A DNA stretch of 47,442 nucleotides, taken from IMG/VR virus record IMGVR_UViG_3300025168_000145, positions 1 through 47,442 of that record. The stretch is one strand, 5' to 3'. The first letter of the stretch is position 1. Each line of letters opens with the position of its first letter. This DNA is from a virus. Shown here one piece after another: positions 1 through 47,442 of this stretch. The translations under genes were made by a program, and so were the position numbers. The notes under the pieces were generated by a model that saw nothing but the letters and a program-made list of their open reading frames with translations, did no database searches and had not been told where the DNA came from.

Positions 1-1653
1 CGCTGGAACAATACCTGAATCACAAATCGGTTGACATTGACTTAATGAACTATACGGACCAGCAGGAAATCCCCAAACGTTTGTAGCCGCGAATGTTACT
101 TCAGTACAAACACCAGTAGCACCAAATGGGAAGTTTGGATCGTTTGGATGGAAAAACTCCCCACAGCGCCACGTAGAAGGACCACAATCATTATTACACC
201 AATTTAACCCAGACCAGGTTCCAATTCCTCCTGACGAACCTGGTCCATCAAAATATTGACCAAGTCCATCATATCTATCTATACAATCGTAATTAGGAGG
301 TCCGGTGCAATCCCAAGTGACACATGCACCACTAAAAAGAGAAACAATATCGTTTGCAATACTAGGAAAATCATCTCTACCTCCAGAAAAAGCAAGATGT
401 GGACTTCCACCAGTTTGCGTGAATGTACCACCACACATAGGTTGCAATTTCGTTTTCATGTAATTAGTAGTGCCTATAGGTTCACTAAATACACATCTAT
501 TGGGACCTGGACCCCCATCGTTAACGTGAACAAAAATAACATCTTCTGTCTGCCAATTATCTTCAGCATGGGCCACTTCCGAAGAGTCATACTCGTAATT
601 GTCTGATATTATTATTGTTGTTCTCTTGAAATCAGCGCGTGCATTTCTATTACCTAAACTACAATTAGGAAAATCTGTTATAGCTTTATCAAGCATTTCG
701 TGAGATATATTGAGAGCGTCGTGAACATTAGTTCCCCCTATACCAAAAATACCCTGGGCAACAGTGTTTAATTCTACAGGATCATTACTCAACCATTTAC
801 CACTAGCGGTTGGTAACATTCTAGTGTGATCTATATAGTTTGGATTATTGGCAGTGTTTGGATCTGAATTGAAACCTATGGTATCTGCGAAAGTACAGAT
901 ACCTATTTGTAAATCCCCAGCGTTCATCTGTGGAGTAAGTCCTGCGATTATAGAACTTACCATGTCATTGATGGCTTGTGTCCAGTGACCAATTCTATTA
1001 GGATTTGTGGATGCGAATGTTTGATGTGGGGGATGTGCTTGTGCGAGATGAGACCAACCACCTGATGGATATGATCCAACTAAAGACGCATCAGTATCAT
1101 GGCACGGGTCCCAGTATCCCAAGACACCAGCATGCAATTGCAATGGTACGTAATTTACAAATTGCCCTCCTAACATCCCTGCCCAAGTGTTAATCTCTGG
1201 GTGATCGCGGTGATAATCCATAGTAGCCGACACGTCAACAACTATAACAACATCGTTTTTACAAAGTTGAATAGTTGCAGGATCAATTACTCTTTTTTTC
1301 CTTTTATAATCTTTAGTATAAAATGATTCTAAAAGAACGTTTAATTCTATATAATCATCTAACCCTTTTGTCATAGATAGAAAACTCCTTCGTTTAGAAC
1401 TTAATTGTTGTGGATATTGTTGTGTAATTTGTTGTGGAAGATAATCATTTATTTGTTTTCTATTCTCGAGAAATAATTCACGTTTAGAACTAACCTTTAC
1501 TTTTTCAACTTCATATAATTTCTCGTGTTCAGCATTAGACATCAACGTACCGTCAGGCATATAATGAAAACCAGGAGGAGCTATTAACTCCTCCTTTTTC
1601 TCTGTAATCTTCTTCGGACTATCAGGCTTATATTCATTATCGTGATATGCCAT
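1..1653 (-). CDS. von Willebrand factor A domain protein, C-terminus cut by window edge
   Basis: This reading frame is open from the ATG at 1653 to base 1 (551 codons, no stop), so its C-terminus lies outside the window. Residues about 130-400 read as a vWA fold: a hydrophobic strand leads into a MIDAS-type DVSAT motif (residues 140-144), a conserved Thr sits in GGTNVHDAL (Thr308), and a third Asp sits in IIISDN (Asp351). From about residue 440 the protein becomes Cys- and Gly-rich, with two similar segments ending in NWCNNDC and LSQCQPIC. There is no signal peptide, so I infer a virion or fibre-associated adhesin with metal-dependent binding rather than a secreted protein. The gene follows the fibre gene with a 10-base gap. 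The vWA assignment is fairly firm; the role is inferred. Confidence 0.8.
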   Translation of the reverse strand, partial: MAYHDNEYKPDSPKKITEKKEELIAPPGFHYMPDGTLMSNAEHEKLYEVEKVKVSSKRELFLENRKQINDYLPQQITQQYPQQLSSKRRSFLSMTKGLDDYIELNVLLESFYTKDYKRKKRVIDPATIQLCKNDVVIVVDVSATMDYHRDHPEINTWAGMLGGQFVNYVPLQLHAGVLGYWDPCHDTDASLVGSYPSGGWSHLAQAHPPHQTFASTNPNRIGHWTQAINDMVSSIIAGLTPQMNAGDLQIGICTFADTIGFNSDPNTANNPNYIDHTRMLPTASGKWLSNDPVELNTVAQGIFGIGGTNVHDALNISHEMLDKAITDFPNCSLGNRNARADFKRTTIIISDNYEYDSSEVAHAEDNWQTEDVIFVHVNDGGPGPNRCVFSEPIGTTNYMKTKLQPMCGGTFTQTGGSPHLAFSGGRDDFPSIANDIVSLFSGACVTWDCTGPPNYDCIDRYDGLGQYFDGPGSSGGIGTWSGLNWCNNDCGPSTWRCGEFFHPNDPNFPFGATGVCTEVTFAATNVWGFPAGPYSSLSQCQPICDSGIVPA

Positions 1654-1663
1654 AATTTAATTT

Positions 1664-4237
1664 TTATTGAGGAGCTACTGTTATTGATCCACCCCATATT
1701 CTTTGGGTTACATTGTTAAGATCTAGTTTTATTCCTAAAAAATTAGTAGCAGTGGCGTCTACGTCTATAGTTAAAGCGCTATTAAGAGTAGTGTTACCTA
1801 AAGATGATCCTAAACCATTAGCATTAATATCCATTTCGTATACGTAAAAATTTCTACTACTATTATTTGAATAAATATTAACCGTTGTTGCCGTCATACC
1901 CTCTGGAATCGTTACGAAAGTCCACATTTCAGATGTCGCATCACCCACTACGAACCCACTATTTGCATCTTCATCAAACCAACCGCCCTCCGCACCTTCG
2001 TCATTAACTATAAAATCATTCGGTAATATTTTTATTATACTACCGTATCTTCTTCCACTAGTACCAGATATTGTTACGCCGTTTATTGTTAAGGCATCTG
2101 TTTCTAAAGTTCCATCTACATCTATGTCTCCAGCTAGATCAATATCCCCAGGTACCGTTACAACTGAATTTGCTCCATTTCCAAGAGTCACATCAACCTC
2201 CCCGCTCTCGCTACCACCTACACAATAAAATCCAGAAGCCGTTGTTCCATTATGAGTCGCTACTTGAATATTTAGTTCTCCACTTTCTTGACCAGATGCA
2301 GCGACGTCAATACGAGAGCTAATAGATGCGTACTCTTCCGTGTTTCCAGCGGAATCCAATCCATTAAAACCGATCCACCCAAGCAAATCATCATCTGCCC
2401 CACCAGTACTTCCATCTGGTATACCAAACCCAGTATCACCCAAAGCACTAGTTCCAATAGTAGCATTTCTGTAATTGTAGAAATTAAATTGGGGGGAAGT
2501 TCCATTATCTGAAACGTTGAATAAATTAATTGCTGGTTTGCTATGGGTATTGTTAAACATATTGAAATTATGGGAAAGTACCAATAAAGATGTTTCAGAA
2601 CCTGTCGGTGCCTCTCCCGCGTCACCTGTTCCGACAGAATTAACACCTGCTAATGTTGTTATGTTAGGTTGACTTACCGTCGCTAAAGTTCCAGTTAACG
2701 CTCCAGTTGCCGTAACAGCCCCTGCAAAAGTTGCTAGTTTATCATTACCAAGAGTTAGCACTAAAGATTCGGAAGCATTAGCATCTGTTGTATAAAATTG
2801 TAAAGAACAATCATTTACAGTATTAGACCAAACTTCACCCGCCGAGTTAAGCGCTTGTATTCTAGCTCCAATAGTATATGTGCTAGCATCATCTTCCGCG
2901 CCTGTAAATTCTATTACACCTAGTCTATGTCCATCACCCATCGCATACCCGTCATTAGCTCGTAATATAAGTTTACCTCCCTGCGTCGCGCTACTCGCTG
3001 TTGTATCCATAGCAGTGAATGTTGCTCCAGCGTCAACCGCACCGACATTACCGTAAACTGTCGTTCCACCATCGTTTAACACAGCTAATAGAACTTCGTC
3101 AACATACCAATTAAATCTTCCGTCGTTAGTAGTGCCAGAAGATGTATATGTAGTGAAATCAATATCACACAAAGCCTGAGTTCCACTGTTGTATGTTGAT
3201 TTTATCTCTAATCTATCTGTAGCAGAAGACCCTAAACTAATAGTAGGATTACCGTTGTTTACAGCGTTGTACATAGTAAGATCTCCAGCCGCAATATTTG
3301 TAGTCCCGCTAGCTGTCCCGAGTGAGGTTAATCCAGATAAAGTTGTAATACCTGTTTGCGATGCTACTTTAATCAACCCGCTATTATCCAACGCTGCTGT
3401 ACTACCCATTGTTAGCTTTCCAGCAATAGTTGTTGTTGAGGCCGCTCCAGCTCCTACAGTAACATCAACTTCGCCGCCTGTAGCATGCTCTCCTTCTAGA
3501 ACTAACCCAGATACTAACGCTGTGTCCGAGCCGTCGCTAGCCGCCACGCTTAATGTCAACTTACCCGCCTCGTCAGTGTCGTCAGATTCAGAAATTTCTC
3601 CTAAAATTCGCACGAATTCTATGTCTTCAGTTGCCTCGTTTTTACCAAAAAAAGCTATTTTACCTAAATTTTCACCGTCCTCAGTATCCTCTACTTCTTT
3701 TTGAAATACTATTTCTGCACATGTATCTGGCTCCGAATGAAGAGCTCGTATTTTAATTTGTGGCTTACCTGAAGTAGACGAAAATACATCTAAAACATCT
3801 GAACGCACACTAACATCGTTACCAGCGGCTTCTAAATATATATCGTTAGCCGCGTCTAAAGTTATATTACCATCAGCGGCTATTTCAAAATGACCAGCTG
3901 TTGCAGCCGCATCTATAGTAGTAAGAGTTGTTGCCCCAGCGGCACCTGTAGTTATAGTAAAGGTATCGCTAGTATCACCTAATATAGAGATTGTTTTACT
4001 ATTTAAATTGATATCATCAACCTGTAAATTAGTAAGAGTACCTAACGAAGTAAAAGCTGTAGACAATGTACTTATTGTTCCAGAATCTACAGAAGCAATA
4101 TTAGCTAACGTGACGTTTCCTCCACTTTGAGAAAGAACCTGATTAGTACCCATATATATAGACGAATCTTTTTCTACGATTACGTCACTACGCATCCTAG
4201 ATTTAAAAGACCATATATGTTCTCCAAACCATTTCAT
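1664..4237 (-). CDS. repeat-rich fibre or virion surface protein (857 aa)
   Basis: This is a long, low-complexity protein rich in Thr, Ser, Gly, Ala and Asp. Short degenerate beta-type motifs recur, such as TLTTID, TGGEVDVTVGAGA, SGEVDVTLGNGA and ITTLSGLTSLGT. This composition is typical of fibre-like virion proteins of marine phages. The motif GGEVDVT/SGEVDVT appears twice, near residues 255 and 680, followed both times by a stretch that sets up a new TIAGKLTM or TVPGDIDL strand, which suggests internal duplication. The C-terminal ~130 residues (after YGSIIKILPNDF) are less repetitive and may be a separate head domain. It overlaps the upstream gene by one base (TAATG), so the two are probably coupled. 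No enzymatic motif is visible. A role in host attachment is inferred from composition and position. Confidence 0.75.
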   Translation of the reverse strand: MKWFGEHIWSFKSRMRSDVIVEKDSSIYMGTNQVLSQSGGNVTLANIASVDSGTISTLSTAFTSLGTLTNLQVDDINLNSKTISILGDTSDTFTITTGAAGATTLTTIDAAATAGHFEIAADGNITLDAANDIYLEAAGNDVSVRSDVLDVFSSTSGKPQIKIRALHSEPDTCAEIVFQKEVEDTEDGENLGKIAFFGKNEATEDIEFVRILGEISESDDTDEAGKLTLSVAASDGSDTALVSGLVLEGEHATGGEVDVTVGAGAASTTTIAGKLTMGSTAALDNSGLIKVASQTGITTLSGLTSLGTASGTTNIAAGDLTMYNAVNNGNPTISLGSSATDRLEIKSTYNSGTQALCDIDFTTYTSSGTTNDGRFNWYVDEVLLAVLNDGGTTVYGNVGAVDAGATFTAMDTTASSATQGGKLILRANDGYAMGDGHRLGVIEFTGAEDDASTYTIGARIQALNSAGEVWSNTVNDCSLQFYTTDANASESLVLTLGNDKLATFAGAVTATGALTGTLATVSQPNITTLAGVNSVGTGDAGEAPTGSETSLLVLSHNFNMFNNTHSKPAINLFNVSDNGTSPQFNFYNYRNATIGTSALGDTGFGIPDGSTGGADDDLLGWIGFNGLDSAGNTEEYASISSRIDVAASGQESGELNIQVATHNGTTASGFYCVGGSESGEVDVTLGNGANSVVTVPGDIDLAGDIDVDGTLETDALTINGVTISGTSGRRYGSIIKILPNDFIVNDEGAEGGWFDEDANSGFVVGDATSEMWTFVTIPEGMTATTVNIYSNNSSRNFYVYEMDINANGLGSSLGNTTLNSALTIDVDATATNFLGIKLDLNNVTQRIWGGSITVAPQ

Positions 4238-4614
4238 TAGTAATTTATTATTATATCTAACGTGTTTGTTCCATCAATAGCTCCTATTGCTAAATACAAC
4301 CCAAACCCATGCTCACCTCTGTTGTCAAAAGCAAGTAATTTAGGATCATCTAATAAAAGCGAAACGGTTGGTGGAATACCTATTTTTTTAATTATATTAA
4401 AGGTACTAGACGCGGTATCAATAGGTTGATTTTGTAAAAACAAAGTAATTGTAGCGTTTACCGTATCATGTGTATTAGTTATCATCATAGAATGTATTTC
4501 TCCACGTTTTTCACCTGGAGCGATAAGTTCTATATTTACACCGTGGTTATCTACCCCGTTGTGCTGTACTTTTGAGCCAGTCCAGGTTATACTATGATAA
4601 GGCGTGAATGCCAT
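4237..4614 (-). CDS. small virion structural protein (125 aa), unrecognised
   Basis: This is a compact protein with alternating hydrophobic and polar residues, suggesting an all-beta fold. It has no signal peptide, membrane segment or catalytic motif. It sits between a fibre-like protein and a set of three paralogous small structural proteins. It shares single-base start/stop overlaps (TAATG) with both neighbours, so the reading frames are tightly coupled. Its position and size suggest a decoration or fibre-attachment protein, but that is an inference from context only. Confidence 0.65.
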   Translation of the reverse strand: MAFTPYHSITWTGSKVQHNGVDNHGVNIELIAPGEKRGEIHSMMITNTHDTVNATITLFLQNQPIDTASSTFNIIKKIGIPPTVSLLLDDPKLLAFDNRGEHGFGLYLAIGAIDGTNTLDIIINY

Positions 4615-5105
4615 TACTGATAAAACACTATGTACTCTACTGTAGCTGCTCCATCCGATACAGACGCTGAGCTAGGATGTACAGTGATATCACCTACATT
4701 ACTAGCTCCATTCCAAGGAATAATCATCCATTCATTACCATAAAGTCTACCTATTTCAAAAAAAGTTTGATCACCGTCGTTTGCTGTTGCCGCTAAATCA
4801 GCGTTGTTTTTAGCGTTTCCTAAACCTACAACAACGTATTTTGATGTATCATCCGATAAATATTTAACGTATACTTTTGCCGCGGTATCCCCTGTAACAG
4901 TCATATCTGCTACAGCACTACCCGCTAAACCTCCTACTACGAGGTCAACGTGTTTTTTATCTTCTAAATGTACTCTTTGTACACCAGAGGTTCTTTCTAA
5001 TCCATTGTTAGTCCCGGCTTTAGTTAAAGTCATAGCTTTATTTATTGAAAGACCATAATCTGTAATATCACTATTTACTATTAATTGTGCTGTTATTGTT
5101 GCCAT
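4614..5105 (-). CDS. paralogous virion surface protein, copy 3 of 3 (163 aa)
   Basis: This is the most diverged member of a tandem family of three (4614-6342). It keeps the family signature: MAT at the start, a hydrophobic strand, then SINKAMTLTKAGTNNGLE near residue 20-37. In the second half it has IGRLYGNEWMIIPWN followed by VGDITVHPS. The corresponding stretches in the neighbours are GKLYAGDFLWMPWS with HGDITVTPS and GRLYGGDWMFMPWS with SDITIRPS. The predicted fold is all beta. The leader just upstream of the ATG is a run of AAAT units with no Shine-Dalgarno sequence. The function is not known; a decoration or fibre role is inferred from the neighbourhood. It overlaps the next gene by one base. 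Confidence 0.7.
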   Translation of the reverse strand: MATITAQLIVNSDITDYGLSINKAMTLTKAGTNNGLERTSGVQRVHLEDKKHVDLVVGGLAGSAVADMTVTGDTAAKVYVKYLSDDTSKYVVVGLGNAKNNADLAATANDGDQTFFEIGRLYGNEWMIIPWNGASNVGDITVHPSSASVSDGAATVEYIVFYQ

Positions 5106-5130
5106 ATTTATTTATTTATTTATATTAATA

Positions 5131-5598
5131 CTATGCTGTCGCAAGGTTTTCAGTTGGATATTCAGTACCTTCGTTTATACAAGTGAACTCTATTTCCATA
5201 CCGGTTGCTACACTAGGAGTTACCGTTATGTCACCGTGGTGATTATTCGCGTTTGCAGATTCTCTCATGCTCCAAGGCATCCATAAAAAATCCCCTGCGT
5301 ATAATTTACCTATAACTTGCTCACATATTTTTACTGTAATATATTCGGTTTCATCCACTGATTTATTACAAATATAAACCCACGAAGATTTGTTTTCAAA
5401 AGCTATACTACCTTCTATTAATTGTGGAAATATATCTACAGTTGTAGTTGCTTTTAAGTTAGCCCTAGCCATTCCTGTAGTTTGATCTAAACCTGTTGTT
5501 GATCCTGCTTTTGTTAGTGTGTTCGTGGCAGACAGCGATAAAGCGTCTGTCAACAAATCTGCACTCGTTAGCGTAATCGCTGCTGTTGTTGTTGCCAT
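5131..5598 (-). CDS. paralogous virion surface protein, copy 2 of 3 (155 aa)
   Basis: The N-terminus MATTTAAITLTSADLLTDAL is almost identical to that of the gene just upstream (MATTTATITLTSSDLLTDEL), showing recent tandem duplication. The middle varies, and the block GKLYAGDFLWMPWS followed by HGDITVTPS is shared with both other copies. It has four Cys or near-Cys positions in the middle (ICNK, KICEQ, FTCIN) that the other two copies lack, so the variable core has diverged. The leader upstream of ATG contains three AAAT units. I take it to be a structural surface protein; there is no enzyme signature. Confidence 0.7.
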   Translation of the reverse strand: MATTTAAITLTSADLLTDALSLSATNTLTKAGSTTGLDQTTGMARANLKATTTVDIFPQLIEGSIAFENKSSWVYICNKSVDETEYITVKICEQVIGKLYAGDFLWMPWSMRESANANNHHGDITVTPSVATGMEIEFTCINEGTEYPTENLATA

Positions 5599-5628
5599 AA
5601 TTTTTATTTATTTATTTAGTTATTATTT

Positions 5629-6342
5629 TTATTCGTGTATTAACATGCACTCATAAATCATTTCGTTATGAGTACTAGGTCTTATAGTTATATCAGATTC
5701 AGATTTCGTACCTACCGCCGCTAAAGTAATAGCCGCTGTTCCACTAGATGAAGATTTTGTACCGTCAGCTGTAACCGGAACACTATTCGTTAAACCACCA
5801 GCACGTCTATTTGTAAAAGCCACAGTTGTTTCTCCAGCAGCGTGATCAGTTGTCCAGTTAGGATAGTTTGTAGCGTCGATAATAGCGGCAAAATCTGATT
5901 CCGTAGCATTTGTAGCCGTTGCTTTTACACCGTCCCACTCCCAAGTGTCTCCAGCTACCCAAGATCCGGCTATTGTTACGGTAAAAGTAGAACCAGTTCC
6001 AGAAGTAGCGCTCCAAGGCATAAACATCCAATCACCACCATATAATCTTCCTAGTTCTTCTCCATCTATATGAACAGTGTAATAATACGTAGCGTTAGTT
6101 GATGTGTTTTTAATGTATACTTTGTTTGCTTTATCAGTGGTGTAATCTTCAGATCTATACAAAGTTGTTGCTTGTATGTTTCCAGCTGCTGCTGCTGAAG
6201 TCGCTTTTCTACTTAATCCAGAAGCTTGTTCTACACCAGTAGATGTTCCAGCTTTTGTAAGTGTTGCTGTCGAAGCTAAAGACAGTTCGTCTGTTAATAA
6301 ATCAGAACTAGTTAATGTTATTGTTGCTGTTGTAGTTGCCAT
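5629..6342 (-). CDS. paralogous virion surface protein with inserted domain, copy 1 of 3 (237 aa)
   Basis: This has the family N-terminus (MATTTATITLTSSDLLTDEL) and GRLYGGDWMFMPWS, but between that block and SDITIRPST there is an insertion of roughly 90 residues (about 117-208). The insert begins FTVTIAGSWVAGDTWEWDG and contains repeated Ala/Thr-rich strands. This type of beta-strand domain occurs in phage fibre proteins. In the two sister genes MPWS and the DIT.xPS strand are separated by only about 10 residues, so the insert is cleanly delimited. I infer that the insert adds a binding or multimerisation surface. It is the first of the three in transcription order and lies just downstream of the lysin candidate. 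Confidence 0.72.
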   Translation of the reverse strand: MATTTATITLTSSDLLTDELSLASTATLTKAGTSTGVEQASGLSRKATSAAAAGNIQATTLYRSEDYTTDKANKVYIKNTSTNATYYYTVHIDGEELGRLYGGDWMFMPWSATSGTGSTFTVTIAGSWVAGDTWEWDGVKATATNATESDFAAIIDATNYPNWTTDHAAGETTVAFTNRRAGGLTNSVPVTADGTKSSSSGTAAITLAAVGTKSESDITIRPSTHNEMIYECMLIHE

Positions 6343-6348
6343 ATTCTT

Positions 6349-6960
6349 TTATTTTATATTTTTGCTTTCTATTAATGTATATGAAAATGAATTACCCCAA
6401 TGTTCTCTAGCTTCTTGGCATATACCCAAGAACTCCATCCAATCGTCATTAGAAGCAATTACTTGACATCCTGCTGACCATTTATTTACATAAGTAGAAG
6501 TTTTACCTTCTAACGCTGTTGCTCTATGTATATTGATTCCGAACACACCTGTATCTACAGATGATTCGTCGAATTCATATTTATCGTTTCTGTTATTATC
6601 TCTGTATACTGTAACGTCTTTCTTTTGTCCTAAAGCTAGATATTTACCAGAATGTAATCTAAGTTTATGAGAACCTCTATATTGCCCAGGCTTTAACACC
6701 GCACATCCTATCTTATCTATCCAAGGATTTTCCATCCAATCGTCACCTGGATCTGTAGTACAAACATATTCTTGGTAATGCCACTCACCGTTTTCGTCTT
6801 TATAAGATATAGTAATTAAGTCATCAAACTTATTTGTTATCTTACCTTCGGTTGCAGAGTTCCTAATACCAATTATATTTACATCATAATTATCGTTTGT
6901 AAAGTACTTGTATCCTAAGCCTTCTACAGTATCTTGTATTTGTTCTCTAGTATATTTCAT
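6349..6960 (-). CDS. putative cell-wall hydrolase, L,D-transpeptidase-like (203 aa)
   Basis: The C-terminal half contains GINIHRA (His145) and, 17 residues later, WSAGCQVI (Ser162, Cys165). This His...S-x-G-C arrangement matches the active-site pattern of YkuD-type L,D-transpeptidases and related peptidoglycan enzymes, whose catalytic Cys is preceded by S-x-G. The N-terminal half is mixed alpha/beta and carries no known binding repeat. No signal peptide is present, so release through the holin at 46194-46586 would be required if it acts in lysis. It overlaps the 57-residue gene upstream by ATGA, so translation is coupled. A role as endolysin is my inference; peptidoglycan modification after injection is an alternative. 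Confidence 0.6.
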   Translation of the reverse strand: MKYTREQIQDTVEGLGYKYFTNDNYDVNIIGIRNSATEGKITNKFDDLITISYKDENGEWHYQEYVCTTDPGDDWMENPWIDKIGCAVLKPGQYRGSHKLRLHSGKYLALGQKKDVTVYRDNNRNDKYEFDESSVDTGVFGINIHRATALEGKTSTYVNKWSAGCQVIASNDDWMEFLGICQEAREHWGNSFSYTLIESKNIK

Positions 6961-7130
6961 AATTCAAACCCTAAGTTACAAATCATAAATCTAAACTTAG
7001 AACATAAACAGTCTTTTTCACAAAACAAACATACTTTTATTTCTAAAACTGTAAACGTTCCAATTCTTAATTCTAGTTTATATTTTTCTTTTTTATTTCC
7101 GGCATCAAAACCGTTTATCCAATTTATCAT
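6957..7130 (-). CDS. small Cys-rich protein (57 aa)
   Basis: The ATG at 7130 opens a 57-codon frame ending in TGA at 6957, overlapping the next ATG as ATGA. The leader before the ATG (AAATTA type) matches those of neighbouring genes. The N-terminus is MINWINGFDAGNKKEKYKLE. The C-terminal half has five cysteines (34, 37, 41, 43, 51) in the order CLFCEKDCLC...C, which could bind zinc or another metal. The pattern of overlap, the leader and the fact that it fills an otherwise empty gap of 178 bases support it being real. No function is recognised. Confidence 0.65.
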   Translation of the reverse strand: MINWINGFDAGNKKEKYKLELRIGTFTVLEIKVCLFCEKDCLCSKFRFMICNLGFEL

Positions 7131-7138
7131 AATTTAAT

Positions 7139-7507
7139 TTATCTTTTTCCACCGTGGTATTCCACAGCGTGTCCTTCTCTAATTAATAATTCATTTAAAC
7201 TTTCTACAGTTAATTTTTCTTGTCCATCAACCATATCTAAAAATATCTCTCCTAAACATCTACCAAACTTACCTATACCATGAGATTTTAATTGTATATT
7301 TTTACAGCCTTCTAACAAAGCCTTAACCCTATCTTTAGCAGCCAACCCTCTAGCTTTTTCTTCTAAATCTTTAGTTCTAGATTCTGGAGCGTTTATCCCT
7401 AAAAATCTAACTCTTTTTTTTACTTTGATATCAAAACCTAAATCAATCTCAGCGTCAATAGTATCTCCGTCAACAACCCTTAATAAAGAAATCTTATAAT
7501 TATACAT
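7139..7507 (-). CDS. staphylococcal-nuclease-type endonuclease (122 aa)
   Basis: This is an SNase (thermonuclease) family protein: Ca-dependent cleavage of DNA/RNA by an OB-fold enzyme. The catalytic set is visible: VVDGDT with Asp15, Arg34 before FLGINAPE, Glu42 in that motif, and Arg83 in FGRCLGEIF. These correspond to Asp21, Arg35, Glu43 and Arg87 of the S. aureus enzyme. The enzyme's Asp40 is Asn39 here, a change seen in many family members. The length is that of the bare catalytic domain. No signal peptide is present, so a cytoplasmic or virion-borne nuclease is implied. It sits among small basic proteins and the lysin candidate. Possible roles are host-nucleic-acid degradation or DNA processing; the sequence does not decide. 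Confidence 0.9.
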   Translation of the reverse strand: MYNYKISLLRVVDGDTIDAEIDLGFDIKVKKRVRFLGINAPESRTKDLEEKARGLAAKDRVKALLEGCKNIQLKSHGIGKFGRCLGEIFLDMVDGQEKLTVESLNELLIREGHAVEYHGGKR

Positions 7508-7513
7508 AGTTAT

Positions 7514-7738
7514 TTATTTTGGAACACAGTTAGGAACTGTTCTTCCACCTTTCTTTTTGTATCCTACTTGTTTATAATTTTTCCAGCATTTCATAGGTGA
7601 GTTAACTTCTCTTAATTTAAAGCCAGATGGTTTTTTATGTCCCCAACCTTTCTTTTTTAATTTTAAATGCTCGGCGTTAGTATCAGCCATCTCAGCCTTA
7701 CCATCACCATACATCATATGTTTTTTAAATTTTGCCAT
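7514..7738 (-). CDS. small basic protein with CWKNY...VPNC motif (74 aa)
   Basis: This protein is highly Lys-rich, and its C-terminus reads SPMKCWKNYKQVGYKKKGGR then TVPNCVPK. Short proteins or tails ending in C-W-x-x-Y...G(K/R)xVxNC are, from memory, common in marine phages and algal viruses, often at the end of capsid-related proteins. The two Cys residues (51 and 71) could form a disulfide or metal site. The charge suggests nucleic-acid contact. There is a 10-base gap to the next small basic protein upstream and 6 to the nuclease downstream, so the three look like one sub-operon. The function is unknown. Confidence 0.75.
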   Translation of the reverse strand: MAKFKKHMMYGDGKAEMADTNAEHLKLKKKGWGHKKPSGFKLREVNSPMKCWKNYKQVGYKKKGGRTVPNCVPK

Positions 7739-7748
7739 AATTATTGTT

Positions 7749-8120
7749 TTAACATTTCCAACGTCTACGCGCTGCTTTACCTCTTTCGCCAGTCCAACCC
7801 TTAGATCTAGCGCAAAATGATTTTCTTCTTCCAGCGGCTTTACTACCCGCTTTTACCTTACCCGTAACTGCTGTTTTTAATTTACTACCTGGGTTTTTTC
7901 TTCTATAAGAAGCAACGCCAGCATCCGTCATACCAGCTCCTTCTTTTACAGTTCTAAAATTTCTACCACTGCCTTTGGTTCTTTTGTTATCAGTGTCTTT
8001 ATGTAAAGGAGAGCCTAAGTTTCTACGCCTACCACAACTAGTAACAGGAAAAGGATTACCGCTCTGAACGTATCCCTCTGTTTTTTTAAACATACTATTT
8101 TGTCTATGTGTTCCTGGCAT
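7749..8120 (-). CDS. basic protein of the KSFCAR / RRRW family (123 aa)
   Basis: The C-terminal two thirds is strongly basic and contains a sequence of recognisable blocks: GAGMTDAGVASYRRKNPG, then LKTAVTGKVKAGSKAAGRRK, then SFCARSKGW and a terminal ARRRWKC. I recall a conserved family in marine viruses and cyanobacteria with this G-T.xGxxxYRR...KAAxRRKSFCARM...RRW pattern (possibly annotated DUF6321). The abundance of Lys and Arg suggests DNA binding or condensation. It precedes the 74-residue basic protein and the SNase-like nuclease, with short spacing. I regard the family as recognised but functionless in current knowledge. Confidence 0.78.
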   Translation of the reverse strand: MPGTHRQNSMFKKTEGYVQSGNPFPVTSCGRRRNLGSPLHKDTDNKRTKGSGRNFRTVKEGAGMTDAGVASYRRKNPGSKLKTAVTGKVKAGSKAAGRRKSFCARSKGWTGERGKAARRRWKC

Positions 8121-8121
8121 A

Positions 8122-9219
8122 TTATCTTATTATATAGTTAACACCTAATTTAAAATCGTACCATTCTCTGTTCCAATATTTATTATATTTACCTTCAGCA
8201 AATATTCCTAATTGCTTACTGATTTTTTTACCAAATATAATACCACCAGAATAATCATACCATTGTTCTCCATTGTTATAGTTATGGTAAGAGAATTCAT
8301 CTCCGTTATCGTAATGGTAAGGAAGTAAATTACCCCAACCATGCATCCAATAATTCTTATCGTAGTAATAATAATCAAAACCTATAACTACCGAGTGTTG
8401 CATAATTCTACTTAATTCATTTCTTTTTCTAGTAGTATAATCGGCTAGTACCTGAGGCACAACAACTTCTTTCCACACATCAGAACTATTAGCAACAACA
8501 TTTCCACTTGGATCTTTGTATTCACTATTTTCAACGTCAATAGTATAACCTTCTTGAATAGCTAAATAAGTATAGTGTAAGTTACCATTATCTAAGATCC
8601 ATTCTTTTAATGGATCATAACCATATGGTTCTGCCAATCTATGCGTAGCACCTACACTGAACGCTAAATGTTTATTGTTTTTAAACCTGTATCTTTCCGA
8701 TAATTCAAAATATTCTACATCAGCAAAACCATCTTTTAAATACTCTACTTTAGCAGCGAAGTAATTAACACACAAAGGATCTTCACAATCATCGTCAGAG
8801 CTATATCTAATAAAATGATGTTGGTCTATATAATCAACTCCTTGCTGTCTAGCGTAATCTATTTCAAACAAATACTCTACCCCTCTTATTTTACCAACAG
8901 TAGCGGCGTCTGTATAATTAGACTCCGTACCATCGTAAAATGTTTGTGCTTTATTTTCGTGACCAAATCTAGCTATTTTTCTAATACCTACAGTAATAGA
9001 ATAATCATATGGAGTTTCTGTTATCGATGTTTGTAATCCATCTATAATTGAAAAGGTTTTAACATCAGATATTGATGTTCCTCCGTTTACAGCTCCATAT
9101 ATAGTAGAGAATTTTAATTGATTTTTTAATATTTCTTGAATATTATAATCGTATCCTTTGTAACTAAATTGCGAATAACTGAATAACGGTAGTAAAAGTA
9201 ATATTAATATTTTCCTCAT
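8122..9219 (-). CDS. exported outer-membrane beta-barrel-like protein (365 aa)
   Basis: The N-terminus MRKILILLLLPLFSYS is a clean Sec signal peptide; cleavage would leave Gln17 at the new N-terminus, as in the Bacteroidetes Q-rule. The mature part alternates aromatic and small residues in amphipathic strands (for example YLFEIDYA, NYFAAKVEYL, HSVVIGFDYYYY, LGIFAEGKYNKYW) and ends in FKLGVNYIIR, as outer-membrane barrels do. It contains a CEDPLC loop that could be disulfide-closed. It overlaps the T9SS-like gene upstream by ATGA. A phage gene for a host outer-membrane protein could block secondary phage binding, change permeability or act in lysis; these are inferences. It could instead be a soluble all-beta protein, but the signal peptide argues for export. 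Confidence 0.72.
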   Translation of the reverse strand: MRKILILLLLPLFSYSQFSYKGYDYNIQEILKNQLKFSTIYGAVNGGTSISDVKTFSIIDGLQTSITETPYDYSITVGIRKIARFGHENKAQTFYDGTESNYTDAATVGKIRGVEYLFEIDYARQQGVDYIDQHHFIRYSSDDDCEDPLCVNYFAAKVEYLKDGFADVEYFELSERYRFKNNKHLAFSVGATHRLAEPYGYDPLKEWILDNGNLHYTYLAIQEGYTIDVENSEYKDPSGNVVANSSDVWKEVVVPQVLADYTTRKRNELSRIMQHSVVIGFDYYYYDKNYWMHGWGNLLPYHYDNGDEFSYHNYNNGEQWYDYSGGIIFGKKISKQLGIFAEGKYNKYWNREWYDFKLGVNYIIR

Positions 9220-11423
9220 TTTACAATTTTCTTTTCTACTGTTCCATCACTATATATAAAGAACAATAATTGATTTTTAGTTATCTCCGCTGGTCTACCT
9301 AATATATCTGTTATCATTATCAAGTCAGACATTCTTTTTGGAAGTGGCCCAACCCAATTTCCTTCACAATGATTATATGTTAGTTGGCATATCTCATCCC
9401 ATTCGTTTTCACAACAGTATTCGTCTACATCTATTACCCAAGCATAACAAGGATCGTTTAACCAATAAGGTAATCCAGGACCAGTAATACAACCAGCGTC
9501 GTAGTTACAGCTATTATTGCTAACATTTGCTGTTGGATCGTAGTTGTACGCGTTTGGATCTATACATCCCTCAACCACAGCCACGCACGAACCATTGTCA
9601 GTATTAGCTGTTGAATCATAGTTAATAGCAGTGCTATCGGTACAACCGTAAACATAACTGATACAACTAAAATCTTCCGTATTGGCTTGGGGATTGTAGT
9701 TGAGCATAGAAGGATCAGTACAACCATAAACGTAAGGATCACAGTTACTAGGATTATATTCAGCATTTGCCAAGGGATTAAAATTAAACATCATTGTATC
9801 TGTACATCCGTACACAAACGGTAGACAAGATCCGTCGTCACAATTTGCAGTAGAATCATAGTTGAACATAGTAGGATCTGTACACCCGTAGAAATATGCT
9901 ATACATGTGTCGGGAGTGTTAGCTAGCGGATTATAGTTAAACGCTAAAGATTCCATACATCCTAAAATAACTGGGACGCATCCTCCGTTATCTACGTTCG
10001 CTAAAGAATCATAATTAAAAGCAACTGAATCCATACATCCAAACTTGGCTAAAGTATTACAACTGTCTTGTATATTAAAATCTGTATAAACCCCGTTAGA
10101 TGTATCGTTATGGTACTCTAGATACGCAGGAGAGGTACATCCAGGAACATAATAACAAGTTTCCGAAGTATTAGCTAATGAATCGTAATTAAATGCCGTT
10201 GAATCCATACAACCTTCTACAATTTCTATACATTCGTTGCCACAATAAGTAGTGCCTGTGTAAGTAAAAAACGGTTGCATAAAAGGAGGAGCTACGCTTA
10301 ACACCGTGTCTCCCATTGGATTTATTAAAGTAAATCCACACTCTAAAGCAGTGTTAGAAGCCTGAGCGTTTACAAAAAACTTAGCTTTTACTAATTTAGG
10401 TGCGTTTAACTGAATTGTATAAGTTTGGTTAAAACCACTAGTCATTACAAACTCAGTGGTATCATTTTGATATATTTCTAATCTACTTCCCACCCAACCA
10501 TTACCCACAAGATCATGTAGTATAAGAGTATAATCGCAACTATCAGTGTAATCCATAGTATTAGCGGTGGAATCATAATTAAACATTGTGCTATCTGTAC
10601 AACCATATATCTTTAAAGTAGCGCAGCTACTATCTGTTACGGTAGCTGATGGATTGTACTCTAAGTAGCTATCATCCATACAGCCTGGAATAGGAGGTGG
10701 TGGCGTGCAACTATCAGAGGTAAACGCGTGCGTGGAATCTGTCCCAAAATTTGGCACGGTACCATGTACCAAGGTATCGCCACATTGCATTACATAATAA
10801 GAGCCGTCGTTTCCTCCCCACAAACTTCCATTTAAACCATCTCCGTATGAATCGTATATCGTAAACTCAAAATTGCCTGTATCAATACAGATTGGTATAA
10901 ATTGTGGTTCGTAATCAGGAGCGTTTGTATATGGTCCTCCTGAAAATAAAACAGTACCATTAGTGTCTTTTATGTCCCATGTTGTTTCGGATTGGAACTG
11001 ATCCAGGTTAATATTGACCATTGCTGGTGCACAATTTCCTAACGGTGGTCCAGTTGGCATGCAAGCGGGAACTGATCTATTGTAATACATACCAGAATTA
11101 AAACTAGGATTTGGTACAGATATAATTGTATCGTCGCAAATAGAAACATATAAACTTCCATTCATTCCATCCCCGTAAGTATCTCTTATTAAAAAAGTAA
11201 CGTTAGTTATACTATCTGCCAACATTACTGTATCCGCGTGCGATGTGTTTGATGAAGTGTAGTATCCAGCAGAAACGCTAGCTATTGTGTCTCCATACAA
11301 AGAATCCTTCATAAATATCCAATACGTTTCGCTTGGATAATTATCCGTTTCTAAATGTACTATAACTTGCTTTTGTCCTAGCAGTGTAAGTGGTAATAAT
11401 AATAGTATTAATATATTTTTCAT
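9216..11423 (-). CDS. T9SS-cargo-like secreted protein with 11 Cys-rich repeats (735 aa)
   Basis: The N-terminal signal peptide MKNILILLLLPLTLLG is followed by Gln17. Residues about 20-310 hold two D-x-YGDGxNGSL motifs (near 79-90 and 189-199) and a related GNGWVGS motif near 303. These are typical of Bacteroidetes surface proteins. About 247-639 carry 11 copies of a G-C-x-D-x-x-x-x-NY-(D/N)-x-x-AN...C repeat. A CCENEWDEIC module lies at 669-678. The last 40 residues (ITDILGRP..., LLFFIYSDGTVEKKIVK) resemble the type A T9SS sorting domain that directs export across the Bacteroidetes outer membrane and is cleaved for attachment. The gene abuts the thioredoxin-like gene (0-base gap) and overlaps the barrel gene. 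Function is unknown: surface adhesion, aggregation or exclusion of other phages are possibilities. Confidence 0.85.
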   Translation of the reverse strand: MKNILILLLLPLTLLGQKQVIVHLETDNYPSETYWIFMKDSLYGDTIASVSAGYYTSSNTSHADTVMLADSITNVTFLIRDTYGDGMNGSLYVSICDDTIISVPNPSFNSGMYYNRSVPACMPTGPPLGNCAPAMVNINLDQFQSETTWDIKDTNGTVLFSGGPYTNAPDYEPQFIPICIDTGNFEFTIYDSYGDGLNGSLWGGNDGSYYVMQCGDTLVHGTVPNFGTDSTHAFTSDSCTPPPPIPGCMDDSYLEYNPSATVTDSSCATLKIYGCTDSTMFNYDSTANTMDYTDSCDYTLILHDLVGNGWVGSRLEIYQNDTTEFVMTSGFNQTYTIQLNAPKLVKAKFFVNAQASNTALECGFTLINPMGDTVLSVAPPFMQPFFTYTGTTYCGNECIEIVEGCMDSTAFNYDSLANTSETCYYVPGCTSPAYLEYHNDTSNGVYTDFNIQDSCNTLAKFGCMDSVAFNYDSLANVDNGGCVPVILGCMESLAFNYNPLANTPDTCIAYFYGCTDPTMFNYDSTANCDDGSCLPFVYGCTDTMMFNFNPLANAEYNPSNCDPYVYGCTDPSMLNYNPQANTEDFSCISYVYGCTDSTAINYDSTANTDNGSCVAVVEGCIDPNAYNYDPTANVSNNSCNYDAGCITGPGLPYWLNDPCYAWVIDVDEYCCENEWDEICQLTYNHCEGNWVGPLPKRMSDLIMITDILGRPAEITKNQLLFFIYSDGTVEKKIVK

Positions 11424-11777
11424 TTAAAAATCACTCATTAATTGTTCGTCTATTTCTTCTTGTACCTCTTCTCTTGTTGCCACCATCTTAAAACTTAAAT
11501 CAGCTTGAAACCTTTTTACTTCTTCGTCATCTTTAAATATTATAATAGTAGGTACGACTGCTATTTTATGTTTCTTTTGTAATTCTACATCTTTACTTAT
11601 ATCTATATAAGAATATGTTTGAACGTCTTCTAAGTCATAAGCCCAATCTACTTTATTTGCTTCATTCCAACTAGCGTTAAATACAATTACTTGTATTTGC
11701 CCGTAAGATGTCCCGGCTATTATCATAAATAAAATAATTAGTAAATAGGCTGTCCATATCTTATAAATAGGTTTCAT
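11424..11777 (-). CDS. exported thioredoxin-fold protein lacking active-site cysteines (117 aa)
   Basis: A hydrophobic N-terminal segment (residues 9-26) ends in SYG with Gln27 following, so it may be a signal peptide or an uncleaved anchor. The rest matches thioredoxin: VIVFNASWNEANKV at 30-43 aligns with the ASWCGPCK active site but has Asn38 and Asn41 in place of both cysteines. The cis-Pro motif VVPTIIIF (Pro76) is intact. It therefore cannot do dithiol redox chemistry and more likely binds or chaperones peptides in the periplasm. It overlaps the preceding gene by ATGA and immediately precedes the T9SS-like gene, whose product has dozens of cysteines. A role in folding that Cys-rich neighbour is an attractive but untested inference. 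Confidence 0.8.
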   Translation of the reverse strand: MKPIYKIWTAYLLIILFMIIAGTSYGQIQVIVFNASWNEANKVDWAYDLEDVQTYSYIDISKDVELQKKHKIAVVPTIIIFKDDEEVKRFQADLSFKMVATREEVQEEIDEQLMSDF

Positions 11778-12097
11778 CTATTATAGATTTTATCCTCTAT
11801 CTTTTCTAGAGTCTTTTTCATTTCCTCTACATCTGATTGGGTAGTTATTATAGTTTGTCTAATCATCTGATCCTTCATGTCAAATTCCATTCTCGTTACT
11901 TCAGCCTCTGGTATTTCTTTAAGAATTTCATCTTTAAGAATATTAACATCTATTTGCACGGGTTGTTCTTTGGCTTCTTGTATTTCTTGCATAAGAGAAT
12001 ACCATCCACCTACTACTACAGCTATACCGGCAGCTATCATACCCATTGTTTTGATACTCATTTTGAACGAAGTGTCTTCGTTTAACTCTTTAGCCAT
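11774..12097 (-). CDS. single-pass membrane protein with coiled coil (107 aa)
   Basis: After a short polar N-terminus there is one transmembrane helix (about residues 15-34, IKTMGMIAAGIAVVVGGWY), followed by an acidic/basic region and a C-terminal coiled coil (about 78-105, DVEEMKKTLEKIEDKI). The topology is N-in, C-out, with the coiled coil in the periplasm. The architecture resembles an inner-membrane spanin or a holin accessory protein, or a membrane anchor for the exported partners encoded right downstream. It starts the envelope cassette and overlaps the thioredoxin-like gene by four bases. The assignment as membrane coiled-coil protein is firm; the role is open. Confidence 0.75.
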   Translation of the reverse strand: MAKELNEDTSFKMSIKTMGMIAAGIAVVVGGWYSLMQEIQEAKEQPVQIDVNILKDEILKEIPEAEVTRMEFDMKDQMIRQTIITTQSDVEEMKKTLEKIEDKIYNR

Positions 12098-12140
12098 TTT
12101 TTAGTTTACTTTATTATTATAGGATTACACTTTTTTTACT

Positions 12141-15100
12141 TTATTTACTTTTACTTTGTAACTTAATGATCATTTTAACTCTATCTTTTTCAGACTTTAA
12201 ATATTTAGATATCATACTAGAAGGATAACCTAAACTCATAAGCATATTAACCTGGTCTTTTTTATTTAATTTATATAAAGATTTTTCGTGTTTTTCTGAT
12301 TTAGATAATTTTACTTCTTTTTTCTTTACTTTCTCTTCTTTAGGCTTAGTTTTACTAGTTTCTAAAGCATCATCAATTAACTTACTATTGTCTTTGTATA
12401 ATTCAGCAATTTTATCTGTTCTATTTTTTTCTTTCTTAAGTTTCTTGATTTCCTTATCTGATAAATCTAAAGATTTTAATAGATCAACTTGCTCTTGCTT
12501 ACTCAAATCAAATAGTTCTTTACTTTTTACTTCAACTTCTATTTCTTCGTCTGTTTTGTCAGGATATTTTTCTTTTAATTTAGTTCTTTTCTTTTCAAAC
12601 TTCTTTTTCTCACTTTCCATTTTCTTTTCCTGTTTTTTCCTTTCTTTTATATCTTCACCTAAAGCAATTATATCCGGATCTTTAATTCCCAAGTCCCAAG
12701 TGTTCCAACCTAATAACATAGCTGCTCTTTGCCATACTTCATTGCTAGAATCCATAGCGTTGTCTAAATTTAACATTTTATTAGACAACCTACCAAGCGG
12801 AACGTTAGTAACGCCCTCTACAACATTACCAATCATAGACCAAACTGGGTTATCTAAAGTAAATCCTCTCTCCATAATTATATCCCTATTAAACTTTTCA
12901 GTTTGTATAGAAGAATATATCTTACGTAACTTAGAACCAATTGGAGGTGAGAATCCAAGAACCGACAACAACGTGTAAGCATGGTCTGATTTAGTCATAA
13001 AATCTTCATCAACGTCTTTGGCTCTTTGTTTGTTGTATTCCGTTATAGAATTTTTAATAGTAGACACTACCTTTCCACCATAACCAAATACTGATAACCA
13101 AGTGTCAATCATAGAGTTCATCATTCTTTCGGTTTTCTTATCTATCATCTCTTCTTTTTCGTCGTCATCATCAGATCCTATAACTGCAAATAAAGCCGAT
13201 TGTAAAGCCGTAAACACCACCGCTTGTACAGCTCCGTAATATACTATTTTAGAAATATGTGTTTTGGCATCTCCTCTTCCGTTTACAAAATCTCTAATAG
13301 CTTTGTTCATTATACGACCATATTGCATAGGTGTATTTTGAAAAGATAATATTAATCTACCTAATGGATTAGCTTGTTGTTGAGATATTAAATCTGGTCT
13401 TGCTGATTGCTGAGATACTTCTGTTGTTTCTTGAAAATCTAACCAAGCTTGTTTTTCCGCTTCTTCAAGTGTTATTTTAGAATCGGCTTTCATTATAGAT
13501 TTAATTCTGTTTCTATAAAATGTAGCACCACCAGATGAAATAGCAAAACTATCTGCGATTTGTGTGGGAGTGAAACCTTTTTTAAGTAACCAGGCGATTA
13601 TTGCCTTTGCTTTGTTATCGCTGTTAGCAACAGCCTCCGCTATTTCAGCTTCGTTAACATTATATCTTAATCCAGAACGTCTCTGCTTAAGCATATCTGA
13701 ATTAAATATGAAGACAAAGTCTTTTATAAATTGAGGAAAATTAGCAAATGCTGCTGCCGCCTTTAAAGGATTATTATCACTCCAATTTATATAGTTAGTA
13801 GCGGATATAGTTTGTAGAACCGCGGAACGAATATTAAAGAACATGATAGCACCTACTGAGTTGTTAACCCAGTTCATATATGTATTCATTAATCTATTAG
13901 CACCCGTAGGTCTATTCTTACCAGTTTTCATACGGTATAAAATATCCTCTAGAGCCTCTCTAAATTTAACTCCATATATAACTTCTATCTTATTTAAATT
14001 TTCTTTAGAAAATATCTGATCAACGTTTTGTTGCCATTCGGCTAAAAACTCTGTTCTAGCATCTCCTATAGCTCCATCACTCATTAAGTCCGAACCAATA
14101 TTTTCTGTTAACCAATATTCTCCAGGTTTTGAATAACCATCTGATTTTTTAGAAACCACACCTAAGGCATCTGCAAAAGCAACAAGTTGAGGGTCTATTT
14201 GAATAAAATCAACTAAGATTTTTAAATCTCTCGCAGATAATCCAGGTATTTCAAAACCGGCTTTATTCCACAAATAAACTCTAATAGCTTGATCTACAGT
14301 AAATTTATTTCCTTCATATGTTTTGATAGAACCATCAGGCATCTCGGTTTGCATACCGTCTAGTTTTTGGTTTAAATCTTTTTTTACATCAGGAAACTCT
14401 TTTAATAAGTTTCTATAATCTTCAGCTGAATTTTGTCTAGCGGTATTTAATTCATTAACACCTCTAGCAAATGGATCTATCAAGGCTTTCTTTAAAGTTT
14501 CAAACTGTCTCTCTCCTTTCTTTCCCTTACCTATAAAGTTATATAATAACCCAGCAAAATCTTGAGCTGAAGGTGGTATTAATCCTCTAAACTTAAATCC
14601 TTTTCCTCTTAATTTAGCTTGGGCATCTGAGAAACGTTTTTTAGAATCAACTCCAGTTGTTTCTTCTAATATTTCATTTATAGTAACATCTAAATTTTTA
14701 CTAAACTGTATCTTAGCTTGTTGGATTTTTGATTTAATATCAAACTGATCTAACATGTTTTTAACAGCTTGTACATTCTGTAGAGCGTCATCTGCGAAGT
14801 AAAAATCATTGTATCCTTCCGCTACTTTATCAGCCATCCACACCGCTTTAGCTTCCGATGTTGAATTTCCTAATCCAGTGATATTTTTTAAAGGTATATT
14901 TAATCCATTTTCTTTTAAGAAAACTTGTATTGCAACCGCGGATTCTTGAGGCCTAGCTGTTAATATAAACATATTGTCGGTACCAAACTTACCCGCTAAC
15001 TTTTTAGCTTTATTTAATAAAGGTGCTGGTTTACCATCTACAACTTTGTTAAACTCAGAAAAATCAAATTTATATCCTTGCTCTGCTAGGTCTTGATAAG

Positions 15101-18100
15101 TACTAGCGTATTGTTCTGCGTTTAAAGATCCGGTTGTTCCATCTGGAGCCGTCCATAGTACCTTGGATTTAGTTGTAGCTAATGTATCGTCAAAATCTAA
15201 AACAGTAATACCCTGCGCTTCTGTATCTTTATTTATTAATCTAGCCTTGTTTATAGCCTTACTGTTTTTTATTATAGCTTCAGTGCCAATCTTAGTTCCT
15301 TTTGGACCTCCTGCAGAATTTATATTAAGTACTTCTGCTAAAGTTTTGTCATCAATAGTCATTATTCCATTGGGATCAATACCATTTTCAATAGCGGCTA
15401 CAACTTCGTCAAAATAACGTTCAAACCAATTATCCATCACGGTCCAACCTTCTCCCATACTGACGGTTCTTTTAGCTCCTTTACTTCCTAGTTTAACCTT
15501 GTCGTCATAATTGTCTAAAGCAATTAGTTTGTAGTTTTGTTTTATTAACTCAAAAGCTGTTTTAAAATCATATTCACCTAATATAGTGTGTAATAAGTAC
15601 AGGTAAGAATTAGTAGCTTGCATAGCGTGTTCCCACTCGTATGTCTTATCGCCGTATCCTTTAGGATCCATGCTCCACCCAATAAATTCTGCCCACTGTC
15701 TATGTGGGTGCTCTGTTACGTTGCCAACTAAAGAAAAGTAATACCCCCATATTCTAGCGTTATTTCTATTGGCCTTGATATCATCTTTTACTCTTTGCCA
15801 AAGTTGAGTACCCATACTAACATGCATTTCATTTATTTCAGCTGTAGTCATTATAACAACTTCACCGTCAAAAGTTTTATACTTTCTACCTTCTTTAGCT
15901 CCTTCATTAAAATCTTCGGCATTTTCACCAAAAAGGGCTTTGTAAGTTTTACCACCTTTATATTTAGCGGCTGATCCAGTGAACTCCGGCCCGTAGTCAC
16001 TGTCAGTTAGATTATCAAGCATATTCTTTAACTCTTGCTTGTAATAATCTAAAACTTTCATTGGTTTGCCGTCAACATCTATAACTTTTTTCCTAATAGA
16101 TTTTTTAATATTAATATAGGTGCTTTTACCAGTTAAAGTAGTCCAAGAAACTAAAGATTTAGGAAGTTTAGCAATAATAGTATTTTTTATAGACTGTATT
16201 CCAGTATCTATGTCAGATCTAGAATCCCAATTATGCATTGGTTCTAACTCATTTAAATCCAAGATTTTATTTATACTGTTTCTATGTGCAGAATCTATTA
16301 TATCAGCTATTTTAAAGGTAGGATTTACAAATCCTTCCGTAGTTTGATATTCTATTGAAGCGTTAGCACCGTCAATTAATTCTTGAACAACATCTACAGA
16401 CTCTTTAAATTTCTTTTTCTCACTAAACGATATATCGGCTTGACCAGTAGTAACATCAGCTATTTCTTGTTTAACTTTAGCTATAGCATCTGCTTCTTTA
16501 GTTTTCTTAAGTTGTGCTTCTTTTATTCTTTGTGCAGCGGACAGCGAGGCTTGTTGACTTATTACTACGGCGGCACCTTTTAATAGTTGTCCTACTTTAG
16601 ATCTATTTTCTTTTGTAGGTAACACATTAGTTAAACCGTCTTCTGTAATACCTAAGTCTTCTTGAAATTGTTTAGCCGCTTTGGTTAACTCCGTTTCGCT
16701 AAGATTACTAAACTCAGGTTTTAACTCCCACAAACCAACTTGAGAAGTTAAACCTTGTGATCTAGCACGTTTACCATCAGTTTTAAATTTCGGTTTATAA
16801 AAATATTCTAAAATTCTATTTGGTAAACCTATTGCTCTACCATAAGTGTCTCTTGATACTCTTATATTCTCACCTAATCTATTTATATCCGCGTCTTTCT
16901 TTGTAACATTTTCTTTTGGTAGTATCTTAATAAACTTTTTAGTAGTTTTTATTGGGGTGAAAAAATCTTGTATATTTTTAGATTCAGAAGGTTCTAATAT
17001 ACCTTTTTTACCAGCGTCTAACTCTTTTTGAGATATCTTTTCACCAGTATTAACATCTAAAATAGCATCAGAAGTAGTTATGTTAGTTTTTGGATCAGTT
17101 AAAGCGTACTTACCTTTGTTGTTTTTTCTTAGCGCGTTAAATATAATACTACCAACTTTACCGATGTTATTATCTGTAACTTGTTTATAATCTCCTTCGG
17201 GATTAACAACTTTAACTATGTCATCAGCTTTATTTGTTAAAGCTAATACATTTATTTTAGCGTCCGAAGCAACGGCATCATCAGCTAACTTCTCGTCTAA
17301 AGGTGTTAAGTCTACTGTTTCAGCCTCTAGTTGTTTCATAGTTTCGTCTAACTCTACTTGACTAAAATCTTCTACAATAGCAGGGTTGTTTTTAAAAGCA
17401 TCTAGTATTCTGAATTTAATTCTACCGTTTGTAAAACCATATAAAGTTCCTCTTCCATCAAACTTATCAATATCTTTTTTGGTTAACAATCCAGATATAG
17501 TCTCCATCATAAGTTCTTCCCTACCATTATCTGTAAGGTATCGATTTATAGGTAAATTAATAATTTGAGCGTTTACCATGCCTGGCAACTCACTCATTAT
17601 TCTTTTATCAGAAGGATCGAATTTTTCTTTGTTAAAGCTACCGTCGTCATTTGTAGCTACATCTTGCACTTCTTCTAAACTAGTTTTAGCCGCAGCTTTA
17701 GAAAAATCAATTTTAGTTTTAGTGTCTGTTTCTTTAGCTTTTTCAACGTTTTCCTTACCAACAATATCTGCTATTTTACTTTCTTTAATATCTTTTATAT
17801 CCTGCTTAGTAATAGTACCTTCTTTTATCTTCTTGCCAAGCTTAATCATAAAATTAACAGCATCGTCTTCTCCCTTAAAGTTTAAATCAGCATTTTCTCC
17901 TAAAGCGTCTTTAGTACTTGAATTAATCATCCAAGCAAAATATCCACCTAATCCTTTGTTCTTCTTAGATTTTAAATCTATTCTACCATCACCGACAAGT
18001 TCTAAAAAGTTTGTTAAAACCTCTTCGCTTTTCATGTTTTTTAACGTCGGCAGTTTACCTGATGTTCTGTCGTACGCTTCTTTTCCCTCTGGTATAACAT

Positions 18101-21100
18101 CACCCTTTTCGTATGTTTCAACTCTTGTTTGTAAAACTTTATAAAGCTTTTCATTTGTTTTTTGAACGTAATCTAAAACTGTTTCAGCAATACCATTAAA
18201 CGCTTCTGGATTATTACCAAAAGCCATTTTAAAAATGTAATGTCCTCTTTCGTGTGTTTCAGTTTCTAGACGATTATCTTTAGCCATGTTTTCTACAACT
18301 TGAAAAGAAAATATTTCGCCCGTTGTAGTTGTTAAATTACCTCCATGATTACCTCTGTCAAGACCGTTTATTACTTTCGTTTTATCTGCTTCAGATAAAT
18401 CTTTCCTTCCATTAATAAATTTAATTGCCTCTTCAACTGTTTGAAAGTTTTGAAAACTATCATCTAACTTTCTAAAATCTTTAAGTTTATTAAATTCGTT
18501 ATTAATTTCCTGAGTATTATATATAATCTCTGCTACTTCTTCAATCTCTTTTTCTTTTGGGTCTGTTTTACCTTCAGATATTAGTTGGTTCTCTGCGTCT
18601 TTATATATTTTATCTTTTCTATCTATATCTTTTTTGTCTGTGCTAGATTTAAATCCAGCAAACTTTTTACCAAAGTTTTTATCATCTCTTAAATAATCTC
18701 TTTTTGCTTGTAAATCATTAAACTCTGTTAACAATCCGTTTAGTATGATTTGCTTTTCGTTACCACTTAAATCATTATCAGCATTAACTCTTTGTGCTTT
18801 GGCAGAAATTTTTTGTTGCTCTACAGTAGCGTTGTTATAAGAATTAAAAAAATCTTTTTCTAAATTATTTACTTTTTTCTCTTCTTTTTCTAATATAGCC
18901 TCGTTTTCAGTTTCTAATCTCTTTTTTTCTTGTTTAACTGTCTCTATATTACCCTCTATATTATCAGTGTTATTACCTTTTGTTTTATTAGCCTTTAACG
19001 TAGAATTTAATTTTACTTCTGAGTTTTCTAATTCTTTAAGGGTATTAATATTAGATCTATAAGTTTTTAAATCATCTGGTTTAGCAAAAGTATTCATAAC
19101 TAATCCTTTGTAAAAAGGAACATGACCAAAACCCGTACCAAAAAAACCGCCACTAAATGCTGCGTGTGCTAAATTCTCTGTTATCGGTCTACCTGTTATA
19201 ATATTTTGCGTGATTGTAGTTCCAGTTTCAGAAGCCGTTTCTAAAGCTGGATCGAATAATAACTGTCTTTTACCATATGTTTTAAAGTATTCTTTTGTAT
19301 CCATTCGTAATAATTTAGCGTAATTATTACCAAACATAGCTTGTCCAGATCTTTTTAATACTGGATAAGTTAAGAATCTATCAAATACAACTTCAGCGGC
19401 ACCATAACCAAGACTAGTAAAAAATTTATCTACTCTACTTGTTTTTGGTCCAAAAGAATAATAATCTTCTTGAGCCATTGTCCCCCATTGTTCTCCAAAA
19501 CTAGAAGTTCCTAAAGCGGTTATTCCTGGCCATCCAGTTGCTATCATCGCAAAAATAGGCGCTTGATTAGCGGTTTCTAAAGATATAAATCGACCAAAAT
19601 TTGATAAAGAACTAAATGCGTTACCAAACTCAATATCTTTCTGCATTGTCTCTCTCCACTCCCATTGGCGCTGTCTAAACTCCATCATTCTTTCGTCCTT
19701 TGTTGTAACGTCTCTATTGGATATTGTAGCTGCAAAGTTAGTTAGACCGTAATCTATGTTAAACATTATACTTTCTGTTTGATTGTATAATGTTCCAGTA
19801 AACTTCTCCCAATCGTCATAGTTTCTTTTAGCAGCATCAGCACGAGCATCATTATCTTTTATTGTCTCAACTTCACCTAAGTAATCTTCTTCTAAAACAA
19901 TGATTTCGTTTAGTTTATTTTCATACTCTAGTCGGCCAAGTTGTGCGTTTTGGTAAAGACTATATGGCAAACGTGTTCCGTTTTCTAATTCTACATATTC
20001 TTCTCCTTCTTTTATATCAAAGGTATAAACCGTAGGAAAAGTAGAGTTTTGAATTTCTAAAACCTCAGTATAAGCATTGATGGGAGATCCTTGGGTGCCT
20101 TGTTCTTTTACTAAATCAGCATGTTTTGATTCAAGTTTAATTTGTGTTTTAGCTAACTCTTTCTTTTGTTTTATATCTATTTTTCTATGATATATTTCCC
20201 CTATATTAAGTAGAGCACCATAACCTGTTTCTTCTACCTTGTCTGAATTGAAAAAATCTATCTCTTTTTGAGTTTTAAGACTCGCTATTCTATCTTTAAT
20301 TAAATTTTCTCTTGTTCTATTTTGAATTTCTTCTACAGTAGGATCTTCATTTCCACTTTTTATAAGTTCTTGTTCAGCTTTTTCTTGTTCTTCTTTGTAA
20401 GGTATTGTAGTTTTTGTTTCGTACTTACCAGTAGAATACATCATTCCACTGCTATACCCGGTGACTGATGATGTTGTTACTTGTGCGTTAAGATTAATCT
20501 CATTTACCTCTTTTTCTATAAGTCTACTCTCTTTAGGCGTTATAACTAAAGGACCATAATAAACCTGCTTAGATGTACCGCTAATAACCTTACCGTCCTT
20601 GAGTTTATAGTCATCTGATACAATTTGTACACTTTGTCTTTCTGGTCCAATATACGACCCGTCTGTAGAATTCAAATCTGCGTAACGACTAGTTAAAGCA
20701 TCTGTTGATATTTTAAATCTTTTAATATCTTTTTTTTCTGCTGTAGAATTAATAAAATTAGAAAGTTTATTAAATTCATTAATATAAACACCTTTTTCAG
20801 TGGCACGATCTAAACTACTAAAAGGATCACCGGCTCCTACTGTTCCAATACCGAAATTTATCATTTCTGTTTTTCCGGTTTCGTTATGAGTTATTTCAAT
20901 AGCTTCGTAATTTGCGAATGGAATCCCTGGTAACTCGTTGCTCGCACCTAACCAATTTACCGTTTGCTCAACAGTGTATCCTTTTCCTAAAACATTTTGT
21001 AAAAACTCAACTTGAACTTGATCAGTTTTGTCAAAAAAATCTATTATATTTTTATAATTAGTTTCGTAATCATCTTTTTCTGTAAAAATCCCTCCTAAAA

Positions 21101-21581
21101 CAGTTTCAGATGGAGTATCTTTAATGTCTTGTATTATTTTTTGAGTACTTTCTTTTCTTGTTTTTTCGTTCCTAGGAAGATCTATAGTTGTAGTTGGAAT
21201 ACCAATTATACAACTTCCATCATCAATATCAGCATCTGGATTATAATTAGAAGCTGATTTATCAGTACAACCGGATATCATTACATTGCTTTGGGCAGTT
21301 TGATAATCATACTCCGTAAGTTCTCCAGGTGGTATGTAAGTTTCTGGAAGTTTAAAATCTATAGTCTTCTTTTTTTCTTCTTCTTTTTTCTTGTCTTCTA
21401 CCTTAGTCTTTTTTGGATCCGTTATATCGTATTCATAACCCGCTGCTAAAACGTCGCCATCATGCGCGCTAATATGATTTTCTTTAGGCATAAGCGCATG
21501 ACCTCTACCTTTTCCTGTGTCCCTTAAAGGAGATTTTTTATTACTACGTCTTAATGGTGATGATAGTGGATTTTTATTCAT
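12141..21581 (-). CDS. giant polyvalent virion protein, probably ejected (3146 aa)
   Basis: This is a single frame of 9441 bases. Domains in order: a basic N-terminus; one GCTDKSASNYNPDADIDDGSC repeat unit (about residues 104-125) matching the repeats of the 735-residue secreted protein; an amphipathic or hydrophobic patch near 678; coiled coil at about 840-1000; an HERGH zinc-protease motif (1110-1114); a sigma region-2-like helical segment (about 1325-1420); a HAD phosphatase domain with DFDDT (2129-2133), ILTARP (~2205) and FADDA (~2262); a hydrophobic helix near 2780-2805; and a Lys-rich C-terminus with two ~40-residue repeats. Giant multi-domain proteins in this position of short-tailed phages are usually packaged and ejected with DNA. 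No RNA polymerase motif was found. The segment functions are inferred. Confidence 0.85.
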   Translation of the reverse strand: MNKNPLSSPLRRSNKKSPLRDTGKGRGHALMPKENHISAHDGDVLAAGYEYDITDPKKTKVEDKKKEEEKKKTIDFKLPETYIPPGELTEYDYQTAQSNVMISGCTDKSASNYNPDADIDDGSCIIGIPTTTIDLPRNEKTRKESTQKIIQDIKDTPSETVLGGIFTEKDDYETNYKNIIDFFDKTDQVQVEFLQNVLGKGYTVEQTVNWLGASNELPGIPFANYEAIEITHNETGKTEMINFGIGTVGAGDPFSSLDRATEKGVYINEFNKLSNFINSTAEKKDIKRFKISTDALTSRYADLNSTDGSYIGPERQSVQIVSDDYKLKDGKVISGTSKQVYYGPLVITPKESRLIEKEVNEINLNAQVTTSSVTGYSSGMMYSTGKYETKTTIPYKEEQEKAEQELIKSGNEDPTVEEIQNRTRENLIKDRIASLKTQKEIDFFNSDKVEETGYGALLNIGEIYHRKIDIKQKKELAKTQIKLESKHADLVKEQGTQGSPINAYTEVLEIQNSTFPTVYTFDIKEGEEYVELENGTRLPYSLYQNAQLGRLEYENKLNEIIVLEEDYLGEVETIKDNDARADAAKRNYDDWEKFTGTLYNQTESIMFNIDYGLTNFAATISNRDVTTKDERMMEFRQRQWEWRETMQKDIEFGNAFSSLSNFGRFISLETANQAPIFAMIATGWPGITALGTSSFGEQWGTMAQEDYYSFGPKTSRVDKFFTSLGYGAAEVVFDRFLTYPVLKRSGQAMFGNNYAKLLRMDTKEYFKTYGKRQLLFDPALETASETGTTITQNIITGRPITENLAHAAFSGGFFGTGFGHVPFYKGLVMNTFAKPDDLKTYRSNINTLKELENSEVKLNSTLKANKTKGNNTDNIEGNIETVKQEKKRLETENEAILEKEEKKVNNLEKDFFNSYNNATVEQQKISAKAQRVNADNDLSGNEKQIILNGLLTEFNDLQAKRDYLRDDKNFGKKFAGFKSSTDKKDIDRKDKIYKDAENQLISEGKTDPKEKEIEEVAEIIYNTQEINNEFNKLKDFRKLDDSFQNFQTVEEAIKFINGRKDLSEADKTKVINGLDRGNHGGNLTTTTGEIFSFQVVENMAKDNRLETETHERGHYIFKMAFGNNPEAFNGIAETVLDYVQKTNEKLYKVLQTRVETYEKGDVIPEGKEAYDRTSGKLPTLKNMKSEEVLTNFLELVGDGRIDLKSKKNKGLGGYFAWMINSSTKDALGENADLNFKGEDDAVNFMIKLGKKIKEGTITKQDIKDIKESKIADIVGKENVEKAKETDTKTKIDFSKAAAKTSLEEVQDVATNDDGSFNKEKFDPSDKRIMSELPGMVNAQIINLPINRYLTDNGREELMMETISGLLTKKDIDKFDGRGTLYGFTNGRIKFRILDAFKNNPAIVEDFSQVELDETMKQLEAETVDLTPLDEKLADDAVASDAKINVLALTNKADDIVKVVNPEGDYKQVTDNNIGKVGSIIFNALRKNNKGKYALTDPKTNITTSDAILDVNTGEKISQKELDAGKKGILEPSESKNIQDFFTPIKTTKKFIKILPKENVTKKDADINRLGENIRVSRDTYGRAIGLPNRILEYFYKPKFKTDGKRARSQGLTSQVGLWELKPEFSNLSETELTKAAKQFQEDLGITEDGLTNVLPTKENRSKVGQLLKGAAVVISQQASLSAAQRIKEAQLKKTKEADAIAKVKQEIADVTTGQADISFSEKKKFKESVDVVQELIDGANASIEYQTTEGFVNPTFKIADIIDSAHRNSINKILDLNELEPMHNWDSRSDIDTGIQSIKNTIIAKLPKSLVSWTTLTGKSTYINIKKSIRKKVIDVDGKPMKVLDYYKQELKNMLDNLTDSDYGPEFTGSAAKYKGGKTYKALFGENAEDFNEGAKEGRKYKTFDGEVVIMTTAEINEMHVSMGTQLWQRVKDDIKANRNNARIWGYYFSLVGNVTEHPHRQWAEFIGWSMDPKGYGDKTYEWEHAMQATNSYLYLLHTILGEYDFKTAFELIKQNYKLIALDNYDDKVKLGSKGAKRTVSMGEGWTVMDNWFERYFDEVVAAIENGIDPNGIMTIDDKTLAEVLNINSAGGPKGTKIGTEAIIKNSKAINKARLINKDTEAQGITVLDFDDTLATTKSKVLWTAPDGTTGSLNAEQYASTYQDLAEQGYKFDFSEFNKVVDGKPAPLLNKAKKLAGKFGTDNMFILTARPQESAVAIQVFLKENGLNIPLKNITGLGNSTSEAKAVWMADKVAEGYNDFYFADDALQNVQAVKNMLDQFDIKSKIQQAKIQFSKNLDVTINEILEETTGVDSKKRFSDAQAKLRGKGFKFRGLIPPSAQDFAGLLYNFIGKGKKGERQFETLKKALIDPFARGVNELNTARQNSAEDYRNLLKEFPDVKKDLNQKLDGMQTEMPDGSIKTYEGNKFTVDQAIRVYLWNKAGFEIPGLSARDLKILVDFIQIDPQLVAFADALGVVSKKSDGYSKPGEYWLTENIGSDLMSDGAIGDARTEFLAEWQQNVDQIFSKENLNKIEVIYGVKFREALEDILYRMKTGKNRPTGANRLMNTYMNWVNNSVGAIMFFNIRSAVLQTISATNYINWSDNNPLKAAAAFANFPQFIKDFVFIFNSDMLKQRRSGLRYNVNEAEIAEAVANSDNKAKAIIAWLLKKGFTPTQIADSFAISSGGATFYRNRIKSIMKADSKITLEEAEKQAWLDFQETTEVSQQSARPDLISQQQANPLGRLILSFQNTPMQYGRIMNKAIRDFVNGRGDAKTHISKIVYYGAVQAVVFTALQSALFAVIGSDDDDEKEEMIDKKTERMMNSMIDTWLSVFGYGGKVVSTIKNSITEYNKQRAKDVDEDFMTKSDHAYTLLSVLGFSPPIGSKLRKIYSSIQTEKFNRDIIMERGFTLDNPVWSMIGNVVEGVTNVPLGRLSNKMLNLDNAMDSSNEVWQRAAMLLGWNTWDLGIKDPDIIALGEDIKERKKQEKKMESEKKKFEKKRTKLKEKYPDKTDEEIEVEVKSKELFDLSKQEQVDLLKSLDLSDKEIKKLKKEKNRTDKIAELYKDNSKLIDDALETSKTKPKEEKVKKKEVKLSKSEKHEKSLYKLNKKDQVNMLMSLGYPSSMISKYLKSEKDRVKMIIKLQSKSK

Positions 21582-21591
21582 TTAATTTTAT

Positions 21592-22695
21592 TTATTTCTT
21601 TCCGTGTAAATATCTTAAAAAATCTTCCATATCTTGCATAATATCAGGATCGCTCCCGTTTTTTATAATATCATTAAATATAATGTTTATTTGTTTGTTT
21701 ATTAAATCTGGGGTAACATTTTCGTTTTGTTTTATAAACGCTTTTTCAAAACCACCAATAGTACCAGTGTAACTTTCGTCTTCTGAAGTTCTTGGGTCGT
21801 CTTTTATTTTAATCGTATTCGTCGCTCCATATAAATCAGGATTAGACATGTAATACCTCGCGAACGTTGTGGTTCCTGAACCGTCAGGAAGACGCAATTT
21901 CTGATCCACAGAAAAAGATTTAAAAGCATCGTTAATACCACCATTTACATCAGAGATCAAATCCATAGTTTGACTAATAGTGGAGTCCATCTTTTCATCC
22001 CACAATAACATTTCTTCATGTAGCGTTCCGCCCGCTTCGTATTCTTCTTGTACTTTCGACGAGTCGTACTTAACTCTAAAACCAATTCTGTGTTGATCAA
22101 GGTTTTTAGAAAATACATTCTTAATTCCACTACTACTGTCTACAGTTAAAAATGTTTTAGGTATATCTGAGTAAGGTACAAACTCACCCTGCGGCCCTTT
22201 TACATGTAACTTTTCGTTCATATAACTGTATTCGAATCCATTATCACGAACATCTGCCCACCAAGCTTCCATAAGAACATCTTCACCTTGAGAAGCATTA
22301 TCTTCACCATTAGCTCTCACAATATTTTTATACAGTTTTTCTCCTCGCGCATAATCTATGCTTAAATTTTCCATTTGTTGAACTCTCTTTTTATGAAGAG
22401 CCTTTCCGTTTCTGTGTTTTTTACTAAAAACATTCAAACCTTTTGTAGCATCTAAAGCATCATAAGCCTCTCTTCTTAAGATTTTTAATTGATTTATTAC
22501 ATCTGGATTATCTATATATTTTAGTTGGTCACTATAAGTATCTTCTATACCTTCGTGTTTTTTATCAAAATTTTTCTTTTTCTGAATTAAACCAGATGCA
22601 ATAGCAGATACACCTTGTATATACCCGGAGTAATCTACTTTTTTTGGAGCATATCTTTGTCCTGCTGCTCGTATTATCGCTTCATTTGCCGCCAT
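21592..22695 (-). CDS. virion protein upstream of the giant protein, unrecognised (367 aa)
   Basis: This is a mostly alpha-helical protein of mixed charge. It starts MAANEAIIRAAGQRYAPKK, with a predicted short hydrophobic stretch (YIQGVSAIASGLI) near residue 25-37 and a helical, basic region to about 120. The second half is more acidic with mixed strands. There is no signal peptide or catalytic motif. It lies between the S74-domain protein (1-base gap) and the giant polyvalent protein (10-base gap). Proteins encoded here in podoviruses are often internal core or ejection proteins, so I infer an internal virion role. Not recognised as a named family. Confidence 0.7.
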   Translation of the reverse strand: MAANEAIIRAAGQRYAPKKVDYSGYIQGVSAIASGLIQKKKNFDKKHEGIEDTYSDQLKYIDNPDVINQLKILRREAYDALDATKGLNVFSKKHRNGKALHKKRVQQMENLSIDYARGEKLYKNIVRANGEDNASQGEDVLMEAWWADVRDNGFEYSYMNEKLHVKGPQGEFVPYSDIPKTFLTVDSSSGIKNVFSKNLDQHRIGFRVKYDSSKVQEEYEAGGTLHEEMLLWDEKMDSTISQTMDLISDVNGGINDAFKSFSVDQKLRLPDGSGTTTFARYYMSNPDLYGATNTIKIKDDPRTSEDESYTGTIGGFEKAFIKQNENVTPDLINKQINIIFNDIIKNGSDPDIMQDMEDFLRYLHGKK

Positions 22696-22696
22696 G

Positions 22697-23671
22697 TTAT
22701 ATTTGTTTAAAGTTTACATCTATTTTATTATAGTCAACCATATCATAACCATCAGGATGTTGTATTACAGCTTCTTGTGGAATTTCATCTGACATAACTC
22801 CTTGGTAAGTTCCGCTACCAAACGATTCGTCTTTATATCTAAAACTATATATATTTAGACCACTCGGTGATTCACCAATTATATTTATATCTTTTTTAAG
22901 TTTCCTATCACTTCCCGCTCCTCCAATAGCCGATCCTATTCCACTAGCAACACCTCCAATTATTTGACCCCACATACCTTGTTTATTAGCTATAGCTCCC
23001 TGCGCCCCACCTACCATTTGCCCACGAACACCTATTAACGTACTCATCTTATCCATCTCAAATTGTCTAGCGCCTTCCATGTTAGCGATTTGTACTTGTC
23101 TATCTAATCCACTTAATCTAGATTGTTCTGCTAAACTCATTTGATTTAATCTAGATTGCTCTGTTTTTTCTTGTTGCTGTAGTCTAGATTGTTCTGTTAA
23201 TTTCAACCTTCTATTTTGTTGCAACTGTTGTCCTATTGTTGCTTGCGTTTCTCTAGCTTGTTTTGTAGCTTGTCCACTTAACGACTGTGCTAATCCAGCT
23301 ATGCCAGAAGCACCAGCTGTTCCTCTTAACCCCTGCATTATATTAGCTTGTTGTTGTTGGAATTGTTCTCTAGCGTAATCAGCAGCTTGGGTATCAACTT
23401 CCAACTCTTCAAAAACATTTTCTTGATCTTCAAAAATGTTTTCTTGATCCGCAAAAATATTTTCTTGTTTTAAAGCATCTGCATCTAAAGGTTGAAATTC
23501 AGATTCTTTATAAGCTTCTAATTGTTCGTCAAATTGCGATATTTGAGACTGTAAGTACTGTTGATTTTTAGTACCCTTACCCTTCCCCCATTTCTTAGAG
23601 CCAAACCAACCACCTTTCTTTGACCATAACCCCCCAAGTAAAAGATGCGGACTTTTTTTATTTTCTATCAT
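22697..23671 (-). CDS. Gln-rich virion protein with C-terminal peptidase S74 chaperone domain (324 aa)
   Basis: The first 90 residues include a Gly/Lys/Trp-rich start and three near-identical DQENIF/V units (residues about 68-91). About 95-215 are Gln-, Arg- and Ser-rich coiled coil with three EQSRL units. A Gly-rich hydrophobic stretch (about 222-250) follows, then an S74 intramolecular chaperone domain from SDRKLKKDI near 252 to the end, including YSFRYKD and YQGVMSDEIP. The S74 domain assists trimer assembly of fibres and cleaves itself off at a Ser-Lys site. Seeing it on a coiled-coil, Gln-rich protein beside ejected proteins suggests a trimeric internal virion or tail component. The S74 assignment is firm; the placement of the rest is inferred. 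Confidence 0.83.
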   Translation of the reverse strand: MIENKKSPHLLLGGLWSKKGGWFGSKKWGKGKGTKNQQYLQSQISQFDEQLEAYKESEFQPLDADALKQENIFADQENIFEDQENVFEELEVDTQAADYAREQFQQQQANIMQGLRGTAGASGIAGLAQSLSGQATKQARETQATIGQQLQQNRRLKLTEQSRLQQQEKTEQSRLNQMSLAEQSRLSGLDRQVQIANMEGARQFEMDKMSTLIGVRGQMVGGAQGAIANKQGMWGQIIGGVASGIGSAIGGAGSDRKLKKDINIIGESPSGLNIYSFRYKDESFGSGTYQGVMSDEIPQEAVIQHPDGYDMVDYNKIDVNFKQI

Positions 23672-23711
23672 ATTGTCTATTTTATCTATTTATAGTTACA
23701 GTTTTTGTATT

Positions 23712-24971
23712 TTATTTACTACTGATCGTTACTTCGGAGCCCACAGAGAATAGTTCTTGTTTCGTATTGACATTTGTAGCTGTTGCAAATTCTACTTCCG
23801 CGAAATATCCTTTTAAACTCGATACGTTTTCCGCTACAGGTTTTCTAAACATGAAGAATAGGTTTTCAGAAGTAGACGGATCGATAATTGAAACATTGTC
23901 AATAACACAATCACTACTCGCCCCTTTATATATTCTTATTTTATTAAGATTAATATCATTTTGAGTCCACTCAGCCGTACCTTTATTAGGGGACACACTA
24001 GTATCGATGTCTACTATTACATTGTCGTATCCACTACCGTAAGTATAAGGCCCTACGTTTGCCAAAATTATATTACCAGTATTACTAATAACATCCATTT
24101 CTATTCTGTAGGTTTCACCTTCAACAAAGTTAGTTGTTAGACTACCATCTAAAAAACCAGCAACGGTTCCAGTGTGTTCGGCTTGTTCATTAGCAACACT
24201 CCATCCATCTCCCTCACTCCACCCAGCCGGGAAACCTTCCTGAACCTTTACATTGTCCACATAAGCGAACGCTGGCGAACTATCACTTCCACTAAACATA
24301 AGTACTAAAGAGCCGTTGGCTGGAACTACAACAATATTTGTATAACTATGAATACCTACTGTAGAAAAATTTTCTTCTGGTAAGATAATTCCTGATCCTG
24401 CAGATCCAATTAAAACCTTTAAAGTTCCAGCAACAATTTCGTAATCAAACGAAATTCTACATGTTTCTCCAGCAGTTAAATTGCTTACATTTTGGAAACA
24501 CATCGCCCCTGTTCCACTACCATATATAACATTATCTAAATACATTCTTTCTGAATCCCAAGATATTACTCCGGAAGGATATGTGGTATTTAGTAATTGT
24601 CCCTGTGATGGAAATTGAACTATCCAAGGGGCAAGATCGTTGTCAAAAGTACCGTTGATTATTTCGTTTGGCGCAGCGTCATAACCCACATCAAAACCAC
24701 CGTTAGTCACAAAATCACCACTACCAGTAGTGAAAGGAGCATTGGCAACTTTCACCCACCTATCTTCTTTGTCAGATATTGTGCCTAGTGAAAGTGCAGT
24801 GCCAGCAACAGGATCTGTCCAAGCTCCACCAGCAGTATCACAAAGAGTCTTTGTAGTGTTTGTTAATGGAGCAATACTACAAAAACCAGGTGTGATATTT
24901 GAATACCATAACTCATCTCCAACTTGCACTGAATCATTTATTTTTTTTGAAAAAGTTATTTTATCTGCCAT
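23712..24971 (-). CDS. virion adhesion protein with carbohydrate-binding-like domains (419 aa)
   Basis: This is an all-beta protein with two or three jelly-roll-like units. Near residue 105 IINGTFDNDLAPWIVQ begins a block of about 140 residues that ends AYVDNVKVQE. A second similar block follows (GWSEGDGWSV near 253, ending CVIDNVSIID near 370). This N-G-x-F-D...W...DNVxVxE outline is that of CBM4/9-type galactose-binding folds, used to bind glycans. The N-terminal 90 residues look like a virion-attachment module. The gene lies 40 bases upstream of the S74-domain gene. Receptor binding to host surface glycan is a reasonable inference. Confidence 0.75.
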   Translation of the reverse strand: MADKITFSKKINDSVQVGDELWYSNITPGFCSIAPLTNTTKTLCDTAGGAWTDPVAGTALSLGTISDKEDRWVKVANAPFTTGSGDFVTNGGFDVGYDAAPNEIINGTFDNDLAPWIVQFPSQGQLLNTTYPSGVISWDSERMYLDNVIYGSGTGAMCFQNVSNLTAGETCRISFDYEIVAGTLKVLIGSAGSGIILPEENFSTVGIHSYTNIVVVPANGSLVLMFSGSDSSPAFAYVDNVKVQEGFPAGWSEGDGWSVANEQAEHTGTVAGFLDGSLTTNFVEGETYRIEMDVISNTGNIILANVGPYTYGSGYDNVIVDIDTSVSPNKGTAEWTQNDINLNKIRIYKGASSDCVIDNVSIIDPSTSENLFFMFRKPVAENVSSLKGYFAEVEFATATNVNTKQELFSVGSEVTISSK

Positions 24972-24972
24972 A

Positions 24973-26229
24973 TTACGCGTTTGTTCCTATTGTTATAAAA
25001 TTATCTAAATCTAAGTATATTGTTCTGTTAGTGGATGGATGTGAATTTATTATAACGCTGTTGTTAATTTTAAGTTGGTCTCTACTTCCTTTCCCTAATC
25101 CACTTCCAAAAAATTTCAATACAGTTCCAACTGACAACGCTGCGGTTTGGTTTAGTTGTACCGTTATAGTTCCATCACCACCACCACCATCCCAATCTGC
25201 GTTTAAAACGTTTAGTACTTTATTAGTACCGTTGTTATTTACATTCAATCCCTTAACCCTAAGATGAGATCCACCTGATATACCATATGTGTTATCTAAT
25301 GCTATCACCGCGTTAGTTCCTGTAGCACGTACTCTTTTAGTAAATTGTTTAGATAATGTTACGGTTTCAACAGTAGGATTCCATTTTGAAAAATTAATTT
25401 TTACCCCTATAGCGCTTTGTATAACGTTAGGTCCATAAGCGCGAAATGTCATAACGTTATTGTCTGTTATAGCTTGATCTCTTGATAAGGTTAAGGTTTT
25501 TGTAACAGTATTTATATCTAATATTGTAGTTGCCGCGCCAGGCGCTGTTGTACCTGTTATATAAGTCAACTCCATTCCAATTGCTAAATCCGTTAAATCA
25601 TCTACTACAACTAAATTGCTGTCAGAAGCTACAGTTCCGTTGGCGGTTTCTGTAGTTTCAAAATACCAATCTGTATCTAATGGTTGCCTTATTAATCTAA
25701 GACCGTATCCTTGACCATCAGATTTCTTGTTTAATACATCCCAAGATATCGCTTTTGTTACAGCGGTTGGTGATACAGATGATTCTGTAGAGGTTGTAGT
25801 AGGTTGTGTTTCGTAGTGATCGTTTACCGATGACGCCCCGTCGCTGCGTGGCGTGAAAGTTAAAACAGCATTAGCAAGTTGAGTAATAGTAGTACTATGC
25901 GAATGTTTCCCTGACGAAAAACCTAATTCAGTGTCTTTGTCCGGAGGAGTAAGTAAAAGAATAGTATAAGTGTCTCCACTCGCATTGGTTGGGAAATCAA
26001 TACTACCATTATAAACATTAGACACCATCTTCACTTGTAAATTACTCGTGGAAATAAACCCTGTTTCAAAAGATCTAGATTTAAAATTATAAAACTTCAC
26101 GGGATCTGAACCATCAAATAATTGTATTGAAAATTCTGCATTTACTTCTCCGGTTACAGAAAATTTTCTAGTTGAAGCGCTTTTTGCTAAATTACTTTTA
26201 TCAATATCAAATCTAGTTATTTTCTTCAT
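24973..26229 (-). CDS. tail or virion structural protein (418 aa)
   Basis: This is a Thr/Ser/Asn-rich all-beta protein beginning MKKITRFDIDKSNLAKSAST. It has short repeats of phage-like strand motifs such as VVVDDLTDLAIGMELTYI and TLTLSRDQAITDN, which I recall from marine phage tail proteins. A Gly-Gly-Gly-Asp-Gly loop (GGGGDGTITVQL) occurs near residue 345. There is no enzyme or membrane signature. It shares its first base with the stop of the 2091-residue gene upstream (TAATG) and is separated from the adhesion gene by one base. It is most likely part of the tail or its fibre base; the precise role cannot be read. Confidence 0.68.
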   Translation of the reverse strand: MKKITRFDIDKSNLAKSASTRKFSVTGEVNAEFSIQLFDGSDPVKFYNFKSRSFETGFISTSNLQVKMVSNVYNGSIDFPTNASGDTYTILLLTPPDKDTELGFSSGKHSHSTTITQLANAVLTFTPRSDGASSVNDHYETQPTTTSTESSVSPTAVTKAISWDVLNKKSDGQGYGLRLIRQPLDTDWYFETTETANGTVASDSNLVVVDDLTDLAIGMELTYITGTTAPGAATTILDINTVTKTLTLSRDQAITDNNVMTFRAYGPNVIQSAIGVKINFSKWNPTVETVTLSKQFTKRVRATGTNAVIALDNTYGISGGSHLRVKGLNVNNNGTNKVLNVLNADWDGGGGDGTITVQLNQTAALSVGTVLKFFGSGLGKGSRDQLKINNSVIINSHPSTNRTIYLDLDNFITIGTNA

Positions 26230-29200
26230 TATACGTTGTATATTATGTTTTTAGCAATTCCTATTCCTTGGAAATTAAACGCGCTTGTATCTAAATCAGC
26301 GCTAGCGTCGCCTTTTATATAATTGAACCACTTCCCTTCTTTCTCTATGAATTCAGTGACAGTTCCATTTTCTTGATCTGTAACTATACTTTCACAAATC
26401 CAACCCTCATCACCATCGTAATTCAAGGTGTTAAAGTTTTTAATAGCAGTTGGAGATTCATTGAATACAAATTTTACAGTGGAGGGTTCTACGGTTCCTC
26501 CATAAAACGTATTCCTAGCTTCATTATCGTGTTTATAACATAATCCATTTTTAAACGTATAATAATCTCCAGACATACTAACTCCAGATTCTTGTATGAA
26601 TGATTTAAAACTAACCCAACCTTTTACATCTTCACTGTAAGTTATAGTTTTAGAATCAGGCCAAGTTGTAGATCCCGTGTCTATTGTTAAGTTGTAATCA
26701 TTTTTATAAGTATCAAAACTACCGATAAGATTGTAATCAAGATTTTTAAATTCATCTTTAAACCATTTACTCATACCGGCGTCGGATATAGGAGTTAGTC
26801 CATCCATTGATAATCTTAATACTGCTCCACGTTGTCTATCTGTAAAATAAGCTCTGTAAGATTCTTTAGCAAATGATTCTGGATTTTTAGATATACCATA
26901 GTCTCCAACAAAAGGATTTGCATCACCTAAAACCATGTTCGTTGCTACTAACTGTGGATTTCCATCCGCGTTATATAAAGCGTTTTTATTAGCTGTAATT
27001 CCTACTACTCTGTCTTCACAAAATGCAATTAAACTTATTCTCCTTGAAAATAATTTTTGTATACTACCGTAAGTTGGATTTAAATCTTTTGTAATTTTTT
27101 CAGCCATTATAAACTGATTAAGATTATTTACTCCACTTGTAGAATTGTAAATTCCAGAATAAATCATCCCACTCTTTCTATGTTCTTCTACGTAAGGTCT
27201 ATCTAAGGTCGCACTTGCTTTAACTCCATTCGTTATAGTCATAGAATTAAAATCGTCTCTAATTCTATTAGATTCTACTCCATTAAGAAATGAAAAACAA
27301 TTATACCAACCCAATCCAGTTTCCATATCTAAACCTAGATCATCAATCATTGTAAACGTCGTTCTATAATTACCACTAGGAGTAACTGCTGAGTTCATAT
27401 TAGAACCAAGTTTTATAGTTGTATAACTACCATCATCTCTAATAAACCTTACCTTCGCGTCATTGTAATCAACTACAGTTGTTTCGTCTTCTTCTAATCT
27501 ATTAACCCCAGGGGTAATCGTAAATTCCAATGGGTAACTATTAGCGAAACCAGCTAAAGTGACATTCTCGTATATATTAATAGCGCCTTGTCTAGCCTCT
27601 GGTATATCTGGAAATTCCACTCTACAACCTACTTGAGCAAATAACTCGTTAGTATTTTCGTTTATTTTTATAGGATGAGCTTGACCTGCTTCGTAATAAA
27701 TATCTAAATCAACATTGTCTTTAGATTCCGTTTCCCATATAGCTGGATTTGTAGCTACTTCACCAGAAGCCAAAAACGAATCCGTCCCTATAAATTCTAT
27801 TGTATCGTGTCTAATAGCGTTTATATTAGTACCGTTAGTAGGATTAAACGTGTTAGCCGTTGGATTTTGATCTAGCTCTAAGATATAGACAAGTCTTCTG
27901 TTGCTTCGTTTTCCAAATCCATACAATCTATTTTCTAAATCCCCTTGATCTACAGTACCACTTGCACCACCTCCATCACCATTTGCATCAACAGTAGAAG
28001 CGTAGTCAATAACATTAAGTTCAATGTCTCTATAACTACCACGAAGACCTTGTCCACTCGTTTGGTGTGGATTTGTTTCTCTTCCCGCTCTCCAATTATG
28101 ATGGTTGTATACTTTTTTAACCTTACAAGATTTTATTGTGTATACTTTGTTTGCGGTATCACCCTTAAATCTAAATTTTTTACCAGGTGTTTTCAGGTGC
28201 ATTACAAAGTCAGCTATCAAACCTCCTGGATCACCATCTGGACCATACGTTGGATCCCATTGTCTATCGTGATCTTCTTGGAAATTAGTATCATAACCGC
28301 TAACTGGAATAACACAATTGTTTCCATTCGCATCAATTGACGTGATATTTTTAGCTCTATTCCAACTGTTATCTGGTTTCTCCATAAGAACACCGTTAGG
28401 ATTCGTGCCAACGTTAGTATAAGCAGTTGCTACATTAAAATAATTTGAGCCAGTAGAAGTACCGTCAAAAACACCTCCACCATGTATGCCTTGTAGTTCT
28501 CTAGATATGTCGTTAATATTTAGTGGTTGACTAGCGAACGTACCGTCAAATAAATCAACACCTGGACCAAGAAAAGAAAGATGCATGTAAAACCTACTGT
28601 TAGAAACACCGTAGGTGTTTTCTATATTTGTGTTAAACATACTGGTTTTCCATCTTCTAATTCCATCAGGTCTACCCAATACATCCGTACCGTTACTAGT
28701 GTGGGTATCGTCAGTTGTAATTATACCTTCCAAACCATTTATTAACTTTGTGTTTGGTAAAGGTAACGCTGATGATAAATCATATTTGATCCAATCTTTA
28801 TAAGTAGTTCCGCTTATAACTGTACTTCCGAAATTCGCAAAATTACCCGAGTCACTAGAAGGCCAACTTATAGATTGTAAATACGTTGTTGGTGTCCAAG
28901 ATCTTACTCCACTTGCTGGAATTTGACTACTAGTACAATGGTAAGAAATATCAGTCACAGCGCTAATGTCTCCACCGCTAAAACCATAACCACCTTCTCT
29001 AGCATACTCTCCATGCTGCACGGAGGATACAAACGTATTATCTATAAAAAACCTACAGCCACCGTTATTAATCATTGAGCTCAGAATATTATCCCAGGCT
29101 CCTCTACTTCGCGTAGTACTAGAATCCGAATTAGAAATATCTGCTGTATTACCATCTACACCGGCAGTTGTAGGAATAGCTGAATAATCTCCGTTATAAG

Positions 29201-32200
29201 TATTATTTAGTAATCCACCGACGTAAGGTGAACTACCGCCGGGATTGCTACTAGGATTATTGTTTATAGTATTTAATACATCTGCTTGCCAATTTACATT
29301 TTGAAAAGCTGCTACTACGTGGTTTATTTGAACATCTCCACTTTCAACAAATTTTAATTCGTTATTAATTAAATCACTTGCTAGTATTTTAACAAAAAAT
29401 CTGCCAGAAAAAGCTTCTAAGTCTTTTTCTACTTTCTTTTCAATTTTAACTGTTATATCTGCGTGAAAATCATTAGCGTTTGTAGAAGCACCACTACCAC
29501 TGTCATGACCATCACTTAAAATCAAAGTACTATCAACAGCTGTTATAGCTTTGTTTAATTTTATACGGTATTCATCCGGCGCTCCTTCTCCACCACTTTC
29601 AACTTGAACTATTCTATATTTTTCTGAGTGTTGGGTGTTAAAAACGTTTAATTCTTTAGAAAAAGAGAAGTATAAACTACCATCGGAAACTTGAAAAGCA
29701 TCTCCCCACTCGCCCTGTATAAGTCTAGCACCTCCGTTATCCTTCCAAACACCTCCGTTTATTATAAACGTGTTGTTGTTAGTGTTGGTATTAAGAGGTA
29801 AAAAATCTTCGTCGTGAAACAATCCATCGGCAGCAAAACTAGTACCGGTACCAGTGGAATCTGTGTTTAAAATACCTGTATTATCACTAGCTGTATTAGT
29901 TATTTCACCCATGCTTATATACTTATACTTAATAGCACTAGGAGCTTCATTTTGAACATCTAAAACTCTAAATTTGTTATCTTCAAATACCTGTGTGTCT
30001 GAATTTATTGTTCTTTTAAGTATTATATAATCATCTTTAGAAATTTTATTTCTATCGGAAGAAGCAAATGATAACCACACGTGATCTTCTGAATCAAGAT
30101 CTTCTAAGGTAGGTGTATAAAGAGCATCCATTACTAAATTGTAGTATTCTCCAGAAGTTTCTTTTACATAAAATTTATAATAATCCGCCCAAGTTGGATG
30201 AGCCGATTTAATCTCAGCGTTCAATTGTAGGGGATAACTAGCTAATGGTAAATTATGTTCAGCGTCTTCAAATGGAACCACTACAGAAGATTCCGCAGAG
30301 GTAAATACAGGGGTTTCTCTACCGAACTCATCTCCATATACGACTCCTAATTGATAATTTCTTTGAGATTTTACAGATGGTAATCCGCCTTCGTTAAACG
30401 TAATATTATTTTGATTACTTGAAGACACTTCCACTATTTCAACGTTATCTATACTACCTTCAAACGCATCTGAAACTGTTGTTATGGTTGGAGTATCAAA
30501 TTGAAGTATATCACCGTTGAGATAAAGAGGTGATCCAGAACTCGTTTGACTTATAAAAGAAACATCAGTTAACGTTATAGTATTACCGTTTATAGCTGTT
30601 ATTTCATTATCTAAAGTGTTCGCGGGGTCTATTGATATCCACGTACCATAGATACTACCTGCGCCAACTGGTTGCATTTGCTGAGTTGGATTACCACTTG
30701 CATCGAGAGTTAGAACGTTAAAAACATACTGGAGTTTGTCACCAACGCTCAATCCACTTACATCGAATAACTCCACGGTATTGCTTACATTTACCGCGGT
30801 TGGATATGTTGTAAACGTGTTTGGTGTAACCGTTGTTACTGCTTGACTTTCTATCCAAAATTTACCATTAAAACTAATTGGATCATTACTACTTGGTAAC
30901 ATAGTAAGCGTTTCTTCGTAATGATGAGTATCTCCTGTGGTAAGATTTAGAGCGATAAGATCAATATCTTCTTTAATATAATCACCGGATGTACCTACGC
31001 CGTTAGTTCCATTTGTTAATCTAATACTAAGATTTCCAGATTGGTAATTTACAACATCAAAAGCAATTTTGTATTCAGTTCCAGCGGCTCCCCAACCACC
31101 GTTATTTGGATATACCATTTTTTCAAATGCTGGAGCGGGGGTTCCTGCGGTACCAAAATCAATCACTTTATCTGTATCGTTCCAAGTTACATTCGCGTCT
31201 AAAACCCAAGGATTTGAACTGGTTAAAAAATTATAATTAGTTATTAAATTTTGATATAAAAATGTATCAAAAGAATTTTCACTAACACTTCTTACCGCGT
31301 AACTAGAACTTATTTTAGGGAAAAACGAAGTGTCTGTGTAGTTTTGTTTATAATTTCCGTAAACAATTCTATTTCCAGTTACTTCTTGTGCTAACGCTGT
31401 TTTTGGAACATTATCCCACGGTCTTAACAATTGATTTTCTGGAGTAGCAGCGTATATATTTTCGCTTTTAACTACAAACTTACCGTCATAAACAGAACCT
31501 GAATTAAAACCACTTGCGGAGACGGATGTGTTTGATGAATCTTTTAAATCAATAACTTCCATTATATAAACAACATTAGAATTTTCTTGTTTATACAAAA
31601 GATCTATCTGTACTACATCTAACGGCATATTAGGAGAAATAAAATCATATAATTCAATTGATTCTATCATATTAACCATACCCGCGTTGTAGGGTTCTTT
31701 TTCTGAATACGCCGTGTTAGAATCGTGCAACTCGCCATCTTGGTTTGTTGGATATTGAGAATTAAACACTACATCTGTAAACGGTCCAAACGCAGAGTAC
31801 TCTCCATCATCGTATCTATATCTATAAGAAAATCTAGGGAATATAGTTTTGAATAAAGGATTTTTGTTATCTGAAGCTGCTGGATTTATTTTAACACTTA
31901 AAGTTTTTAAAGGTTTTTTCTTTATTACGGTAATATGTTCTTCTGTTACATCTACAGTAGTATTAGTTCCATCTACAAATAATTTTGAGTGAGTAGTTAA
32001 ATTAGTGTGAGTATTTAATTTAAAGGAATCAATATTTATTTTTTTAGGTTCATTAACTCCATCTGTCCAAAATAAAAGATTATCAATTACATTAATCCCA
32101 GTTATTATATTACCGTGTTCAAACTTTAGAACGCTGTTATCAGTATCAACTAAAACCGGAGTAATAGCACTGTCTTTTGTATATTCTACAATAGCGCTTA

Positions 32201-32504
32201 CGTGCGTTCCAGCCGTACCATCATTAGTTGTAATAAACGAATATAAAACATCGTTTTTTTCATCAGCAATAGATCCCACGCACTCGTAACCAGAAGTAAT
32301 AATAGCACTGGTGTTAGTATTAACAGCGCTATTCCCAGGCACCACAGTATTCCCCAATATATTTTGTACAGTTCCAATATCTGCTCCGTCAGAAGTTGAA
32401 ACTTGTATATTCAATGCGTCTCTATATTGTCCATTTGGAACTATTCTTTCGTCAAGGTCTTTGTTCATTTTACCTTGAGAGAAAGTGTTTTTAATCTCTG
32501 GCAT
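26229..32504 (-). CDS. giant tail / stabilisation protein (2091 aa)
   Basis: The start FSQGKMNKDLDERIVPNGQY leading to RDALNIQVS is characteristic of phage 'stabilisation' or tail-muzzle proteins that close the tail of short-tailed phages. A CBM4/9-like beta insertion starts near residue 420 (ITNYNFLTSSNPWV) and reaches about 690 (DNVEIVEVSSS). The C-terminal third carries a conserved-looking core, near 1830-1900, with YRAYFTDRQRGAVLRLSMDG and later GWVSFKSFIQESGVSMSGDY. It has no enzyme signature. It lies directly after the connector and ring genes, in the place of the tail tube or muzzle. The tail assignment is good; naming a specific component would be over-interpretation. Confidence 0.8.
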   Translation of the reverse strand: MPEIKNTFSQGKMNKDLDERIVPNGQYRDALNIQVSTSDGADIGTVQNILGNTVVPGNSAVNTNTSAIITSGYECVGSIADEKNDVLYSFITTNDGTAGTHVSAIVEYTKDSAITPVLVDTDNSVLKFEHGNIITGINVIDNLLFWTDGVNEPKKINIDSFKLNTHTNLTTHSKLFVDGTNTTVDVTEEHITVIKKKPLKTLSVKINPAASDNKNPLFKTIFPRFSYRYRYDDGEYSAFGPFTDVVFNSQYPTNQDGELHDSNTAYSEKEPYNAGMVNMIESIELYDFISPNMPLDVVQIDLLYKQENSNVVYIMEVIDLKDSSNTSVSASGFNSGSVYDGKFVVKSENIYAATPENQLLRPWDNVPKTALAQEVTGNRIVYGNYKQNYTDTSFFPKISSSYAVRSVSENSFDTFLYQNLITNYNFLTSSNPWVLDANVTWNDTDKVIDFGTAGTPAPAFEKMVYPNNGGWGAAGTEYKIAFDVVNYQSGNLSIRLTNGTNGVGTSGDYIKEDIDLIALNLTTGDTHHYEETLTMLPSSNDPISFNGKFWIESQAVTTVTPNTFTTYPTAVNVSNTVELFDVSGLSVGDKLQYVFNVLTLDASGNPTQQMQPVGAGSIYGTWISIDPANTLDNEITAINGNTITLTDVSFISQTSSGSPLYLNGDILQFDTPTITTVSDAFEGSIDNVEIVEVSSSNQNNITFNEGGLPSVKSQRNYQLGVVYGDEFGRETPVFTSAESSVVVPFEDAEHNLPLASYPLQLNAEIKSAHPTWADYYKFYVKETSGEYYNLVMDALYTPTLEDLDSEDHVWLSFASSDRNKISKDDYIILKRTINSDTQVFEDNKFRVLDVQNEAPSAIKYKYISMGEITNTASDNTGILNTDSTGTGTSFAADGLFHDEDFLPLNTNTNNNTFIINGGVWKDNGGARLIQGEWGDAFQVSDGSLYFSFSKELNVFNTQHSEKYRIVQVESGGEGAPDEYRIKLNKAITAVDSTLILSDGHDSGSGASTNANDFHADITVKIEKKVEKDLEAFSGRFFVKILASDLINNELKFVESGDVQINHVVAAFQNVNWQADVLNTINNNPSSNPGGSSPYVGGLLNNTYNGDYSAIPTTAGVDGNTADISNSDSSTTRSRGAWDNILSSMINNGGCRFFIDNTFVSSVQHGEYAREGGYGFSGGDISAVTDISYHCTSSQIPASGVRSWTPTTYLQSISWPSSDSGNFANFGSTVISGTTYKDWIKYDLSSALPLPNTKLINGLEGIITTDDTHTSNGTDVLGRPDGIRRWKTSMFNTNIENTYGVSNSRFYMHLSFLGPGVDLFDGTFASQPLNINDISRELQGIHGGGVFDGTSTGSNYFNVATAYTNVGTNPNGVLMEKPDNSWNRAKNITSIDANGNNCVIPVSGYDTNFQEDHDRQWDPTYGPDGDPGGLIADFVMHLKTPGKKFRFKGDTANKVYTIKSCKVKKVYNHHNWRAGRETNPHQTSGQGLRGSYRDIELNVIDYASTVDANGDGGGASGTVDQGDLENRLYGFGKRSNRRLVYILELDQNPTANTFNPTNGTNINAIRHDTIEFIGTDSFLASGEVATNPAIWETESKDNVDLDIYYEAGQAHPIKINENTNELFAQVGCRVEFPDIPEARQGAINIYENVTLAGFANSYPLEFTITPGVNRLEEDETTVVDYNDAKVRFIRDDGSYTTIKLGSNMNSAVTPSGNYRTTFTMIDDLGLDMETGLGWYNCFSFLNGVESNRIRDDFNSMTITNGVKASATLDRPYVEEHRKSGMIYSGIYNSTSGVNNLNQFIMAEKITKDLNPTYGSIQKLFSRRISLIAFCEDRVVGITANKNALYNADGNPQLVATNMVLGDANPFVGDYGISKNPESFAKESYRAYFTDRQRGAVLRLSMDGLTPISDAGMSKWFKDEFKNLDYNLIGSFDTYKNDYNLTIDTGSTTWPDSKTITYSEDVKGWVSFKSFIQESGVSMSGDYYTFKNGLCYKHDNEARNTFYGGTVEPSTVKFVFNESPTAIKNFNTLNYDGDEGWICESIVTDQENGTVTEFIEKEGKWFNYIKGDASADLDTSAFNFQGIGIAKNIIYNV

Positions 32505-32507
32505 ATA

Positions 32508-34079
32508 TTAGTGTTTTATATGTTTCGATTTACCTCTTAGTATTTGAGTTAATTCTTCTAATTTGATATTTGATAACCTTAATTTAGCTTGTCTTGTTGC
32601 TGCGAACTTTTCTTTTTTATATCTTTGTACAATGTATTCTTGGGTGTTTGCCCTTGTAGATAATATAGCGTACATAATCCATTTATACATAGCTTCTTCT
32701 GCAAATTTATGTACTTGCATTTCTCCATCAGTACCTAAACTATCACTTATATAATCTAATATCACGGTTTTTCCCGATACGTTAGAACTAAAATTAATTA
32801 GTCCTTTTAAATTATCTATATAAAAAGATCCATTAACTTGAGCATGTTGAGGATCTAATCCATATCTTTTTTGGTTGTTTGGCCAGTATGTATCATCTTG
32901 GTAATCATCTTGATTTTCAGATGGTGTTGCAGATTTATAATTTGTCCAGGTTGTAGAATCACCATCATTTTCATTATCTAGCGGTAAGTTTGGTGATACC
33001 CCCTCATATCCAACTGAAATAGTGTCTATTGTATTCGTACTTATATTAGCACTAAGACTCAAGAAAGGCGTATGACTAGTGATTAATACGTATAATGTAT
33101 CATGTCCAACTACGTCTATGTTTTCTAATGTTTTTGTAATATCAGTTTCTCCAGCCACATTATTCCATTCTAATACTTCGTTATTTCCATTTGCATTTGG
33201 AAAAGAAGTGTTGCTGGTCGTACTATTAGTTCCTGGTAAAAAATTAGGACCATTATATCCACCACTAACTATTTGATCGTTTGTACCAGGATTATTCTTT
33301 TGTAAATTAGTATTCGGGTCTCCAGGTGTGGTACTGATACCAATTCTTAATATACCAGCACTTGCTTCACCTGATACTTCAGCGGCTGAACTACCCGTAG
33401 CGGTTATACTTAATTCATCTATATCCGTTACGGTGATTTCTTGCCAAACAGCATAAGCCCTACCAGTTGTAATTGGACTTGCTGGATTGTTATTTGTAAA
33501 AGCAAAAGGATTTGTAGATATCTGTAATTTTTCACTAATTACTTCAAGTATGTCTGAAAGAGCGCTTGTAGTAGTAACGTTCACGCTTGTAGAAATTGAA
33601 TTGTTTACAGCTGGATTTCTAAACCACGGTTGGATTAATGCGCTTGAAAAATTAGGATTTACTATGTTTAGACTTCCAGTTTGTGCGCTAAAATCATACG
33701 TTCCATCACTATCTTGTCTTATTTTAAATGGATTTGATGTTTTAGAAGTAGGGTATAACACGTGTTCTATACCAGACGAATCGCTCCACGCTAGTTTGGT
33801 ATAATTTACGTAATCACGAGGAAGTAGCATTGTATTAGACGGGGGAAGAGTTATTTCTTGAGATTTTATAGATTTAAAAGTATCGAAAGAAAGTTCTTGC
33901 ATGGCTCTTTGTGCGTGAAAAGCAACGTCAGTCTTCCTTGCTTTACTTATTATTTTTCCCTCTCCAACATAAACCACCATGAACTGATTTATAATATCTT
34001 CTAAAGAAGTAAATTGATAATTACCAAAACCACTACTTGCTTCATAATAATTTTGATCTGTTCCAGTTAGTAATCCCAT
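32508..34079 (-). CDS. ring / tail-tube-adaptor-like protein with beta insertion (523 aa)
   Basis: Conserved flanks (residues 1-135 with GFGNYQFTSLEDIINQFMV and LPRDYVNY, and 420-523 with SGKTVILDYIS, EAMYKWIMYAILS and a basic helical end) enclose a Thr/Asn-rich beta insertion of about 270 residues. The insertion includes INPNF-type strands and SVNVTTTSALSDILEV and has the character of a galactose-binding fold. The outer part fits a head-to-tail adaptor or ring that stacks on the portal. It ends with basic HIKH. It sits three bases downstream of the connector gene. The insertion may decorate the tail surface. Confidence 0.72.
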   Translation of the reverse strand: MGLLTGTDQNYYEASSGFGNYQFTSLEDIINQFMVVYVGEGKIISKARKTDVAFHAQRAMQELSFDTFKSIKSQEITLPPSNTMLLPRDYVNYTKLAWSDSSGIEHVLYPTSKTSNPFKIRQDSDGTYDFSAQTGSLNIVNPNFSSALIQPWFRNPAVNNSISTSVNVTTTSALSDILEVISEKLQISTNPFAFTNNNPASPITTGRAYAVWQEITVTDIDELSITATGSSAAEVSGEASAGILRIGISTTPGDPNTNLQKNNPGTNDQIVSGGYNGPNFLPGTNSTTSNTSFPNANGNNEVLEWNNVAGETDITKTLENIDVVGHDTLYVLITSHTPFLSLSANISTNTIDTISVGYEGVSPNLPLDNENDGDSTTWTNYKSATPSENQDDYQDDTYWPNNQKRYGLDPQHAQVNGSFYIDNLKGLINFSSNVSGKTVILDYISDSLGTDGEMQVHKFAEEAMYKWIMYAILSTRANTQEYIVQRYKKEKFAATRQAKLRLSNIKLEELTQILRGKSKHIKH

Positions 34080-34082
34080 TTA

Positions 34083-34793
34083 TTATTGTTTTTCTTGTTG
34101 AATATTCTTATTATCTTCTGCTCCTGCTATTTGGTACAACGCAGGATCTTTTAGCGTTATTCCAGCCAACCCTAATATTTTTATAACTAATTTTGTTTCT
34201 TCAGATGGGTGTAATTCAAAATCTACACTATTATCTTCGTTGTATTGAAAAGTTCCACCGACATTATATCCACTCCACTCTACTTTAACTGGCTTCCTAA
34301 TATAATTAATTACTATTGGATCCTCTGTGTGTGGATACATATAAAATTTATAATTATCTTTTATAACATAAACTGGACGAGAAAGAGTTGGTTTTAGAAG
34401 AGGAGATCTATTAATTTCTTCTATTTGGTTTGCGTTTATTTTTTCACAATTATAACCATTATACAAAACACTACCTATTTTATACGGGTTAGTAGTAGAA
34501 ACTCCTAAATTCCAAAATGTTTTAGCAGAGTTTATATTTTGTGTTTTTTGTACTTCAAAAATATGTATTTTTTCTTCTAAATAATTTAGCATATCTGAAT
34601 ACTCTGTATCATTTCCGAGTAATCTACCAAACTGATTTATATCGTAAAAATATTGCTCAAATATATCCATCTGAGCTTGGTTGGCAAATAAGTTAAACTC
34701 TTGAGGAGTTATATATCCTCTTTGTTCTTTATTAGCAAGAGCTAAAACTCTTTGATATACTGTATCTATACTTATGTTTTCTATATCTGCCAT
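34083..34793 (-). CDS. head-tail connector protein (236 aa)
   Basis: The N-terminal half is helical and starts MADIENISIDTVYQRVLALA, then NKEQRGYITPQEFNLFANQA. The second half is a beta-rich domain (KVEWSGYNV, FELHPSEETKLVIKIL). The block ...ANKEQRGYITPQEFNLFANQ recurs, from memory, in marine short-tailed phages next to portal and ring genes. The small size and position between the capsid/portal genes and the ring protein fit the P22-gp4-like or crAss-like connector. A 4-base gap separates it from the ring gene. The C-terminal Gln/Asp-rich tail (EDNKNIQQEKQ) is typical of exposed ends. Not confirmed by structure. Confidence 0.72.
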   Translation of the reverse strand: MADIENISIDTVYQRVLALANKEQRGYITPQEFNLFANQAQMDIFEQYFYDINQFGRLLGNDTEYSDMLNYLEEKIHIFEVQKTQNINSAKTFWNLGVSTTNPYKIGSVLYNGYNCEKINANQIEEINRSPLLKPTLSRPVYVIKDNYKFYMYPHTEDPIVINYIRKPVKVEWSGYNVGGTFQYNEDNSVDFELHPSEETKLVIKILGLAGITLKDPALYQIAGAEDNKNIQQEKQ

Positions 34794-34802
34794 ATTTGCT
34801 TT

Positions 34803-34970
34803 TTATTTTTTATAAGGGAAGACTTTGTTTAACGTTTCTTTTCTTTTATTGCAACCGCAATCTTTTTTTCCAACTGCTTTAGTTCCCATCTGCACTAAAC
34901 TCTTTATCCCAGTTAATCTTGTTATTTTTTCTATTGAGTCTCCTAGACCCTTTGATTTATTTGATTCCAT
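34803..34970 (-). CDS. small CGC-motif protein (55 aa)
   Basis: This is a 55-codon frame, ATG at 34970 to TAA at 34803, between the connector and the 278-residue gene. It reads KSKGLGDSIEKITRLTGIKS, followed by a basic region with DCGCNKRKETLNKVFPYKK at the end (Cys38 and Cys40). I recall this short KSKGLGDxIEKITxxTGI...DCGCxKRKExLNKxFPY pattern as a conserved small protein in marine phages next to connector genes. The Cys pair could bind metal. Coding bias and the block conservation argue for a real gene. Function unknown. A GC-rich hairpin lies just upstream at 34991-35014. Confidence 0.82.
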   Translation of the reverse strand: MESNKSKGLGDSIEKITRLTGIKSLVQMGTKAVGKKDCGCNKRKETLNKVFPYKK

Positions 34971-35027
34971 ATAATTTGTTTTTGTAGTTTGCGATCGCCC
35001 CGTAGAGCGACCGCATCTACAGTTTGA
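34971..35027. other. 57-base intergenic region with GC-rich hairpin
   Basis: This gap between the 278-residue gene and the 55-residue gene holds the hairpin described separately (34991-35014), surrounded by A/T-rich DNA and the leader of the small gene. No promoter consensus could be identified with confidence. Confidence 0.6.
34991..35014 (-). promoter_or_regulatory. GC-rich hairpin after the 278-residue gene
   Basis: On the minus strand the RNA reads gcggtcgc - 8-base loop - gcgatcgc. This gives an 8-bp stem with one G-U pair, extended outward by tgtag/ctaca (34983-34987 with 35017-35021). It is markedly GC-rich in an AT-rich genome. There is no U-run afterwards, so it is not a classical intrinsic terminator; an mRNA-stabilising or processing element at the 3' end of a transcript is more likely. 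Confidence 0.6.
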
Positions 35028-35864
35028 TTAATCGTTTAATCGTTTTTCTATATTTGTGTATATTTCCATACCTTCATCGGTTTTAAACCAATGCGCTAAA
35101 GCAGTGTATGGATGCTCGTCAAATGGTATTGTCATTAACTTTCTACCATTACTTCCCCACAAAAAGTTTCTTTGATCAGAAGACAATCTTAACGTTCCAG
35201 CTTCAACAGCTTTAATACCAAAGTTTCTAAGCATTACATTTTCATCATCTGCTAACTCTAAGAAGAGTTTAGGATTATTCCTCGCAAATATTAGTAAATC
35301 TCTTTTAAGTTCCTTAGAACTCAAATTAGATACTTTGGAGCCTTTTTCAACACGCATGATAGCCTCAGCCATGTCAATGTCAATATTTCTAGCCGCAATC
35401 AACGCGTCAACTTGCATATCTAGTATTTCTATTTGATCAGCTGCTTTTTGAACAGGTTTAAACTCGGTGTATATTGAATTATTGTCTGGATGATACAAAG
35501 ACAATAATTTTTGTAATGTAACTTTGTTTTTAGGAACATGCAAAGATCCGCTTCTAAATACAATATGTTCTAATCTTTGGTCACCTTTCATTTCGTCTAC
35601 AAATGGTGTTTTTTGATTTTGACAATATTTAAGTTCTCTTTCGTGTCCTTTTTCTTTATCAAAGTAGTATATGTTTGCGGATTTAATTGATCGTGAAAGA
35701 GGTTTGTCTCTTCCTTTTAAAACATATAATCTATCTTTAATTTCCCACTCGTTAGATGGTTTTAATCTTTCTCTTGTTTTTGGTTGCTCAACTACCGTTT
35801 CTTCAACCATTGTTTCTATTTGAGGTTCTACCTCAACTTTTTTTGTTTCTTGTTTTTTTGCCAT
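35028..35864 (-). CDS. protein sharing its N-terminus with the scaffold (278 aa)
   Basis: The first 35 residues are Lys/Glu-rich (MAKKQETKKVEVEPQIET then EETVVEQPKTRERL) and look like the start of the scaffold protein (MANKKVKITEEVVQEQVVEQ, then PKV). The leader upstream of both starts is also almost the same (TTAATT...TATATTATATTATGG). The rest is unrelated: mixed alpha/beta with FDKEKGHEREL, NQKTPFVDEM and LHVPKNKVTLQKLL. There is no catalytic motif that I can identify. It is bracketed by a strong terminator just before it and a GC hairpin just after it, so it may be transcribed or stabilised separately. A virion assembly role is inferred from neighbours only. Confidence 0.7.
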   Translation of the reverse strand: MAKKQETKKVEVEPQIETMVEETVVEQPKTRERLKPSNEWEIKDRLYVLKGRDKPLSRSIKSANIYYFDKEKGHERELKYCQNQKTPFVDEMKGDQRLEHIVFRSGSLHVPKNKVTLQKLLSLYHPDNNSIYTEFKPVQKAADQIEILDMQVDALIAARNIDIDMAEAIMRVEKGSKVSNLSSKELKRDLLIFARNNPKLFLELADDENVMLRNFGIKAVEAGTLRLSSDQRNFLWGSNGRKLMTIPFDEHPYTALAHWFKTDEGMEIYTNIEKRLND

Positions 35865-35894
35865 AATATAATATATAATAAAATTAATAAAAAT

Positions 35895-35924
35895 AAAGTA
35901 CCGAGGCCGAAGCCCCGGTTCTTT
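35895..35924 (-). terminator. intrinsic terminator after the major capsid gene
   Basis: On the minus strand, 15 bases after the capsid stop codon, the RNA folds as accggggc - UUCG - gcctcggt (arms 35912-35919 and 35900-35907, loop 35908-35911). This is an 8-bp stem with one G-U pair closed by the extra-stable C(UUCG)G tetraloop. An outer aaag/cttt stem follows after a single mismatch, and then a U-rich tract. This is a textbook rho-independent terminator or a partial attenuator that reduces read-through from the abundant capsid transcript into the 278-residue gene. Confidence 0.87.
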
Positions 35925-35938
35925 AATATAAATAATGC

Positions 35939-37477
35939 TTACTTCATTAACATGAAGTTATTAGCACCTTGTGTAATCAAACATCTTTCAGAAAGCATGT
36001 GGATTTGCATTGCGTCTAAAGCAGATGTAGCTGCTCCAACAGAACCAGTAACCCAAGTCTTCATTCTTCTATCGTCAGTTTGTGAAGCTCTATATCTAAC
36101 GTGTAAAAATGGTCTTTTAAGATTTTTTCCTAACATTTGATCGTAAACAGTAGATGTTCCAGCAGGAACAACAACCCCTCTAATCGCATTAGAACCAGCT
36201 GCAGTGTTAATACCACCTCTTGTAGCTTTGTCATTTAAGTATCTCATATCAGACTTATAAAAGTCATAAGAACCTCTACGGAATCCAGAGAAACCTAAGT
36301 TTAAAGCCATGTCTTCTGAGTTGTTAAACACTCCATAAGAAGTACCACCAGCTCCATAAGAATTCATAGAAGCTAACATATCATCCATTGCTAGTGAAGT
36401 AGCTCTGTTTACAAACATCATGTTTTCTTCAATAGCACCTTGGTTGTCAAACTCAGCTAAGATAGCGTCAAATTCAGCTAAATCAGTTGCAGCATTAACA
36501 CCAGTAACACCAGAAGTAATATTACCTCTATCTTCGATAGCAGCAAATAAACCTTGAGTACCTGTTTTAACAGCACCGTTTGCAGAAAAAGCATCTTCAG
36601 TTAAATCTTCAACTGTTACAATTCCACTTTCAGCACCAGAATCTGCGTGACCCCCAGTAGTAGCTTCTAACATTGCCATTTCTAAGTAATCAGTAAATCT
36701 AGCTCTTGTATCAGCTTCTGCTTTTAAATACCATAAGTACCCTGCAGAACCATCTTCAGCAGCAACTTCAACCCAACCAATTCTAGACGCATCAGAACCT
36801 GATACCTCGTAGTAATCTTTCATTATAATTGGTTTGTTCATGAATGATTTGAAAGTTGGTTCGTTAGCACCTCTTGAGTTATTTGTAGCAGTAGCCGTTG
36901 CAACGTCAGCAGCTAAAGAATAACCTGTTCCTTTTTGGAACTCAGATCCATAAACCATAATAGTAATCGCGTCAGCATCTTCAAAACCAGCCGCGTCTAA
37001 AGAAGCTACACTATAAGGAGCAACTTCAACAGCGTCAGAACCAGCGATAGCTTCAGAAACTAAACATTTTACTACGCCAGCAGAACCAGCAATAATAACA
37101 GTATCATTAGTTCTGATACCGTGAGTAGTTCCTATATCGTTTCCATCGATATCTAGTGCTACTTCAATAAGACCACCGGAAACCACAGTACCACCAGCTT
37201 TTGTAGTTACTAATCCCGTGTAAGATAAGTGTAATCTTCCTTGTTCAGACCATACGACTTGATCAGCCGTCATAGCCTCTTCAGCTCCTACTTGTGAAAG
37301 AAATCCTGATATAGTTCTCGGTCCGAAAACTTCAGCTTCTTTTTCCATAAGATCTGGTACATATTGTTGCGCCCAACCAGCTCCTGCTGTTGACGCTAAA
37401 TCTAGATAGTTTGATGAAAGTGTTTGTTGCGCGGGCGCAAGAACACTGTTCAATAAACCTCCATTAGTAATTGCCAT
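35939..37477 (-). CDS. major capsid protein (512 aa)
   Basis: This is the probable HK97-fold major capsid protein. The length is typical and it lies directly after portal and scaffold genes. N-terminal blocks include LNSVLAPAQQTLSSNYLDLA, then PDLMEKEAEVFGPRTISGFL and EEAMTADQVVWSEQGRLHL. The middle holds an Ala/Gly/Thr-rich beta insertion (about 80-200) and later a region with MKDYYEVSGSDAS and MMFVNRATSLAMDDM. The C-terminus contains RPFLHVRYRASQTDDRR, resembling the late beta strands of this fold. The 7-mer AAAAATT is repeated four times right before the ATG. It is followed by a strong terminator. A capsid role is strongly supported by synteny and length. Confidence 0.88.
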   Translation of the reverse strand: MAITNGGLLNSVLAPAQQTLSSNYLDLASTAGAGWAQQYVPDLMEKEAEVFGPRTISGFLSQVGAEEAMTADQVVWSEQGRLHLSYTGLVTTKAGGTVVSGGLIEVALDIDGNDIGTTHGIRTNDTVIIAGSAGVVKCLVSEAIAGSDAVEVAPYSVASLDAAGFEDADAITIMVYGSEFQKGTGYSLAADVATATATNNSRGANEPTFKSFMNKPIIMKDYYEVSGSDASRIGWVEVAAEDGSAGYLWYLKAEADTRARFTDYLEMAMLEATTGGHADSGAESGIVTVEDLTEDAFSANGAVKTGTQGLFAAIEDRGNITSGVTGVNAATDLAEFDAILAEFDNQGAIEENMMFVNRATSLAMDDMLASMNSYGAGGTSYGVFNNSEDMALNLGFSGFRRGSYDFYKSDMRYLNDKATRGGINTAAGSNAIRGVVVPAGTSTVYDQMLGKNLKRPFLHVRYRASQTDDRRMKTWVTGSVGAATSALDAMQIHMLSERCLITQGANNFMLMK

Positions 37478-37511
37478 AATTTTTAATTTTTAATTTTTAA
37501 TTTTTAATTTT
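37478..37511 (-). repeat. AAAAATT heptamer repeat in the capsid leader
   Basis: Four perfect copies of the 7-mer aattttt (plus strand, 37478-37505) plus a partial fifth copy lie immediately before the capsid ATG and run across the scaffold stop codon. On the mRNA this is an A-rich, unstructured leader. In Bacteroidetes, where Shine-Dalgarno pairing is little used, such A/T-rich leaders favour initiation, which fits the need for very high capsid output. Confidence 0.8.
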
Positions 37512-38699
37512 GAATTTGAAATCATTAGAATTTTCACCAAGCACCCTTACTTTTATTCCACCAGCATTAATCTCACCACTATGTTGCTGTCGTGGATCCA
37601 TACTAATGTTTTTAGATTTAGCTACGCTATTCTTTAAAGCGTCAGCCTTACCTTGTTCGTAAAAGTGGTTGGCGACTGAATCAGCATTCATAGCAGTATA
37701 CATTGATTTGTGATAACCCTTAGCATCTTCCATTTCGTTATTTTTGTTCAAAAACTTTTTGACAAAATTATTAATGTCGCTTTGTGTTTCTTTTACAGTA
37801 TCAGAGTTTTTAACGTTAAACCTAAATTTCTTATCTCCCACGTTGTATTCAAAACCTTTGAATTCTTTGTTAAATAATTTATTTGTTTTATTTAAAAACG
37901 TACTATGCTGCTTTTCTGCTATTGCTTCTTGTTCTTTTGATTCCGTGTTGTATCTATTGAAGAAATCAACTGCTTTCTGTTGCTCACCCGTGAGCTTTGA
38001 ACCACGTTTGATATCTTCGTAATATTTGGACTTTGCACCGTCCAGGTGTTGCTTTGCTTGAGCAACTTGCTCTTTCAAAGCTAATTTCTTTCTTTTAACA
38101 TCTCTTTCCTCATCTAGTTCTTCATCAAAAGCAAAATAGTCTTCCATTAAAAAATCTATTTCTTCTGAATCTAAATGAGGTTTTGTTTGTTTATAGTATT
38201 CTTTTAGCAAAGCATTGTTGTCTAATTCAGAATAATCTTGATTTAGTTTAACGTAATCTTCTAAATCACCACCTGTTTCTTCCATGAACTCCATTAGTTT
38301 TTGGATGTTTTCTGGAATTGGTTTTCCTGTAGCTTCGGCTTCTGCTACCGCTTCTTCTACTTGCTCTGTTATTTCTTCAACTTGCTCTTTTACCTCTTCA
38401 TCAGTTATCTCCTCGATAACCGGGATGTCTTCTTTGACTTCCTCCACAGGAGTTTCTTTAACAACTTCTTCTATAGGAGTTTCTTCAGAAACAACTTCTT
38501 CAACTTTAGTTTCTTCAACTTTAGTTTCTTCAACTGGTTTACTTAAATCAACTTTGATAATCTCATCATCTTGATTAAGTTTTTTCATTGTTGGTTTTTT
38601 CTTTACTTTAATTTTTTCAACTGTTTCGTCTACTTTTGGTTGTTCGACTACTTGTTCTTGGACAACCTCTTCAGTTATCTTTACTTTTTTGTTTGCCAT
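37497..38699 (-). CDS. capsid scaffold protein (400 aa)
   Basis: This is a strongly charged, helical protein located between portal and capsid genes, the usual place of a scaffold. Residues 1-130 are rich in Glu, Val, Lys and Thr with degenerate tandem units such as VEETKVEETKVEE, then TPIEEVVKETPVEEV. Coiled-coil segments extend to about 250, followed by a basic central region (LFNKEFKGFEYNVGDKKFRF). The last ~40 residues hold PRQQHSGEINAGGIKVRVLG, suggesting a C-terminal capsid-binding domain. No protease motif is visible here, so processing is not evident. The N-terminus resembles that of the 278-residue gene. The leader is A/T-rich. Confidence 0.8.
   Translation of the reverse strand: MANKKVKITEEVVQEQVVEQPKVDETVEKIKVKKKPTMKKLNQDDEIIKVDLSKPVEETKVEETKVEEVVSEETPIEEVVKETPVEEVKEDIPVIEEITDEEVKEQVEEITEQVEEAVAEAEATGKPIPENIQKLMEFMEETGGDLEDYVKLNQDYSELDNNALLKEYYKQTKPHLDSEEIDFLMEDYFAFDEELDEERDVKRKKLALKEQVAQAKQHLDGAKSKYYEDIKRGSKLTGEQQKAVDFFNRYNTESKEQEAIAEKQHSTFLNKTNKLFNKEFKGFEYNVGDKKFRFNVKNSDTVKETQSDINNFVKKFLNKNNEMEDAKGYHKSMYTAMNADSVANHFYEQGKADALKNSVAKSKNISMDPRQQHSGEINAGGIKVRVLGENSNDFKFKIKN
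38496..38540 (-). repeat. 15-bp tandem repeat in scaffold gene
   Basis: Two perfect copies and one partial copy of the 15-mer ttcttcaactttagt (plus strand) encode the repeating TKVEE unit in the acidic N-terminal part of the scaffold. The in-frame repeat can expand or contract without a frameshift. Confidence 0.8.
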
Positions 38700-38728
38700 A
38701 ATATAATATAATAATAATTAATACTTGT

Positions 38729-41152
38729 TTATTGGGGTTCAAATGCCCCTAAATTGAATCCACCACCCATTATATCATTACCTGATGATTCAAAGTTTTT
38801 AGGTGGTTTTTCATTTTTTCTTTGATCAATCATTTCTGATTGTTGTGTTGCTTGAATTTTTGTTCTTTTATCCTTGCGATCTTCTTTTTCTTTTTCTCTA
38901 CCTTTAGTTCCCTCTACCTCCATTTGCCTAAGCTGCATATTGTATTGGAACTCTTGCTCCATTAGCATTTTCTTTAATTCTCCCTCTGCTTGCATTTTCT
39001 GAATATCTAATTGAGATTCCATTTGAGCAAGTTCACCTTTAGATTGCGTAAGAGCTTGGTTTTTTTGAACTTCCATTTCAGCCGCGGCTTGCTGCGCTTG
39101 TATATTAGCTTGTGATTGTGCTTGGATGTTTTGTTGTTGTATTTTTTGATCTCTATCTATTTTCTTTTTTCTTCTAATTTTTAACAATGAGTTAGCCATT
39201 TTGAGATTTTTTATTTCTCTAACGTCAATAGCGTCTTCTAACTCTATATTTTCCTTAGACAATGCTACTTGTATATTGTTTTCTAATAAAGCTTTTTCTT
39301 CTTCGTCTGGTGCCAGTTCTATAAATATACCAAAGTCATATAAGTGTAGATTAGACATTTCTTCTAAAGTAGAAACGTTATGCGCTCCAATAGCCTGTAT
39401 AAAAGCATCTTTCGTAGGAGAGTATTCTATAATATCAGATATTCTTAACGACAAGCACTCCGCTGTTTGCGCTGTTAAAAACAAACCAGATTGTAATATA
39501 TGTCTAGTCGCTGTATTAGAATTAGCAGCGGCCATTTTCTGTACACCAACTAAAGCGTTTTTATCTGGAGTAGTACCATCTCTAGCTTCGTTTAATCCAG
39601 TCACATCTCTTATCATTTGTAAATAGTAATTATATGTTCCAATTAAACTCTGCATTTTATTACCTCCACTACCAGATTGTATTTCTTGAATAGGTACTTT
39701 ACCTGGATTCATATCACCCTCACTCGTAAACGATCTCCCAATCACGGATCCAGTTTGGAAGAACATATTTAAAGCTTCTTGCGGGCTGTAGTTTGTTCCA
39801 TTACCTAAATCAATTTCAGCAAGTCCATCAGCGTCTAGGTATACTCCATCTGGTACCATACGCGACATCACTTGCTGTAATTTTAAATGTGTAAGTTGGA
39901 TCATATCTGCAAATCCCGTTATTCTACCAACTAAACTTTCTATTTTACCCTTATATATTCTAGGTGCTACTATAGAATAATTCATTTTTACTTTAGTAAA
40001 ATCACTTTTAGGACGCATCATATTTTTTGCCATCTCCCATTTAAGTAATTTTTCTGTACCAAGTACCATAGCACCTTCGTAAAGACACTCTATAGCTCTG
40101 TGTAATCTTTCGTATCCACCTTCTTTTTCTTCAGGAGGATTAAACGAATCATCTTTTTCTATAGCTTTTGAAGCTCCAGATCCAGTTTCTTTCATTTTAT
40201 AAACCTCGTTCATGTAACTCTTAAAGTTAAAATATAATACTTGAACTGAATTATTATCTATTTCTCTAGATTTGTTACCTCCATGATTATAATTACTTGT
40301 GTGAGTTGATTTGTTTTTTGCTAACTCTTCTAAATCTTCATGCGATAAATGTGGGAATTGTTTTGCTAATTCATTAATTGGAATTGTCTTAACTTCTCCG
40401 ACGTAATATATATCATCAAAATATGGAGATTCAGTATACGAGTACACTAAATCAGCTGGATCAACATAATCTATAGTAACGCCCTCAGAAGTAGTAAAAC
40501 CCGTTTTTACTGCTCCAATTCCAAGAACAGTTAGATCGTAGTAAAATCTCTTTTTAATTAACTCATATTTATTACCTTCCATTAAAACGTTTATAGCTTG
40601 TTCTTCTGCTATTTCTACAGACTGCTTGTAAGATAATTGCATGTGCAACCCTAACTCTTCTTCGTTTGCTGGTAAGGTTTCTGGATCATTTTCAGATAAA
40701 TCAAGATTAAAGTTTTCTTTAATATAAGCATCAACACTCTTCATTTCCATATCTCTTATAATAGACTCCATATACTCGGTGCGTTTACTAACTCCATACG
40801 GATCTTGAGAAAATGCTTTTATATCGTACATTCTTTCTGCAATACCATTTACAACTATATCTACAAATTTAGGGATTATTGGAACTGGTTTCCAGTCTAA
40901 ATTTAAATAGGACAAATCACCATTGATAGATAACTCATCCTTATATTTTTGAATCGACTGTTCTCCACGAGCGTATAATCGTAAATTGTGGAAGTTGTTT
41001 TGGGTGGTAGTATATCTAGTGTTTCCACGGTCTTGGTGGAACCACTCGGACTCAATAGCTTTAGCTATTTTTAATCCATAATCGTAACTTAGCTTTTCGG
41101 CATCGCTTACTACTTGACTAGGGAAATAATTATTTATAACAGACTCTGCCAT
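38729..41152 (-). CDS. portal protein (807 aa)
   Basis: This is a large portal with the crAss-like/podovirus character: about 600 residues of conserved core followed by a long Gln-rich coiled-coil tail. The core includes DYGLKIAKAIESEWF, FHNLRLYARGEQSIQKY, PKFVDIVVNGIAERMYDI, DVTGLNEARDGTTPDKNALV and NTATRHILQSGLFLTAQTAE. The tail (about residue 665-745) is Gln- and Ala-rich (QQNIQAQSQANIQAQQAAAE), with a coiled-coil pattern and a basic region. It ends in GGGFNLGAFEPQ. The length exceeds most portals, mainly because of the tail. It overlaps neither neighbour but lies only 3 bases from the terminase gene. The portal assignment is secure by synteny and sequence. Confidence 0.88.
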   Translation of the reverse strand: MAESVINNYFPSQVVSDAEKLSYDYGLKIAKAIESEWFHQDRGNTRYTTTQNNFHNLRLYARGEQSIQKYKDELSINGDLSYLNLDWKPVPIIPKFVDIVVNGIAERMYDIKAFSQDPYGVSKRTEYMESIIRDMEMKSVDAYIKENFNLDLSENDPETLPANEEELGLHMQLSYKQSVEIAEEQAINVLMEGNKYELIKKRFYYDLTVLGIGAVKTGFTTSEGVTIDYVDPADLVYSYTESPYFDDIYYVGEVKTIPINELAKQFPHLSHEDLEELAKNKSTHTSNYNHGGNKSREIDNNSVQVLYFNFKSYMNEVYKMKETGSGASKAIEKDDSFNPPEEKEGGYERLHRAIECLYEGAMVLGTEKLLKWEMAKNMMRPKSDFTKVKMNYSIVAPRIYKGKIESLVGRITGFADMIQLTHLKLQQVMSRMVPDGVYLDADGLAEIDLGNGTNYSPQEALNMFFQTGSVIGRSFTSEGDMNPGKVPIQEIQSGSGGNKMQSLIGTYNYYLQMIRDVTGLNEARDGTTPDKNALVGVQKMAAANSNTATRHILQSGLFLTAQTAECLSLRISDIIEYSPTKDAFIQAIGAHNVSTLEEMSNLHLYDFGIFIELAPDEEEKALLENNIQVALSKENIELEDAIDVREIKNLKMANSLLKIRRKKKIDRDQKIQQQNIQAQSQANIQAQQAAAEMEVQKNQALTQSKGELAQMESQLDIQKMQAEGELKKMLMEQEFQYNMQLRQMEVEGTKGREKEKEDRKDKRTKIQATQQSEMIDQRKNEKPPKNFESSGNDIMGGGFNLGAFEPQ

Positions 41153-41155
41153 ATT

Positions 41156-43369
41156 TTACTTTATTATTTTAGATGCGTTTCCAGTATTCTTATACTTCGC
41201 AATATTTATGTTTAATTGTTGTTTCTCAATTTTAGCGTTTGGTCTATATAAATGTCTATTACAAGCCATTATTGCTAATCCAGAACTAATAGTTGCATCA
41301 AATTTAGTTCTTTTATTTATATCAAATCTACTCCAATCATTTAGTGTTTCGTTGAAATATATATTACCATAATTTCCATCGCCTAAGTGACCAACGTGGC
41401 TTTGTATATACATCTCAATAGCTGCCGCGTGAGCTTGTTTAATGTCTTCACTTGAATTAGGTATACCACCTATTTCTTTTTCTGTTACAGATAATTTGTT
41501 CCATAGCTTATCTGGTCTATTCATAGAATACCCTCTATAACCTCTTCTTCTTAAATGATACAATAATCTAGGTTTGTTGTTTTCACAAAGTAATGGCATA
41601 CCGTAAAACACTAAGGCCATCAATACGTCTTCGAAAAATATATCAGCAGTCGGAGGTCTTGCTACGTATTCTAAAAACATATGATTCGGGGGACAATCTT
41701 CCATTGAAAACTTTGTTAATCCGTGTAAAGATCCATTTGATCCTTTTCCATCCACTGTTCCTGATATATCGTATGAATCACAACCAAAAGCTCCCATGTG
41801 TTCGTTTGCAGGATATTTAACATTATTCTTCGTTAGAATTTTATTCTGCATGTGAGTGGGTGGAAACCAACTTACTTTAAATCTGCCCTTTGGATCTGGG
41901 TAGAAGATCACTTGCGTGTCCTTTATGCCATTCACCCATTGGAAGTTTCCAACTGATAACACTGATGAATTCCCTATACCTTCGTTGTAATCTATCTGTT
42001 CGTATATTTTAACTAGGTTAAAGATACTATTTTTAGATTCATCTCTAAACGCGTGTTCTGTAGTTCTTGGGAACTGTCTGTAAAATTCATTCAATCCATC
42101 TTGATCGGATTTTAATCCTTCAACTTCATTTTCCCAATGTTCTATTATACCTATATCTATTAATTCACCGTCTGGTCCGAGGACATCCCCGTCTGGATTA
42201 CTAAATACTGGAAATCCATATTCATCAATAAATCCCTCGTAGTTCCACTCCATTGGGATAAACAAAGAGTATAAACCAGACTTTGTTTGACCATTTCTAT
42301 TTCTCGAAGTGACATCTGATGAGTTGTATAATTTTTTAAAATTGTCTCCACCTTTATCTAATGCGTTTGAAGTAGAGCCCATCATACATTTACCAACAAT
42401 CCTACTACCTAGCCGTAAACATGTTTTTGTAACTCTCCAATTGTTTAATATATTGTCGGGTCTCTCCCATTTACCACTTTCGTCGTGTACTAGTAGATTT
42501 AGTTTTTCACCATCATAACTATTATCTCCTGTATTTTTCCAATCTATAGTTGTATCTAATCCTTTTATCTCTTCTAACTTTTCGTTAGCTGTAATCTTTT
42601 TCCTTGTAAACTTACTAGCTGGTACTCTATATGCTAGTTCAGTTTTAGGTCTATCCATACCATCTTGAACTGGTTTGAAGAAAAACGGGTAGTTAACGCT
42701 AATTGGTACTACCTTATCTGTAAACATCTTTTTTGCATCCCAACCACTTTTAGATAATATACCGTATCTAGCATCACTTGATATTGTAGCTAAATTAACT
42801 GTTTCCGCTGATGACATAAAAGAAAATCCTGATCTACGGTTTTTAAGGTAACATATTCCGTAACATCTTTTATCCGCTTTACACGCTTCCCAGTATATAT
42901 AAAACAACCTATTTGCTTCTCTATAATCTGGGGCACCTACATCTATTTTACTCCATTGTAAGTACATATAGTGCGTACCAGTTATCCAGGTTGGTTTACC
43001 ATTGTTCACAAACCAAAAACCTTCTTCTCTTCGTTTAAATTCCTCGTCTATGTAATCGTACCATTTTTCTTTTTGATCTTCCGGATAACTTCTCCAATCA
43101 AATATATTCTTAATACGACTAAGTTCTTTAGGGTATTCTTGTCTCACCCATTTGTTCTTTGTGTGTTTATATATCTCTTTAGGAGATTTAGGTAGCGCTA
43201 TAATTAAATCTTGTATTTGTATTATTTCACCAATAACACCGTTCTGAGATAATACAATTAGATCGTGTTCTTTGTTATAACCATACTTCCACTTCTTACC
43301 TCGATTCATTCTAGTAACCGTGGTCTTTTTTATAGGTTCTACTGTCTTAACTAAATTTTGCTTGTACAT
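41156..43369 (-). CDS. large terminase subunit (737 aa)
   Basis: This is the ATPase/nuclease that packages DNA through the portal. The Walker A-like loop is NRRSGFS (about 176-182), not the common GxxGxGK(S/T). Walker B is LLVHDESG (292-297 for LLVHDE). Nuclease Asp residues are in GCDSYD (531 and 534), in FEDVLMAL near 580, and in FDATISSG near 691, consistent with an RNase-H-fold nuclease. The coordinates place it directly before the portal with a 3-base gap and directly after a small-terminase-like gene with a 1-base overlap. The unusual Walker A pattern and length resemble the crAss-like group. Confidence 0.9.
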   Translation of the reverse strand: MYKQNLVKTVEPIKKTTVTRMNRGKKWKYGYNKEHDLIVLSQNGVIGEIIQIQDLIIALPKSPKEIYKHTKNKWVRQEYPKELSRIKNIFDWRSYPEDQKEKWYDYIDEEFKRREEGFWFVNNGKPTWITGTHYMYLQWSKIDVGAPDYREANRLFYIYWEACKADKRCYGICYLKNRRSGFSFMSSAETVNLATISSDARYGILSKSGWDAKKMFTDKVVPISVNYPFFFKPVQDGMDRPKTELAYRVPASKFTRKKITANEKLEEIKGLDTTIDWKNTGDNSYDGEKLNLLVHDESGKWERPDNILNNWRVTKTCLRLGSRIVGKCMMGSTSNALDKGGDNFKKLYNSSDVTSRNRNGQTKSGLYSLFIPMEWNYEGFIDEYGFPVFSNPDGDVLGPDGELIDIGIIEHWENEVEGLKSDQDGLNEFYRQFPRTTEHAFRDESKNSIFNLVKIYEQIDYNEGIGNSSVLSVGNFQWVNGIKDTQVIFYPDPKGRFKVSWFPPTHMQNKILTKNNVKYPANEHMGAFGCDSYDISGTVDGKGSNGSLHGLTKFSMEDCPPNHMFLEYVARPPTADIFFEDVLMALVFYGMPLLCENNKPRLLYHLRRRGYRGYSMNRPDKLWNKLSVTEKEIGGIPNSSEDIKQAHAAAIEMYIQSHVGHLGDGNYGNIYFNETLNDWSRFDINKRTKFDATISSGLAIMACNRHLYRPNAKIEKQQLNINIAKYKNTGNASKIIK

Positions 43370-43644
43370 TACTTAGATCTACCTTCTGCGAATCCTTTAA
43401 AGACTTTTTCCTTTCTCTCTTCAGGTGTTTTGCCCTCAAGTAAATTTTCTTCCTCTTGAATTCTTGTAAGTATTTCGAATGCGTCAAATATAGCTAGTTT
43501 TTTAGTAGCTGCAGCGTTCTTTAGTCTATCAGCAGTAATATCATCTCCAGAATCAACAATAGCCTCTTTAGCTACTTTGATTAACTCCTCCACTGCCTTG
43601 TGCCCAGCTTGGATTATACTCTTCTTCGTTTCCTTGATATTCAT
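43369..43644 (-). CDS. putative small terminase subunit (91 aa)
   Basis: This is a short, entirely helical protein (IIQAGHKAVEELIKVAKEA, then ADRLKNAAATKKLAIFDAFE) encoded immediately before the large terminase, with a 1-base overlap. Size, helical nature and position match DNA-recognition small subunits, which are poorly conserved in sequence. Its 5' end overlaps the 3' end of the co-chaperonin-like gene by 77 bases in another frame. The first ATG (43644) is the likely start because the reading frame has a continuous helical pattern from there. The assignment is by position and shape only. Confidence 0.62.
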   Translation of the reverse strand: MNIKETKKSIIQAGHKAVEELIKVAKEAIVDSGDDITADRLKNAAATKKLAIFDAFEILTRIQEEENLLEGKTPEERKEKVFKGFAEGRSK

Positions 43645-44179
43645 ATTTAATTGTAATAAATTGGGTCATAACTCTGTATAATCTTTTACCATCGATTATA
43701 AATTCATAAGTAGAGAAAGGCGTGAATCCTATTAGATCTCCTTCCTTGTAAGAACCGTCGGTATGCTTAACTATACCAATACACGCTTCTTCTTTATCGA
43801 CACCTAAATATACTCTATCCTTTATAGGTTGTACAAAGCAATATCCTTTAGGAGCTTTCCACTCACCGTCTCTTTTATATAAAAACACTTGATCTTCTTT
43901 TACAAAATAAGTATTTTCATTAAAGAAACTTCTACTATTCCTTTCTTTACCCTTAACATCGTGCCAACGTCTAAAAACATTGTGATGTGTTATGATAGTA
44001 TCTCCAGGTTTTATTTCAGATTCAAAAGCCGTGGGAACAGATTTAACAATAGCTTCTCTATTTACAAATTGGTGGTTATAAACCTCTGTATTTAATATGA
44101 GATCTTTATCACCAACTTTAGTAGTATTGTTGTATCTATTTCCTTTTGGCTCTATAACAAAGTCAAAAGGCGCTTTCAT
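43568..44179 (-). CDS. GroES-like co-chaperonin (203 aa), probable
   Basis: The two halves each look like a small beta-barrel related to chaperonin-10. The first has FDFVIEPKGNRYNN, KDLILNTEVYNHQFVNREAI and KPGDTIITHHNVFRRW. The second has GYCFVQPIKDRVYLG, CIGIVKHTDGSYKEGDLIGF and FIIDGKRLYRV. Each follows the GroES-like order of an initial V-x-P strand, a 'G-x-V' strand and 'VGDxV' or 'PGDTI'. I recall similar phage proteins labelled co-chaperonin. The C-terminus (EYNPSWAQGSGG) is also characteristic. It would adapt host GroEL for capsid-protein folding. The identification is probable, not proven. Confidence 0.65.
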   Translation of the reverse strand: MKAPFDFVIEPKGNRYNNTTKVGDKDLILNTEVYNHQFVNREAIVKSVPTAFESEIKPGDTIITHHNVFRRWHDVKGKERNSRSFFNENTYFVKEDQVFLYKRDGEWKAPKGYCFVQPIKDRVYLGVDKEEACIGIVKHTDGSYKEGDLIGFTPFSTYEFIIDGKRLYRVMTQFITIKYEYQGNEEEYNPSWAQGSGGVNQSS

Positions 44180-44400
44180 TAGTATTCTAGATTATATTCT
44201 ATAGATACCGCCATATTCTTGTTGAAATCTTTCCAAGGTAGAACATCTTTATTCTTTTTGATATAAATAGAGTATTTATCTTTGTCTTCTATTATATCAC
44301 AGATAGTGTGTCCACCATAAACTTCTTGTCCAACAGCGTAATGCATAGCGTCGTTCTTATAATCCTTACCTACAGTGATTTTTCTAATCAGTTTTGACAT
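44179..44400 (-). CDS. small protein of unknown function (73 aa)
   Basis: This small protein has a mixture of strands and a basic N-terminus (MSKLIRKITVGKDYKNDAM). Its last 17 coding bases at the 5' end overlap the upstream coiled-coil gene, and its stop shares one base with the co-chaperonin-like start. I recall small proteins starting similarly in marine phages, without a known role. It contains no catalytic or membrane motif. The tight packing within an operon of conserved small genes supports it being translated. Confidence 0.6.
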   Translation of the reverse strand: MSKLIRKITVGKDYKNDAMHYAVGQEVYGGHTICDIIEDKDKYSIYIKKNKDVLPWKDFNKNMAVSIEYNLEY

Positions 44401-44674
44401 CTTCTTTTGGATGATTTATAGTACCATCTTGGATGTTAATATCAGCTGTACCATAAGTCTTCTCAAACTCAGCTTGTAGTCCACCTAACTTCTCTTGTAA
44501 TTGTGCTACGTGATGTAAAAGATTATGCTTCTTACTTTCAAAAGAACCAATCTCTAATTGCGCTCTATTTACATCGTTAATTACTGATTGTACTTGATTT
44601 AATTCTTCATTAGTGATTTTCTCAGGTTTGTCACTTTTTAATTCTTTGATTTTCTTTGTTGTGTTTTTTGCCAT
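44384..44674 (-). CDS. coiled-coil protein of unknown function (96 aa)
   Basis: This Lys/Glu-rich N-terminus (KKIKELKSDKPEKITNEELN) is followed by a predicted helical coiled coil (about 25-75, with QSVINDVNRAQLEIGSFESK and HHVAQLQEKLGGLQAEFEKT) and an extended C-terminus. It resembles prefoldin-like small helices. It lies between the lectin-fold protein and a 73-residue protein. The genomic context (upstream of co-chaperonin and terminase) does not indicate a function. Confidence 0.62.
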   Translation of the reverse strand: MAKNTTKKIKELKSDKPEKITNEELNQVQSVINDVNRAQLEIGSFESKKHNLLHHVAQLQEKLGGLQAEFEKTYGTADINIQDGTINHPKEDVKTD

Positions 44675-44696
44675 TTTATTTAATTTAAGTTAATTG

Positions 44697-45488
44697 TTAA
44701 TATTCTTGTCCGTTTATATATGAATACATATCGTTTCTTTGTGCGGTAGTTAAAGCTGTTCCATTCCAAACTATAACATCTTTCATAAATCCTTGAAACG
44801 TTAAAGTACCATCTTGCTGCGCTGCTATATTGTTTATAGAAAACGCATCTGCATCAGTATGACTTTCTGCACTGTCCCAAGATTTATCAGTATAAGATCC
44901 ACCGTGAACTCGCATTGTTAAATTCCCTGTGCTATCATCGCTTCTTGTTAACGAGAAAATATAGTAAGTATCTGTAGCTAAAGTATCTGATGATTCAGCC
45001 CAAGTGTTAGCAGTGCCATCATGTATTTTATTTACAATTTGTTTGGTATTAGAAACTTTAATTACATCACTAGCAGTAGCACCTATTAAAGATCTAGCAG
45101 CGGAAAAATCTGAAACTTTAGCTCTTATCATAATAGTAAAATCTGTATTTCCAGCTACTTCTATATCTGCCGAGCTATATTGAGCTAAATCGAATTGCAT
45201 TAAAGCGCTAGCATTTGAAAAATTAATAGCTCCAAAGTCAGCAGCATCAGTTTCCCAATGCGGTTTTTTAGCCGCGGTACCCTGCGAAGCATGTCTAGCT
45301 TTCCCTGATTGATCTGCCCAAGAATTAATATCTTCGCCATTTGCCATATCACCATCAGCACTAGCACCACCAGCGTTACCAACTATACCTGTATTAACTT
45401 TTAACCAAAGGTCTAATCCAGATATATCTGGCGGACTTAACGCCATTACTCCCCCACCTGTAGTTAAACTACTTCCTAACCCTAACAT
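44697..45488 (-). CDS. LamG / concanavalin-like lectin-fold protein (263 aa)
   Basis: After a short Gly/Ser-rich start the sequence SPPDISGLDLWLKVNTGI, with INSWADQSGKARHA near 55-70, is the usual beginning of a concanavalin-A-like (LamG) domain as found in many surface proteins. Later strands FTIMIRAKVSDFS and YYIFSLTRSDDS and the end FMKDVIVWNGTALTTAQR match the closing strands of that fold. This type of domain binds sugars or proteins. I infer a virion surface decoration or receptor-binding role. It shares one base with the next gene upstream. Confidence 0.78.
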   Translation of the reverse strand: MLGLGSSLTTGGGVMALSPPDISGLDLWLKVNTGIVGNAGGASADGDMANGEDINSWADQSGKARHASQGTAAKKPHWETDAADFGAINFSNASALMQFDLAQYSSADIEVAGNTDFTIMIRAKVSDFSAARSLIGATASDVIKVSNTKQIVNKIHDGTANTWAESSDTLATDTYYIFSLTRSDDSTGNLTMRVHGGSYTDKSWDSAESHTDADAFSINNIAAQQDGTLTFQGFMKDVIVWNGTALTTAQRNDMYSYINGQEY

Positions 45489-46189
45489 TATTTACCGAAG
45501 TAACAGATTATTGGAGCAGCAGAAGGTACTATCGTAGTCCATCTACCATATATAGTAACACCTTTTGGAAATGTTACACTTTCTGTAGTTGTACCACCAG
45601 CGCCATGATATTCATCAAGGAAATATAATGTATTACTAGAATCTATACTACTAACATCAACTGCTTGATTTCCACCTGTAGGCGCTCCTAAAGTTAAAGT
45701 AGTTCCATATGTACCACCAGTAAGACTAACTACTACTACGCCTTGTTGGTTTGGTCCGTTATATATAGGTGTTAAATGTCCAGCGCCCGTATCAAGAGTC
45801 ATACCAGCATCCATAGTATCACCATCAGCACCGATGATAACATACTGCCCCGGTTTTATTTTAGCGTTACTTGCGACGTCTGCAATCGTAACTACATTGC
45901 CAGAAACACTAGCTGCGGCAGCTTCACATACACCTATATAGTTACCATCTACAGCTTCGTTTTCACCAACAGACGTGGCGTTTATAAAACTGTGAGAACC
46001 AGTTGTTGGGTATTGAGGTCCTTGGGTGTTTAAAGTTTCAGTAATTAACGCCGTGGGTGTATTATCGGCTAAAAACTGAACGGCAACTATTACGTGTCCT
46101 GCGGGTGGAAAAACTGGTTTTGCTAAGTTTGTAAACACACTACCCATTTGTCCGAAGCCATAAGAGACTTCTGTTGAATTTATTCCCAT
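45488..46189 (-). CDS. decoration-like virion protein (233 aa)
   Basis: This is a beta-rich protein with an Ala/Gly/Thr-rich core and a closing block ESVTFPKGVTIYGRWTTIVP followed by APIICYFGK. I recall the same ...PKGxTIYGRWTxxxP...IxYFG ending in small surface proteins of marine phages. An inserted domain occupies residues about 90-170 (GVCEAAAASVSGNVVTIADV onwards). It sits between the holin and the lectin-fold protein. No enzyme signature is visible. A role on the capsid surface or fibre base is inferred. Confidence 0.68.
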   Translation of the reverse strand: MGINSTEVSYGFGQMGSVFTNLAKPVFPPAGHVIVAVQFLADNTPTALITETLNTQGPQYPTTGSHSFINATSVGENEAVDGNYIGVCEAAAASVSGNVVTIADVASNAKIKPGQYVIIGADGDTMDAGMTLDTGAGHLTPIYNGPNQQGVVVVSLTGGTYGTTLTLGAPTGGNQAVDVSSIDSSNTLYFLDEYHGAGGTTTESVTFPKGVTIYGRWTTIVPSAAPIICYFGK

Positions 46190-46193
46190 TATT

Positions 46194-46586
46194 TTATTTT
46201 TTTGTTTTTTCTAGTGATCTACCACCGAAGTAAGCTCCGATCACGGTTATTAATACTAATTGTAATAGATCAGTCCATTTAGCTTCAACTACAAAATTAA
46301 TTGTGCCAGCATCAATAAATATCATTAACACTGTTGCTACAACTAAAAACACTAAAACTAATGGTCTAACATTTTTACTCAACCAAGAATCTGATTTCAT
46401 ATCAGCGTTCCATCTTGATGAGATTTCTTTTTCTAGTGTGGTTTGGTAAGAGGACACTAACTCTTTTACTTTTCTTTCAGCTTCAAGCTTTTCTTCTTTC
46501 GATGTGTGTAGATTGTCTATTACGCCACCTACACCTTCTACTAGATCTTTAGCTCCACCTGAAAATATTGTTCCTAATATACTCAT
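46194..46586 (-). CDS. holin (130 aa), two visible membrane helices
   Basis: An amphipathic N-terminal part (1-70) with a helical basic/acidic stretch precedes WLSKNVRPLVLVFLVVATVL (TM helix about 75-92) and DLLQLVLITVIGAYFGGRSL (TM helix about 106-121), then a basic tail EKTKK. The SWLSKNVRPLV...VIGAYFGGRS pattern is that of 3TM-type phage holins (e.g. Pfam Holin_3TMP). It forms lesions in the inner membrane at lysis and would release the lysin candidate at 6349-6960. It is encoded 39 kb away from that candidate, which is unusual for a lysis cassette. Confidence 0.85.
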   Translation of the reverse strand: MSILGTIFSGGAKDLVEGVGGVIDNLHTSKEEKLEAERKVKELVSSYQTTLEKEISSRWNADMKSDSWLSKNVRPLVLVFLVVATVLMIFIDAGTINFVVEAKWTDLLQLVLITVIGAYFGGRSLEKTKK

Positions 46587-46598
46587 AATTTAATTTTT

Positions 46599-47024
46599 TT
46601 ATGCTATTCCATTATTTGCATCAACTTCCCAAGGAAAACCCTCGTCTCCTGCTTCTTTCCACTCACCATAGACAAGTATCATATCCTTACCATTTCTAGT
46701 TTCTCTAGGGAAAGTTTCTCCATTATGTTTTATATAATCATCTGCGTACTCTGTTTTACCAATCTTCATATCGGTAGCATGTCGCATTTCGTGATTTATT
46801 GTTTGTTTTTCTTCAAAACTACCAGGTTCTAGTTTGTTGCTAATATATATACTTCCATCCATATTAGCTTCACCTAAAACTCCAGGTTCTAAATTTTTTC
46901 TAATAATAGGAGTACCGGGAACGGAAACATCAGGATCACCACCCTCTCTGTCGAAGCGTAGTTTAGTCCTTATTTCACCACTAACTGCGTATGGTTGTCT
47001 TGCTGTTCCTAGTTTAAATCCCAT
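46599..47024 (-). CDS. HExxH zincin-like protein (141 aa)
   Basis: The segment INHEMRHATD contains the zinc-binding HExxH motif (His78, Glu79, His82), preceded by a helical region and followed by a conserved Asp/Tyr-rich stretch (GKTEYADDYIKHNGETFPRE) near 89-108. Upstream, YISNKLEPGS suggests beta strands. The overall size is that of a minimal metallopeptidase-like domain. I recall a similar pattern in marine phage contigs. It lacks a signal peptide. Proteolysis in virion maturation or a non-catalytic structural use are both possible. It lies between the winged-helix-like gene and the holin. Confidence 0.62.
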   Translation of the reverse strand: MGFKLGTARQPYAVSGEIRTKLRFDREGGDPDVSVPGTPIIRKNLEPGVLGEANMDGSIYISNKLEPGSFEEKQTINHEMRHATDMKIGKTEYADDYIKHNGETFPRETRNGKDMILVYGEWKEAGDEGFPWEVDANNGIA

Positions 47025-47025
47025 A

Positions 47026-47436
47026 TTACCTGTCTTTATCTTTTATCATATCATCTATAGATTTATTAAAAACCTTGTCAGTATATGTTTTATTATTATA
47101 AAAAACACTCCTTTCTGATGTTGGTAAATCTTCTTCACCTAACAGCACTCTATATATTCTACTTATTAACTGAGAACATTTGAATGATGTTTTAAACACC
47201 GAGTATTTTATTGTTGTTCTGTTTCTGTGTCTCCAGGTTTCTATCCAACCTGCTTTTTTAAGTTTCACCCAACGGTTGTTGTCCCAACTCATTGTGTAGG
47301 TACCATCTTTAAAACCTTGTCGTGTAAATCTTCCTTTACAATCTAAATAAATTAATAATTCTAAATCTGCATCTGTTAACCCGTAAGTCTTACAGGCCCA
47401 CTTTCGTGTGAGCCTGTAGTACTTAAGGATATTCAT
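47026..47436 (-). CDS. winged-helix-like DNA-binding protein (136 aa)
   Basis: The N-terminal half resembles a MarR-type winged helix: MNILKYYRLTRKWACKTYGL, then DADLELLIYLDCKGRFTRQG, then YTMSWDNNRWVKLKKAGWIE, then RHRNRTTIKYSVF as the wing. The second half is helical (SRIYRVLLGEEDLPTSERSV) with a charged end. I recall an almost identical family in uncultured marine phages. Its position at the start of the virion operon is compatible with a regulator of late genes or a structural DNA-binding protein; the sequence cannot tell which. The start ATG at 47436 fits the family. Confidence 0.7.
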   Translation of the reverse strand: MNILKYYRLTRKWACKTYGLTDADLELLIYLDCKGRFTRQGFKDGTYTMSWDNNRWVKLKKAGWIETWRHRNRTTIKYSVFKTSFKCSQLISRIYRVLLGEEDLPTSERSVFYNNKTYTDKVFNKSIDDMIKDKDR

Positions 47437-47442
47437 TTCACG

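Follow-up and report, generated by a model that had tools for sequence, protein, structure and literature searches.

Does a giant phage protein that probably forms part of the virion carry a piece of a sigma factor, and what could such a piece do when phage DNA enters the host? The question is raised by the 47,442-nt IMG/VR record IMGVR_UViG_3300025168_000145 (hereafter the window), whose minus strand encodes a giant ORF of 3146 aa (12141..21581), a probable virion protein of the ejection type. The first-pass annotation had placed helical segments resembling sigma-70 region 2 at about residues 1325-1420 of this protein. These segments were located at residues 1332-1392 (window 17406-17588), comprising LPGMVNAQIINLPIN (residues 1332-1346, 17544-17588), GREELMMETISGLLTKKDID (residues 1353-1372, 17466-17525), and KFDGRGTLYGFTNGRIKFRI (residues 1373-1392, 17406-17465). 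The domain to which they belong spans residues about 1326-1405 (17367..17606, minus strand). Comparisons with its relatives indicate that the likeness is more than a chance resemblance and that the domain is very probably homologous to sigma-70 region 2. The fuller reading, in which an ECF-like sigma-70 region-2 domain with an upstream zincin inside an ejection-type giant acts on host RNA polymerase, is tentative, and we consider it slightly short of an even chance.

A probable virion protein in a phi38:1-like gene block

Virion structural genes and the portal, terminase, and GroES genes adjoin the giant gene, and their order is that of Cellulophaga phage phi38:1. All lie on the minus strand: a 2091-aa virion structural protein homologous to phi38:1 gp097 (26229..32504), the portal protein of the late/virion gene block (38729..41152), the terminase large subunit (41156..43369), and a GroES-like co-chaperonin gene (43568-44179), placed upstream of the terminase just as it is in phi38:1 and the elemo phages. 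The phage group was assigned to marine flavobacterial podoviruses related to phi38:1.

The N-terminal conserved region of the giant, residues 591-840 (19062..19811, minus strand), matched phi38:1 gp101, which is annotated as structural, with 102.8 bits and an E value of 4.8e-33 in an iterated profile search, and shuffled sequences reached at most 3.2. In phi13:2 and phi46:3, too, virion structural proteins are homologous to this region. The giant had been called a virion protein in the first-pass annotation; because its N terminus is homologous to an annotated structural protein, and with the gene order matching, that assignment is quite probably right. The counterparts (phi38:1 gp101 and the Pachyviridae proteins phi13:2 gp127 and phi46:3 gp120) occupy the same place in the virion block and share the N-terminal region with E values from 4.8e-33 to 3.2e-25. 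They differ from the giant in being 1439-1990 aa long and in having neither the sigma-like domain nor the peptidase in the three proteins tested; homology to the C-terminal family was not detected in them, including in phi38:1 gp101. Since these counterparts are without it, the sigma-like domain is not essential to the virion protein.

Upstream of the sigma-like domain, residues 1064-1263 (17793..18392, minus strand) form a predicted zincin metallopeptidase domain with the zinc-binding HExxH motif HERGH (residues 1110-1114, 18240..18254, minus strand). Among relatives of the giant, the H-E-H residues were invariant and a downstream Glu was near-invariant; three of 54 relatives weakly resembled Peptidase_M78 (IrrE).

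Relatives of the giant and spread of the domain

Seven related giants were found first, and their C-terminal 640 residues were aligned to serve as the next search query. The corresponding C-terminal conserved region of the window's giant covers residues 2331-2970 (12672..14591, minus strand). The results showed that this C-terminal family is encoded in at least 555 stretches in IMG/VR and in nine contigs from bacterial or archaeal bins. Two contigs with phage giants (L093 and L094) had been binned in a Woesearchaeota MAG, which is probably a binning error or a co-sampled phage.

A domain profile was seeded with the sigma-like stretches and then iterated. Of 88 giants at least 2000 aa long, 72 contained the domain by this profile, typically 120-250 aa after the HExxH motif. 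Two further searches with subfamily alignments yielded 105 loci, and in each of them the domain lay within a long ORF. HExxH lay upstream of the domain at 101 of these loci, and the C-terminal family was present in all 82 that had a complete 3' end. The window's own subfamily, A7, consisted of 26 sequences that were 27-51% identical to the window.

Profile evidence for homology to sigma-70 region 2

On its own, the window protein had no match to sigma families in Pfam, PHROGs, or NCBIfam, and therefore the case for a sigma origin is made through its relatives. The window segment alone likewise gave nothing relevant against Pfam, PHROGs, PDB sequences, or cultured phages. When the 3146-aa giant was searched with a profile built from 30 bacterial-genome sequences of sigma region 2, a single match appeared, at residues 1354-1399, with 5.1 bits, which is weak taken alone. 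Across the giants, the best region-2 match of the whole protein fell inside the domain in 85 of 162 proteins, compared with about nine expected, a count partly affected by the choice of seeds.

When members were scanned individually, Sigma70_r2 led in Pfam (best E value 2.1e-6), sigma70-ECF led in NCBIfam (best E value 1.7e-7), and the lowest E value in PHROGs belonged to sigma families (9.1e-5). Within A7, sigma70-ECF was the top NCBIfam family, matched by three members with a best E value of 3.3e-5. Profile-profile comparison of A7 with the 30-sequence sigma profile gave a score of 36.0 (E value 1.9e-6), and the maximum score of 100 column-shuffled controls was 16.3. A broad profile of 62 members searched against PDB sequences placed the sigma factor 8b3z first (E value 7e-4), and sigma factors made up seven of the 12 matches up to an E value of 10. 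Among the PDB searches, only this broad profile produced a clear sigma match: profiles of single subfamilies (A5, A6, and A7) had other top matches and no sigma, the single sequence L198 found no sigma, and L068 found one at an E value of only 1.3.

The seed segments had been chosen for a sigma-like pattern, and such a choice can inflate similarity. Two analyses answer this circularity. In an unselected six-frame scan of 40 related phage records with Sigma70_r2, only two kinds of ORF matched. One kind comprised 16 giants (ORFs >2000 aa), of which two scored above the Pfam cut-off, and by coordinate comparison the matches in all 16 overlapped the domain. Furthermore, a profile built with the window's subfamily left out recovered the window at residues 1280-1423 with 9.6 bits and an E value of 6.6e-5 (best of 200 shuffles, 5.3), together with the window's six closest relatives. 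The likeness to region 2 that the first-pass annotation had noticed is thus, according to the profile searches of relatives, very likely genuine homology.

Predicted structure of the domain

Structure prediction, which had been proposed with the earlier reading, did not return an unrelated fold. AlphaFold models of residues 1296-1440 and 1310-1665 had cores above 90 pLDDT, with predicted helices at residues 1326-1342, 1344-1348, 1351-1367, and 1380-1398. The best complete-domain match in Foldseek was 8b3z (SigE region 2), aligned over its whole length with a TM score by target of 0.62-0.65 and an rmsd of 2.8-3.7, at an E value that was not significant. Sigma chains accounted for about nine of the 50 matches listed in each of two Foldseek searches. 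All E values were above 0.1 and none reached 0.001, as can happen with small helical domains. A search of a viral library gave no significant match, and several phage sigma-like proteins were among the matches listed.

Residues shared with sigma70

The counterpart of region 2.2, the helix that binds the RNA polymerase core, is GREELMMETISGLLT (residues 1353-1367, 17481..17525, minus strand). At the positions of sigma70 D403, Q406, and E407, the window has E, M, and E, so that, as aligned, it does not carry the core-binding signature of this region. Gln occupied the Q406 position in 20 of 132 relatives (5 of 26 in the window's subfamily) and an acidic residue the E407 position in 74 of 132. The canonical core-binding pattern was matched by six members, three of which belong to the window's subfamily: L197 (EELQQE), L198 (EELIQE), and L226 (EELKQD). 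Nearly fixed among the relatives were the first aromatic residue (F/Y/W, 131/132), the region 2.3 aromatic (130/132), and a basic residue (126/132).

The counterpart of regions 2.3/2.4 is FDGRGTLYGFTNGRIKFRILDAFKN (residues 1374-1398, 17388..17462, minus strand). In the window's subfamily, L, Y, G, N, I, R, and D were invariant in this segment, and the Asp corresponds to the one in ECF region 2.4. The domain has no equivalent of the Trp pair in sigma70 region 2.3, a pair that ECF sigmas also lack.

Region 4 and the separate sigma gene

Scans of the giants with Sigma70_r4 gave no match except a weak partial one in phage record G032. The 250 aa downstream of the domain did not align with sigma, and a 356-aa model searched in Foldseek revealed no sigma-like domain there. 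The second kind of ORF matching Sigma70_r2 in the six-frame scan was a stand-alone sigma gene of 250-266 aa, which usually matched region 4 too. Such genes (L236-L255, phage records G010-G035) occur in many of these phages; most end in a conserved SQV(L/I/V)D tail, and they are not close to the giant's domain. Profile-profile comparison, in which the stand-alone profile was narrow, gave no support for deriving the domain from the stand-alone sigma that these phages encode. No stand-alone sigma turned up in the window record itself, a 47-kb sequence that may be a fragment. A scan of the 40 records for RNA polymerase with PF00940 gave no match, and the controls gave none either.

Proposed role and alternatives

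From homology and gene context, the giant would enter the cell together with the DNA, and the peptidase may release fragments of it. The domain could then dock on the host RNA polymerase clamp, on promoter DNA, or on both, and the docked domain, resembling T4 gp55 in this respect, would steer host RNA polymerase to phage promoters before the phage's stand-alone sigma is made. As that sigma would be made after infection starts, a sigma domain already present in the virion could cover the interval before it. That host RNA polymerase is recruited, as put forward in the first-pass annotation, is plausible; that the domain engages RNA polymerase at all we rate a little below an even call. The complete scenario for a widespread group of uncultured marine Bacteroidetes phages, in which a sigma region 2 inside the ejected virion protein captures host RNA polymerase for phage promoters (or cuts it off from host sigma) at DNA entry, ahead of all phage gene expression, is rather unlikely as a whole.

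The loss of the Gln and the failure to find region 4 make a nontranscriptional or decoy role conceivable. The domain may have descended from sigma region 2 and lost contact with RNA polymerase, serving now as a module for packing, DNA binding, or ejection inside the giant, which is possible but well below even. In favor of this explanation, the core-contacting Gln is usually lost, while fold-bearing residues and new Asn/Arg/Lys positions are conserved; the giants have no detected region 4, a separate complete sigma exists, and the counterparts of the phi38:1 type work without the domain. It is countered by the several members, some from the window's subfamily, that keep the full acidic-x-x-Q-E/D core-binding motif, and by the -10-binding face, which retains the aromatic and, in the window's subfamily, the Asp.

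A decoy that occupies host RNA polymerase at its sigma site, blocks host sigma, and so keeps host transcription shut down until the phage sigma appears is improbable. Region 2 present by itself, with the promoter-specificity region 4 not found, and the separate complete sigma in many of these phages would suit such a device, but most members have lost the core-contacting Gln, which speaks against strong core binding. Least probable is convergence, that is, a helical domain resembling sigma region 2 without common ancestry, and we give it very little credence. A small helical fold, Foldseek E values all above 0.1, PDB searches in which single-subfamily profiles rank other matches first, and seeds first picked by a sigma-like pattern speak for convergence; however, in unselected six-frame scans the curated sigma models matched best, and every time the match fell on one homologous position, and the profile-profile scores were far above the shuffle controls.

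Relation to known systems

With the sigma-70 family (PF04542; TIGR02937, sigma70-ECF), the domain shares profile homology, helix order, and the aromatic and hydrophobic core positions. It differs from that family in sitting within a protein of 2000-4000 aa, in the lack of a detectable region 4, and in the mostly lost core-contacting Gln. T4 gp55, a late sigma, is a phage sigma of the region-2 type that has no region 4, and a gp55 complex was among the Foldseek matches of the domain model. Unlike the domain described here, which lies within a virion protein, gp55 is small, free, and produced late.

Polyvalent proteins of phages and conjugative elements are injected multidomain proteins with peptidases (Iyer et al. 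2017, PMC5512222), and the word sigma is absent from that founding paper. Like them, the giant is very large and multidomain, contains a metallopeptidase, and is encoded among late/virion genes; it also combines disparate domains, a zincin and a sigma-like domain. No known polyvalent-protein domain model matched in the giant. At about 3500 aa, the N4 virion RNA polymerase is an ejected giant protein and initiates transcription (PMC12633501). It is a complete polymerase, in contrast to the sigma-like domain here.

In open-access text, our literature search found no virion sigma domain, and to our knowledge no other sigma-factor domain lies inside a phage virion protein. If the proposed role is correct, it would constitute a third way of controlling transcription before phage genes are read, beside packaged RNA polymerases and modifying enzymes such as T4 Alt, which modifies RNA polymerase. 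The group is large, given the at least 555 IMG/VR stretches with the C-terminal family, and the phi38:1-like phages of Cellulophaga offer a laboratory entry point.

Other features of the giant ORF

A 188-aa ORF on the plus strand (17578-18144) was read as mirroring the coding strand. Several of the giants L001-L005 have repeated Cys/His stretches at their C-terminal ends (e.g., CAAVSKSGNRCKT...C..H) that resemble small zinc-binding modules; the window's giant is without them. Close to its N terminus it has a Cys-containing stretch, GCTDKSASNYNPDADIDDGSC (window about 21200-21270, minus strand), which we take to resemble repeats of secreted Bacteroidetes proteins. An HAD-phosphatase-like motif, DFDDTLATT, was called by eye within the giant (window 15171-15197, minus strand), and directly after this HAD-like motif L004 and L005 have an inserted P-loop kinase-like stretch (FLAGGAGSGK).
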